NCBI GenBank assembly: GCA_018712135.1
Contig: DVHK01000109.1
Coordinates: 1 to 53,328, forward strand
Direction: 5' to 3'
Source: Candidatus Coproplasma avicola
Lineage (GTDB): Bacteria; Bacillota; Clostridia; Christensenellales; Borkfalkiaceae
DNA: 53,328 nucleotides
In this document: positions 1-53,328 of the stretch, one piece after another
Numbering within the stretch: the first letter of the stretch is position 1
How the letters are laid out: each line of letters begins with the position of its first letter
Translations under genes and position numbers: made by a program
The notes under the pieces: model-generated
Told to the model about the DNA's origin: nothing
The model's database searches: none
The model's input: only the letters and a program-made list of their open reading frames with translations

Positions 1-830
1 AAAAATGGCTATTTATCAACTGTTTGTTGTGACATAGCCTTTTAAATATTTTGCAAAAGTAATTGTAATCGCTTATGCCCACTTTTCCCGCAATATCCTT
101 TACGCTGTCGTCGCTCTCTTTAAGCAGAGCGGCGGCTTTTTCAATCCTTAAAGAGGTAATATATTGCGTTATGCCCGTTCCGAAATTCTGTGTGGACAAC
201 AGATACAGTTTTGTGCGGGATATGAGAAAATGTCTGCACAAAACCTTGCATGACAGATCATCCGAAAGGTTGTTTTTTATAAATCTGTCCAATTGATGAG
301 CAATATCCGTGTCTGAACGGCTTGTTATTTTGTGAAGCTGCAAAAATGCTGCTATCGCTTCAAGCAGTCTTATGGATGAGTTTATCGTCGAGGTCGGGTG
401 AGTGGGTATCTCCTTGACGGCTTCAAGCAGTTCTTCGCGGCTGTCGAAATATTTCTGACTTCTTTCAATGATATTTTCAAGCGATTTCCGATAATTTTCG
501 CGCGGCATCATGTGTGCGAATATAGCGTACCCGACGATATAATTGTCAAGCTGGATGGGGGTGATGGCTTCCGTAAGCCCGGCATGACAAATATAAATAC
601 TTGCCTCGCCGCTTTGCCGCGTCCGCATAAATGCGGTCCGGTCGCATCTGGTGCAGGCTTCAAGCCCCGCCTTCTGTCTGCGTATGATCGCGCAGAATTC
701 AGGCGGTTCTTCGGGGTATTCGGCTACAAGATCAAACCTGTCGTCAAACACAGAAATTCTTATGCCCACTACGGCGTAAAAGTCTTTCAGCAGTTGTTTT
801 AAGCGAAGAGCATCAAAGTTGCTTTTCATG
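1..830 (-). CDS. AraC-family transcriptional regulator with N-terminal PocR-like sensory domain (C-terminus truncated by window edge)
   Basis: Reverse-strand reading from ATG at 830: MKSNFDALRLKQLLKDFYAVVGIRISVFDDRFDLVAEYPEEPPEFCAIIRRQKAGLEACTRCDRTAF... (PocR-like), ending ...ESDDSVKDIAGKVGISDYNYFCKIFKRLCHNKQLINSHF (AraC HTH); open at base 1, so absent from the supplied ORF track. Confidence 0.85.
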
Positions 831-978
831 TCGCAACCCTTTAATTTGTGTTAATGATTATTTATGAACAATTATACTATATTTAAGAACAAAAAGTCTA
901 TTAATTTTTAATAAACTAATTTATAATAATTGTGTAACCGTGTGTAAAAGCACGTTAAAAATAAAGAGGTGGAAAACG

Positions 979-2301
979 ATGGAGGAAATTTTTAAGGATA
1001 TCCCGACAATAAAGTACGAGGGCGCGGACAGCAAAAACCCGCTCGCCTTCAAGTTTTACGACGCAGACAGAATAGTAATGGGTAAACGCATGTGCGAGCA
1101 CCTGCCCTTTGCCATGGCGTGGTGGCACAACCTGTGCGCCAACGGCGTGGATCTGTTCGGCCGCGGCACGGCTGACAAATCGTTCGGCGCGCAGCCAGGC
1201 ACCATGGAGCACGCAAAGGCAAAGGTAGACGCAGGCTTTGAGTTCATGCAAAAGCTGGGCATACGCTATTTCTGCTGGCACGACGTAGACCTCGTGCCAG
1301 AGGCGGACGACATTAAGGTTACGAATGCCCGTCTGGACGAGATTTCCGATTATATCCTCAATAAGATGAAGGGCACGGACATAAAGTGCCTGTGGGGCAC
1401 GGCCAACATGTTCGGCAACCCCCGTTTTATGAACGGCGCGGCATCTTCCAACAGCGCAGACGTGTTCGCATTTGCCGCGGCGCAGGTAAAAAAGGCGCTG
1501 GATATAACCGTAAAACTCGGCGGCAGGGGGTATGTGTTCTGGGGCGGCAGAGAGGGCTATGAAACGCTTCTCAACACCGACGTCAAATTCGAGCAGGAAA
1601 ACATCGCCCGCCTCATGCACATGGCGGTGGACTACGGCAGGAGCATAGGTTTCAAGGGCGACTTTTACATAGAACCCAAACCCAAGGAGCCCATGAAACA
1701 TCAATATGACTTCGACGCCGCCACGGCGATAGGATTCCTGCGGCAATATGGCTTAGATAAGGACTTTAAGCTCAATATAGAGGCCAACCACGCCACGCTG
1801 GCGGGACACACTTTTGAACATGACCTGCGTATAAGCGCCATTAACGGAATGCTCGGCTCTATCGACGCAAATCAGGGCGACGCTCACCTCGGCTGGGATA
1901 CGGACGAATTCCCCTTCGACGTATACACCGCCACAATGGCAATGTATGAAATTTTAAAGGCTGGCGGACTTACCGGCGGTTTCAACTTCGACGCCAAGAA
2001 CCGCCGCCCCTCCTATACATACGAGGATATGTTCGCAGGCTATATTCTCGGCATGGATACATTTGCTCTCGGGCTCATCAAGGCGGCCGCGCTCATCGAG
2101 GACGGCAGGCTGGACGAGAACATAAAGGAGCGCTATTCAAGCTACCATACCACCGAGATAGGCAAAAAGATAATCTCGGGCAAGATAACCCTTGCAGAGC
2201 TCGCCGCCTATGCAGATAAACTGGGCGCGCCAGCGCTCCCCGGCAGCGGTAAGCAGGAAATTCTGCAAAACATTGTAAACGGCGTGCTCTACGGAAAATG
2301 A
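979..2301 (+). CDS. xylA: xylose isomerase
   Basis: [28 protein letters not shown]...; typical XylA ([36 protein letters not shown]); AAAGAGGTGG upstream of ATG 979. Confidence 0.97.
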
Positions 2302-3770
2302 TGGACACTTTTATAGGCATAGACCTCGGCACGTCGGCGGTAAAACTGATGCTGGTCGGCGCCGACGTCGGCATATTAAACAGTATAACCAAAACGTATT
2401 CCGTGTCCTATCCGCAAAGCGGTTGGAGCGAACAGAACCCCGAGGACTGGCTCAACGCCGTTGAACGGGGCATAGAGGAGCTCATATCGGCCGTCGACCC
2501 CAAGTCCATAAAGGGCATAAGTTTCGGCGGGCAGATGCACGGGCTCGTCGTTCTCGATAGGGACGATAACGTCATTCGTCCCTGCATATTGTGGAACGAC
2601 GGCAGGACGGAGAAGCAGACTGCGTATTTAAACGAGGTTATAGGCAGGCGCAACCTTTCGGAGCATACGGCAAATATAGCCTTTGCGGGCTTCACCGCGC
2701 CCAAAATTTTATGGCTGAAAGAAAACGAGCCGAAAAACTTTGCGCGCATAAGCAAGATAATGCTGCCCAAGGACTACATTGCGTATAAACTTACGGGCGC
2801 GTTCTGCATCGACTATTCGGACGCCTCGGGCACGCTGCTATTGGATGTGAAAAACGGCGATTGGAGCGCATATATGTGCGATATATGCGGCGTAAAGCGC
2901 GAACAGCTGCCTGAACTTAAACAGTCATTCGAGCGCACGGGTTACCTTAAAAACGACTATGCCAAAAGGTGGAACATGGGCGAGGTGACGGTTGCCGCAG
3001 GCGCGGGCGACAACGCCGCTGCCGCCATAGGCACGGGCACCGTGAATGACGGCGACTGCACAATATCTTTGGGTACGAGCGGTACGGTGTTCATATCGCA
3101 GGACAATTTTTCGGTGGACAAACACAACGCCCTGCATTCCTTCTGCCACGCAAACGGCAAATACCATTTAATGGGTTGTATACTTTCCGCCGCCTCGTGC
3201 AATTCGTGGTGGATGGAAAGTATTCTCAAAACTAACGACTTTGCCGCCGAACAGCAGGGCTTGCAGGCAAAACTCGGCAAAAATGATATATACTTTTTGC
3301 CCTACCTAATGGGCGAAAGGAGCCCGCACAACGACGTAAACGCCCGCGGCGCCTTCATCGGTATGCGCCCCGACACTGTGCGCGGCGACATGTCGCTGGC
3401 CGTATTGGAGGGCGTTGCGTTTGCATTGCGCGACTGCATAGAGGTTGCGAGGGCGAACGGACTTAATATAAATAGGGCCAAACTCTGCGGCGGCGGGGCA
3501 AGGAGCGCGCTTTGGCGGCAGATAATAGCCAACGTGTGCAATGTTGAGGTTGAAATTCCCCTCGCCGAAGAAGGACCCGCATACGGCGGCGCAATGCTCG
3601 CCATGGTGGCGTGCGGCGCGTACAAAACCGTCGAAGAGGCCGCCTCCGCACTCATATCAATCAAATCTGCAATAAAGCCCGATGCGCAAATCGCAGAGAT
3701 GTATCAGCAACGTTACAACACGTTCACCGCGCTATATGACGCGCTCAAAGACTCTTTCAAGAGGTGGTAA
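2298..3770 (+). CDS. xylB: xylulokinase (FGGY family)
   Basis: [15 protein letters not shown]..., [37 protein letters not shown]; overlaps xylA stop by 4 nt. Confidence 0.96.
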
Positions 3771-3771
3771 C

Positions 3772-5199
3772 ATGAAAAAACAGGCGTTCAATCCTTATCT
3801 TCCAGGCTGGGAATATATCCCCGACGGCGAACCGCATGTGTTCGGCGGCAGGGTATACGTATACGGCTCGCACGACAGGTTCAATGGCGGCGGTTTCTGC
3901 ATGAACGATTATGTAACCTGGTCTGCCCCCGTCGACGACCTCAGCGACTGGCGGTACGAGGGCGTCATATACAAAAAGACGGATGATCCTTCATATAATG
4001 GCAGGGGGAGCATGTACGCCCCCGACGTCTGCCTCGCGCCCGACGGCAGGTACTATTTGTACTACGCCTTCAACCCCGGCATTACGCGCAAAAGCTGGGC
4101 GATACGCTGCGCAGTTGCAGACAGTCCGGCGGGGCCGTTCAAATACCACGGCGAGGTGGATTTATATCCCTATTCAAAAGAATATCTGCCCTTTGACCCC
4201 GCAGTATATGTCGAGGACGGCAGGGTGTGGCTTTACTACGGCTCGGGCATGTTCTTTCCCGTGCTCGGCGTATCCAAAAGCAACGTAAAGGGCGGAGCGG
4301 TGGTCGAACTCGATCCCAAGGACATGCTTACGGTCATCAGCGGCCCCGTTCAGACCATGCCGGCGAACGGTCAATTGGGCGGGCACAGCTTTTTCGAGGC
4401 CTCGTCAATGCGCAAGATAGACGGCAGATACTACTTTGTCTATTCCTCCGCCATAGGGCATGAGTTGTGCTATGCAGTCGGCAATTTGCCCGCAGGCCCA
4501 TTCACATATGGCGGAACGCTCGTATCAAACGGCGACATAGGTCTGCGCGATGCGCACAACGGCCCCAAGACTGCCGCCAATTATACGGGCAATACCCACG
4601 GGGGAATGCTCTCCGTCGGCGGAAAGAATTATATATTTTACCACCGCCAGACCAACCGCAACTGTTTTTCGCGCCAGGGCTGTGCGGAGGAGGTATTTAT
4701 TCAGCCGAATGGCTCGATAAAGCAGGTTGAAATGACGAGCTGCGGCCTCAACGGCGGCCCGCTTGAAGGCAGGGGGGTGTACGAGGCGCGCATCGCCTGC
4801 AACCTCACTTCGCGCAAGGGCGGCAGGTTTCATTCCAAACCGCTCGGCAAGAACAGGGCGGGCTGTCACCCGTACTTCACGCAGAGCGGCGGCGACAGGA
4901 ACGGCAACGGCGACCAATATATTGCCAATTTCTGCAACGGCGCCATGGCGGGCTTTAAATATTTTGACATAAAGGGTCTTAAACGCATAGGCGTAACCGT
5001 CTGCGGCAAGGCGGAGGGGGTAATGCAGGTAAAGTGCGAACCCTTCGGCGCGACCGTGGCGGAGATAGAGATACACCCCTCCGCAGATGAAAGAACTTTT
5101 TACGGCGATTATAAGGGCGATGACGGCGTAAAGGCGCTGTACTTCACCTTTTTGGGCAAGGGCAAAATCAAAAAATTTATAAATATTGTTTTGGAGTGA
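3772..5199 (+). CDS. glycoside hydrolase family 43 protein (beta-xylosidase/alpha-arabinofuranosidase-like), apparently cytoplasmic
   Basis: NPYLPGWEYIPDGEPHVFGGRVYVYGSHD..., MYAPDV, FFEASSMRKIDGRYYFVYS; GAGGTGG SD before ATG 3772; no signal peptide. Confidence 0.9.
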   Translation: MKKQAFNPYLPGWEYIPDGEPHVFGGRVYVYGSHDRFNGGGFCMNDYVTWSAPVDDLSDWRYEGVIYKKTDDPSYNGRGSMYAPDVCLAPDGRYYLYYAFNPGITRKSWAIRCAVADSPAGPFKYHGEVDLYPYSKEYLPFDPAVYVEDGRVWLYYGSGMFFPVLGVSKSNVKGGAVVELDPKDMLTVISGPVQTMPANGQLGGHSFFEASSMRKIDGRYYFVYSSAIGHELCYAVGNLPAGPFTYGGTLVSNGDIGLRDAHNGPKTAANYTGNTHGGMLSVGGKNYIFYHRQTNRNCFSRQGCAEEVFIQPNGSIKQVEMTSCGLNGGPLEGRGVYEARIACNLTSRKGGRFHSKPLGKNRAGCHPYFTQSGGDRNGNGDQYIANFCNGAMAGFKYFDIKGLKRIGVTVCGKAEGVMQVKCEPFGATVAEIEIHPSADERTFYGDYKGDDGVKALYFTFLGKGKIKKFINIVLE

Positions 5200-5232
5200 T
5201 AATCAGACTATCGCTAAATTTTTCTATAAAAG

Positions 5233-5265
5233 TCCCGGCGCAAAAGTGTGTCGGGATATTTTGTT
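5233..5265 (+). terminator. Probable intrinsic terminator of xylAB-GH43 operon
   Basis: TCCCGGCGCA-aaag-TGTGTCGGGA stem (two G-U pairs) followed by TATTTTGTT. Confidence 0.6.
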
Positions 5266-5302
5266 ATTTGTAAACATGAAATGAGAGCAAATACAATTGA
5301 TG

Positions 5303-5331
5303 TTGACAACCGTGGTAAAGCGTGCTAAAAT
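5303..5331 (+). promoter_or_regulatory. Sigma-A-like promoter for two-component system
   Basis: TTGACA (5303-5308), 17-bp spacer, TAAAAT (5326-5331). Confidence 0.7.
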
Positions 5332-5344
5332 GGATTTGCATAAA

Positions 5345-5387
5345 AAGGGAGGTACCTCCCTTAATTGGTTGCCATGCAACCAATTAA
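5345..5387 (+). promoter_or_regulatory. Two abutting inverted repeats in the leader of the two-component operon
   Basis: Perfect palindrome AAGGGAGGTACCTCCCTT (5345-5362) directly followed by TTAATTGGTTGC-CAT-GCAACCAATTAA (5361-5387). Confidence 0.7.
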
Positions 5388-5484
5388 TAAATCTTAAATG
5401 CGATTGTGCCTCGCCGCCTGAAAAAAACGATAAGGGCAGGGTTTTTGATTTTTAAATAGCAAAATTGTGCTGACGGTGTAATGA

Positions 5485-6825
5485 ATGGTAGGACTTGACA
5501 TATACAAATTTCAGTTCATGATTGAACTGCTTATAGCCGAGGGACTGTTCGTGGTAAAATTGCGCAGGCGCAGATATTTCTGGGCGCGCCTTGTTGCAAG
5601 CCTGATTGTAATGTTTGCCGCGGTAGCGCTGTTTCCCCTGCGCTACAACGCTTTTTTCAGCTCGCTGATGTTCCTCACCTTTTTTGTTCTGTCAATCGCG
5701 GCGATAGGTTTTTGCTTTCACGATACGTTCTGGAACATTATCTTTTGCAGCCTCGCCGCATATACAGTTCAGCATATCGCCTATCTTCTGTATAACATCC
5801 TCGTCAATCTCATAACTGAAAATATAGGCAACAATATCTATTACGGAAATAGCGACGCGCCCATCGATGGCCCTACTATGGCAATATGCTGGATCATATA
5901 TTTCGCCTGCTACATAATGGTGTATGTCGAAACATATTTTCTGCTTACGGCAATGATACCCAAAAATCCCGATTTGCAGCTGGGCAAAAGCAGCCTGATA
6001 GTAGTCTGTCTGCTGGTCGTCGTCGCCGACATAGTATTCAACATGGTGACGGTCTACAACGCCGACGCCGATCAGACGTCGTTTTTCCTCGAACAGATTT
6101 ACAATCTCATCATATGTCTGCTCATATTGTGGATACAGTTTCAGAAACTGCGGCAGAAAGCCATCATGAGCGATTACGACGTCATACACAAGATACTCGA
6201 CCAGGAGAGGGAGCAGTTCAAGCACCTCAAAGAGAACATGAACTATATCAACGTAAAGTGCCACGATCTTAAACATCAGCTCCGCGCTGCCTACCGCGAC
6301 GAAACAGTCGACCTTGAAAAGCTCAAAAGAGCGGAGCAGGCGATAGCCATTTATCAGACGGTGGCGCGGACGGGCAATGAAACGCTTGATATAGTGCTGA
6401 CGGACAAACTGCTGTACTGCGGCAGGAACAACGTCACGATAACCTGCATAGCGGACGGAAAAAGTCTTTCGTTCATGAGCGAGGAAGATATATACAGTCT
6501 TTTCGGCAACGCGCTCGACAATGCGGTGCTGGCGGTCGAGCAGCTGCCCGAACCTTATCGTGAGGTCAAACTCACGGTAAAAAGTCTAGGCGACGTAGTC
6601 AGCGTGCGCGTAGAAAATAAATTTAAGGGCAAACTAAAATTCGAGGACGGTTTGCCCGTGACGACGAAGGGCGATAAGAAGTATCACGGCTACGGAATAA
6701 TGAGTATGCGAATGATAGCCGCCAAATACAACGGCAAGATAAACATAGACGTCAACGAAGATAACTTTGTACTCAACATAGTTTTTGTGGAGCCCGAAGA
6801 GAATAGCGATGGAGGCGATAAATGA
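5485..6825 (+). CDS. GHKL-domain sensor histidine kinase (AgrC-like, multi-TM N-terminus)
   Basis: N-terminal hydrophobic segments, then CHDLKHQLRAA..., FGNALDNAVLAVE, GYGIMSMRMIAAKYNG. Confidence 0.88.
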   Translation: MVGLDIYKFQFMIELLIAEGLFVVKLRRRRYFWARLVASLIVMFAAVALFPLRYNAFFSSLMFLTFFVLSIAAIGFCFHDTFWNIIFCSLAAYTVQHIAYLLYNILVNLITENIGNNIYYGNSDAPIDGPTMAICWIIYFACYIMVYVETYFLLTAMIPKNPDLQLGKSSLIVVCLLVVVADIVFNMVTVYNADADQTSFFLEQIYNLIICLLILWIQFQKLRQKAIMSDYDVIHKILDQEREQFKHLKENMNYINVKCHDLKHQLRAAYRDETVDLEKLKRAEQAIAIYQTVARTGNETLDIVLTDKLLYCGRNNVTITCIADGKSLSFMSEEDIYSLFGNALDNAVLAVEQLPEPYREVKLTVKSLGDVVSVRVENKFKGKLKFEDGLPVTTKGDKKYHGYGIMSMRMIAAKYNGKINIDVNEDNFVLNIVFVEPEENSDGGDK

Positions 6826-7520
6826 AGATAGCCATAGTCGAAGATACAAAAATACACGTAAAGCAGCTCGAAAGCCATCTTGACCGGTATCAGCAGGAAG
6901 AGGGTGAAACGTTTGAAGTATTCACTTTTTCTGACGGGTTAAAATTTCTTGACAGCATAAAACAGGGCTATGACATAATCTTCATGGATATCAACATGCC
7001 GTATATAGACGGAATGGAAACGGCGAAACGGCTGCGAGAAATAGACAGGTACGCGTGCCTGATATTTATAACCGAACTGTCGCAGTACGCGATAAGCGGG
7101 TACGAAGTGGCGGCGTTCGATTTTGTTGTCAAGCCCGTTTCATACGAGATGTTTCGTCCCAAGCTCGCCAAAGCCATAGCAGAAGTAAATAAAAATAACC
7201 TGGGGAAGCTTTGCATACGCAACAAAGACGTCATCCGCATGGTAAAGATACAGGATATCTATTACATTGAAACGGTGCAACACAAAATAATCTATCATCT
7301 GGCAAACGAGGATGTAGAGGTGTGGGATTCGCTTGACAAGGCGGAAAGCCGACTGCCGCCGGGCAGATTTGCGCGGTGCGGAACGAGTTATCTCGTCAAT
7401 CTCGCGCATGTGGTCATGGTAAAGGGCAACACGGTCACGCTTCCGAACACGACTTTGCCGATCAGCCGTTTAAAGAAGAAAGAATTCATCGACAGTCTGA
7501 TAAAATTCACGATGTTATAA
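6822..7520 (+). CDS. LytTR-family response regulator (AgrA-like)
   Basis: Receiver MKIAIVEDTKIH...IIFMDINMPYIDGMETA and C-terminal LytTR (DIYYIETVQHKIIYH...GRFARCGTSYLVNLAHV); ATGA overlap with kinase. Confidence 0.9.
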   Translation: MKIAIVEDTKIHVKQLESHLDRYQQEEGETFEVFTFSDGLKFLDSIKQGYDIIFMDINMPYIDGMETAKRLREIDRYACLIFITELSQYAISGYEVAAFDFVVKPVSYEMFRPKLAKAIAEVNKNNLGKLCIRNKDVIRMVKIQDIYYIETVQHKIIYHLANEDVEVWDSLDKAESRLPPGRFARCGTSYLVNLAHVVMVKGNTVTLPNTTLPISRLKKKEFIDSLIKFTML

Positions 7521-7558
7521 TAAAATAAGACCTCCCGAATCCGGGAGGCCTTATTTTA
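7521..7558 (+). terminator. Intrinsic terminator after two-component system
   Basis: TAAAATAAGaCCTCCCgaatccGGGAGGcCTTATTTTA. Confidence 0.85.
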
Positions 7559-7627
7559 TATAAAAAGTCAAAAAATGATAATTATGTTCCCGATTTGTAA
7601 TTTAAAATACATAATCTGTCATAATTA

Positions 7628-7655
7628 TTGAAACTTTTTATGAGTTTATTATAAT
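7628..7655 (+). promoter_or_regulatory. Probable promoter of the GH3/lipoprotein locus
   Basis: TTGAAA (7628-7633), 16-bp spacer, TATAAT (7650-7655). Confidence 0.5.
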
Positions 7656-7686
7656 CAAATCACAAATACCGACAGGAGCAAAGCGC

Positions 7687-10600
7687 ATGAACAAAAAAAA
7701 GAGAATAAGATACGCAGTCTTTATTTTTGTATGTTTTTTGGCGTTGATTTTCTTCATCGCCAATATTGTCGTTACGCAGGAGCAGTTTTTGTATAATACG
7801 GTCTGCTCCGTATTGGGCTGGCCGCGCAGGACGCTCGTCAGCGGCGATCCTTCGCAGTATCAGTACTACACTTCCGACTATTCTACAAAGGAAGAAACGC
7901 TCTCTGCGGCAAATGCTTTTAACGAAAAGATAGTCGAAGAGGGCATTGTCCTTTTGAAGAATGAAGATGCTTTGCCTATTCCTACGCCTGAAAGTGACCA
8001 AAGCGTCAGCCGCAAACCTAAATTAAGTGTTTTTGGACATAACAGCGTAAATCTCGTCTACGGAGGTTCGGGTTCGGCCGGCGGCGACGGCTCCGAGGGT
8101 GCGTCGACCATTTACGACAGCTTGCAGGCGGCGGGTTATGAGTATAACCCCGTTCTCAAATCCTTTTATGAAAGTTCTGCTGCGGGCGAGGTGAGAGATA
8201 CTCCTACAATGGGCGACAATACTCTCGCGGGCGTGAGAATAGGCGAGACGCCCATCGGTAACTATACCGATGCGGTTCGCCAAAGTTATTCCGAATACAG
8301 CGACGCTGCCGTCGTCGTCCTTTCACGCGTTGGAGGCGAGGGGTTCGACCTTCCCCGCACGATGAAAACATCGCTCACGGACAGCGGTGAAAAGGTGGAG
8401 GGGGCGCGCAGTGCCGAAGATCACTACTTGCAGCTTGACGAAAACGAAGTCAATATGCTGAGAGAGGTAATGGAGCATTTCGATAATATAATCATCGTCA
8501 TCAACAGCAGCCAGACGATAGAGCTGGGCTTTCTCGACGATCCTTCTCACTATCTTTACACCGATGGGAACTGGGCTACTTCCGATCAGGCGCAGAGGCA
8601 GATGGACAAAATCAAGGGTGCGCTCTGGATCGGTTCGCCCGGCAAATCGGGTATAAACGCCCTCGGCAGGGTCATGAACGGCTCGGTAAATCCTTCGGGG
8701 AAAACGGTTGATACTTATGCCCGCGATTTTACAAAGGATCCCACATATAACAATTTCGGCACAAACAACGTATTGCACGGCAACGAATACTACACCATAA
8801 ACAGTAAGGGCAACCCCATGGGCAGGGAGGAGTATCTCGTAGAATACGAAGAGGGCATATACGTCGGTTATCGTTACTACGAAACGCGCTATATAACCGA
8901 AGGTGAAAACGGCGACGCGTGGTATCAGGATAACGTCGTCTATCCCCTCGGCTATGGTCTTAGCTACACGACATTCGACTGGCAGCTCCTCAACAAAGAA
9001 GAACTCGAAAACATGGCCGTCACACCCGAAAGCACGTTTACCGTCAAGGTGCGCGTTACCAACACGGGCGACGTTGCTGGTAAAGATGTCGTTCAGGTAT
9101 ACGTCAATCCGCCCTACTACGACGGCGGAATAGAAAAATCCGAAGTCGTGCTCGTCGGCTTTGCCAAGACGCCTCTTTTGCCCGCGGCAAAGGATGCCAC
9201 GGCGGACAACCCCAACTGGTGCGACCTTGAAATCGAGGTAAAGGCGGAATATTTTGCCTCCTACGACTATAACGACGCCAACACAAACGAGCACACGGGT
9301 TACGAAATCGAGCACGGCGACTACGAACTTCGCGTAAGCCGTAATGCTCACGACGCTTTGGATGCCGCGGTTGTAAACGTTCCCGAGGATATCAAGATGA
9401 CCGAGGACGTAAAGACCGGTGCGACCGTGCAGAATCGTTTCGATGATGTCAGCGGCTACATCAAAAAATATATGTCGCGCACAGATTTCGACGGAACCTG
9501 GCCCCAGTCGCCCACCCAGGACGAGCGCATAGTCACGCAGGAATTTTTGGACTCTCTCACGTGGGACGGCAACGACGCGGGTGAAAAGTGGGAGGCGACG
9601 CAGATGCCCGAGGGCGGTACGGGTAAATCCGTTCAGCTCTATGAGCTCATAGGCAAGCCCTATAACGATCCTCTATGGGAAGACCTTCTCGATCAACTTT
9701 CCATAGAAACCATGGCCGAACTCATAGGCACAGGCAACTATCACAGCATGGCAATAGACGCCATAGGCAAACCCAAGACCATCGACTCCGATGGCCCCGT
9801 AGGTTTCACGCCTTTCATGGGCGACCCCAGTGTTTACGGTACATGCACATATGCCAGCGGCTGTTTGCTCGGTGCGACATACAATGTAGAACTCGCCAAA
9901 GAAATGGGCGAAATGATAGGCAACGAAGGCATAATAGGTAATGTTGCAGGCGACGGAACGCCGTACAGCGGCTGGTACGCCCCCGCCGTCAACATACACC
10001 GCAGCCCGTTCAGCGGCAGAAACTGGGAATATTATTCCGAAGACGGCTACCTTTCGGGCATAATGGCGGCAAACGTCATTCAGGGTGCGCAGAGCAAGGG
10101 CGTTTATACCTTCATAAAGCACTTTGCGCTCAACGACCAGGAAACCAACCGTAATGGCGTGCTCACCTGGGCAAATGAACAGTCGATGCGCGAACTTTAT
10201 TTCCGTCCCTTTGAAATAGCGGTAAAGGACGGCGGAACCCGCGCCGTAATGTCGTCGTTCAACCGTATAGGCACGGTGTGGACGGGCGGCAGCTACGAAC
10301 TTTTGACCGAGGTACTGCGCGATGAGTGGGGATTCGAGGGTATGGTCATAACCGACTATAACTATGCGACACCTTATATGGATCCCGACCAGATGATACG
10401 CGCGGGCGGCGACCTCAACCTCACGCAGAAGTGGTGGCCGGGCACCGAGAACACGCCCACACAGGTCACAAGTTTAAGGCAGGCAACAAAGAACATTCTC
10501 TACACGGTTGCAAACAGCAACGCCATGAACGGCTATGGTTATGGCGTCGTATATAAGTATCTTTTACCTTACTGGGTAATAGGGCTGATCGTCGCCGACT

Positions 10601-10773
10601 GCGTAATAGTCGCATTGCTCGGCATATGGGCGTTCTTCCTCATCCGCGGGTATCTCCGCCGCAAAAAGGCGAGGCTTGCGGGCGTTCAGGAGAGCGGCAT
10701 CGCAGACGACGCGTCAACCTTTACAATAAATAAAATTTCACAGGAGGATGATGAGCATGAAAAGAATGAGTAG
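7687..10773 (+). CDS. Membrane-anchored glycoside hydrolase family 3 protein with reversed (alpha/beta sandwich - FnIII-like - TIM barrel) domain order
   Basis: N-terminal TM (YAVFIFVCFLALIFFIANIVV); EEGIVLLKNEDALP..., YPLGYGLSYTTFDW...VTNTGDVAGKDVVQVYV, then TIM-barrel motifs FIKHFALNDQETNR and GMVITDYN; C-terminal TM YWVIGLIVADCVIVALLGIWAFFLIRGYLRRKK. Confidence 0.9.
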   Translation: MNKKKRIRYAVFIFVCFLALIFFIANIVVTQEQFLYNTVCSVLGWPRRTLVSGDPSQYQYYTSDYSTKEETLSAANAFNEKIVEEGIVLLKNEDALPIPTPESDQSVSRKPKLSVFGHNSVNLVYGGSGSAGGDGSEGASTIYDSLQAAGYEYNPVLKSFYESSAAGEVRDTPTMGDNTLAGVRIGETPIGNYTDAVRQSYSEYSDAAVVVLSRVGGEGFDLPRTMKTSLTDSGEKVEGARSAEDHYLQLDENEVNMLREVMEHFDNIIIVINSSQTIELGFLDDPSHYLYTDGNWATSDQAQRQMDKIKGALWIGSPGKSGINALGRVMNGSVNPSGKTVDTYARDFTKDPTYNNFGTNNVLHGNEYYTINSKGNPMGREEYLVEYEEGIYVGYRYYETRYITEGENGDAWYQDNVVYPLGYGLSYTTFDWQLLNKEELENMAVTPESTFTVKVRVTNTGDVAGKDVVQVYVNPPYYDGGIEKSEVVLVGFAKTPLLPAAKDATADNPNWCDLEIEVKAEYFASYDYNDANTNEHTGYEIEHGDYELRVSRNAHDALDAAVVNVPEDIKMTEDVKTGATVQNRFDDVSGYIKKYMSRTDFDGTWPQSPTQDERIVTQEFLDSLTWDGNDAGEKWEATQMPEGGTGKSVQLYELIGKPYNDPLWEDLLDQLSIETMAELIGTGNYHSMAIDAIGKPKTIDSDGPVGFTPFMGDPSVYGTCTYASGCLLGATYNVELAKEMGEMIGNEGIIGNVAGDGTPYSGWYAPAVNIHRSPFSGRNWEYYSEDGYLSGIMAANVIQGAQSKGVYTFIKHFALNDQETNRNGVLTWANEQSMRELYFRPFEIAVKDGGTRAVMSSFNRIGTVWTGGSYELLTEVLRDEWGFEGMVITDYNYATPYMDPDQMIRAGGDLNLTQKWWPGTENTPTQVTSLRQATKNILYTVANSNAMNGYGYGVVYKYLLPYWVIGLIVADCVIVALLGIWAFFLIRGYLRRKKARLAGVQESGIADDASTFTINKISQEDDEHEKNE

Positions 10774-11758
10774 GCTTTTGTCAGTTCTGCTCGGCGCGGT
10801 GTTGGTCGCCGGCACAATATTAATTGCCGGCTGTCAGACCGAAGGCGGCGGAACGACAGAGCCTGAAAGGGAAGTCTGCCTCGTCGAAGTCGAAGGCGGT
10901 AGCGGTGGCGGGTATTATTACAAAGATACCAACTGCACAGTGGTCGCCGACGAGGTCGAAGGCAAGCAGTTTATGAAGTGGGTTTCGGGCAACAGGGAAC
11001 TTTCCGACAGCTCTACCTACGTATTCACCGTAACCGAGGATATCTCCCTTGAAGCGGTGTTTGCCGATGATGTTGATGTCAAAGACCTTTGCGACATAAA
11101 CGTAAAATTCGGCACGGGTTCGGGTAGATATTTTGCCGGCACCGAGCGCGAGCTTAAAGTTTCCGAAGAGTATTCCGCGCTCACTTTCGCAGGCTGGGAG
11201 GCAACCTATAAAGACGACAACGGACAGGACGTGACCGAGGTTATCTCCACGCAGAACCCCTATACTCTCACAGTTGAAAGGGATATGGATATAAAGGCGT
11301 GCTTTGAATCGGCTACGCTTGCGACGCCCGACAATTCCGAAGGGCAACATTTCAGAATAGCTGCAAACGGCGCATATGAATTTGACCGCGAAAAGAATGC
11401 CGATGGCAGCAGAAAAACCGTGTTTGTCCTCGGAGTGGCATATCTGCAATACCGCATGTACGACTCCGCCGACCCCGAAGCGCAGCCCATAGCAGTATTT
11501 AAAATCGTGCCGATAGCTAACCCCGCGACAGACGGAGCAAAGGCATACCTTGAAAATTCCGAAGGGCAAAGACAGGATCTCAAAGGTCCCCTCGGCGACC
11601 TCTATCACGACGAGGACGCGGGCAAGGCGCAGATACGCATTCTCCTCGGAATTGAAACGGGCAAAACTTACTACTTCGACGTCCAGGCTATCGCGGTAGA
11701 AGATTCACCCTTCGTAAGCAGCGAAATCTCCGTAAGGGGACCCGGTTGCACGTTCTGA
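10757..11758 (+). CDS. Lipoprotein with divergent InlB-B-type repeats plus an unrecognised C-terminal module
   Basis: Lipobox LIAGC; VEVEGGSGGGYYYKDTNCTVVADEVEGKQFMKWVSG...; AGGAGG SD; C-terminal segment ends SSEISVRGPGCTF. Confidence 0.8.
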   Translation: MKRMSRLLSVLLGAVLVAGTILIAGCQTEGGGTTEPEREVCLVEVEGGSGGGYYYKDTNCTVVADEVEGKQFMKWVSGNRELSDSSTYVFTVTEDISLEAVFADDVDVKDLCDINVKFGTGSGRYFAGTERELKVSEEYSALTFAGWEATYKDDNGQDVTEVISTQNPYTLTVERDMDIKACFESATLATPDNSEGQHFRIAANGAYEFDREKNADGSRKTVFVLGVAYLQYRMYDSADPEAQPIAVFKIVPIANPATDGAKAYLENSEGQRQDLKGPLGDLYHDEDAGKAQIRILLGIETGKTYYFDVQAIAVEDSPFVSSEISVRGPGCTF

Positions 11759-11778
11759 TAACGGAATAGGAGGAAAAT

Positions 11779-14700
11779 ATGAAACGTAAATCATTGTTAA
11801 TACCCCTGTTCGTCGTTGCGCTGGCGATAGCGCTGTGCATATCGGCGCTGACCGGTTGCATCGGAAGCGGCAGCGGAAACGACGATAAAGAACAGACATA
11901 TACCGTAACCGTCACGGGCGGTACAGGCGGCGGCGAATACGAGGAAGGCGAAGAATGCACCGTAACCGCCGAACTCGGTGAATACGAAACGTTCGTCCGC
12001 TGGGAAAATGCCGACGGTGAGGAGGTCTCCACCCAAAACCCCTACACGTTTGAAGTGGAGGGTGATGTCACCCTCGTCGCGGTTACAAATACGCAACAGG
12101 TCACCGTTACGGTTGATGGCGGCGTAATAAGCGGCACCGAGCTCTACCAGACTTCGGTAGACATCGGTTCGACGGTCAGCGTAACCGCGCCCGACGACAA
12201 GTCGGCGCCCTTCCTGTACTGGCAGATAGACGGTGTAAAACAGTCGGAAGAAAATCCCTACTCGTTTGTCGCCGAAAAGGATACACGCATCTCTGCGGTG
12301 GTCGATGTCGTCTGCCTTATCAAGGTAGATGGCGGCACCATTTCGGGCGGTGAAACGAGCCATATCTTCAAATCGGGCGAACAGTGCACCATAACTGCTG
12401 ACGCGGCTCCTGAAAATCAGTCGTTCGTCTATTGGTACATTCTCGACGAAAATGGTGAAGAGGTTATAATCTCCCGCGAGGCGAGCTACACCTTTAACGT
12501 GGCCGAATCCGAAAAGTACTACGCAAAATACAGCAAAGTCTACACCGTCACCGTCGAAGGCGGCTATATCCGGACCGAGAGCGGAAATGTTACCGAGCTG
12601 AACGTGATGGAGGGAGGTTCCTGCACGGTCAACCTCGATTACGAACTCATACCCGAAAATAAGGGCTTTGTCCGCTGGGATCTCGGCAACGGCGTAACTT
12701 CCGAGCAGATGACGTATGCCATAACGGACATAAACGAAGATTATACGGTAAAAGCCGTATACGGCGATCTCATAAGGTTTGCCGCACCCGAAATGGACGC
12801 AAACCAGATGTTCCGCTACAAGAACGATTACAGACCTCTCGAATTTGACAGAGGCACGTCTACCGTTTTTGTTCCAAATGTAACAGGCGTAATGTTCTAT
12901 ATATACACGAGCGCGTGGGCTGATACCGATGATTATGTCGGCAGATTCATGCTCGTAGGCGATACTTCAGGTTATAAGCTGACCACGACAGACGGTCAGA
13001 CTCTTCTGGAACTTGAAGGCGCTGCGGGCAACCTCTGGCTCGAAACCAAAAACGACTACACCAAGGATGATTTATTTGAAGCATTCGCAACGGTATTGGG
13101 CGAAGAATACAGCTCAACAACGCCTTACTTCCTCGCCGCGCAGACTCTCGGCGTCGAAGGTTCGGTCTATGCATCTAGCGAAATTTCTGTAATCGGGCCC
13201 ATGGTGTTTGTCGAAGAAAGCATCCCTTCGCACACCATAACCATTTCCGGCGGCACCATTACAGGCACGCAGCTTACATCTGTAACCGCATACAAGGGAC
13301 AGACGATAAGCGTAACATCTTCTGCCGAAAGCTTCAAATTCTGGCTTGTAAACGGCGAAGAGGAAGTCGCTCAGGCGACCTATGAATTTACGGTTGAAGG
13401 CGATACCGAACTTATCGCCGTATTCGACGAAGTTTACGACATAAGCGTCGTCGGCGGCACGTTCGAGGACGGCGAAACTCAAGTAAAGGCGGTTGCCGGT
13501 CAGCAATACACCATTTACGCCGACGAAGCTCCCCAAAACCAGGAGTTTGTATATTGGTATATCCTCGGTGCAGACAATGAGGAAATAATCGTTTCCGACA
13601 ACTATGAATATACCTTCACCGCCATGGGCGAACAGACATACTACGCCAAGTTTAAGAATACTTATCTTCTTACTGTAAACGGCGGGTATGTCGAAGGACT
13701 GAGCGGCGACGACGGCGTATACACCGTTATCGAGGGCGAAAGCTACACTGTGGTTGCGAACATTCCAGAGGGCAAGGGTCTTGTCGAATGGAAGATAGGT
13801 GACGAAAGCGTTTCGCAAGACGTAAAATACGTCATTCCCGCAATTTCGGGTAATGTAACCATAGAAGCCGTATACGATGACCTCGTATATCTGTTTGAAG
13901 TTCCCGAAATGGATCAGAACCAGATGTTCGATCTCGAAAAGGACAGCTATTCAACTATCATTCTCGACAGAATGAAGATAGACGGCGATTCAACCAATGT
14001 TGATCCCGAAAACAGAAAGACTGCCTTTGTCGAAAATGTCGACCATATAACTTACTATATCTACACTTACGGCTACGCAGATAAAAACGACTATGTGGGC
14101 AGGTTTATCCTCACCCGTCAGCTCAACAACGACGGAAAATACAGTTACTACCTTGCAACCGTCGAAGGCGTGCGCCTTCTCGACTTAAAGGGCAATGCGG
14201 GCGACCTGTACCTCGACCAGTACAGCCGCGAAAGGCTGTTCGCCGATGTGTTCTCAAAGGTGGTTGAAGGTTACAGTCCCACGACCCCTTATTACCTTGC
14301 GGCGCAGGTCTGCGGAAGGACGGGCAGCATATACGCTCCCAGCGAAATTTCCGTAATCGGCCCCCGCGCGTTCATGGCACAGGATGTCCCCGCTTACACC
14401 GTCAGCGTTGAAGGCGGCGTAATAACCGGCACCGAACTGACCACGGCGACGATATATGAGGGTCAGACAATAAGCGTAACGGCAACTTCCCCCGACTTCA
14501 AGTACTGGAACATAAACAATACCGACAAGTCGGTAGATAAAACGACGGAATATGTGGTAACGGCAAACACGACGTTTGTCGTCGGCAAGGACGAAACCTT
14601 TACCGTCAGCGTTGAAGGCGGCACGCTTCAAGGCGGAGGCACCCAGGCGCAGATATCTTCGGGCGAAGAGTGCACCATAGTCGCCGAGGAACAGAGCGGC

Positions 14701-15516
14701 AATAAAGTATTCTTCGGTTGGTACGTCATGAACGGGGAAGACAAGGTTCTCGTCTCCTCTGATGCGGAATACACCTTCTGGGTATTCTCGTCGCAGACCT
14801 ACATCGCCGAATATGTCAACACCCACACCGTCACCATAATATACGGCGGCGAGCTCTACGAGCAAAAGACCTATCTCGAAGGTGAAACTGTCACGGTCAC
14901 CCTCGACCTTTCAAAGATTCCCGAGGGCATGGGCTTCACGGGTTGGAGAATAGGCGATGAAGTCGTCACTACCGGGCTTACGTATGAGTTCGTAATCCAG
15001 GGCGACACCACCATAAAGGCGGAATTTGCCGAACAGGTGCACGAATTTGCTACACCCGATATGGATAAAAACCAGATGTTCAGATACAGCGGCGATTACA
15101 ATCCTCTCGAATTCGACAGAGAGCAGAGCGGCGGTACAGCATTTGTTGAGCATGTCGACCACATAAAGTTCTATATCTACACCTCGCCCGATGCGGACAA
15201 GGGAGATTACATTGCAACTTTCATTCTCGACGCAAAAGGTCAGGCGGGTAGCGATCCCCGTTATGTATACAGGCTGGCGACAAATGAAGGGGAAACTCTC
15301 CTCGCACTCGAAGGTATACCCGGAAATCTCTGGCTTCAAACGAGGGACGGTTACAACAAGGATAAGCTGTTCGAAATGTTTGCAAAAGTAATAGGCGAAA
15401 ATTACAGCGCCGATCAGGAATATTACCTCGCGGCGCAGGCGTGCGGAGCGGCAGGCAGCATTTATGCTCCCAGCGAAATTTCCGTAATCGGTCCCGCACC
15501 GTTCAAACAGAATTAA
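11779..15516 (+). CDS. Large lipoprotein with multiple InlB-B-type repeats and three copies of the EISVIGP module
   Basis: Lipobox ALTGC; repeated VTVEGG/GGTISG...FVYWYILDENGEE units; three copies of NQMFRY...YIYTS...AAQ..G..GS.YA.SEISVIGP. Confidence 0.85.
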   Translation: MKRKSLLIPLFVVALAIALCISALTGCIGSGSGNDDKEQTYTVTVTGGTGGGEYEEGEECTVTAELGEYETFVRWENADGEEVSTQNPYTFEVEGDVTLVAVTNTQQVTVTVDGGVISGTELYQTSVDIGSTVSVTAPDDKSAPFLYWQIDGVKQSEENPYSFVAEKDTRISAVVDVVCLIKVDGGTISGGETSHIFKSGEQCTITADAAPENQSFVYWYILDENGEEVIISREASYTFNVAESEKYYAKYSKVYTVTVEGGYIRTESGNVTELNVMEGGSCTVNLDYELIPENKGFVRWDLGNGVTSEQMTYAITDINEDYTVKAVYGDLIRFAAPEMDANQMFRYKNDYRPLEFDRGTSTVFVPNVTGVMFYIYTSAWADTDDYVGRFMLVGDTSGYKLTTTDGQTLLELEGAAGNLWLETKNDYTKDDLFEAFATVLGEEYSSTTPYFLAAQTLGVEGSVYASSEISVIGPMVFVEESIPSHTITISGGTITGTQLTSVTAYKGQTISVTSSAESFKFWLVNGEEEVAQATYEFTVEGDTELIAVFDEVYDISVVGGTFEDGETQVKAVAGQQYTIYADEAPQNQEFVYWYILGADNEEIIVSDNYEYTFTAMGEQTYYAKFKNTYLLTVNGGYVEGLSGDDGVYTVIEGESYTVVANIPEGKGLVEWKIGDESVSQDVKYVIPAISGNVTIEAVYDDLVYLFEVPEMDQNQMFDLEKDSYSTIILDRMKIDGDSTNVDPENRKTAFVENVDHITYYIYTYGYADKNDYVGRFILTRQLNNDGKYSYYLATVEGVRLLDLKGNAGDLYLDQYSRERLFADVFSKVVEGYSPTTPYYLAAQVCGRTGSIYAPSEISVIGPRAFMAQDVPAYTVSVEGGVITGTELTTATIYEGQTISVTATSPDFKYWNINNTDKSVDKTTEYVVTANTTFVVGKDETFTVSVEGGTLQGGGTQAQISSGEECTIVAEEQSGNKVFFGWYVMNGEDKVLVSSDAEYTFWVFSSQTYIAEYVNTHTVTIIYGGELYEQKTYLEGETVTVTLDLSKIPEGMGFTGWRIGDEVVTTGLTYEFVIQGDTTIKAEFAEQVHEFATPDMDKNQMFRYSGDYNPLEFDREQSGGTAFVEHVDHIKFYIYTSPDADKGDYIATFILDAKGQAGSDPRYVYRLATNEGETLLALEGIPGNLWLQTRDGYNKDKLFEMFAKVIGENYSADQEYYLAAQACGAAGSIYAPSEISVIGPAPFKQN
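12103..15513 (+). repeat. Three tandem composite protein-coding repeats (~1.1 kb period)
   Basis: Composites ~12103-13206, ~13237-14371, ~14401-15513 each consist of InlB-B-like units followed by an EISVIGP module. Confidence 0.75.
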
Positions 15517-15529
15517 GGAGGATATTTTG

Positions 15530-18500
15530 ATGAAGAGCGGTATTAAAAAATCAATGCTGCGCGCCGTCGCAATTCCCGTTGCGGCAATCCTCGGATTGGG
15601 CTTTAACGCCCAATTCGTGGGCGCCGTGGGCAGCGGAATAGCCAATGCGGCGACGGGCGAAGAATATTATTACTACGACACTCAGTACGAAAGTGCAGAG
15701 CAGGTCAGGGAAGCCGCAACGCAGCTCAACCGAAAGATGGCTTCCGAGGGCATGGTTCTTCTCAAAAACGAGGATTACCTCCCCATGAAACCCAGGCAGG
15801 AGGGCGGCAAAATAAATGTAAGTATCTTCGGCAAAAGCTCGGCAGATATCGCCTACTTCGGCTTCGGTTCAAGCGACAGTATGGCGATAGGCGGCGACTG
15901 GACGCGCGAAACAAAGCCCTTCTACCAGGCTTTCGACGGCACCGTGTTCAACGTCAATCCCACGCTCAAAGCCTTTTATGAGGACGACAACGCATCGGGC
16001 AAAGGGCGCCTCAACGGCGACTTCCACGGTTCGCTCGATGCCTACCGCGCGGGGCTTTCCACGGGCGAAACTCCCCAGTCTATGTACACCGACGATGTAA
16101 AAAGCAGTTATGCGCAGTATAACGATGCGGCTATTGTCATGCTGACCAGGGTGCGCGGCGAAGGCAACGACCTGCCCAAAACCAGTCTTAAAAGCTGGGG
16201 CGGCGAAAAGCTCGACAGCGCCCGCAGCGGCGACGACCACTACCTGCAACTCGACGCGTACGAAGTCGAACTGTTGCAGGAAGTAATGAAGAATTTCAAC
16301 AACATAGTTCTTCTCATAAACGCGTCGGGCCCCATGGAGGTAGGTTTCCTCAACGACCCCACGCACTACCTGTATACCGATAACAACTTCACAAGCAACG
16401 TCGAGGACGCCGAAGAGCAGATGGGCAAGATAAAAGCTGCGATCTCCGTCGGCTTCCCCGGAACTGACGGCTGCTTTGAAATTCCCCGTCTGCTCACGGG
16501 CGAAGTTACCCCCTCGGGTCACCTCGCCGATACGTGGGTGTACGACATGACCAAGGACCCCACTTATCAGAATCAGGGTTATAACGGCGCCGCAGACGGC
16601 AACACCTATGGCGCGCCCTACGTCCACTACGACGAGGATATATACCTCGGCTACCGCTATTACGAAACGCGCTATGTAGAAGAGGGCGAAACCCTTGCCG
16701 ACGGCGAGGAGTGGTACCAAGGTCAGGTGCAGTATCCCTTCGGCTACGGCCTTTCATATACCGACTTCGATTGGGAGCTCGTATCATCCGAAAATTCGGG
16801 AGAGGGAGCCGAGCTCGATAAGTTCGGCACCATAACAACAAAGGTTAAGGTGACTAATACGGGCGCGTACTCCGGCAAAGAAGTCGTTCAGCTCTATTAC
16901 AGCGCCCCTTATTACGAGGGCGGAATATCCAAGTCGCACGTCGTTCTGGGCGGCTTTGCCAAAACAAAGCTGCTTGAACCGGGTGAATCGGACACGGTAG
17001 AAATCAAACTCAACGTCTCCGACATGTATTCGTACGATTGGAGCGATGCAAACCTCAACGATTTCAAGGGTTACGAGCTTGAACAGGGCGAATACAAAAT
17101 TGTCGTCGCCTCCGATGCCCACGAAGCGGCACAGCGCGCGGCTAATCCCGACAACGAGTTCACCAAGGTTTACAACATAACCAAAGGCTTCACTTACGAA
17201 AACGACACTACTACGGGCGCACCCGTAAGCAACCTCTTCGATGATGTAAGCGGCACGCGTAAGGTCAACGACCCCGAAACTTTTACAGGCGTGCGCGTGT
17301 ATATGTCGAGGGACGACTTTGAGGGAACTTTCCCCACGCCCGCATCCGAAAAGAAGAGCGGCAAACTTCAACAGCCGTGGACTTACACCATATCCGAAGA
17401 ATTCGACAGTCAGAACCCTTGGTATTCGGAAGAAATGCCCACTCAGGCTGAAACTCCGGGAACGGCAGAAACAAACAAAATCAAACTTTGGCATCTGCGC
17501 GGCAGGGACTACGACGACCCCCTGTGGGATGCTTTCCTCGATCAGCTCACGGTATCTGAGCTCGTCACCCAGATAGAAAACGGCTTCTTCGGCACCCGTC
17601 CCATCGCATCGGTAGACAAACCCTCTACCTATGACGACGACGGCCCCCTCGGCAAGCGCCACTGCCCCGACGTTCAGTGGGTAGACAACACCACAACGGC
17701 ACAGACGTTCAACACCGACCTCGCTTATGCGCAGGGCGTGATGATGGGCGAAGCCGCCCTCTGGGGTATGAACCATGCCGATGGCTCCAACATGATGGCT
17801 CCTCCTGCGGGCATTTATGGTGCAAAGCCTGAGGGCAGGGGCGGCACTTACGGACTTGGTCTCAACACTCACCGTTCACCCTTCGGCGGCAGAAACTTCG
17901 AGTATTTCTCGGAAGACGGCTTCCTCGGCGGCAAAATGGGCGCAAATGTTGCAAAGGGTTCGCTGTCAAAGGGCTGCTATCAGATTTCCAAACACATCTT
18001 CTTGAACGATCAGGAGACCGAGCGCGGCACCTTGCAGACATGGGCGAGCGAACAGGCTATCCGCGAAATTTACGGCAAGCCCTTTGAAATCGCCATAAAG
18101 GAAGGCGGGCTCAACGCCCTTATGGCGGGCGTAAACAGCGTAGGCAACGTGCCTTGTTCGCAGAACTGGGCGCTTCTCACCGGACTCGTGCGCAACGAAT
18201 GGGGTTTCCGCGGATTTGTCATAACCGACCTCACGCGCTTCCCCGTCGACATGTGCATACGCGCCGGCTGTAACACAATGATGGTGCACAACCAGCTCAA
18301 CACCCCTGCGACCGACCCCGAGCATTTAACTGCCACGCAGCTCACCGCCATACGCGAATCGGCTAAGAGCGTGTTCTACACGGTAGCCAACACCAACGGC
18401 GTGCAGGGTTACGGCGGCGCGCCTCTCGATGCAATAGAGTACGGCGGCGCTAATACGATCTATGCGGTAGAGGGAGTGTCTAATGACCTCTCTGCCAACA

Positions 18501-19756
18501 CCGCGCAGAATGCACTCACGGGCGACACCGATCTCGTTTACTCCGTAGCCGAAGGATCTTCTCTCCCCGAGGGCATGACGCTCACTAAGGACGGCGTTCT
18601 TACAGGCGCTCCCGCGGAGGCAGGCGACTACACCATAACGCTCAGCGCCGATGAAAAGCTCGGTGAAGATTCGCAAATCGCATATCCTTACAAGGCGGCT
18701 ACAAAGCAGTTTAACCTCAAAGTTTATGCCAAGGACGAAATTCCCGACACGATTATCTTCGAGGACGACTACTTGCCCACTATACCCGTCGGGTTTGAAT
18801 ATTCGCAGAGCATAAGCAGTGCGGTCGTATTCGACGAAGAGGGCAAACTTACCACCGATGTCGAATACGCGCTTACGTCAGACAGCGCTCTTCCCCGCGG
18901 ACTTAAACTTGAAAACGGTTATATCTCAGGCATTTGTACGGCGCCCGAAGGTAAATATTTCTTCACTGTCCGCGCCTCTGCCGAGGGCAGAACGTCCGTC
19001 GAACTTGACTTCATAGTGCGCGTTAAGGAATATAAAATAGACTATCCTGCACAGCAGCTCCAAGACCTTCACGTCGGTCAGTCGGCTTACTTCTCGGTTG
19101 CAGGTGCAACCAATGCCGACGGGCTCGAAATCGAATACGCCCTCAAAGACGGTTCGTCCCTCCCCGAAGGTCTCACGATCAGTCGCTTCGGCGTAATTTC
19201 GGGCACACCTGAAAGGGCATACACTTCGCATAAGTTTACTGTTGTGGCAAGGGCAAATCTCGCCGCGCCCGCAGAAACAACTTACGAAATCAATGTTCTC
19301 GGTCTTGAAATCGCAGACGTAACTTATGAAAACGTCCTCATCGGCAAAGCTTATTCGTTTGCGCTCAACGCCGCTCCCAACGATGGCGGTACGGCAGAAA
19401 ACGTCACTTACTCCTTGAAGGAGGGAAGTTCGCTACCTGCAGGTTTCTATATGTCGAGTGATGGCATAATCCGCGGCGTCGGCACGGAAATCGGCGACCA
19501 GTCCTTCACCGTTGTAGTCGAAGCCGAAGGCTACGTTCCTGTTGAAACTACCGTAACCATCAACCTCTACGGCATATTCGAGGATGAGCCCACGAGCGAT
19601 GTCGACGGTACTCCCATGGATGAACCTCCCGAAGAGTATCATGGCGGCGTAAGCGGTTGCCAGGGCTCTGTGACAGGAATAACCATGATAGGCGGTCTTG
19701 TTGTCCTCGCGGCGGTCATCGCAGGAGCAAAGATCATAAATTCAAAACGCAAATAA
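15530..19756 (+). CDS. Surface-anchored GH3 family protein with reversed domain order, putative Ig-like (He_PIG-type) repeats and C-terminal TM anchor
   Basis: Signal peptide-like N-terminus; EGMVLLKNEDYLPM..., YPFGYGLSYTDFDW, SKHIFLNDQETERG, GFVITDL; four SSLPEGLTIS-type units; tail GITMIGGLVVLAAVIAGAKIINSKRK. Confidence 0.88.
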   Translation: MKSGIKKSMLRAVAIPVAAILGLGFNAQFVGAVGSGIANAATGEEYYYYDTQYESAEQVREAATQLNRKMASEGMVLLKNEDYLPMKPRQEGGKINVSIFGKSSADIAYFGFGSSDSMAIGGDWTRETKPFYQAFDGTVFNVNPTLKAFYEDDNASGKGRLNGDFHGSLDAYRAGLSTGETPQSMYTDDVKSSYAQYNDAAIVMLTRVRGEGNDLPKTSLKSWGGEKLDSARSGDDHYLQLDAYEVELLQEVMKNFNNIVLLINASGPMEVGFLNDPTHYLYTDNNFTSNVEDAEEQMGKIKAAISVGFPGTDGCFEIPRLLTGEVTPSGHLADTWVYDMTKDPTYQNQGYNGAADGNTYGAPYVHYDEDIYLGYRYYETRYVEEGETLADGEEWYQGQVQYPFGYGLSYTDFDWELVSSENSGEGAELDKFGTITTKVKVTNTGAYSGKEVVQLYYSAPYYEGGISKSHVVLGGFAKTKLLEPGESDTVEIKLNVSDMYSYDWSDANLNDFKGYELEQGEYKIVVASDAHEAAQRAANPDNEFTKVYNITKGFTYENDTTTGAPVSNLFDDVSGTRKVNDPETFTGVRVYMSRDDFEGTFPTPASEKKSGKLQQPWTYTISEEFDSQNPWYSEEMPTQAETPGTAETNKIKLWHLRGRDYDDPLWDAFLDQLTVSELVTQIENGFFGTRPIASVDKPSTYDDDGPLGKRHCPDVQWVDNTTTAQTFNTDLAYAQGVMMGEAALWGMNHADGSNMMAPPAGIYGAKPEGRGGTYGLGLNTHRSPFGGRNFEYFSEDGFLGGKMGANVAKGSLSKGCYQISKHIFLNDQETERGTLQTWASEQAIREIYGKPFEIAIKEGGLNALMAGVNSVGNVPCSQNWALLTGLVRNEWGFRGFVITDLTRFPVDMCIRAGCNTMMVHNQLNTPATDPEHLTATQLTAIRESAKSVFYTVANTNGVQGYGGAPLDAIEYGGANTIYAVEGVSNDLSANTAQNALTGDTDLVYSVAEGSSLPEGMTLTKDGVLTGAPAEAGDYTITLSADEKLGEDSQIAYPYKAATKQFNLKVYAKDEIPDTIIFEDDYLPTIPVGFEYSQSISSAVVFDEEGKLTTDVEYALTSDSALPRGLKLENGYISGICTAPEGKYFFTVRASAEGRTSVELDFIVRVKEYKIDYPAQQLQDLHVGQSAYFSVAGATNADGLEIEYALKDGSSLPEGLTISRFGVISGTPERAYTSHKFTVVARANLAAPAETTYEINVLGLEIADVTYENVLIGKAYSFALNAAPNDGGTAENVTYSLKEGSSLPAGFYMSSDGIIRGVGTEIGDQSFTVVVEAEGYVPVETTVTINLYGIFEDEPTSDVDGTPMDEPPEEYHGGVSGCQGSVTGITMIGGLVVLAAVIAGAKIINSKRK

Positions 19757-19782
19757 TTTTTTAAAAGGAGATTTGTATTTAT

Positions 19783-20487
19783 ATGAAAAAGATAATTGCA
19801 GGAGTTATAATGTCGGCAGTCGCGCTGACGATGGGTGCGCTCGTAGGATGCAGCAGTACCCCTTCGGAGGAAGTTCCCGACGATCCCGCCGGCACTAAAA
19901 CGGCGGTGTTTGAAGCCGAAGGGTGCGACCTCTCCGAATACAGCGGTCACGGTTGGTCCAACAATGCAACGGGTTGTCAGACCATTCAGGGTCAGAACAC
20001 TCAAAAAATCAGGGAAAATCAAAGCGTGCTCAACTCAATAAGCAACGGGTATTTCGTCGGCTTCTTCGGCGTTGAAAACACCGCCCTTACCTTCGACTTT
20101 ACCTCGGCAGAGGCGGTGGAGGAGGCTACTTTGGTTCTTCGTCTGGCGTCAGAATGGGGCACTATGACCGTCGATGATTCTATAATGCAAATAGAGGTAA
20201 ACGGCGAAATAATCGAGTACAATCCTTTTACCGTAACAGGCAAAAAGATCGACAGCGCCGCCACCGTCGAATACGGCGTTCCCTTTGCTGATTTCACCAT
20301 CTCCACAAAAATCAGCCTTAAAAAGGGCGACAACACCATAAGGCTCATCGGTCAGGGCGCGCCTTTCGGTGATATGGAATCGATGGACATTGGACCCGGC
20401 GTCGACTGCATCAAAATCAAGTCTATGACTGATGTGACCTGGGAATCCCTTTGGGAAGATAACCAGCTCAACGTAAAGGAAAATTAA
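19783..20487 (+). CDS. Lipoprotein with carbohydrate-binding-module-like (CBM6/35-type jelly roll) domain
   Basis: Lipobox LVGC; FEAEGCDLSEYSG...NGYFVGFFGVENTALTFDFTS...LVLRLAS...ISLKKGDNTIRLIG pattern. Confidence 0.65.
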   Translation: MKKIIAGVIMSAVALTMGALVGCSSTPSEEVPDDPAGTKTAVFEAEGCDLSEYSGHGWSNNATGCQTIQGQNTQKIRENQSVLNSISNGYFVGFFGVENTALTFDFTSAEAVEEATLVLRLASEWGTMTVDDSIMQIEVNGEIIEYNPFTVTGKKIDSAATVEYGVPFADFTISTKISLKKGDNTIRLIGQGAPFGDMESMDIGPGVDCIKIKSMTDVTWESLWEDNQLNVKEN

Positions 20488-20552
20488 TGCGGAAGAAAAG
20501 ATTTGGGCGTATGGCTTCGCCGGCGTCCGCATAACTTAATTGTTTTCTCCTG

Positions 20553-20586
20553 AAAAAAGGGGCGGTCGTGCGACCGTCCCTTTTTG
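20553..20586 (+). terminator. Intrinsic terminator ending the GH3/lipoprotein locus
   Basis: AAAAAGGGGCGGTCG-tg-CGACCGTCCCTTTTT. Confidence 0.85.
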
Positions 20587-20621
20587 CTATACATTATTAT
20601 ATAATAGGCAACGCAGGCATA

Positions 20622-21158
20622 TTATTTTATAAAAGCCTTGCCGTCAGTTTTGTAAGCTGTCCTGTAAGTACAGTTGCGTATGTATTCAAATTTTTCTTTC
20701 GTCAGTCTTTCGCCACGCGACATTATGTAAAGAGGTGCGGGCGATCTGCCTTCGCCGAGGGGAGGTTGAACGTAGTCGAACGTGTTCAGCACAAATCCGT
20801 GCCGCTCGTAAAAGGCTATTCTGCGCACGGCGATGTCGTTTTCGGGGCGCTCGACTTCGAGTACGACCTCCCCGCCGTAGCTGCTTAAAAACTCATCTAA
20901 AAAAGCTCCGCCCAACCCTGCGCCCCGCATGGTTGAGGCAACGGCAAAGTGTTCGGCAAATACGGCGTTTTCAAGCTGCCAATAAGCTATAAACGCGCAT
21001 ATTTTGCCGTCGTTTCCCCGCTTATAAATTATTTTATATCGTTCGTCGTCCATAAGCGAGCGCTGATCTTTGCGGCTGCGCCTCTCGCTTTCGGGGAAGC
21101 TGTATTCCATTATACTATAAATTTTGTTAAAGTCAGTTTTATCGGCAACATAAAACAT
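20622..21158 (-). CDS. GNAT-family N-acetyltransferase
   Basis: MFYVADKTDFNKIYSIMEYSFPESERR...EHFAVASTMRGAGLGGAFLDEFL...FYERHGFV; AAGGAGAACTG before ATG. Confidence 0.8.
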   Translation of the reverse strand: MFYVADKTDFNKIYSIMEYSFPESERRSRKDQRSLMDDERYKIIYKRGNDGKICAFIAYWQLENAVFAEHFAVASTMRGAGLGGAFLDEFLSSYGGEVVLEVERPENDIAVRRIAFYERHGFVLNTFDYVQPPLGEGRSPAPLYIMSRGERLTKEKFEYIRNCTYRTAYKTDGKAFIK

Positions 21159-21159
21159 A

Positions 21160-22509
21160 TCAGTTCTCCTTTTCGGGCAGCAGTTTTTTACGTTGTGCAA
21201 ACAGTATCATAGCTCCGCCGATTGCAACAGCGGCTGCGGTCAGTCCGAAGTTGAGCCATATGCCTGTCAAACCCAGCGACCACAATATTCCAAGGAATAT
21301 CATGGGCAGTATAAGCGCGTTTGCCGTTGAAAGAATGGAGGCAAACAGCGACTTGTTTATCGCCGTCAGGTAACTCTGCGCCGCAAATCCGAACCAGCGT
21401 GTCAAAAATGTTATGGAAAAAAGTTTCATGGCAAATTCCGCCATGGGTATCAGCTCTGCCGAATCGGTCGAGAGGAATAGGGAGGAGATCTGCGCGGGCA
21501 ACGCGAATATGATCGCCGCGGCGGCGAGCGAGATTACCGCCCCCGCAACAAAGATATAAACGGCAAGTTTTTTAACCCTTGCAGGTTCGCGCGCACCGTA
21601 GTTATAACCTATCGCGGGTTGAAGCGAATCGCACACGCCGTATAAAAGGGGTTGAACTATGTCGTTTACATACATGATAACGCCGTAAACGCTGACTGCG
21701 TCTTCGCCGCCCATGCCAAGCAGCACGATATTGAATATGATAGCCGACAGTCTGCCGGCAATGTTGCTCAAAAAGTTCGGCGAACCTGCTACGATCATTT
21801 TCCCGAAAATTTTAATTTCAAATTTCGGCTTGCAGAATTTAAGCGCCATCTTTCCCGTAAAAAAGGGCGCCATGGAGATAATGACCACAAGTATCATGCC
21901 CAGACATGTGGCGAGCGCCGAAGCCCATATGCCCCACTTGAACCCCACCAAAAACAGCAGTTCCAAAAGCAGTATCGCAGCGGACATTACTATGTTCAGT
22001 ACCATGCTCGTCTTGATTTTTCCGCATATGCGCAGGTAGTTGTCGGCGGCGAAAACTATTGTGCAAAGCGGCGAACATATGGCGTACACCCTTAAATATT
22101 GCGTCGCGAGCGAGGCAAGCTCGCCCTCCGCGCCCATCATTGTCATGAGGTACGGCGCTATCAGCCACATTAAAAGTCCCATTGCCGCGCCGAGTATTAC
22201 TATCGCTATGCATGCGCACGTAAAGTAGTTGTTTGCCGCTTTTGTGTCTTTGCGCCCCAGCGCAATCGAAATGGGCACGGCGGAGCCCACGCCGATGAGG
22301 TCGGCGAGCGAAAAGTTTATCGCCACGAAAGGAAAAGCGAGGTTTACGGCGGCAAAAGCCGTCTTTCCCAGGAATTGCCCCACGAATATGCCGTCGAAAA
22401 GCCCGTAGAGGGAGGAGGCGAGCATACCAATCGCGCCCGGCGTGGCGACTAAAAAAAACAGCTTCAAAGGCTGCGTTTTTCCGAATAATTGATTATTATC
22501 CGTTGTCAT
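21160..22509 (-). CDS. MATE-family efflux transporter
   Basis: PLKLFFLVATPGAIGMLASSLYGLFDGIFVGQFLGKTAFAAVNLAFPF..., QPAIGYNYGAREPARVKK. Confidence 0.93.
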   Translation of the reverse strand: MTTDNNQLFGKTQPLKLFFLVATPGAIGMLASSLYGLFDGIFVGQFLGKTAFAAVNLAFPFVAINFSLADLIGVGSAVPISIALGRKDTKAANNYFTCACIAIVILGAAMGLLMWLIAPYLMTMMGAEGELASLATQYLRVYAICSPLCTIVFAADNYLRICGKIKTSMVLNIVMSAAILLLELLFLVGFKWGIWASALATCLGMILVVIISMAPFFTGKMALKFCKPKFEIKIFGKMIVAGSPNFLSNIAGRLSAIIFNIVLLGMGGEDAVSVYGVIMYVNDIVQPLLYGVCDSLQPAIGYNYGAREPARVKKLAVYIFVAGAVISLAAAAIIFALPAQISSLFLSTDSAELIPMAEFAMKLFSITFLTRWFGFAAQSYLTAINKSLFASILSTANALILPMIFLGILWSLGLTGIWLNFGLTAAAVAIGGAMILFAQRKKLLPEKEN

Positions 22510-22933
22510 TGTTTACCTCGTTGTATTGTTCCAGATGTTTTGTAAATGCTTCCATAGCGTCTATGAACGAAGGGCCGAATGCTTCAAGCGTTTTGTCCAG
22601 CGCGTAGCTTTCGGCTTTACGCAGCGGTATCAAAATTTTTTTTGCATAGTCTTTGCCGTCCTGCGTAAGCGCAAGCATTTTTTCGCGTCCCGCCAATGAG
22701 GTTATCTGCACATATCCTTCTTTAAGCATCTTGTGTATAACGCTGTTAATCGTCGTTTTGGGTATAAGCCACTCATCGCATATGCTCTTCTGCGAGTGCT
22801 CGCAGCCGTCCGAAAGGGAATACAAAACGGCAACTTCATTCTCCCCGATAAAGCAGTTTTTCGCCATATCATAATATTTTCCGTCAATTCTGTTAATGCA
22901 CAGAATAAGTCGCCTCATGTATTCGTCTTTCAT
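22496..22933 (-). CDS. MarR-family transcriptional regulator
   Basis: wHTH: KSICDEWLIPKTTINSVIHKMLKEGYVQITSLAGREKMLALTQDGKDYA; overlaps MATE start. Confidence 0.85.
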   Translation of the reverse strand: MKDEYMRRLILCINRIDGKYYDMAKNCFIGENEVAVLYSLSDGCEHSQKSICDEWLIPKTTINSVIHKMLKEGYVQITSLAGREKMLALTQDGKDYAKKILIPLRKAESYALDKTLEAFGPSFIDAMEAFTKHLEQYNEVNNDNG

Positions 22934-22951
22934 TGATAAACTCCTTTGCCG

Positions 22952-22997
22952 GTACGATTTCGTACTGTATTATAGTACGAAATCGTACTTATGTCAA
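22952..22997 (-). promoter_or_regulatory. Consensus promoter overlapped by inverted-repeat operator upstream of marR-MATE-GNAT
   Basis: Reverse strand TTGACA (22992-22997)-17 bp-TATAAT (22969-22974); GTACGATTTCGTAC (22952-22965) and GTACGAAATCGTAC (22975-22988). Confidence 0.85.
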
Positions 22998-23070
22998 GCG
23001 TTTGGATATAAAAATTTACTTGCCAAACGGGCGGCGGGCGTGGTAAAATAATTGTGAATATAAAGTATGG

Positions 23071-23094
23071 GCGGCGCGCGCATGCGCGCGCCGC
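23071..23094. repeat. 24-bp perfect GC palindrome just upstream of prmA
   Basis: GCGGCGCGCGCATGCGCGCGCCGC equals its reverse complement. Confidence 0.9.
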
Positions 23095-23109
23095 AATTCA
23101 AGAGGAACT

Positions 23110-24054
23110 ATGAAGTTTACCGAGCTTACCGTGCATACATCAACCGAGGGCAGCGAACTTGTCGCCGACATAATGTGGCGCTACACCACACACGGTGTGG
23201 CTATCTCCGATGTGAAGGACGTCGTCGCTCTGCAAAACGACAAAGTCATGTATTGGGACTACATGGACGACAGTCTTACCGCCGATAAATCGGGCGACGT
23301 GCTCGTCAAGGCGTTCGTCGCCGAGGACGTCGCGCCGCAAACCCTCCCCAAAATAAGGCAGGATATCGAGGAAATGGCGGCAAACTGCGGCGGCGCGCTC
23401 CCTTTGGGCTCGCTTGAAATGACGACCCGCCCCGTCGAAGGCGACGATTGGATAGAAATCTGGCGCAAGCACTTCCGCCCCATTCATATAGGGAGCATCG
23501 TCGTCGTGCCCGAGTGGATTAAGTACGACAAAAAGCAGGGCGAACAGGTCGTGCTTCTCGACAATAATATGGCTTTCGGCACGGGCGAGCACGAAACTAC
23601 GTCCATGTGCGTCGAACTCCTTCAACAGTACATAACGCCCGACGCCGTCGTAATCGACGTCGGCTGCGGCAGCGGCATACTCGGCATAAGCGCAATAAAG
23701 CTGGGCGCAAAGTTTGCCTATCTCACCGACATCGACTCCGTCGCCGTAAAGAGCGCAAACCACAACTGCGCGCTCAACGGCGTCTCCGAAAAAGTTACCG
23801 TCGCCCATTCCGATCTTTTGGACAATTCCGAAATAAAGGCAGACATAATGCTCGCCAACATCACGGCTGACGTCCTCGAACGGCTCGCTCCCTCGATACC
23901 CAAAAACCTCAAAAAAGGGGGTGCGCTCATTTTAAGCGGCATAATAGACAGCAAGTTAGACGGCGTTATCCGGGCGTATTCCGCGCAGGGTCTGACGCTC
24001 GAAAAGAAGATAAAAAAAGGGGAGTGGAACGCCCTGGCGTTTAAAAATGTATGA
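23110..24054 (+). CDS. prmA: ribosomal protein L11 methyltransferase
   Basis: MAFGTGEHETTSMC, VIDVGCGSGILGISAIKLGA, NITADVLERLAP. Confidence 0.95.
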   Translation: MKFTELTVHTSTEGSELVADIMWRYTTHGVAISDVKDVVALQNDKVMYWDYMDDSLTADKSGDVLVKAFVAEDVAPQTLPKIRQDIEEMAANCGGALPLGSLEMTTRPVEGDDWIEIWRKHFRPIHIGSIVVVPEWIKYDKKQGEQVVLLDNNMAFGTGEHETTSMCVELLQQYITPDAVVIDVGCGSGILGISAIKLGAKFAYLTDIDSVAVKSANHNCALNGVSEKVTVAHSDLLDNSEIKADIMLANITADVLERLAPSIPKNLKKGGALILSGIIDSKLDGVIRAYSAQGLTLEKKIKKGEWNALAFKNV

Positions 24055-24782
24055 GCGGCGCGCGCAGATTTTTTGTCGAAAACATAAATTATCCCACGCA
24101 GCCCGAAGTTGAGCTTGCGGGCGAGGAATTCGTGCACGCCAAAACCGTGCTGCGCATAGAGGAGGGGGCAGAAATTATTCTGCTCGACAACAGCGGCGCG
24201 GAATATCCCGCCATCGTCACATCTGTGGGCAAGCGCGCTTTGTCGGCGCATATTACGGGGTCTGCGGTGGGCGAACGCGAGCCGCGCATGCCCGTATATC
24301 TCCTCGTCGGCGCGCTCAAAGGCGACAAAACCGAGCTCGTCGTCCAGAAGGCGGTCGAACTCGGCGCCTCACGCATCGGCGTTTTCAGCTCGCGCTATTG
24401 CTCGGCGTATATCAACGAAAACAAGCTCGAACGCCTCAACCGCGTCTCGCGCGAGGCGGCAAAACAGTGCCTGCGCTCGGTCGCGCCCGAGGTCGTCTAT
24501 TTCGACGGGCTTGAAAAGGCTCTCGCCTCGGCGGCAGATTGCAAAAATAAGCTTTTCGCGTGCGAGTTCACAGGGCATTCGGACGGGGATATATCGGGGT
24601 TAAGCGGCTCAACCGCCGTCGTCATAGGCAGCGAGGGCGGCTTTGCGCAGGAGGAATTCGATATGGCGAGGAACGACTTCGGCTTTTCGGCGCTCTCCCT
24701 CGGCAGGCGTATACTGCGCGCCGAAACGGCGGCAATCGCTGCCTTGTCTGTAATAATGTTTTTGCTGGGGGAACTCAGATGA
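24051..24782 (+). CDS. rsmE: 16S rRNA (uracil(1498)-N(3))-methyltransferase
   Basis: RRFFVEN...HAKTVLRIEEGAEI..., VIGSEGGFAQEEFDMA, SLGRRILRAETAAIAALSV. Confidence 0.95.
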   Translation: MSGARRFFVENINYPTQPEVELAGEEFVHAKTVLRIEEGAEIILLDNSGAEYPAIVTSVGKRALSAHITGSAVGEREPRMPVYLLVGALKGDKTELVVQKAVELGASRIGVFSSRYCSAYINENKLERLNRVSREAAKQCLRSVAPEVVYFDGLEKALASAADCKNKLFACEFTGHSDGDISGLSGSTAVVIGSEGGFAQEEFDMARNDFGFSALSLGRRILRAETAAIAALSVIMFLLGELR

Positions 24783-25993
24783 AAGCTGTCGTCTTTACTC
24801 TCGGCTGCAAGGTCAACGAGGTCGAAAGCGCCTCCATAATGTCCGCGCTCGAAGGCATGGGCTGGGAGGTGTCCGATAAGCTTTGCCCCGCAGATATATT
24901 CGTTTTAAACACGTGCGCCGTCACGCGCGAGGCAGAAAAAAAGAGCCGCCAGCTCATCGCCCGCGCCCGCAAATTCAGCCCGCAGGCGCCCATCTACGTG
25001 TGCGGCTGCGCTTCGCAGAAGAACGGCGAACAGTTTTCGGCGCGCGGCGTAAAATTTATATGCGGCGCCCGCGATAAAGAGCGCATACTGTCGGCGATAG
25101 GCTCCGACTTCGGCGGCGAGTGTCCGTCGTCGCTCCCCTATCCCAAACAGGTCAGAACGCGCGCGTTCATTAAAATTGAGGACGGCTGCAACAACTTCTG
25201 TTCGTACTGCGTAATTCCCTACCTCCGCGGCAGGGTGAGCTCCCGCCCCGTCGGCGATATCGTTGAAGAGGTCAAAAACACTGCGGCGGACGAGGTCGTG
25301 CTCACGGGCATAAACATTTCGGCGTACGGCACCGATGCGGGGACAAGTCTGCATGCGCTCATATGCGCGCTTGAACATGCCGAAAAGCGCATACGCCTTG
25401 GCTCGCTCGAATGCAATGTCATAGACGAAAATTTCCTCGCCGCCTGCAAAAATCTGCACGATTTTGCCCCGCAGTTTCACCTGTCCTTGCAGAGCGGTTC
25501 CAACGCCGTTTTAAAGGCGATGAACCGCCATTACACGCGCGAACAGTACCTTGAAAAGTGCGCGCTCATCTATAAATTTTTCCCCCAGGCGGCAATCACC
25601 ACCGACATAATCGTCGGCTTCTGCGGCGAAACCGAAAGTGACTTTTCTCAAAGTTTATCCATAATAGACGCCGCGCGCTTCGCCCGCGTTCATGCGTTCG
25701 CATTCTCCCCGCGCGAGGGGACGGTCGCCTATTCGATGAAGGATATTCCCGCACCAATCAAGGACGAGCGCCTTCACGCCCTCTTAAAAAAGGCTGAGGA
25801 GGCGGAAAAGGTATTCATTTCAAGCCGCGTTGGCCTCGTGCGTTCGGTAATATTTGAAGATTTCGACGTCGAGTACACGGGCGGTTACACCCCCGAATAT
25901 ATCAAAGTTTACGTGCGCGGGCGCAAAACCGGCAGGGGCGACGTCAAAATTTTAACGCCTTTCCGCGACGGCGCGCTCGGCGAAATAATTTAA
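24779..25993 (+). CDS. mtaB: tRNA t6A37 methylthiotransferase MtaB (radical SAM)
   Basis: MKAVVFTLGCKVNEVESASIM...FIKIEDGCNNFCSYCVIPYLRGRVSS; ATG 24779 overlaps rsmE stop. Confidence 0.95.
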   Translation: MKAVVFTLGCKVNEVESASIMSALEGMGWEVSDKLCPADIFVLNTCAVTREAEKKSRQLIARARKFSPQAPIYVCGCASQKNGEQFSARGVKFICGARDKERILSAIGSDFGGECPSSLPYPKQVRTRAFIKIEDGCNNFCSYCVIPYLRGRVSSRPVGDIVEEVKNTAADEVVLTGINISAYGTDAGTSLHALICALEHAEKRIRLGSLECNVIDENFLAACKNLHDFAPQFHLSLQSGSNAVLKAMNRHYTREQYLEKCALIYKFFPQAAITTDIIVGFCGETESDFSQSLSIIDAARFARVHAFAFSPREGTVAYSMKDIPAPIKDERLHALLKKAEEAEKVFISSRVGLVRSVIFEDFDVEYTGGYTPEYIKVYVRGRKTGRGDVKILTPFRDGALGEII

Positions 25994-26008
25994 TATAAGG
26001 AGAATTAT

Positions 26009-26347
26009 ATGTTAAGCGATGATTGTGTATTCTGCAAAATAATAAAGGGGCAAATCCCCTCGACCAAAGTTTACGAAGACGAAAAAATGCTCGTTTTCAA
26101 GGATATCGAGCCCAAGGCTAATGTGCACCTTCTGGCAGTGCCCAAGGATCACTTCAAACTGCTCTCCCAAATGGACGAAATCCGCGCGCAAACGCTCTCT
26201 TACATGCTCGCAAAAATTCCGCAAATCGCTGCGCAAAACGGCTGCGCAAACGGCTACCGACTGGTTATCAACCAGGGCGACGATGCGGGGCAAACTGTCT
26301 TTCACCTGCACATTCACATTCTCGGCGGCGAAAATCTGCCCTGGTGA
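26009..26347 (+). CDS. HIT-family (HinT-like) protein
   Basis: DCVFCKIIKGQIPSTKVYEDEKMLVFKDIEPKANVHLLAVPK...HLHIHILGG (HxHxHxx). Confidence 0.95.
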   Translation: MLSDDCVFCKIIKGQIPSTKVYEDEKMLVFKDIEPKANVHLLAVPKDHFKLLSQMDEIRAQTLSYMLAKIPQIAAQNGCANGYRLVINQGDDAGQTVFHLHIHILGGENLPW

Positions 26348-26366
26348 CGGCGTGCCGCGCCGCAAC

Positions 26367-26454
26367 GTTGCCGTAGGCAACTCATAACTTTGCCGCAAGG
26401 CAAATCATAACGCGCGCAAGCGCTCATAACTTGCGCTTTTAGCGCAATTATAAC
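26367..26454 (+). repeat. Array of four mini stem-loops each followed by T(C/T)ATAAC linker
   Basis: GTTGCC-gta-GGCAAC|TCATAAC; TTTGCC-gcaa-GGCAAA|TCATAAC; GCGC-gcaa-GCGC|TCATAAC; TTGCGC-tttta-GCGCAA|TTATAAC. Confidence 0.85.
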
Positions 26455-26493
26455 TTACATTGCTTTTTGCGCACAATTTTTTTGAGGTCTATT

Positions 26494-27315
26494 ATGGATT
26501 ACACTATTAAAAGCAATATTCTTCAACTCACCGTCACCGACGAGGGCGGTTCCATGCGCTCGCTCATCTATCTCCCCACGGGCGAAGAGCGCCTGTGGCA
26601 GGGCGGCTCCGCGTGGGGTTCGAGGGACGTCGTCATCTTTCCCATAATCGGTCATGCGCAGCCATACACCGTCGGCGGGCAGACCTATACCCCCAAATCT
26701 CACGGCGTCGTGCGCTATTCAAAGCTCAACGTCACTGATATAGGCGAAAATTTTATCCAGTTTTCGCTTGAAGAGAATGAAGAAACGCTAAAAACTTATC
26801 CCTTTGCATTTTCCTTTATGTTGCGCTATGAACTGCGCGAAAACAGTATGAAGGTGACATACTTTGTGCAGTCAAAGGGCGGCAAAATGCCCTTCTATGT
26901 CGGCGGTCATCCCGGCTTAAAGGCGCCAGGCGGCGAGGCGATAATCGAAATTTCCGGCGGCGAAAACGCAACTGAATATCCCCTCGGCGAGGACTGTTCG
27001 CGCCCGCTCGAAATCAAGCGGCTCGTCGCAAACAAACAGCTCTTCAAGGAGTGCAAAACCTTGCAGCTCGGCGGCATAACGGGCGAAATCACGGCATCGG
27101 TCGCTGACGGGTTCAATTACACTTTCTATTCAAATTGCCCGCTCTGGGCATTCTGGTCAAATGAAAACGAGGGTGATTACGTCTGCATAGAGCCGTGGTG
27201 GGGCATAAACGATTTTCCCGCCGCCCCGCGCGAACTTTCGTTAAAGCCCTTCATCAACTTCGACGACGGCGCCGGTCAGGCATTTTCATACATGCTCACA
27301 ATCACCAAGGACTAA
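26494..27315 (+). CDS. aldose 1-epimerase / galactose-mutarotase-like family protein (LacX-like)
   Basis: MDYTIKSNILQLTVTDEGGSMRSLIYLPTGEERLWQGGSAWGSRDVVIFPIIGHAQPYTVGG..., YVGGHPGL, CIEPWWGINDF. Confidence 0.88.
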   Translation: MDYTIKSNILQLTVTDEGGSMRSLIYLPTGEERLWQGGSAWGSRDVVIFPIIGHAQPYTVGGQTYTPKSHGVVRYSKLNVTDIGENFIQFSLEENEETLKTYPFAFSFMLRYELRENSMKVTYFVQSKGGKMPFYVGGHPGLKAPGGEAIIEISGGENATEYPLGEDCSRPLEIKRLVANKQLFKECKTLQLGGITGEITASVADGFNYTFYSNCPLWAFWSNENEGDYVCIEPWWGINDFPAAPRELSLKPFINFDDGAGQAFSYMLTITKD

Positions 27316-27400
27316 TCCTTACTTTCCTTACATAATTTTGATGTGATAGTGTGCTAATTTATATCAAATAATCTTGTAAAATAATATTTTCTTTAAAATT

Positions 27401-27439
27401 ATTCAGGCGGGCGGAGCCATTCGGCTCCGCCCGCTGAAT
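27401..27439. terminator. Probable bidirectional terminator
   Basis: ATTCAGgCGGGCGGAGCC-att-cGGCTCCGCCCGCTGAAT. Confidence 0.7.
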
Positions 27440-27480
27440 TTACAGTTATTTTTTTAGTAATGTATTTTTACCGATCGTGG

Positions 27481-27810
27481 TCATTTCCATATTGGTTTTT
27501 TTTCTGAATGCTTTTCTGTGGTATCCGTCTTGTCGTCGGTTTCATTATTATCTTTAAGCTTTCCCCGCAAATATAAAACTATATCTGTAACGAGCCTCCA
27601 ACCAAAGAAAAGTAAATAGAACCATAAAAACATCCATGCTGCTTCCCTGTCTGTTTTTGTCTCTGAAACAGCAAAAAATATAATTGAAATAAACAGCGCA
27701 ATTATTCCGATAACTCCCAGGATTATTATGCGCTTTTTAGTTTGCTCTTTGTTTAATTTTTTAAAACAAAGTGCAAACAACTCTATTATTAATGTTCCGA
27801 GTGCACCCAT
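27481..27810 (-). CDS. hypothetical membrane protein (at least two TM segments)
   Basis: MGALGTLIIELFALCFKKLNKEQTKKRIIILGVIGIIALFISIIFFAVSETKTDREAAWMFLWFYLLFFGW; AGGAAAAAT before ATG 27810. Confidence 0.6.
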   Translation of the reverse strand: MGALGTLIIELFALCFKKLNKEQTKKRIIILGVIGIIALFISIIFFAVSETKTDREAAWMFLWFYLLFFGWRLVTDIVLYLRGKLKDNNETDDKTDTTEKHSEKKPIWK

Positions 27811-27820
27811 ATTTTTCCTG

Positions 27821-28333
27821 TTATAAATTAATTCTTTTATATGCAAAAGGGACTTTGCGGCTATAAACAACAGCTATTTTTTTATAGACGCGCACGGTGT
27901 CTGTGCTTGTTTTGTCAATCTGAAAAACTCCTTCAAATCTGAAATTTTTTTCTCCTGATATCTTGTTCTTTTTCAGTAAAAATAACAGACGTGGACGTTG
28001 ATTGAGGTCAAGCAACCATTTCTGGACCGCATTTTGGGTTAAAAAAAGTTCGGTATGTACAGAAAAATTGCTATCTAAAATATTGATTACTTCTGCCTTA
28101 CCTCCATAAAATTTTTCCGCTGATATGCTCTCATCGGTAATTTTAAATTTTCGCAAAAATACTACATCGTTAAAGCCGTCGATGTCAGTAAAAAAATTTG
28201 CGGTTGGTCTCAACGTGCTTCTGTTCCAACTAAACTGTTTTACAAGGTATGTTATGGCTTCGCCGATTGTCGATCCAAACGTAAGATTATCTTTAACGTT
28301 TAAAATCAATTTTTGTTCATCACGATATTTCAT
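27821..28333 (-). CDS. hypothetical protein
   Basis: MKYRDEQKLILNVKDNLTFGSTIGEAITYLVKQFSWNR...; ORF in same direction as membrane protein, behind consensus promoter. Confidence 0.6.
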   Translation of the reverse strand: MKYRDEQKLILNVKDNLTFGSTIGEAITYLVKQFSWNRSTLRPTANFFTDIDGFNDVVFLRKFKITDESISAEKFYGGKAEVINILDSNFSVHTELFLTQNAVQKWLLDLNQRPRLLFLLKKNKISGEKNFRFEGVFQIDKTSTDTVRVYKKIAVVYSRKVPFAYKRINL

Positions 28334-28350
28334 CTGTTTTCCTTCATAAA

Positions 28351-28410
28351 AATTAATTTGCACTTATATAAGTGCAAATTAATTATAGCTATCTAATATA
28401 ATAATGTCAA
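28351..28410 (-). promoter_or_regulatory. Promoter and 34-bp palindromic operator between divergent hypothetical operon and XRE regulator
   Basis: Perfect palindrome AATTAATTTGCACTTATATAAGTGCAAATTAATT (28351-28384); reverse-strand TTGACA (28405-28410)-17-TATAAT (28382-28387); degenerate second copy CTTATATAGGTGCAATA at 28421-28437. Confidence 0.8.
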
Positions 28411-28448
28411 GTATTTTGTTCTTATATAGGTGCAATAATTGGCTTATT

Positions 28449-28679
28449 ATGAATAGCGAGATTGAAAAAAGAGTAGGGAGCAATATAAGAATATTTCGCG
28501 AAAGGGCGGGGTTCACGCAGGACTATGTGGCGGCAAAGTTACAGCTTGCAGGCTGCGATATAACCCGTAGCGCGCTGGCTAAAATCGAGGTCGGGCAAAG
28601 GCACTTGTATCCGGATGAAGTAATTCTGCTCAAAAAAATTTTAAATGTGAGCTATGATGATATATTTAATCTTGATTAA
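28449..28679 (+). CDS. XRE-family HTH transcriptional regulator
   Basis: MNSEIEKRVGSNIRIFRERAGFTQDYVAAKLQLAGCDITRSALAKIEVGQRHLYPDEVILLKKILNVSYDDIF. Confidence 0.88.
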   Translation: MNSEIEKRVGSNIRIFRERAGFTQDYVAAKLQLAGCDITRSALAKIEVGQRHLYPDEVILLKKILNVSYDDIFNLD

Positions 28680-28700
28680 TTGGATTATGTGGCAAAATTA

Positions 28701-28730
28701 AAAAATCCCGAAAATTTTCGGGATTTTTAT
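28701..28730. terminator. Bidirectional terminator between XRE gene and methyltransferase
   Basis: AAAAATCCCGAAAATTTTCGGGATTTTT. Confidence 0.85.
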
Positions 28731-29512
28731 TTTTTAGGCTTTAATTGGCAATATGCCGCATAGTGTTTAACGGTAAATGTGTCGGGGGCAATTTTGTTCA
28801 GCAATTCAGTGTGTTCTTTCTCCCAAAGAGCAATTTCTTTTTCGGTAAGTGAAGCGCCTATGCCCCGGCATGATTTCATGCGCCCGTGCCAGTTTTCGCG
28901 CGTAAAGGGCACGTCTAATAAATACTCTTCAGAATATACCTTTTCAAAGTATTCGCAAATAATGCCGCTCACTTCTATCGGGTGCATTGTTTCGCCCTTG
29001 CCTGACCATTGCGGATTAAATTTCAGTACGAGCTTTTCGCTCTCTCCTGCAATTTTATCCTCGTAAGGCAGCCACGCCATGTAGAGTATAAGCAGATTTC
29101 CGTCGGGGTTAAGAATACGTTTAAGTTTCGGCGCCAGTTTTTCCTGGTCAAAGTACCAAAAACATTGACAGGCTGTAACCACGTCAAAGCTGCCGTCCGC
29201 AAAATCGATTTGTTCAGCTGCACACGCTTTAAAAGTGATATTCATATCGCCCGCAAGCAGTTTCGCCATTTCAATCTGCTCGGGCGAAATGTCGACGCCC
29301 GTCCAGTTTGCGCCATACTTATACATGTTGCGCGGCAGAACTCCCGTGCCCGTGCCTAAATCAAGCACATTTTGTCCTTTGAGGCACAGCCCGCGCCGTG
29401 TAATTTTATCGTAAAATATTTGGGGATAAATGTCGCGGTATTTGGCGTAAATGGCAGAAGTTCTGCCCCAGTCAAATTGCTTTCCGCCGTCAATTTTTTT
29501 GTTTTTCATCAT
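28727..29512 (-). CDS. class I SAM-dependent methyltransferase
   Basis: GQNVLDLGTGTGVLPRNMYKYGANWTGVDISPEQIEMAK..., FDVVTACQCFWYFD. Confidence 0.88.
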   Translation of the reverse strand: MMKNKKIDGGKQFDWGRTSAIYAKYRDIYPQIFYDKITRRGLCLKGQNVLDLGTGTGVLPRNMYKYGANWTGVDISPEQIEMAKLLAGDMNITFKACAAEQIDFADGSFDVVTACQCFWYFDQEKLAPKLKRILNPDGNLLILYMAWLPYEDKIAGESEKLVLKFNPQWSGKGETMHPIEVSGIICEYFEKVYSEEYLLDVPFTRENWHGRMKSCRGIGASLTEKEIALWEKEHTELLNKIAPDTFTVKHYAAYCQLKPKK

Positions 29513-29637
29513 ATTTATTTTAACACAAAAGTCGCATTAATGCAATACAAGTGCGTAAAATATAGTATGCTTACATTCCTTACATGCATTACGTTGTTTA
29601 TTGATTAATATAATTACAGGTTTCAGATATAATTCAA

Positions 29638-29668
29638 ACGCCCCGACGGCTCAGCCGTCGGGGCGTTA
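29638..29668 (-). terminator. Intrinsic terminator of nifJ
   Basis: AACGCCCCGACGGC-tca-GCCGTCGGGGCGTT. Confidence 0.8.
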
Positions 29669-29715
29669 TCATTAATTTTTAACCGCAATTTTCCTTGCGG
29701 AATTTATTGAATGAA

Positions 29716-32700
29716 TTATTCCTTGCCTGCCGCAAGCTTCTTGTATTCTTCAAGGCGTTCCTTTGCGCTCTCTTCGGTCTTTTTGAAGAGGTCGGCTGCA
29801 ACGTCAGCGCCCTGGGTCTTGACGAGGGAGGAGTACCTCGTTTCGCCCGCAAGGAAGGACTGATAGTTGTCGTAGTTGGGTTCCTTGCTGTCGAGCGTGA
29901 ATACTTCGCCTTCGGGGTTGTACCTGTAAAGCTGCCAGTAACCGCAGTCAACCGCCGCCTTTTCTTCAAGCTGGCTCTTGGTCATGTTGATGCCGTGGTT
30001 GATGCAAGGCGCATAGCAGATGATAAGCGAAGGTCCGTGGTAAGCTTCGGCTTCGGATATAGCCTTTAAGAACTGTGCGGGGTTGGAGCCCATAGCGCAC
30101 TGTGCAACGTAAACGTAGCCGTAAGACTTAGCTATAAGACCCAGATCCTTCTTCTTAACCCTCTTGCCGGCAGAAGCGAACTTTGCAACCGCGCCGATGT
30201 TGGTCGACTTGGAAGCCTGACCGCCGGTGTTGGAGTAAACTTCGGTGTCGAGGACGAGGATGTTTACGTCTTCGCCGGAGGCGATAACGTGGTCAAGTCC
30301 GCCGTAACCGATGTCGTATGCCCAGCCGTCGCCGCCGAAAATCCAGATAGACTTCTTGGCGAGGCAGTCCTTCGCGTCGAGAATTTCTTTTACAAGCTGT
30401 TTGCAAGCGGCGTCACACTTGGTGCAGCCTTCAAGGGCCTTGACAAGCTCGGCAGAAGCCTTCTTGCTCGCTTCCCTGTCGCCAAATGCGGCAATCCAGT
30501 TTTCGCACGCGGGCTTGCAGGTTTCGGAAATTTCGGCGAGCTTTTCAATTTTGCTCTTGACGGCGTTTCTTCTCGTTTCATATGCGAGCCCGATGCCGTA
30601 GCCGAATTCGGCGTTGTCTTCAAAGAGGGAGTTAGCCCATGCGGGACCGCGTCCTTCCTTGTTCTTGGTGTAAGGGCATGTAGGGGAGGAGCCGCCGTAA
30701 ATCGACGAGCAGCCCGTTGCGTTGGCGATGATCATGTCTTCGCCGAACAGCTGTGTGATGACCTTTACATAAGGCGTTTCGCCGCAGCCTGCACATGCGC
30801 CCGAGAACTCGAAGAGGGGAGTGCAGAACTGGCAGCCCTTGACGGTCTCTTTCTTGAATTTGGAGGTGTCGACTGCGGGCAGGTCGACTGCGTATTCCCA
30901 GTTCTTGTCTTCGCCGTTTTCAAGCGCCTCTGCAAGGGGAACCATCTTGATTGCGCCGCCGTCCTTTACGGGGCAAACGGTTGCGCAAACGCCGCAACCC
31001 ATGCAGTCGAGGGGTGAAACCTGCATCTTGTATTCATATCCGGGCAGACCGATGGCCTTTTTAAGCTGCATTGTAGCGGGCTTTTCGGCGCCTTCTTTAA
31101 CGAGGGCGGGTCTCAGGCAGGCGTGAGGGCATACGAACGAGCAGGTGCCGCACTGAATGCACTTGTCCTGAATGATCTGGGGAACGAGAACGGCAACGCC
31201 GCGCTTTTCAAACTTGGTCGTGCCCGTGGGAACGTGACCGTCCGCATTGAACTGCGAGGACTTCAACTTGTCGCCCTGCAAATAGAGTATGGGTTTGATA
31301 ATTTCCTGATAGTAAGGGTCTGCGTGACCTTCAACCATAGCCGCGCCCGTGGTGGCGTTTGCCCACGAAGCGGGAACGTCGATCTTGATGAGGTTGTCGC
31401 CCGCAGCCGAGTCGATAGCGTCGTAGTTCATCTGAACAACGGCGTCGCCCTTTCTGCCGAACGATTTCTTAGCCATGTACTTCATGTACTCGATAGCCTT
31501 GTCGTAGGGCATGATCTGGGGATTTACGCGGAAGAATGCCGACTGCAAAATGGTGTTGGTTCTGCCTTTAAGTCCCAGCTTGCCGGCGATGTGAATTGCG
31601 TCTATTACGTAAAGGTTGATGTGCTTATTTGCTATGTCCTGCTTGACCTTTGCAGGTAGGAATTCTTCAAGCTTTTCAACCGTGGTTGCGTCGGTGTTGA
31701 TGAGGAACGTGCCGCCTTCCTTGATGTCGCTCGTCATGTCGTAACGGGTGATGTACGAGGGGTTGGAGCACTGAACGAAGTCGGCAGAGTCGATAAGATA
31801 TTCGCTCTGAATGGGCGTGTCGCCGAAACGGAGGTGGGAAACGGTTATGCCGCCCGACTTTTTGGAGTCATAGAAGAAGTACGCCTGGGCGTGCTTGTCC
31901 GTATGGTCGCCTATAATCTTGATGGAGTTCTTGTTTGCGCCTACGGTGCCGTCCGAGCCGAGACCGTAGAACTTGCACGAGGTCGAGCCTGCGGGCGCCG
32001 CGTCGAACTTTTCGGAGAAGTCCAAAGAGCTGTTGGTTACGTCCTCGTAAATACCTATGGTGAAGTGGTTCTTGGGCTCCTTCTGTTCGAGGTTCTTGTA
32101 TACTGCAAGCACCATCGAGGGGGTGAATTCCTTTGAGCCGAGACCATATCTGCCGCCTACGACCTTTATGCCGCCCACGCCCTTTTCAAGCAGCGACGAG
32201 CATACGTCGAGGTAGAGGGGTTCGCCGAGCGAACCGGGTTCCTTGGTTCTGTCGAGAACGGCAATCTTCTTTGCCGTCTTGGGGATAGCTGCAACAAAAG
32301 CGTCTGCAACGAAGGGGCGGTAGAGTCTTACTTTGATAAGACCATACTTCTTGCCCATCGTGTTGAGCTTGTTTATGGACTCTTCAATGGTTTCGCAGGC
32401 GGAACCCATGCACACGATAACTTCGGTTGCGTCGGGGGCGCCTACATAGTCGAAGAGGTGATATTTTCTGCCGCATTTTGCGGAAACGACGTCCATCATC
32501 TTCTGAACGATAGCGGGCGCGGCAAGGTAATAGCTGTTCGCCGTTTCTCTGTTCTGGAAGTAGGTGTCGCCGTTCTGTGCGGTGCCCTTCTGAATGGGGT
32601 GCTCGGGGTTTAAAGAGCGGCTCTTGAAATCCGCAATGTCGGCTGCAAGACCAACTTCGTCGCAGATGGCGCGGATTTCCGCATAGTCGTCAGCCTCGTC

Positions 32701-33255
32701 CCATACGTCGATTTTTGCAACTTCGTGCGAGGTGCGGAAACCGTCGAAGAAGTTGATGAAGGGAACCTTTGATTTAAGGGTAGAAAGGTGAGCAACCAAA
32801 GCGAGATCCATAACTTCCTGAACGGAGGAATCGCAAAGCATTGCAAAGCCCGTCTGGCGGCAAGCCATAACGTCGGCATGGTCGCCGAAAATGTTCAGCG
32901 AATGTGCGGCAAGCGCGCGCGCCGAAACGTGCATGACCATGGGCAGCAACTCGCCCGAAATTTTATACATGTTGGGGATCATCAAAAGAAGACCCTGCGA
33001 AGCGGTGTAAGTGGTGGTAAGCGCGCCTGCCGAAAGCGAGCCGTGAACGGCGCCCGCGGCGCCGCCTTCGGACTGCATTTCAGCAATCTTAACTTTCTGT
33101 CCCCACATGTTGGTTCTGCCACCCGTTGCCCATTCGTCCGCAATCTCCGCCATAGGCGAGGAGGGAGTGATGGGGTAAATTGCGGCTACTTCCGAAAAAG
33201 CATACGCAACGTGGCTGGCGGCGGTATTGCCGTCGATAGTCAGTTTTTTCATCAA
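29716..33255 (-). CDS. nifJ: pyruvate:ferredoxin (flavodoxin) oxidoreductase, single-polypeptide form
   Basis: MKKLTIDGNTAASHVAYAFSEVAAIYPITPSSPMAE..., two ferredoxin CxxCxxC motifs, GCSSIYGGSSPTCPYT, DTEVYSNTGGQASKST. Confidence 0.97.
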   Translation of the reverse strand: MMKKLTIDGNTAASHVAYAFSEVAAIYPITPSSPMAEIADEWATGGRTNMWGQKVKIAEMQSEGGAAGAVHGSLSAGALTTTYTASQGLLLMIPNMYKISGELLPMVMHVSARALAAHSLNIFGDHADVMACRQTGFAMLCDSSVQEVMDLALVAHLSTLKSKVPFINFFDGFRTSHEVAKIDVWDEADDYAEIRAICDEVGLAADIADFKSRSLNPEHPIQKGTAQNGDTYFQNRETANSYYLAAPAIVQKMMDVVSAKCGRKYHLFDYVGAPDATEVIVCMGSACETIEESINKLNTMGKKYGLIKVRLYRPFVADAFVAAIPKTAKKIAVLDRTKEPGSLGEPLYLDVCSSLLEKGVGGIKVVGGRYGLGSKEFTPSMVLAVYKNLEQKEPKNHFTIGIYEDVTNSSLDFSEKFDAAPAGSTSCKFYGLGSDGTVGANKNSIKIIGDHTDKHAQAYFFYDSKKSGGITVSHLRFGDTPIQSEYLIDSADFVQCSNPSYITRYDMTSDIKEGGTFLINTDATTVEKLEEFLPAKVKQDIANKHINLYVIDAIHIAGKLGLKGRTNTILQSAFFRVNPQIMPYDKAIEYMKYMAKKSFGRKGDAVVQMNYDAIDSAAGDNLIKIDVPASWANATTGAAMVEGHADPYYQEIIKPILYLQGDKLKSSQFNADGHVPTGTTKFEKRGVAVLVPQIIQDKCIQCGTCSFVCPHACLRPALVKEGAEKPATMQLKKAIGLPGYEYKMQVSPLDCMGCGVCATVCPVKDGGAIKMVPLAEALENGEDKNWEYAVDLPAVDTSKFKKETVKGCQFCTPLFEFSGACAGCGETPYVKVITQLFGEDMIIANATGCSSIYGGSSPTCPYTKNKEGRGPAWANSLFEDNAEFGYGIGLAYETRRNAVKSKIEKLAEISETCKPACENWIAAFGDREASKKASAELVKALEGCTKCDAACKQLVKEILDAKDCLAKKSIWIFGGDGWAYDIGYGGLDHVIASGEDVNILVLDTEVYSNTGGQASKSTNIGAVAKFASAGKRVKKKDLGLIAKSYGYVYVAQCAMGSNPAQFLKAISEAEAYHGPSLIICYAPCINHGINMTKSQLEEKAAVDCGYWQLYRYNPEGEVFTLDSKEPNYDNYQSFLAGETRYSSLVKTQGADVAADLFKKTEESAKERLEEYKKLAAGKE

Positions 33256-33388
33256 GAAACCTCCGATAATATATAGTTAAATATTTTTCCGATAATGTTG
33301 CAAAATACAGCGGAGCTTTACGCAGAATGCGCGCATGTAAGGCGCGCTCGGGGCGCACCTTTCCCTTACCGCAATATTTTACATAACA

Positions 33389-33417
33389 ATTATAAAACAC
33401 TAACTGTTAATTGTCAA
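33389..33417 (-). promoter_or_regulatory. Promoter of nifJ
   Basis: Reverse strand TTGACA (33412-33417)-17 bp-TATAAT (33389-33394). Confidence 0.75.
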
Positions 33418-33598
33418 CACTCATTCGCAAAAAATTACATATTAAATTATCGGTTTTTATTATAAATAAATGTGCCTTGAAAATCCGCCTCCCCAAACAC
33501 ATTCAGATAGGTGTTTCCGAAAAGCGCATTTGCTTATTATCTGTCATTTTAAGCGGTTATCTGTCATTTCAACTAAGCGCAGCTCAGCCCCGCCCGCC

Positions 33599-33705
33599 CT
33601 GTCATTTCGACCGAGCGACAGCGAGCGGAGAAATCTATCAGTAAAGCAAGAAATAAGGTGAGATTTCTCCATGCGTTCGTTTTGCTCACTTGGTCGAAAT
33701 GACAG
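33599..33705. repeat. Imperfect long inverted repeat of the GTCATTTCGACC...GGAGAAATCT dispersed-element type
   Basis: CTGTCATTTCGACCGAGCGACAGCGAGCGGAGAAATCT ... AGATTTCTCCATGCGTTCGTTTTGCTCACTTGGTCGAAATGACAG; truncated copies at 33540-33580; related half-element at ~49027-49055. Confidence 0.75.
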
Positions 33706-33867
33706 ATAATAAATAGCACGTTTTCGGTAACACTCTATATTTATTTGCCCCTATTGACAATAGCGGCAGCGCGGTGGTACAATAGATATATATCAAGCAG
33801 AATTCCATTAATATTTTTTTGTTGCTGTAATTATTATCAAAGCTTAATTGCCATAGAAAGGGGACTC

Positions 33868-34289
33868 ATGTTTATAAAAAAGTGGTATGTTATGGTTATA
33901 ATTATGCTGAATATATTGTATCAGACGGCGAGCGTGAGCTGCTATGTATGGATTTGACGGTTCCGTTGCCAAATAATCAGGAACCTGCACAAGGCATGAC
34001 AATAGGCAAAATATTTATCTTTTCATTTAATGAAATTGAATGTAAAAAGACAAATAAAGAAAAATCATATTTAATTATTAAAGATAAAAGTTCTCATTTT
34101 AAATATATTTTGCGGGGGCAGATAGTAGATACGGCAAAATCAATAGTAAAAGTATTTGGGTTTGAAATTAGTTTAGAGACTTGTTTCTCAAACGGCTTAC
34201 CTGAATTATATAGAAAGGGAGATTATATAACATTTGTAGCAGACAGGCTTGATTGCGGTATTGAAAAATATCTGTATTTGATTTTATAG
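33868..34289 (+). CDS. hypothetical protein, possibly reached by -1 frameshift (0-frame ORF 33868-33957; main ORF from GTG 33882)
   Basis: SD-like AAAGGGGA then ATG TTT ATA AAA AAG TGG; heptamer A_AAA_AAG puts ribosome into frame encoding VVCYGYNYAEYIVSDGERELLCMDLTVPLPNNQEP... Confidence 0.5.
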
Positions 34290-34377
34290 ATTAAAATTAA
34301 TTTTCATTATACTCCACGCAGTCGATGAAATATATTGTGTAATGAATTTATTGCAAACTTTTTAACGGTCATACGGT

Positions 34378-35034
34378 ATGAAAAAAATTACTGCTGAAAT
34401 TGCCGATAATTACGTTCGGTATGGCATTAAGTCGAAAAACTTTACAAGAAAAAAGTGCTTTTCTTTTGTGACTATTTTTATAGTTCTCGGGGCGTTCGCC
34501 ATACTGCTTTACAATAAAATTCCCATGATATGCGTCGCGTCGGCGTGTATCGCTCTCGATGTGGTCGTTTCGCTTATATGTTATTTAAAATGGAGCGCAA
34601 CCTCGTTGTTGGTGTTGCAAGCCGCGCATTTGCTGGCTTTTGCCGTAATAACCGATGCGATTTACTTTGCAATGTATCAGGCGGCGGGGCTGTTCGTCCT
34701 GCAAGATTTTATTGTGGCAATGTCGCTGCAAGCTGCGTTTGTTCTGCCGATATCGGCTTTTACGGTATTTCATGCCGCAACGTTCAAAGAAACGTTCAAT
34801 GAGAAGAAATCTTCTGCATTATATAAAATCTGTGGCGTTGTAGGAGGGACGGCATATGCCGTAACTTCTGTACTCTGCAAGATATTTCTAACTGACGTAT
34901 CTGCATCGGTTGTATTATCGATATTAAGTGTATTGATGAATATACTTGTATATCTGCTGATTTTTGTTATAGTGAATGTAATTTACAGAATATATCTTTT
35001 AAAAAAATTCAATTTGTCGTTCGATGTGCAATAA
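34378..35034 (+). CDS. hypothetical polytopic membrane protein
   Basis: About six hydrophobic segments in a 218-aa ORF. Confidence 0.65.
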   Translation: MKKITAEIADNYVRYGIKSKNFTRKKCFSFVTIFIVLGAFAILLYNKIPMICVASACIALDVVVSLICYLKWSATSLLVLQAAHLLAFAVITDAIYFAMYQAAGLFVLQDFIVAMSLQAAFVLPISAFTVFHAATFKETFNEKKSSALYKICGVVGGTAYAVTSVLCKIFLTDVSASVVLSILSVLMNILVYLLIFVIVNVIYRIYLLKKFNLSFDVQ

Positions 35035-35047
35035 TTGCCGACAGACT

Positions 35048-35080
35048 TGCCGCGGGGCGCGAACGCGCCACGCGGCTTTT
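35048..35080 (+). terminator. Probable terminator
   Basis: GCCGCGGGGCGCGAACGCGCCACGCGGCTTTTAT imperfect stem. Confidence 0.5.
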
Positions 35081-35082
35081 AT

Positions 35083-35193
35083 AAAGCACCAAAACTATAA
35101 AACGCAAAATTATAAAGCACAAAAATTATAAAACACCAAAATTATAAAGCACCAAAATTATAATGTGCCAAAATTATAAAACGCAAAATTATA
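35083..35193. repeat. Seven-unit AT-rich short tandem array (15-16 bp units)
   Basis: AAAGCACCAAAACTATA / AAACGCAAAATTATA / AAGCACAAAAATTATA / AAACACCAAAATTATA / AAGCACCAAAATTATA / ATGTGCCAAAATTATA / AAACGCAAAATTATA. Confidence 0.8.
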
Positions 35194-35271
35194 GAGCCCG
35201 GAATCCGGCGGGTGAAAAATCAACTGATGCAAAATTTTATTTTCATTTCACATTTTAACTTACGTAAATTG

Positions 35272-35300
35272 TTGTTAAAAGCGCGGTAATTTGCTATAAT
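35272..35300 (+). promoter_or_regulatory. Probable promoter of ecfA1A2-ecfT-truA
   Basis: TTGTTA-17 bp-TATAAT. Confidence 0.55.
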
Positions 35301-35329
35301 TTTTTTGATTAAATATAAAGGAATATAAA

Positions 35330-37192
35330 ATGTCGCAACTTCAAACTGCGGAAAATACCCCGCCCCAAGAGGATTTTACCGCGCTTTCCTTCAACAACGT
35401 AAAATATTCGTATGCCGACAACCAGTCGCCCGCCGTCAACGGGGTGACTTTTTCGGTTAAAAAGGGTGAATTCGTTTCGGTTATCGGTCACAACGGCTCT
35501 GGCAAGTCCACGCTCGCCCGCCTCGCCTGCGGACTGCTCGAAGCCGACGAGGGCGAAATCAACGTCCTCGGGCTCGACCTTTCCGACCGCAAAAATATCT
35601 TTGAAGCCCGCCGCCACACGGGCATAGTCTTTCAGAATCCCGACAACCAGATGGTCGCCTCGATTGTAGAGGACGACATCGCTTTCGGGCCCGAAAACCT
35701 CGGCGTAGAGCGCGAGGAGATAGGCAGGCGCATAGAGTGGGCGCTCGATGCTGTCGGCATGACGCAGTTCCGCCATTCCACGCCCACAAGGCTTTCGGGC
35801 GGGCAAAAACAGCGCATAGCCGTCGCGGGCGTGCTGGCAATCCGCCCCGACATTCTCATCCTCGACGAATCTACCGCCATGCTCGACCCCCGCGGCAGGC
35901 GCGAGGTAATAGAAGTCGTCCGCCGCCTCAACAAAGAGGACGGCATGACAATTCTGCTCATAACCCATTTCATGGAGGAGGCGCTTTTAGCCGACCGCAC
36001 GATAGTCATGAACAGGGGCGAAATAGTAATGCAGGGCGAGCCGCAGAAAATTTTCGAAAACGGCGAAGCGCTGTTGACTTACAACCTCACTCTGCCCGAG
36101 ATAACGCAGATAGCCGACCGCCTTCGCAGCGGCGGAATAGATACTCCGCCCTGCCTGCATCCCGAAGAGCTCGCGCGCAGCATCGCGCAGTGCGCTTCGG
36201 ACAGGGGGCTTACAAGTTTAACCTCGCCCCGACTGTCCGCGGACAGCGGCGAAAAGCGCGGCGCGTGGGATATAGACATAAAAAATCTCATCTACACATA
36301 CTCTGCAAAATCGCCCTTCTCCGCCAGGGCGCTGGACGGCGTCAACCTGCACATAGGCGACGGCGAATTCTTCGGCATAATAGGTCACACGGGCAGCGGC
36401 AAATCGACGCTCATACAGCATTTGAACGCCCTCATAAAGCTGCCCCAGGCAAACAAAAAGTACAAGCCCAAAAAGCTCAAAAAGGGACAAACACCCCCGA
36501 CTATGCCCGAACTAACCGTGGGCGACTATAACCTCGCGGACAAAAAATGCAACTTTTTGTCCCTGCGCGCCGACGTGGGCATGGTGTTCCAGTACCCCGA
36601 ATATCAGCTCTTCGCCGAAAGCGTGTTCGAGGACGTCGCCTTCGGGCTAAAAAACTTCTTTAAAGACCTGTCGGAAGATGAGGTCAAGGAGCGCGTCAAT
36701 TCGGCGCTCGCCGCCGTCGGGCTCGACCCCGCAGAGGTGGGCGATAAGTCGCCCTTCGACCTCTCTGGCGGGCAGAAAAGGCGCGTCGCAATAGCGGGAG
36801 TAATAGTAACCCGCCCCAAAATTCTCGTCCTCGACGAGCCTGCTGCCGGGCTTGACCCGCTCGGCAAAAAGGAGATAATGGAGCTTTTGCACAAGCTCCA
36901 CGCCGAGTGGTGCCGCACGGTCATAATCGTCTCGCACGACATGGACGAAATCGCCTGCAACTGCACGCGCGCGTGCGTCGTCTCGGACGGCAAAATTTTC
37001 GACTGCGCCGCCCCGCACGAACTCTTCGCGCGCTACGACGAGCTTATATCCCTCGGTCTCGACGTGCCCCTCACGGCTAAAATTTGCCGCGAGCTTAAAA
37101 AATACTGCATCGACATAGACTGCGATTTCACGCCCGAAAGCTTCGCCGATGCCGTAATATGCCTGTTCGAAGGGGGTGAAAGCCGTGCTTAA
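35330..37192 (+). CDS. ECF transporter energy-coupling ATPase, EcfA1-EcfA2 fusion
   Basis: Two complete ABC domains: GHNGSGKSTLARL / LSGGQKQRIAVAGVLAIRPDILILDE and GHTGSGKSTLIQHLNAL / LSGGQKRRVAIAGVIVTRPKILVLDE. Confidence 0.93.
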   Translation: MSQLQTAENTPPQEDFTALSFNNVKYSYADNQSPAVNGVTFSVKKGEFVSVIGHNGSGKSTLARLACGLLEADEGEINVLGLDLSDRKNIFEARRHTGIVFQNPDNQMVASIVEDDIAFGPENLGVEREEIGRRIEWALDAVGMTQFRHSTPTRLSGGQKQRIAVAGVLAIRPDILILDESTAMLDPRGRREVIEVVRRLNKEDGMTILLITHFMEEALLADRTIVMNRGEIVMQGEPQKIFENGEALLTYNLTLPEITQIADRLRSGGIDTPPCLHPEELARSIAQCASDRGLTSLTSPRLSADSGEKRGAWDIDIKNLIYTYSAKSPFSARALDGVNLHIGDGEFFGIIGHTGSGKSTLIQHLNALIKLPQANKKYKPKKLKKGQTPPTMPELTVGDYNLADKKCNFLSLRADVGMVFQYPEYQLFAESVFEDVAFGLKNFFKDLSEDEVKERVNSALAAVGLDPAEVGDKSPFDLSGGQKRRVAIAGVIVTRPKILVLDEPAAGLDPLGKKEIMELLHKLHAEWCRTVIIVSHDMDEIACNCTRACVVSDGKIFDCAAPHELFARYDELISLGLDVPLTAKICRELKKYCIDIDCDFTPESFADAVICLFEGGESRA

Positions 37193-38030
37193 CGACGTAA
37201 CTTTCGGTCAGTACTATCCTGCGCAGTCTTTCGCGCACAAGCTCGACCCCCGCCTCAAACTTCTTTTTTTGATCGCATATATAGTTGCGCTCTTCGTGGC
37301 GCGCACCTTCTATGGGCTCGCCCTCTGCGCGGTGTTTATAATAGCCGCTACTTTCATTTCAAAGGTGCCGTTCGGTTCGGTTCTGCGCTCGGTAAAGGGT
37401 ATACTTTTTCTGCTCGTGTTCACCGCGCTGCTCAACCTGTTCATGCACAGCGGCGAACATCTGCTCGTCGAGTGGGGCATCATTCACATATACCTCGAAG
37501 GCGTGCTCTTCGCCCTGTTCTTAATGTTCAGGCTGATTTTCCTCGTGCTCGGTTCAGCGCTCTTAACGCTCACCACCACGCCTGTCAGCCTTACGGACGG
37601 TCTCGAAAGCCTGTTAAAGCCCTTGAAGTATATAAAATTCCCCGTCCACGCGCTGGCGCTCATAATGTCCATCGCGCTGCGCTTCATTCCCACCCTCATG
37701 GACGAAACCAACCGCATAATCGCGGCGCAGAAGGCGAGGGGGGCGGACTTCGAATCGGGCAGCCTCGTAAAGAGGGTCAAGGCGATAATTCCCATTCTCA
37801 TTCCCCTTTTGATAAGCGCTTTCCGCCGCGCGGAGGAACTGGGCGACGCTATGGACGCGCGCTGCTACACCAATTCCCCCAACCGCACGAAGTATAAAAA
37901 GCTGACCTTTACGTGGCGCGATCTCGTCGCTGCGCTCATCGGCGGCGCGCTCATCGCGGGCGTGGTGTTGTTCAACATATATGCCTACGACATATTCCCC
38001 GCGGCATATCCCTATGTGGTGATACTATGA
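37176..38030 (+). CDS. ecfT: ECF transporter transmembrane component EcfT
   Basis: FGQYYPAQSFAHKLDPRLKLLFLIAYIVALF..., DETNRIIAAQKARGADFESG, AEELGDAMDARCY; GTG start. Confidence 0.93.
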   Translation: MKAVLNDVTFGQYYPAQSFAHKLDPRLKLLFLIAYIVALFVARTFYGLALCAVFIIAATFISKVPFGSVLRSVKGILFLLVFTALLNLFMHSGEHLLVEWGIIHIYLEGVLFALFLMFRLIFLVLGSALLTLTTTPVSLTDGLESLLKPLKYIKFPVHALALIMSIALRFIPTLMDETNRIIAAQKARGADFESGSLVKRVKAIIPILIPLLISAFRRAEELGDAMDARCYTNSPNRTKYKKLTFTWRDLVAALIGGALIAGVVLFNIYAYDIFPAAYPYVVIL

Positions 38031-38785
38031 GGTACGCTTTAAAAGTCGCATACGACGGCACGGATTTCTGCGGCTGGCAGGTTCAGCCCAACGGCTATTC
38101 CGTCCAGCAGGCGCTGTCCGACGCGGCAAAATCCGCCTTTGGCGAGGACGTAATTTTCACCGCGAGCGGTCGCACCGACAGCGGCGTTCACGCCCTCGGT
38201 CAGGTCTGCCACGCCGATATCCGCACGGATATCCCCCCGCAAAGGCTGGCGGACGCGCTCAACTGCCATCTCCCGCAGTCGGTTTCGGTTCTCGCTTCGG
38301 CGGCTGCGCCCGAAGGGTTCGACGCTAACCGCTCGGCAAAGAAAAAAACTTACGTATACAATCTCTATTTTGCACCCCGCCGCAACCCCTTAAAGGACAG
38401 GTATTCGCAGCATATAAGGGGGGCAACAGATATTTCTGCCCTCAATGCGGCGGCGCAGCTTTTTGTCGGAGAGCACGATTTCAAGGCGTACTGCGCTTCG
38501 CGCTCACAGGTTAAAACCACCGTCCGTACCGTCTTTTCCGCATATGCGGAGGAAAGGGGGGAGGATGTAAAAATCACCGTTTGCGGCGGCGGGTTTCTCT
38601 ACAATATGGTGCGCACCATGGCGGGAACCATGCTCGGCTGCGCCTCGGGCGCTCTCTCGCGCGACGACATAATAAATTCCCTGTCGACGGGCAGCCGCAA
38701 CCTTGTCGGCAAAACAATGCCCGCGCGCGGGCTTGTGCTGATGGATGTAGATTACGGCTTCGACCTCTTCGGGGAACATTTGTAA
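38027..38785 (+). CDS. truA: tRNA pseudouridine(38-40) synthase
   Basis: MRYALKVAYDGTDFCGWQVQPNGYSVQQAL..., TASGRTDSGVHALGQVCH, FLYNMVRTMAGTML. Confidence 0.95.
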   Translation: MRYALKVAYDGTDFCGWQVQPNGYSVQQALSDAAKSAFGEDVIFTASGRTDSGVHALGQVCHADIRTDIPPQRLADALNCHLPQSVSVLASAAAPEGFDANRSAKKKTYVYNLYFAPRRNPLKDRYSQHIRGATDISALNAAAQLFVGEHDFKAYCASRSQVKTTVRTVFSAYAEERGEDVKITVCGGGFLYNMVRTMAGTMLGCASGALSRDDIINSLSTGSRNLVGKTMPARGLVLMDVDYGFDLFGEHL

Positions 38786-38956
38786 TTTTGTTGCAAAAGT
38801 CAAATATACACGCCTGTATAGTTTAATTAATCTTTATATTATGCTATGGACGGCGAAGATTGTCATAATTTTACATAATTTTCACAGAGTTGTTTCACGC
38901 TTTCTATAATTATTATTTAAAATAATAATGTTTAAAAAGGGATAAGAGAGCTTTAT

Positions 38957-39877
38957 ATGGAATTTTTTGAACTGTTGTATTATTCTTTGTCGTTTTACGA
39001 TATTTTCAGTCCAGCCAACAATTCGGATCCGTTCACGGTGCTTTGGGTGAGCATGATAGTTGCCGGCGTGCTGTTTGTCGCCGTCTATGTCTTGCAGGCA
39101 ATAGCGCTTTGGACTATTTCGGGCAGGGAGGGCTGCAAACACAGGTGGATGGCGTTCATCCCCTTTTTGAATACCTATTATATCGGCGTGCTGTCCGATA
39201 AAAACAGGTTTTACAACATGTCCTCCAAGGCGCTTTCGCTTGCGCTCGCAATCGTCGAATTGCTGCTCGTCGCAGGATATATAGTGTACTATGCGGTGGC
39301 GGGCATAATTTACGCGGGCGGACTTTATGAAATTCAGACGCAGACGGTTACCATTATGGGACAGACCCAGACGATAGCCGTCGGCTACGTCTCGTCGTCC
39401 CGCATAGCGGGCACTTGGTTCGCGTGGGTGTTCGACTATCTCGAAGGCTACGTTTTGGTGTGGATAAACCTCGCATATATATTGCTTAACGTGTTCGTCG
39501 TAATATCCTTTTTCCAGACTTACGCCTGCCGCAGATACGTGCTCATGTCGTTTGCATCCGTCCTGTTCCCCGTAAAGGGCGTGCTCATGTTTGCCGTGCG
39601 CAACAATAAGGGCATGAACTACCGCGACTATGTGCGCGGAGAACAGCGCAGAAGATACGAAATGTATCAGCAATACACAAGTCAGAACGGCGGTAACCCT
39701 TACGGCGGCTATAATCCTTACGGCAGTCGCCCCGGCACGTCTTCGGGCGATCCTTATCAGTCTCCCCGTTCCGGCGATTCCGCGCCCGATCCTTTCGACG
39801 GGCTGGGTTCATCGGGTAATTCGCAGGGGACGGCTTCGTCATCGGACGACGATCCCTTCGACGAGTTCAAAAAATAA
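38957..39877 (+). CDS. hypothetical membrane protein with Gly/Tyr/Ser/Pro-rich C-terminal tail
   Basis: Several TM segments; tail NPYGGYNPYGSRPGTSSGDPYQSPRSGDSAPDPFDGLG. Confidence 0.7.
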   Translation: MEFFELLYYSLSFYDIFSPANNSDPFTVLWVSMIVAGVLFVAVYVLQAIALWTISGREGCKHRWMAFIPFLNTYYIGVLSDKNRFYNMSSKALSLALAIVELLLVAGYIVYYAVAGIIYAGGLYEIQTQTVTIMGQTQTIAVGYVSSSRIAGTWFAWVFDYLEGYVLVWINLAYILLNVFVVISFFQTYACRRYVLMSFASVLFPVKGVLMFAVRNNKGMNYRDYVRGEQRRRYEMYQQYTSQNGGNPYGGYNPYGSRPGTSSGDPYQSPRSGDSAPDPFDGLGSSGNSQGTASSSDDDPFDEFKK

Positions 39878-39891
39878 CTTCATCGCATACC

Positions 39892-39918
39892 AAACGGCGC
39901 AAAAATGCGCCGTTTTTT
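39892..39918 (+). terminator. Intrinsic terminator
   Basis: AAACGGCGC-aaaaat-GCGCCGTTTTTT. Confidence 0.85.
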
Positions 39919-39919
39919 G

Positions 39920-39948
39920 TTGCTTTGCAACGTAAAATATGCTATAAT
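39920..39948 (+). promoter_or_regulatory. Probable mnmE promoter, followed by leader inverted repeat 39961-39987
   Basis: TTGCTT-17-TATAAT; CAGGTTATAC-ataagtca-GTATACCTG. Confidence 0.5.
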
Positions 39949-40002
39949 CGGGTATAAGCTCAGGTTATACATAAGTCAGTATACCTGTGCGCGGGTATAA
40001 TT

Positions 40003-41325
40003 ATGTCAGAAAATTGCATTGCGGCAATATCCACCGCCCCCGCAACGGGCGGCGTGGCTATAATAAGAATAAGCGGCAGCGGAGCGCTGTCGGTCGCGGA
40101 AAAAATATTCGTCCCCGTGCGCGCGGTGCGCGTCGCCGACTTCGCACCCAATTACATGTATCCGGGCAAAATTCTATGCCGCGGCTTTGCCGATTTCGGG
40201 CTGTGCGTATATTTCAAGGCGCCCCATTCGTTCACGGGCGAGGACGTCGTCGAACTGCACTGCCACGGCGGCGTGCAGATCGCCCGCGCCGTGCTCAAAG
40301 CGACCCTCGAAAACGGCGCGCGTATGGCTGAAAACGGCGAGTTCACCAAGCGCGCATTTCTCAACGGCAAACTTTCGCTCGCCTCCGCCGAGGGAATGGC
40401 GGACATGATAAACGCGTCCTCGCTCGCAGAGGTGCGCGCGGGGGCAATGCTCTACGCCGAAAAGCTGACAAATCAGGTCAAAAAACTGCAATCATCCCTC
40501 AAAGATATTTTAGCAGGCATCGCCGCCGACATCGACTATCCCGAAGAGGACGTCGCCGCCACCCGTCTGCCCGACGTGCGCGGGAGCATAAGCGATATAG
40601 ACGGGGCTGTCTGCCGCATGATAAATTCTTACGGCATAGGCAAAAAAATAAAAAACGGCGTAACGTGCGCGCTGTGCGGCGCGCCCAACGTCGGCAAATC
40701 CTCCCTTTTAAACGCCCTTTTGGGCTACGACAAGGCGATAGTTTCGCCCCGCGCGGGCACCACGCGCGACGCGGTGGAGGGAAGCATTGAAATAGACGGC
40801 ATAACGTATAACCTCGTCGATACCGCGGGCATACGCGAAAAGGCTGACGAAATCGAGGAGATAGGCATCTCGATAGCCAAAAAGGTAATGCAGTCGGCGG
40901 ACGTAATCGTCTACGTGTGCGAAGGCGCTTATGTGCCCCTCGAAGGTGTGGACGAGGACGACGAAAGGCTTATCAAAGTTTTCAATAAGTGCGACATATC
41001 CCCCGCCGCATCGCCTGAATTCGACGTGATGATTTCAGCCAGGACGGGCGAAAATATAGATAAATTGAAACAGCTCATGGCCAGGAAGGCGGTGGGAGGG
41101 GCGTCATCGGACGGTGCGTTCATAATCGAAGAGCGCCATCGCGAAGCCCTCGTCCGCGCAGATCAAAGTCTTAAAAGCGCGATAGCCGCCGTCGGCGTCT
41201 ATCCGCTCGACATAATTTCGCTCGACATTTCGGCGGCGTGGAGCGCCCTCGGCGAAATCACCGGCGAAACCGCCAACGAGCAGATAATAGATACCGTATT
41301 CAAAAAATTCTGCGTCGGCAAATGA
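40003..41325 (+). CDS. mnmE: tRNA uridine-5-carboxymethylaminomethyl(34) synthesis GTPase MnmE
   Basis: IAAISTAPATGGVAIIRISG..., GAPNVGKSSLLNALLG, GTTRDAVEGSIEIDGI, C-terminal FCVGK. Confidence 0.97.
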   Translation: MSENCIAAISTAPATGGVAIIRISGSGALSVAEKIFVPVRAVRVADFAPNYMYPGKILCRGFADFGLCVYFKAPHSFTGEDVVELHCHGGVQIARAVLKATLENGARMAENGEFTKRAFLNGKLSLASAEGMADMINASSLAEVRAGAMLYAEKLTNQVKKLQSSLKDILAGIAADIDYPEEDVAATRLPDVRGSISDIDGAVCRMINSYGIGKKIKNGVTCALCGAPNVGKSSLLNALLGYDKAIVSPRAGTTRDAVEGSIEIDGITYNLVDTAGIREKADEIEEIGISIAKKVMQSADVIVYVCEGAYVPLEGVDEDDERLIKVFNKCDISPAASPEFDVMISARTGENIDKLKQLMARKAVGGASSDGAFIIEERHREALVRADQSLKSAIAAVGVYPLDIISLDISAAWSALGEITGETANEQIIDTVFKKFCVGK

Positions 41326-41390
41326 GCGGCGCATAAAAGCTATGACAGGCAAAGTGCGCCATGCCTGCTTGCCCGCAAGGAGTTATTTTC

Positions 41391-42275
41391 ATGGTCAATA
41401 TCGAACTTTACAGGGTGTTCTATACCGTTGCAAAGTGCGGCAGCCTGACTAAGGCGGCGGACGAGCTGTTCATATCACAGCCCGCCGTGTCGCAGGCGAT
41501 AAAACAGCTCGAAAGTCAGCTCGGAACCTCCCTTTTCAACCGCACTCACAGGGGAATGGAACTGTCCGTTCAGGGCGGCAAGCTCATCTTCAAACAGGTG
41601 GAGGAGGCGCTCGCCCTGCTCGACGCGGCTGAAAATAAGCTTATAGAACTTAAAACCACGGCGTCCGGCACGATAAGGGTGGGCGCTACCGACTCGATTT
41701 TTTCATATATTCTTGCCGATAAAATTGTTGAGTTCAACGAAAAATATCCCGCCGTGCGCTTCGAGCTTATCACGGGCACCACGCCAGAAACGCTCATGCA
41801 GCTAAAAGAGAATAAGTGCGACATAGGTTTCATAAATCTTCCCGTAGAAGATAAAGACGTAAATTTTACGGGTACCGTATATCACTTGTCGGATATCTTT
41901 GTCGCTTCGTCAAAAAAATATGCTGCATTGCAGGACAGGCAGGTCAACCTCAAAGATTTGCAGGAATATCCCCTCCTGATGATAGAGGCAAACACAGTCG
42001 CCCGCCGCGCTTTCGCGTCGTTCACACAGTCGCTCGGCATAAACCTTTCGCCCGATATCGAGGTTGCAAACTGGGATTTAATGTTAAAATTCGCCCGCTG
42101 CGGCATGGGTATAGGCTGCCTGCCCCGCGAGTACGCAAAAAAAGAGCTTGAAAGCGGCGAGCTTTTTGAAGTCGACATCAATCCCCGTCTGCCCGTGCGC
42201 GGCGTGGGGATGGCTCTTCCCAAAAACGTGCCCGTGCCTTTTGCCCTCCGCGAATTCATAGGATTATTCAATTAA
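41391..42275 (+). CDS. LysR-family transcriptional regulator
   Basis: MVNIELYRVFYTVAKCGSLTKAADELFISQPAVSQAIKQLESQLGTSLFNRT; AAGGAG SD. Confidence 0.93.
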   Translation: MVNIELYRVFYTVAKCGSLTKAADELFISQPAVSQAIKQLESQLGTSLFNRTHRGMELSVQGGKLIFKQVEEALALLDAAENKLIELKTTASGTIRVGATDSIFSYILADKIVEFNEKYPAVRFELITGTTPETLMQLKENKCDIGFINLPVEDKDVNFTGTVYHLSDIFVASSKKYAALQDRQVNLKDLQEYPLLMIEANTVARRAFASFTQSLGINLSPDIEVANWDLMLKFARCGMGIGCLPREYAKKELESGELFEVDINPRLPVRGVGMALPKNVPVPFALREFIGLFN

Positions 42276-42295
42276 TTGATTTTTTCCAAATAAAA

Positions 42296-42334
42296 AACAC
42301 ATTCGCCGCACAATATGCTGCGGCGAATGTGTTT
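42296..42334. terminator. Bidirectional terminator between LysR gene and antiporter gene
   Basis: AAACACATTCGCCGCA...TGCGGCGAATGTGTTT. Confidence 0.85.
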
Positions 42335-42345
42335 GTAAAAATGCT

Positions 42346-43428
42346 TTACTGCATAAAAATCAGGTATATAAAGTAAGCGCAGTATGCGCCCAGCATTATA
42401 ATTCCCGTCGCGCGTCCGATGCTCTTTTTGCTCAGGCAGGGCACCCATAATATTACGCCCGCGGCAAGCGCTATCGCCGCATCGATAAGAAATTTCTTTT
42501 CAAACGGCACGGGCGTTATCACCGATGACAGCCCGACTATAAACAGTATGTTGAAGATGTTGCTGCCCACAATGTTGCCTATCGCAATGTCGGCATTCTT
42601 CTTTATGGCGGCAGTGACCGAGGTGAAAAGTTCGGGCAGCGACGTGCCGAGGGCTACTACGGTCAGTCCTATAAATCTGTCGGTCACGCCCATCTTTTCT
42701 GCAAGGTATGTCGCCGAGTCCACGGCAAAGTTGCTGCCGAAAACTATCATCAGCAATCCGAGCACCGTATACCCGAGCGACAGCCAGATGGTTTTCTTCT
42801 TTTGCTCTTTTTCATCCGCAGGCTTGTCCGCGGCGGTTCCGTCGTATGCGCCCGTCGCTTGTCCGTCGGGCGCCGTCATGGGCTGCGCGCCGTCCGCGGC
42901 GAAATTTACCGTCGCCGGCATACTCTGCGCCGTCGCGCTTTCAAGCGCCGCCGCAAGCTCGCGCTTGTTTATGCGTTTGCGCGCTATTACGAACAGGTAT
43001 GCGAGGTACAGTACGAATATTACGAGAAAAATTATACCGTCATAAACGTTTATCGTACCGTCAATTCCGAGTACGAATAAAATTATCGTTGCGGCGAGCA
43101 TTACGGGAATATCCACATAGCTCGTGTCCTTGCCCACGGCAAGCCTCGTTATCGCGGCGGATATGCCGAGGATAATGAGTATGTTGAGTATGTTGCTGCC
43201 CACAATGTTGCCTATCGTTATAGAGGCGTTGCCCTCTAACGCGGCGCTTATCGAAACTGCCGCCTCGGGCGCGCTCGTGCCCATGGCGACGATAGTAAGC
43301 CCTATGATGATCTGCGGAATTTTGAGCTTGGCCGCAACTTCGCTCGCGCCGTCGACAAAAAAATCTGCCCCTTTCGCAAGCAGGAAAAAGCTCACGGCGA
43401 GCAGGGCAATGTTGTCTAAAATTTCCAT
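42346..43428 (-). CDS. calcium/sodium antiporter (CaCA family, YrbG-like)
   Basis: Two alpha-repeats: GTSAPEAAVSISAALEGNASITIGNIVGSNILNI and GTSLPELFTSVTAAIKKNADIAIGNIVGSNIFNI. Confidence 0.93.
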   Translation of the reverse strand: MEILDNIALLAVSFFLLAKGADFFVDGASEVAAKLKIPQIIIGLTIVAMGTSAPEAAVSISAALEGNASITIGNIVGSNILNILIILGISAAITRLAVGKDTSYVDIPVMLAATIILFVLGIDGTINVYDGIIFLVIFVLYLAYLFVIARKRINKRELAAALESATAQSMPATVNFAADGAQPMTAPDGQATGAYDGTAADKPADEKEQKKKTIWLSLGYTVLGLLMIVFGSNFAVDSATYLAEKMGVTDRFIGLTVVALGTSLPELFTSVTAAIKKNADIAIGNIVGSNIFNILFIVGLSSVITPVPFEKKFLIDAAIALAAGVILWVPCLSKKSIGRATGIIMLGAYCAYFIYLIFMQ

Positions 43429-43570
43429 CGTCTACCTCATTGTAAAAAACTGTCTTAATTATAACACATGGGCATGTTTGCATGCAACAGATTTTGCTAA
43501 ATATAAACAAAATAATTTAAATAATTACTTTATATGTCGTTTATAGAGGAGAGCTAACATCTTAAAAGTT

Positions 43571-44347
43571 ATGGAACTGCAAAAAAGATATTATACCGAC
43601 GAAGTTCACGACGACTTCGCAGAAACCCATATAGAGGCAAAGCCGCTGACAAAGGACTTTAAATATCACAGCATGAACCCGCTTATTGTGCTGCGGCGTT
43701 TCGTCATATACCGCCTTATCGCCACGCCCGTGGTGTTTTTATGGATGAGGGTGTTCAGGGGGATAAAGTACGTCAATAAAAAATGCACCAAGGGGTACAA
43801 AAAGCAAGGCTGTTTTATTTACGGCAACCATACGGGGTTTGTAACCGACGCGTTCAATCCCACGGTGCTCGCCTTTCCCTGTGCCGCAAAAGTAGTGGTA
43901 AGCGAAGATTCCACGTCCATAAAGGGGCTGCGTTGGCTGCTTGTCGATGCGGGCGCGTTGCCCATTCCTTCCGATATACATCTCATGTCTGCATTTAACG
44001 GAGAAATCGAGCGCGCGATATCAAAAAGCAATTGGGTGGCAATCTATCCCGAAGCTCACATATGGCCGTACTATACGGGCGTTCGCAGTTTTCCCGCGGT
44101 TTCGTTCCGCTATCCCGTGCGGCTGGGCGTCCCCGTGTTTTCGTACACCGTCACCTTTTCAAAGGGCAAAATTTTTAAACTTCCCAAAATTACCGTGTAT
44201 GTCGACGGCCCCTTTCTGCCCGACAAGTCGCTGCCCTTAAAGCAGGCTCAGCAAAAACTGCGCGACGAGGTTTACGCCGCCATGAAGGCGCGCGCCGATG
44301 AATTTTCTACTTATAAGTACAAATATGATTATATCTACCGTCCATAG
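43571..44347 (+). CDS. lysophospholipid acyltransferase-like protein (PlsC-type)
   Basis: GNHTGFVTDAFNP and YPEAHIWPYYTGVRSF resemble acyltransferase motifs I and III; start may be at 43559 (see findings). Confidence 0.6.
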   Translation: MELQKRYYTDEVHDDFAETHIEAKPLTKDFKYHSMNPLIVLRRFVIYRLIATPVVFLWMRVFRGIKYVNKKCTKGYKKQGCFIYGNHTGFVTDAFNPTVLAFPCAAKVVVSEDSTSIKGLRWLLVDAGALPIPSDIHLMSAFNGEIERAISKSNWVAIYPEAHIWPYYTGVRSFPAVSFRYPVRLGVPVFSYTVTFSKGKIFKLPKITVYVDGPFLPDKSLPLKQAQQKLRDEVYAAMKARADEFSTYKYKYDYIYRP

Positions 44348-44357
44348 GACGAAAAAT

Positions 44358-44386
44358 AAAAAAGCAGGCAAGAGCCTGCTTTTTTA
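44358..44386 (+). terminator. Intrinsic terminator of acyltransferase gene
   Basis: AAAAAAGCAGGC-aaga-GCCTGCTTTTTT. Confidence 0.85.
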
Positions 44387-44445
44387 TTAATGAATTGAAG
44401 GCGTTACAGACGCCTTCAATTCAGGCGCCAAGGGTGCAATTCATT

Positions 44446-44474
44446 AAAAAAAGCGGGGTACATCCCGCTTTTTT
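44446..44474 (-). terminator. Intrinsic terminator of dapB
   Basis: AAAAAAAGCGGGgtacaTCCCGCTTTTTTTT. Confidence 0.8.
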
Positions 44475-45233
44475 TTACAATATATCGCCCAATACGTCGG
44501 TCATGTCGTAAAGTCCCGCAGACTTGCCGGCAATCCACTTTGCGGCTTTTATCGCGCCCGCGGCGAAAACTTTCTTCGAGCGGGCGGAGTGGGACAGGGT
44601 GACAATTTCGTCCTCGCCCGCAAACATAACTTCGTGTTCGCCCACTATCGTGCCGCCGCGCACGGCGTGAATGCCTATTTCGTTGCCGCGCTTGCCCACA
44701 ATGCCGCTTCGCCCTTCAACGTAGGGGCGCTTTTCAGCCAGCACTTCGTTCATGCCGTCGGCGAGCATTAGCGCCGTTCCGCTTGGCGCGTCGACCTTCT
44801 GGTTGTGGTGGCGCTCAATAATTTCAATGTCAAAATTTTCTCCCAGCACTGCGGCGGCTTTTTTTGCAAGCGCCACAAGCAGGTTTACCCCCAGCGAAAA
44901 GTTCGCCGTCTTGAACACCGCCACGCTCTTTGACGCCTCGTTTATGCTTTCAAGCTGTTCCGCCGCATACCCCGTCGATGCGAGCACGGCGGGTACATTG
45001 TTTTTCGCCGCGTATTCCAGCTCGCCTGCAAGGGCGGCGGGGGAGGAGAAGTCTATTATAACGTCAACCTTTTCTTTAACCTGCGAAAAATGAGTGTAAA
45101 CGGGCACTTTGCAGCCCTCGGGCGCATGAATGTCCACGCCGCAAACTATGCGCGCGTCCCCGTCGTCCTTCAAAAGGTCGGCAATGTTGCCGCCCATCTT
45201 TCCGCCTATTCCGCAAAGCAATATGTTCAGCAT
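44475..45233 (-). CDS. dapB: 4-hydroxy-tetrahydrodipicolinate reductase
   Basis: MLNILLCGIGGKMGGNIADLL..., IDFSSPAAL, EIIERHHNQKVDAPSGTALML. Confidence 0.96.
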   Translation of the reverse strand: MLNILLCGIGGKMGGNIADLLKDDGDARIVCGVDIHAPEGCKVPVYTHFSQVKEKVDVIIDFSSPAALAGELEYAAKNNVPAVLASTGYAAEQLESINEASKSVAVFKTANFSLGVNLLVALAKKAAAVLGENFDIEIIERHHNQKVDAPSGTALMLADGMNEVLAEKRPYVEGRSGIVGKRGNEIGIHAVRGGTIVGEHEVMFAGEDEIVTLSHSARSKKVFAAGAIKAAKWIAGKSAGLYDMTDVLGDIL

Positions 45234-46117
45234 AACTTAATCCCCGCGCTTTTAATGCATTTTTTCATGAGTTTTTTGTGCTCTTCTTCAAGTTCGGTCA
45301 GCGGTGCGCGCGGCTTGCCGGCGTTTAAACCTATCATATTGCAGCCCGCCTTGACGGGAATGGGATTTACCTCTACGAAGCACGCGTCGATGAGCGGCAG
45401 AATTTTTTCGTGAATTCTGTTGGCCTTTTCAAGCTTGCATTTCTGCATGGCTGTGGCAATCTCCTTAATCTGCTTGGGCGCAATGTTCGAAGCTACCGAA
45501 ATGAGCGCCGTGCCGCCTATCGCCATGATGGGTATGTTCAGGTTGTCGTCGCCCGAATACAAATCCATCCTCGGGCGTATGCGCCTCATGGTTTCGCAAA
45601 TCTGCTCCATGTTTCCGCACGCCTCTTTAATGCCCGCCATGTTGGGTATGTACGAAAGTTCTTCCGCCGTCGCGGGCAGAATGTTTACGCCCGTCCTCGG
45701 GGGAACATTATAGGCAATCACGGGCAGGCTGGTCGCCTCGCATATGGCTTTGTAGTATTCGGCTATGCCCTTCTGAGTGCACTTGTTGTAGTAGGGGGTG
45801 ACGGCGAGCACGCCGTCGGCGCCCAGTTCCTCCGCGCGCTTTGTCGCGGCAACGGCTTTCGCCGTGCTGTTGCTGCCCGTGCCGAAGATAAGTTTAGCCC
45901 TTCCCGCAACGCGCTCCTTTGCAAACTTCATTACGGCAACCTTTTCGTCCTCGGTCATGGTGGCGGGTTCGCCCGTCGTGCCCAGCACGACCAATGCGTC
46001 TGTGCCGTTTTCAATCTGGTACTCAATCATTTCGCCGAAAGAATCGAAGTTGACGCCGCCGTCGTCATAAAACGGCGTTATCATTGCGGTAGCCGAACCG
46101 CTGATAAAATTTTTCAT
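45227..46117 (-). CDS. dapA: 4-hydroxy-tetrahydrodipicolinate synthase
   Basis: GSATAMITPFYDDGGVNFDSF..., VVLGTTGEPATMTEDEK, VIAYNVPPRTGVN. Confidence 0.97.
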   Translation of the reverse strand: MKNFISGSATAMITPFYDDGGVNFDSFGEMIEYQIENGTDALVVLGTTGEPATMTEDEKVAVMKFAKERVAGRAKLIFGTGSNSTAKAVAATKRAEELGADGVLAVTPYYNKCTQKGIAEYYKAICEATSLPVIAYNVPPRTGVNILPATAEELSYIPNMAGIKEACGNMEQICETMRRIRPRMDLYSGDDNLNIPIMAIGGTALISVASNIAPKQIKEIATAMQKCKLEKANRIHEKILPLIDACFVEVNPIPVKAGCNMIGLNAGKPRAPLTELEEEHKKLMKKCIKSAGIKLC

Positions 46118-46141
46118 AATAACTCCTTGATGAAATCGGGC

Positions 46142-46183
46142 GATCCGGCGCGGCGGGCGGTTTTGCCCCCGCCGCGCCGGATC
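46142..46183 (-). repeat. Long GC-rich inverted repeat between asd and dapA
   Basis: GATCCGGCGCGGCGGGcggttttgccCCCGCCGCGCCGGATC. Confidence 0.85.
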
Positions 46184-46195
46184 ACATTTGGCAGA

Positions 46196-47272
46196 TTAAT
46201 CGAAATATCCTTTCGCCGCCAGCAATTCGGCGAGGAGCACTGCTCCGCCCGCCGCGCCGCGCAGCGTGTTGTGCGAAAAGCCTATAAATTTATAGTCGAA
46301 AAGGTTATCCTCTCTCAGCCTGCCCGCGCATACGGCCATGCCGTTTTCGGTCATTCTGTCAAGTTTAGGCTGCGGTCTGTCGTTCTCTTCAAAGTAGTGA
46401 ATGAACTGTGCGGGGGCGGAGGGCAGTTTAAGCGCCTGCGGCTCGCCGGAAAAATCCTTCCACGCCTGCAAGATTTCCTGTTTGGTAGGTTTCTTGTCGA
46501 ACGAAACAAAGCACGCCGCCGTGTGTCCGTCTGAAACGGGCACCCTGAGGCACTGCGCCGTTATGGCGGGGGTTTCTGCGGGCACGATCTTGCCGTCCTT
46601 TATCCCGCCCCATATTTTAAGGGGCTCTTTTTCGCTCTTTTCTTCCTCGCCGCCGATATAGGGTATTATGTTGTCTATAATTTCGGGCATGGTTTCAAAG
46701 GTCTTGCCCGCGCCCGATATCGCCTGGTAGGTCGTCACGGCGGCGCACTTTATGCCGTATTTTTTAAGGGGGTGCAAAAGGGGCACGTAAGATTGCAGCG
46801 AGCAGTTGCTCTTCACGGCTATGAACCCGCGCTTAGTGCCCAGTCGCTTTCTCTGCGCATCGATAACCGCCAGGTGATCGGCGTTTATCTCGGGTATTAT
46901 CATGGGTACGTCGGGCGTGAAGCGATGCGCCGAGTTGTTTGAAACTATAGGGCATTCAAGCCGCGCGTATGTCTCTTCAAGCGATTTTATGTCCTCTTTG
47001 GGCATGTTCACGGCGCAGAAGCAGAAGTCTACCGCCCCGGCGATTTTTTGTTTGTCGGCGTCGGCGTCCATAATAACCATGTCCGCAAATTTTTCGGGCA
47101 TGGGCTGCGCCATGTGCCAGCGCCTCACGGCGTCTTTGTATTTTTTGCCTGCGGAAGAAGAGGAGGCGGCTAAAACCTTTACCTCGAACCACGGGTGATT
47201 TTCAAGCAGCAATGCAAAACGCTGACCCACCATGCCGGTGGCGCCGATTATGCCTACGTTAAATTTTTTCAT
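46196..47272 (-). CDS. asd: aspartate-semialdehyde dehydrogenase
   Basis: MKKFNVGIIGATGMVGQRFALLLENHPWFEVKVLAASSSSAGKKY..., VKSNCSLQSYVPLLHPL; start set at internal ATG 47272. Confidence 0.93.
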   Translation of the reverse strand: MKKFNVGIIGATGMVGQRFALLLENHPWFEVKVLAASSSSAGKKYKDAVRRWHMAQPMPEKFADMVIMDADADKQKIAGAVDFCFCAVNMPKEDIKSLEETYARLECPIVSNNSAHRFTPDVPMIIPEINADHLAVIDAQRKRLGTKRGFIAVKSNCSLQSYVPLLHPLKKYGIKCAAVTTYQAISGAGKTFETMPEIIDNIIPYIGGEEEKSEKEPLKIWGGIKDGKIVPAETPAITAQCLRVPVSDGHTAACFVSFDKKPTKQEILQAWKDFSGEPQALKLPSAPAQFIHYFEENDRPQPKLDRMTENGMAVCAGRLREDNLFDYKFIGFSHNTLRGAAGGAVLLAELLAAKGYFD

Positions 47273-47314
47273 AATAATATTATTCTCCGCAAAAATTTTT
47301 TGTGCCCCGGCGCG

Positions 47315-47350
47315 TATAAAAGGCGCGGCGCATACAAAGCGCCGCGCAAA
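47315..47350 (-). terminator. Terminator hairpin, probable expression platform of the lysine riboswitch
   Basis: Reverse strand GCGCGGCGC-tttgtat-GCGCCGCGCCTTTTAT. Confidence 0.7.
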
Positions 47351-47389
47351 CAAATGACATTTTAGTATAAAATGCAAATAGCGCAACAC

Positions 47390-47548
47390 TTATCGTGACA
47401 GTCGCGCGGGTGTTATCCTCGCACGCCCAGCGGAAACAAGGCTCTTTTCCGCTTCGGCGGAGATGCCCTTTCGTCCGCAGGTAATAAGCCGTCGCCTTAA
47501 AACGTCAACCCTGCGGCTACTCATGCTCGTCCGCTCCTCTATTCGGCA
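47390..47548 (-). ncRNA. Lysine riboswitch (L box) upstream of asd-dapA-dapB
   Basis: Reverse strand contains AGAGGAGCGGACGAGCATGAGTAGCCGC...GAAAGGGCATCTCCGCCGAAGCGGAAAAG...GCTGGGCG...ACTGTCACGATAAG, matching L-box conserved segments; promoter TTGACT-17-TATTAT at 47554-47582. Confidence 0.85.
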
Positions 47549-47698
47549 TTTGAATAATACCATATGCGCACAGAAAAGTCAAAGAAAATTTGCTTTAATC
47601 TCTCGCAAAATAATTGAAATATTTGGCTGTATAATGTATAATAATAAAAAGTCCGCCTGATGCGGCGGAAATTACTTTAAATAATTCAAGGAATATTT

Positions 47699-48958
47699 AT
47701 GGCAGAATCCAGATTGCAATCGCTCGTCGGCAACGAAAATGCCGACGATTACGTCCGCACTTACGCGCCCAAGGGCAGGTGGAGCGACGCATGGCAGCTT
47801 TTCAAGTCGAACCTTGTAAAGTTCGTAATCATCAACGTGCTTACTCTCCTGTTCTTCGTGCCCGCCGTCATGGTCATTTATTTCCGCCTCGTGTACGTAA
47901 CCAACCTCGCGGCGGTCTATCCCTTCTCGGCAAACATCGGCATTGCCGTTTACACGCCTTCAACCGTCGGCCTCGCCGAAAGAATTGTCTTTTCGGCTGA
48001 CCTCATTTACTATTCGCTGCTCATAGTGGCGGGGCTCATCGCCGCCGTCGGACTTGCGGGCGGCGGTTATTCGGTCAAAAAAATGATCAACGCCCACGGC
48101 GAATTTACGGTAAAGGGTTATTTCCACGGCGTAAAAACCTGCTATTTCAACACCGCTCTCCCCGTATTCGTGTTCATGTTGCTGTTCTTTTGCTGCATCG
48201 CCGTCAGCGACTGGGCAGACCTTGAAATGGCTTACGGCGCCGCCGCCGGCGGGCCCATAACCGCAAAAGTCTGCATAATCATTGTAACGGTAATCGTCGG
48301 CATGTACGCCATGTGGGTGTACGCCGTAGGAATAAGCTACAAGGTTAAGCTCAAATACCTCATCAAAAATTCGTTGGTTCTTTTTGCCGGAACGATTTTG
48401 CAGAGCATTTTTATGATAGGCTTTGCCCTCATTCCAGCATGGATAATGCTCATCGGCATGTCGGTTCCTTTCTTCCTCGCCGTCGGCATATTCTTATTTA
48501 TCTTCATCGGTTTTTCGTTCATTCTCCTCTCGTGGATGGCTTACACCCAGTGGGTTTTCGACTCGTTCATAACCCCCGCAATCGCCACCGAAAAGGAGGC
48601 GGCCCGCGCAAAGATGACCCCCAAACAGTTGGAGGCGGAAAAGCAGGAGGAGGCGCGCTCCGAAGCACTCGAACTGCTCGCCGCGGGCAAGTCCGAACTC
48701 ATCTCCAAGCCCGTCAAGCCCATAGATGACGAAAGCATCTCTACCATTCCCCGCACTTTCACCCGTGCGGACGTCTCCGCAGCACGCGAGGCGCGCAAAA
48801 ATATTCAGGCGGGCATCGCCGCGTACTACGAGGAACATAAAAACGACGCCAAGTATGTAGAGTACAACAAGCTCTTCGCCGAGCGCGAGAAGGCTCTCGA
48901 TACCACCGATAAAAAGGGCAAAAAGAAAAAGATAAGCGCCGACAATCTGCTGCACTAA
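47699..48958 (+). CDS. hypothetical polytopic membrane protein
   Basis: 419-aa ORF with about six TM segments and a charged C-terminal tail. Confidence 0.75.
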   Translation: MAESRLQSLVGNENADDYVRTYAPKGRWSDAWQLFKSNLVKFVIINVLTLLFFVPAVMVIYFRLVYVTNLAAVYPFSANIGIAVYTPSTVGLAERIVFSADLIYYSLLIVAGLIAAVGLAGGGYSVKKMINAHGEFTVKGYFHGVKTCYFNTALPVFVFMLLFFCCIAVSDWADLEMAYGAAAGGPITAKVCIIIVTVIVGMYAMWVYAVGISYKVKLKYLIKNSLVLFAGTILQSIFMIGFALIPAWIMLIGMSVPFFLAVGIFLFIFIGFSFILLSWMAYTQWVFDSFITPAIATEKEAARAKMTPKQLEAEKQEEARSEALELLAAGKSELISKPVKPIDDESISTIPRTFTRADVSAAREARKNIQAGIAAYYEEHKNDAKYVEYNKLFAEREKALDTTDKKGKKKKISADNLLH

Positions 48959-48967
48959 GACTCCGCA

Positions 48968-49095
48968 GTGAAATGCACCTTGTGCGTGAAATGGCGCTTA
49001 TGCGCCGTGAAATACCGACTCTCCCCTTGTCATTTCGACCGTAGTGGAGAAATCTCGGAGCGCAGCGACGGACAAGGGTATTGTCGGTGTGAAAT
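48968..49095 (+). repeat. Stem-loop array with constant GTGAAAT linker, third stem-loop interrupted by a GTCATTTCGACC-type element
   Basis: GTGAAAT-GCACcttGTGC-GTGAAAT-GGCGCttatGCGCC-GTGAAAT-(AT)ACCGAC...[CCCTTGTC...GACAAGGG]...GTCGGT-GTGAAAT. Confidence 0.8.
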
Positions 49096-49190
49096 GCGAG
49101 GTTTCCCGCGCGTTTTGGTAAAATTTAAAATAATAATCGTCTGCCTCAACAGCCAATTAATGCGCTATAAGGTGCAAATCATCAACAACA

Positions 49191-49916
49191 ATGCAAAGCT
49201 ATTCTTTTCTCGGCAGCTGGTTCGAATATTTAAACAAAGACTGCGACTATTCATCATGGTCGCAGTATTTAATTAAAAAGCTCAAACAGCGCGGCGCGCG
49301 CCTCAAAGGCGTCGACATAGGCTGCGGCAACGGCTATTTCACCCGCGCCCTTTACAGGGCGGGTTACGACGTCGCCGGCATAGATATCTCCCCCGCAATG
49401 CTCAACGTCGCAGCGCGCAAGGCGGCGGAGGAGGGAACGCCCTGTGAATTTTTACTCGGCGATATAACCAAACTTAAACTGACGGGCAAAGTCGATTTTG
49501 CGGTCGCCGTAAACGATTGCCTCAATTACGTTCCTCCGTCAAAGCTCAAAAGCACGTTCGTCCGCGTATATTCCTGCCTCAACCGCGGCGGAGTGTTCCA
49601 CTTCGACATTTCCAGCGAGTACAAAATCCGCTACATTCTCGCCGACAACATGTTCGGCGAGGACGTGGACGACATCTCGTATATGTGGTTCAACACGCCC
49701 GAGGAGGACGGCGTTACAATGGACTTAACCTTCTTCGTGCGCGGCGCCGACGGCAGGTACGACCGCTTTTGCGAAAACCACCGCCAGTACGCCCACTCCG
49801 AGGAGAGCGTGATCTCTGCCCTCAAAGCTGCGGGCTTTTCGGACATATCTACGGAGGGTCACCTCGGTTCGGACGACAAATCCCAAAGAATCAATTTTAC
49901 GGCATCAAAATTATGA
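49191..49916 (+). CDS. class I SAM-dependent methyltransferase
   Basis: LKGVDIGCGNGYFTRALYRAGYDVAGIDISPAMLNVA... Confidence 0.88.
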   Translation: MQSYSFLGSWFEYLNKDCDYSSWSQYLIKKLKQRGARLKGVDIGCGNGYFTRALYRAGYDVAGIDISPAMLNVAARKAAEEGTPCEFLLGDITKLKLTGKVDFAVAVNDCLNYVPPSKLKSTFVRVYSCLNRGGVFHFDISSEYKIRYILADNMFGEDVDDISYMWFNTPEEDGVTMDLTFFVRGADGRYDRFCENHRQYAHSEESVISALKAAGFSDISTEGHLGSDDKSQRINFTASKL

Positions 49917-50743
49917 ACAAATTATTCAAAGCGCTCATATACGACAAGCAGGTTTCGCTGTCCGTTCTGGATACGACAGACCTCGTCAACAAAGCAATAA
50001 AAATACACAATCTCTCGGGTCAGTCCGCCCGCCTTCTCGGCAACCTTTTAACAGTCTGCGCGTACATGTCGGGCTGCTTCAAAAGCGATAAGGGCGCCGT
50101 CTCCATAACAGTAAAGAGCCCGGATAGTTCCGGTTCTGCCTCGGTTTCGGGCGACGTCAACCTGCACATACGCGGCTATGTCGACGGCTCGTGCAAAACT
50201 TCGCTTGCCGGCGGCACGGTAACGGTTATCAAGGACGACGGCTTTTACCGCCCCTTCGTCGGCACATGCCTCGCGGGCAGCGACGACGTTTCGGCAATCA
50301 TCACCGAGTATTTCCACATGAGCGAGCAGATTCCCACCGCAGTCTCTGTGGATGTAAAACTGGGCGAAGACGGCAGCTGTATCGCCGCGGGCGGCGTAAT
50401 AATGCAGCTTCTCCCCGGCACGTCGGAGGCTAACATAGCCAAGGCGGAAGAGCGCATGCAGGCGTTTTTAAAGCCCGCGGACGTCATCGCCGAATGCGGC
50501 GCGGAGGGTATAATACGCACGTATTTCGACGGGCAAATAGACAAAAAGGGGCTGTATCTTCTGCACCCCGACTACATATGCAACTGTTCGCGCTCCAAGA
50601 TAGAGGCGGTAATCCTCCCCCTCGGGGAAGAGGAACTTTTGTCCGTCTGCGACGAGCAGGGCTGCGTTTCGGTGCATTGCCACTACTGCAACACCGATTA
50701 TACTTTCGATAAGGACGACATAAAAAAATTATTCGCTAAATGA
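49913..50743 (+). CDS. hslO: Hsp33 redox-regulated chaperone
   Basis: ALIYDKQVSLSVLDTTDLVNKA..., C-terminal zinc motif CNCSRSK...HCHYCNTDYTFD; ATGA overlap with methyltransferase. Confidence 0.9.
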   Translation: MNKLFKALIYDKQVSLSVLDTTDLVNKAIKIHNLSGQSARLLGNLLTVCAYMSGCFKSDKGAVSITVKSPDSSGSASVSGDVNLHIRGYVDGSCKTSLAGGTVTVIKDDGFYRPFVGTCLAGSDDVSAIITEYFHMSEQIPTAVSVDVKLGEDGSCIAAGGVIMQLLPGTSEANIAKAEERMQAFLKPADVIAECGAEGIIRTYFDGQIDKKGLYLLHPDYICNCSRSKIEAVILPLGEEELLSVCDEQGCVSVHCHYCNTDYTFDKDDIKKLFAK

Positions 50744-52422
50744 TTAAAACACAGTCAATCGACCTCAGCGAAGACAGGCTGCTCGCCATGGCGGCAGACT
50801 ACGTCGAGGAACACAACTATATAGGCGCGCTGCGCATGCTCAATAAAAATGCCGAGCTCAACGGCAACGCCGAAGATTCTTACATGCTCTATGCCGAAAC
50901 GTTCGACGACATGGGGCTGTACGAAAAGTCGGTCAACGGCTGGTTCAAGTATATCGACTATTCCTTCGGCTACCCCGACTGCGATTTTTCGGAGGCGTAC
51001 GAAGGTCTCGCCGTCAACTACCTCAACATGGGCGAGGAAGAAGTGGCCGCCTTTTACTACAATAAACTGCTCATCGAAACGTCGGCGGAACTTTCGCCTG
51101 AAAACCGCCAGGAAATTATAAATAACTTCATTGTCACCCGCAAGCCGACTTTAAAAATCGCCTATCCGCCCCGCCTCGCCGACGTATCGGGCGAAATGGA
51201 AAAGGGCGTAAATCTCATGCGCGCGGGCGAATACGAAAGCGCCAAGGCCGAGTTTTCAAAGGTGGGCGAGGGTAACAAAAGCTATCTCGCCGCCCGCAAC
51301 TATATCGCCATGTGCGACATAATTGCCGACAAGTGCGACGAGGCAGAGCAGGAGTGCAACGCCGTCCTCAAAAAATATCCCGACAACATTCAGGCGCTTA
51401 CCACGCTCGCCGCCGTCAAAAACCAACAAAAAAAGACGGAAGAAAGCCGCACCCTCGCGCAAAAACTTTTATCCGTCGGCGCGACTTCGACCGAGGACTT
51501 ATACAAAATCGCCACCGTCTGCTGCGAAAACAACATGCACGAAGAGGCATACAATTTGTTCTGCAAGATAGAGCAAGAGCTCACTTACGACAGCTCGGTG
51601 CTCTATTTCAAGGCGGTTTCCGCCTATAACAGCGGGCGCAAGCGCGAAAGTTTAGACGCCTTTGACACCATTCAGACCATCTATTGGGACGCCGTTACGG
51701 CAAAATATTACGCCGATTTCGTGCGTTCGCACCTCAAAGAGGGCGACGAGGATTATAAAACCAATCCACTTTCATACTTCTACCGCCTTCCGCAGGAGGA
51801 GAGGGAGAGCAACATCGAAATTTTGTCTGCCTTCGTGCGGCTGAGCGACAAGCACGCAAAGAGCATTTCGGATGAGATAGACATCACCGACTGCATCCGC
51901 TGGTGCTTCGACGAAGGGGGCGAACACGGTTCTTACGAGCTTAAAATGCTGGGCGCGGCGTGCGCCGTAAAAACGGCTTACTGCGACGACCTTCTGCGCG
52001 ACGTCCTGCTCGACGCCTTCCAGCCCGACTCATTAAAAATGCAGACCATAGGCTTCATCGCCGAGCGCAACGAGGACAGCTCTTACGGTGTCGTCGTCTG
52101 CCACATCTACCGCAGGCTGGATATTCCCGCTCTCAAAGTGGGCAGGGCAAAGCGCAAATACTTCGTCAAGGCGTACGCCATGACCGTCGCGCGCTTCGCT
52201 CTTGTCGATCCCGATTATGTCTACGCCCTCAACGCCGCGGCGGGCAATCTGTATAAAAGTCTGTCCGAGGGCGGCAGGCTCGACGGCGCTAAGGATATCC
52301 CCGTTCTCGCCGCCGCAATCTATCTTAAAAGCGGCATAGGCGAGGGCAATACCGCGCCCGAAGCGGCGTGCGCGTTCTTCAATGCGGACGAAAGTAAACT
52401 CAACATATTATTGGGTGAATGA
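50740..52422 (+). CDS. tetratricopeptide-repeat protein
   Basis: Repeated TPR-like helices (YMLYAETFDDMGLYEKSVNGWFKYI; AGEYESAKAEFSKVGE; CDEAEQECNAVLKKYPDNIQALTTLAAV); ATGA overlap with hslO. Confidence 0.75.
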   Translation: MIKTQSIDLSEDRLLAMAADYVEEHNYIGALRMLNKNAELNGNAEDSYMLYAETFDDMGLYEKSVNGWFKYIDYSFGYPDCDFSEAYEGLAVNYLNMGEEEVAAFYYNKLLIETSAELSPENRQEIINNFIVTRKPTLKIAYPPRLADVSGEMEKGVNLMRAGEYESAKAEFSKVGEGNKSYLAARNYIAMCDIIADKCDEAEQECNAVLKKYPDNIQALTTLAAVKNQQKKTEESRTLAQKLLSVGATSTEDLYKIATVCCENNMHEEAYNLFCKIEQELTYDSSVLYFKAVSAYNSGRKRESLDAFDTIQTIYWDAVTAKYYADFVRSHLKEGDEDYKTNPLSYFYRLPQEERESNIEILSAFVRLSDKHAKSISDEIDITDCIRWCFDEGGEHGSYELKMLGAACAVKTAYCDDLLRDVLLDAFQPDSLKMQTIGFIAERNEDSSYGVVVCHIYRRLDIPALKVGRAKRKYFVKAYAMTVARFALVDPDYVYALNAAAGNLYKSLSEGGRLDGAKDIPVLAAAIYLKSGIGEGNTAPEAACAFFNADESKLNILLGE

Positions 52423-52423
52423 C

Positions 52424-53248
52424 ATGAAACTTTACGATTTCGACGGAATGTTTGAACAAAAGCTATCCGAATATATAAAGCGCAATCCGCGCGGCTACAC
52501 CGAAAAGCAGTGGGAGGATGTAATCCCCTCCATGTATGCAAAGTTCGGCGATACGGTAATAAAATCCATAGGCAAAACGCCCAATCAGTATTACGCTGAA
52601 CAGAGCGATGAAGAGCTCGTTTCAGGACTGCGCGCCCACATAAAAAACGGCGTGCCCGTCAGCGAATATCTGTGCAACGCCATCGAAAGCCGCCATATCG
52701 AAGAGCTTCTTCTGCCCCTTTTAAGCGGTTCCGAGGACGAAATTTCTTACGCGCTCAATTTAATCGGCTCGTGCAAAGTTGCTTTGCCCGAATATATGCG
52801 CCTTTTAACCGCTTCTGATAGCGAGGACGTGCGCAACACCTGCGTCGACTACGTAAAGGACTTCGCCGACGAGGTCAAGGAACATGCTCTCGAAAATTAC
52901 AAAAAGGGCGTTCAGCCCGAATATATGCTCGAAATACTTTCGCGCTGCACCGTGCGCGACGAGCGCGTTTTCGACCTTTTGATAAAGGCGTTCCGCACCG
53001 CCGACGAAAATCTCGCCATGTGCGCCAGTTACCTCGCCGCCTACGGCGACGAGCGCGCCCTGCCCTACCTGATGGAAAAAATTGAGGACGAGGACATCTC
53101 CTATGCAGACTTTCAGGAGCTCAAATTTGCCATCGAAGCGCTCGGCGGCACTTACGACAAGGAGCGCGACTTTTCTTCCGACCCCTATTATGAGCTCATA
53201 AAATCGCACGGCGTGATAGATATCGACATCTTCAAGGACATCAAATAA
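52424..53248 (+). CDS. hypothetical helical-repeat (HEAT-like) protein
   Basis: MKLYDFDGMFEQKLSEYIKRNPRGYTEKQWEDVIP..., repeats such as LLPLLSGSEDEISYALNLIGSCK and SYLAAYGDERALPYLMEKIED. Confidence 0.65.
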   Translation: MKLYDFDGMFEQKLSEYIKRNPRGYTEKQWEDVIPSMYAKFGDTVIKSIGKTPNQYYAEQSDEELVSGLRAHIKNGVPVSEYLCNAIESRHIEELLLPLLSGSEDEISYALNLIGSCKVALPEYMRLLTASDSEDVRNTCVDYVKDFADEVKEHALENYKKGVQPEYMLEILSRCTVRDERVFDLLIKAFRTADENLAMCASYLAAYGDERALPYLMEKIEDEDISYADFQELKFAIEALGGTYDKERDFSSDPYYELIKSHGVIDIDIFKDIK

Positions 53249-53328
53249 ACGCGGCATATGTGCCGTCCAACGGCAAAAATGCCGATAAAAAATTAAAATT
53301 TTTCGCATACATAATCTATAAACAAACC

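What the first reader, a model, noticed from the sequence alone, without database searches (positions are those of the whole stretch)
7687..20487. Five-gene surface glycan locus: two permuted, membrane-anchored GH3s, two module-sharing InlB-repeat lipoproteins and a CBM-like lipoprotein
Seen: five co-directional genes with overlaps or gaps of about 30 nt or less, own promoter-like sequence (7628-7655) and terminator (20553-20586). Every product carries a membrane anchor: TM at both ends, lipobox, lipobox, signal plus C-terminal TM, lipobox. There are no transport or sortase genes. Established: GH3 enzymes are exo-glycosidases, InlB B-repeats are common in surface proteins, and CBM6/35-like domains bind sugars. 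Inference: a cell-surface glycan capture and trimming apparatus, functionally a Gram-positive counterpart to binding-protein/enzyme surface complexes. This is my leading candidate for an undescribed system.
Basis: partly seen in the sequence, partly recalled or inferred. Interest (0 to 1): 0.75.

Follow-up and report, generated by a model that had tools for sequence, protein, structure and literature searches.

The report
Two-component-controlled paired-GH3 surface glycan cassette
The five genes are one copy of a gene cassette found in many gut Firmicutes, in which two different reversed-order sugar-cutting enzymes and a sugar-binding lipoprotein sit together on the outer face of the cell membrane, apparently switched on by the sensor-regulator pair next door; parts were noticed before, the conserved pair as a unit was not found described.

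Summary
Observation confirmed: five tightly packed + strand genes (7687-20487) encode two domain-permuted GH3 enzymes (A, D), two InlB-repeat lipoproteins (B, C) and a lipoprotein (E) predicted to have a CBM35 fold.

(1) The unit is larger: the GHKL kinase and LytTR regulator just upstream (5485-7520) belong to it. (2) The conserved core is smaller: one long GH3, one short GH3 and E; the InlB lipoproteins vary. (3) It is not isolated: the same genome has five more such loci, and related cassettes occur across Clostridia and Bacilli.

The GH3s form two fully supported clades. Every short GH3 with enough flanking DNA has a long partner nearby (65/65; 16 others truncated). Catalytic Asp is conserved in 153/153, acid/base Glu in 144/153. 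LytTR copy number tracks permuted GH3s (164 regulators in 33 species with them, 9 in 48 without). 9-12-9 bp direct repeats are enriched upstream.

Most likely function: regulated exo-trimming of beta-linked glycans at the membrane, probably for nutrition. Rival: remodelling of the cell's own surface glycan.

Prior art: permuted GH3s (GlyA1); LytTR next to membrane-anchored GH3 in Butyrivibrio (2010). Novelty: new variant of a known kind.

The parts
5485..6825 (+). GHKL sensor histidine kinase (446 aa, about 5 hydrophobic segments)
   Evidence: PF14501 E 6e-21; homologues sit beside related cassettes in relatives
6822..7520 (+). LytTR response regulator (232 aa)
   Evidence: PF04397 E 3e-18 and PF00072; five of the genome's six LytTR hits are listed and lie beside permuted-GH3 loci, the sixth fits L009
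7525..7554 (+). intrinsic terminator closing the kinase/regulator operon
   Evidence: fold -17.2 kcal/mol, z -4.74
7593..7622 (+). candidate LytTR site: ATTTGTAAT - 12 bp - ATCTGTCAT (7/9 match, period 21), ending 5 bp before the -35
   Evidence: printed positions there are one base low; architecture matches known LytTR sites, 9-bp repeats 12 bp apart, 4-11 bp upstream of the -35 in S. mutans (PMC6193735). Weak on its own, supported by the ensemble enrichment
7628..7655 (+). sigma-70-like promoter TTGAAA-16-TATAAT
   Evidence: consensus match only
7687..10773 (+). A: GH3-S, permuted GH3 with hydrophobic segments at both ends
10748..11758 (+). B: lipoprotein, InlB repeats plus one EISVIGP module (11318-11755)
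11779..15516 (+). C: lipoprotein, three tandem units of InlB repeats plus EISVIGP module (modules 12778-13212, 13894-14376, 15046-15507)
   Evidence: module model pLDDT 90, no PDB match at E <= 0.001
15527..19756 (+). D: GH3-L, permuted GH3 with four He_PIG Ig-like stretches and a C-terminal TM
19783..20487 (+). E: lipoprotein with a predicted CBM35-type beta-sandwich; member of the conserved E family
20554..20585 (+). intrinsic terminator
   Evidence: fold -23.1 kcal/mol, z -4.95
3682..5199 (+). GH43, close to TerARA arabinofuranosidase/xylosidase; possibly functionally linked
   Evidence: PDB 9no3 E 3e-112; GH43s 47% identical to it lie next to the cassettes of L056 and L081

Best explanation
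The locus is one copy of a conserved surface glycan-trimming cassette. A GHKL/LytTR two-component system senses an unknown cue and its regulator activates the five-gene operon through a 9-12-9 bp direct repeat next to the -35. The products stay at the outer face of the membrane: E and the InlB/EISVIGP lipoproteins B and C hold a glycan near the membrane, and the two permuted GH3s, GH3-L (D) and GH3-S (A), remove beta-linked sugars from its non-reducing ends, probably one after the other or as a pair with different linkage preference. Released sugars are taken up by transporters encoded elsewhere, making this most likely a scavenging system for plant or other beta-glycans. Shown here by sequence: gene set, permutation, catalytic residues, pairing of GH3-L and GH3-S, linkage to E and to LytTR, repeat enrichment. 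Predicted: the CBM35 fold of E. Inferred: binding of the repeats by the regulator, glycan binding by B, C and E, physical complex, substrate, nutritional purpose.
For: Two GH3 clades with support 1.0 (72 long, 81 short), normally one of each per locus; 65 of 81 short GH3s have a long partner within 9 kb and all 16 misses are truncated by contig ends; GH3-L and GH3-S distances correlate, Mantel r 0.73 vs permutation maximum 0.20, part of which is shared species history. E within 9 kb of GH3-S in 71/81 loci; in the genus E occurs in 23 of 81 genomes, all with permuted GH3 (Fisher 1e-12), and 44/56 strong E hits are within 3.5 kb on the same strand. Fusions of GH3 with InlB repeats and of GH3 with E in L049, L059, L065, L068, L074. 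Nucleophile Asp 153/153, acid/base Glu 144/153. LytTR count tracks permuted GH3 (P 7e-14). Period-21 repeats upstream of 14/81 cassettes vs 0.9, sd 1.0 in shuffles. Characterised permuted GH3s are beta-glucosidases: GlyA1 with beta-xylosidase activity too, BrGH3A with laminaribiose preference. Carbohydrate neighbours: xylose isomerase-like gene, FGGY kinase and GH43 in the window, two GH16 lipoproteins in a C122 paralogue.
Against: No transporter in the locus, unlike gpPULs. One paralogue sits beside an MBOAT acyltransferase in 9 of 18 MBOAT-bearing genomes of the genus, and some Bacilli-type versions sit beside UDP-galactopyranose mutase, GT2 and a GtrA-like protein, which points to self-made glycans. 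The pentose genes upstream of the window's cassette are not seen beside its closest relatives. Substrate, sensing and physical contact are untested.
Confidence: 0.58

Rival explanations
1. The cassette remodels the bacterium's own surface polysaccharide: the GH3 pair trims an envelope or exopolysaccharide at the membrane, the lipoproteins hold it, and the AgrC-like kinase/LytTR pair ties this to population or envelope state.
For: MBOAT gene within 10 kb, same strand, in 9/18 MBOAT-bearing genomes of the genus; MBOAT-SGNH pairs acylate envelope polymers (PMC12148441). GLF, with GT2 and a GtrA-like protein in most, next to the cassette in six Acholeplasmataceae-, Haloplasmataceae-, Izemoplasmatales- or Bacillota-labelled MAGs; GLF is single-copy in five of these six genomes. 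No transporter; GHKL kinases of the AgrC type often sense peptides (established knowledge, not tested).
Against: These neighbours belong to particular paralogues or lineages, not to the window's locus, which has pentose genes and GH43 upstream. GH16 enzymes accompany another paralogue. Absence of the cassette from most species of the genus (E in 23/81) fits a diet-linked function at least as well. The SGNH assignment of the MBOAT partner proteins rests on motifs seen by eye; Pfam finds only LRR_5 and Flg_new.
Confidence: 0.27
2. The enzymes and lipoproteins serve mainly as the sensing front end: they release or present a sugar that the membrane kinase reads, so the cassette is a glycan sensor more than a feeding machine.
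For: Very tight LytTR linkage, membrane-tethered exo-enzymes, kinase with about five hydrophobic segments and no recognised extracellular sensor domain.
Against: Direct repeats lie upstream of the enzyme operon itself, so the enzymes look like the regulated output; catalytic residues are nearly always kept in both GH3s.
Confidence: 0.1
3. An ordinary cluster of unrelated surface genes without joint function.
For: InlB repeats and GH3s are common; the order of genes varies among loci.
Against: Conserved pairing, fusions, co-occurrence and shared regulation.
Confidence: 0.02

Closest known systems
Permuted GH3 subfamily: GlyA1 (PDB 5K6L), Paenibacillus barengoltzii beta-glucosidase, BrGH3A
   Same: Same order of domains (alpha/beta sandwich, Fn3-like, TIM barrel), same catalytic layout; largely Firmicutes and gut-linked (PMC5104943, PMC11233000; PDB hits include a collinear match over 83-891)
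   Different: Those were described as single enzymes; BrGH3A lacks a signal peptide. Here two membrane-anchored clades occur as a regular pair with a CBM35-fold lipoprotein and a two-component system
LytTR regulators beside secreted GH3s with a C-terminal membrane helix, Butyrivibrio proteoclasticus B316 PUL7, 21 and 33 (PMC2914790)
   Same: LytTR regulator close to a secreted GH3 with a C-terminal TM, in three loci of one genome; very probably the same kind of locus
   Different: One sentence in a genome paper; in the passages read, no GH3-L/GH3-S pairing, E lipoprotein, permutation or binding-site repeat is mentioned. I did not inspect the B316 genome or the supplement
Gram-positive polysaccharide utilisation loci (gpPULs, PMC5320581)
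   Same: Glycoside hydrolases with a local regulator; one listed gpPUL (Ros-7) has a LytTR regulator
   Different: gpPULs by definition include a carbohydrate transport system; none is present here
SusCD-type PULs of Bacteroidetes
   Same: Surface lipoproteins plus glycosidases under a local sensor, several copies per genome (functional analogy only)
   Different: No SusC/SusD homologue, no outer membrane, no transporter

Membership tests
GH3, permuted (GlyA1-like) subfamily | GH3_C, then Fn3-like, then GH3_N in one chain | tested here: met
   A and D by Pfam coordinates
GH3, permuted (GlyA1-like) subfamily | catalytic Asp in the barrel and acid/base Glu in the sandwich domain | tested here: met
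   Asp 153/153, Glu 144/153 in the family; window A and D not among the exceptions
GH3, permuted (GlyA1-like) subfamily | exo-beta-glycosidase activity | not testable with these tools
   needs assay
gpPUL (Sheridan 2016 definition) | at least one polysaccharide-degrading enzyme | tested here: inconclusive
   GH3s are exo-acting; GH43 nearby
gpPUL (Sheridan 2016 definition) | carbohydrate transport system in the locus | tested here: not met
   none among the ORFs between 940 and 20487; the first flanking membrane gene is a MATE on the opposite strand; none among the 25 commonest families of operon neighbours
gpPUL (Sheridan 2016 definition) | transcriptional regulator in the locus | tested here: met
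   LytTR regulator and GHKL kinase, 5485-7520
CBM35 superfamily (protein E) | CBM35-type beta-sandwich fold | tested here: met
   model pLDDT 87, best PDB matches CBM35 modules, TM normalised to target about 0.7, E about 1e-5 to 1e-6
CBM35 superfamily (protein E) | sequence profile above threshold | tested here: not met
   only PF14683 below cut-off; no NCBIfam hit
CBM35 superfamily (protein E) | carbohydrate binding | not testable with these tools
   needs binding assay
LytTR-regulated operon | 9-bp direct repeats about 12 bp apart just upstream of the -35 | tested here: met
   family-wide enrichment of period 21; in the window 7/9 match, 5 bp from the -35; individual site weak
LytTR-regulated operon | regulator binds and activates the promoter | not testable with these tools
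   needs EMSA or reporter
SusCD-type PUL | SusC TonB-dependent transporter and SusD lipoprotein | tested here: not met
   no such gene among the cassette and flanking ORFs scanned

The most novel reading that the evidence does not exclude
GH3-L, GH3-S and the E lipoprotein form an obligate membrane complex, a previously unrecognised type of surface glycan machine in Firmicutes with its own dedicated LytTR two-component system, part of whose paralogues have been turned to remodelling acetylated or galactofuranose-containing surface glycans of the producer itself.
Probability: 0.25. Interest if true: 0.72.

Novelty: new variant of a known kind. Interest (0 to 1): 0.52.

Why it matters
Many gut Firmicutes are known only as MAGs and their surface glycan handling is poorly understood. 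A recognisable cassette that pairs two different permuted GH3s with a CBM35-fold lipoprotein and its own two-component system gives these genomes an annotatable, testable unit, explains why LytTR regulators multiply in some species of one genus and are nearly absent in others, and turns a one-sentence remark of 2010 into a defined system. The MBOAT and UDP-galactopyranose mutase neighbours raise a sharp question (food or self-glycan?) that can be answered in a cultivable carrier such as Blautia schinkii.

Tried and rejected
'Undescribed five-gene system' rejected: the conserved core is GH3-L, GH3-S and E plus the two-component system, and pieces are published. gpPUL membership rejected: no transporter. 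Inactive-partner (pseudoenzyme) idea rejected in general: acid/base Glu is lost in only 9 of 153. Period-30 repeat peak upstream of cassettes dismissed as mostly a tandem array in L099. EISVIGP module as Fn3: the PDB matches lean towards Fn3 proteins but none is significant, left open. E was not found in 146 other genomes drawn from the class, so the cassette is patchy rather than universal. Plasmid carriage: only one distant tblastn hit, Niallia, 34%. Position-level LytTR proximity (39/63 within 6 kb) is a lower bound because the GH3 lists were cut at about ten per genome. Paper searches on LytTR with GH3 gave no description of the pair; the library holds only open-licence papers.
Full report
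CHECK OF THE OBSERVATION. The five ORFs are present exactly as described: A 7687-10773, B 10748-11758, C 11779-15516, D 15527-19756, E 19783-20487, all on the + strand, with one 26-nt overlap and gaps of 10 to 26 nt. Pfam places the GH3 C-terminal domain before the N-terminal domain in both A and D, with an Fn3-like domain between. B and C carry divergent InlB repeats, D also four He_PIG Ig-like stretches, and E only a sub-threshold CBM-like hit. Both ends are marked by good intrinsic terminators: 7525-7554, which closes the upstream pair, and 20554-20585. A promoter-like site lies at 7628-7655, though such matches are only slightly more frequent than in shuffled sequence.

Immediately upstream are a GHKL histidine kinase (5485-6825) and a LytTR response regulator (6822-7520), and before them a xylose isomerase-like gene, an FGGY sugar kinase and a GH43. 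The GH43 is close to TerARA, an arabinofuranosidase/xylosidase (PDB 9no3, E 3e-112), and GH43s 47% identical to it lie next to the cassette in two distant lineages (L056, L081).

PARALOGUES IN THE SAME GENOME. The window is contig 25 of a 1.49-Mb draft genome. Five other places carry permuted GH3s with kinase/LytTR pairs: two on C122, and one each on C58, C26 and C90. One C122 locus contains two GH16 lipoproteins. PF04397 finds six LytTR regulators in the genome. The five that the output lists lie beside permuted GH3s. The sixth was cut from the list, but the regulator next to the GH16/GH3 locus (L009) fits it. A named genome, Candidatus Coproplasma avistercoris (L040, G266), shows LytTR positions identical to those of G032, a genome of the window's genus, so the organism is a relative of Ca. 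Coproplasma (Clostridia).

CONSERVATION BEYOND THE GENUS. A scan of 84,980 species genomes with the short-GH3 alignment found 530 relatives; the best 80 were fetched with flanks. Their neighbourhoods show one recurring set: LytTR regulator and GHKL kinase, an InlB lipoprotein of about 650 aa in many, a long permuted GH3 usually with a C-terminal TM, a short permuted GH3 usually with hydrophobic segments at both ends, and an E-type lipoprotein. It occurs in MAGs labelled Clostridia, Lachnospiraceae, Oscillospiraceae, Erysipelotrichaceae, Acholeplasmataceae and Izemoplasmatales, and in Blautia schinkii DSM 10518. In five loci the lipoprotein parts are fused to the GH3s (L049, L059, L065, L068, L074).

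THE GH3 PAIR. A tree of 153 permuted GH3s splits into a long clade (72 sequences, median 1320 aa; window D) and a short clade (81, median 1005 aa; window A), support 1.0. Of 81 short-clade genes 65 have a long-clade partner within 9 kb; all 16 without one lie on truncated flanks. The two distance matrices correlate with r 0.73 against a permutation maximum of 0.20, although shared species history contributes. Nucleophile Asp is invariant in 153, and the acid/base Glu is kept in 144. Both proteins of the window are therefore expected to be active exo-glycosidases.

THE E PROTEIN AND THE EISVIGP MODULE. E-type proteins share 24 to 40% identity with the window's. The AlphaFold model (pLDDT 87, pTM 0.82) matches CBM35 modules best. 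In the genus, E occurs in 23 of 81 genomes, all among the 33 with permuted GH3 (Fisher P 1e-12), and 44 of 56 strong E hits lie within 3.5 kb of a permuted GH3 on the same strand. E was found in none of 146 other genomes drawn from the class, so the cassette is patchy. The EISVIGP module of B and C (30 copies aligned) is confidently predicted (pLDDT 90) but matches no PDB entry at E <= 0.001; among the loci fetched it is largely restricted to the close relatives.

REGULATION. LytTR copy number follows the permuted GH3s: 164 in 33 genomes with them, 9 in 48 without (Mann-Whitney P 7e-14). Upstream of 81 cassettes, direct repeats of period 21 are strongly enriched (14 regions vs 0.9, sd 1.0 in shuffles; 17 vs 2.4 at lower stringency), with period 20 next. 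This is the published architecture of LytTR sites: 9-bp repeats mostly 12 bp apart, a few bp upstream of the -35 (PMC6193735). In the window the best repeat of this kind is ATTTGTAAT at 7593-7601 and ATCTGTCAT at 7614-7622, 5 bp before the -35. Alone it would be weak.

FUNCTION. Characterised permuted GH3s are beta-glucosidases: GlyA1, also active on xylosides, and BrGH3A, which prefers laminaribiose. With GH43, pentose genes and GH16 lipoproteins in the vicinity of some copies, exo-trimming of plant or other beta-glycans at the membrane is the best-supported reading, with uptake by transporters elsewhere. The strongest counter-evidence: in 9 of 18 MBOAT-bearing genomes of the genus the MBOAT gene lies within 10 kb of a cassette on the same strand (chance estimate 3e-7 under a rough model), and in six Bacilli-type loci UDP-galactopyranose mutase, usually with GT2 and a GtrA-like protein, is adjacent. 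Such neighbours make or decorate the cell's own envelope glycans (PMC12148441, for MBOAT-SGNH pairs; established knowledge for the mutase). Hence the rival at 0.27.

RELATION TO WHAT IS KNOWN. Permuted GH3s are a known subfamily (PMC5104943, PMC11233000). Kelly et al. 2010 noted for Butyrivibrio proteoclasticus that each of three LytTR regulators is close to a secreted GH3 with a C-terminal TM helix (PMC2914790). gpPULs require a transporter (PMC5320581), which this locus lacks. I found no description of the GH3-L/GH3-S pair, the E lipoprotein or the dedicated repeats, but the paper library covers open-licence papers only. I therefore call it a new variant of a known kind.

LIMITS. The E, InlB and kinase profiles were trained on the same loci in which they were counted, so rates within that set are descriptive; the genus-wide searches with alignments A1 and A2 and with Pfam families are the independent test. 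Contig truncations and the ten-per-genome limit on GH3 hits make the linkage counts lower bounds. Chance models for linkage are rough and assume genes placed at random.

Noticed in passing
G000:C122 (L010:1-4878) and L081, L083, L100, L104: An MBOAT acyltransferase with LRR_5-containing proteins that carry SGNH-like motifs by eye clusters with one paralogue of the cassette; within 10 kb on the same strand in 9 of 18 MBOAT-bearing genomes of the genus.
   Followed up: partly
L045:730-4073, L050:6595-9881, L052:739-4025, L056, L075, L106: UDP-galactopyranose mutase, usually with a GT2 and a GtrA-like protein, lies next to the cassette in six Bacilli-type MAGs; GLF is single-copy in nearly all 18 genomes tested.
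   Followed up: partly
L009:9616-12970 (G000:C122): Two GH16 lipoproteins, one with long C-terminal repeats, take the place of the E-type lipoprotein in a paralogous permuted-GH3/LytTR locus of the same genome.
   Followed up: no
L010:10550-10999, L013:7863-8303, L032:6060-6506: A small membrane protein of about 146-149 aa with three or four hydrophobic segments sits next to the permuted GH3 in several loci; the copies look alike in layout but hardly match by profile.
   Followed up: no
window 11779-15516: Protein C is a tandem triplication of a unit of InlB repeats plus one EISVIGP module; the module is a confidently predicted fold (pLDDT 90) without a significant PDB match.
   Followed up: yes
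G000 genus, 81 genomes: LytTR regulators range from 0 to 11 per genome in one genus and track the permuted GH3s; genomes without permuted GH3s have almost none.
   Followed up: yes
GH3 proteins in L011, L066, L067, L090, L095, L103, L106, L113, L114: Nine long-partner GH3s lack the acid/base Glu in the alignment while keeping the nucleophile, and may be inactive or mechanistically changed partners.
   Followed up: no
window 940-5199: Xylose isomerase-like protein, FGGY sugar kinase and a TerARA-like GH43 precede the two-component genes; not seen beside the closest relatives of the cassette.
   Followed up: partly
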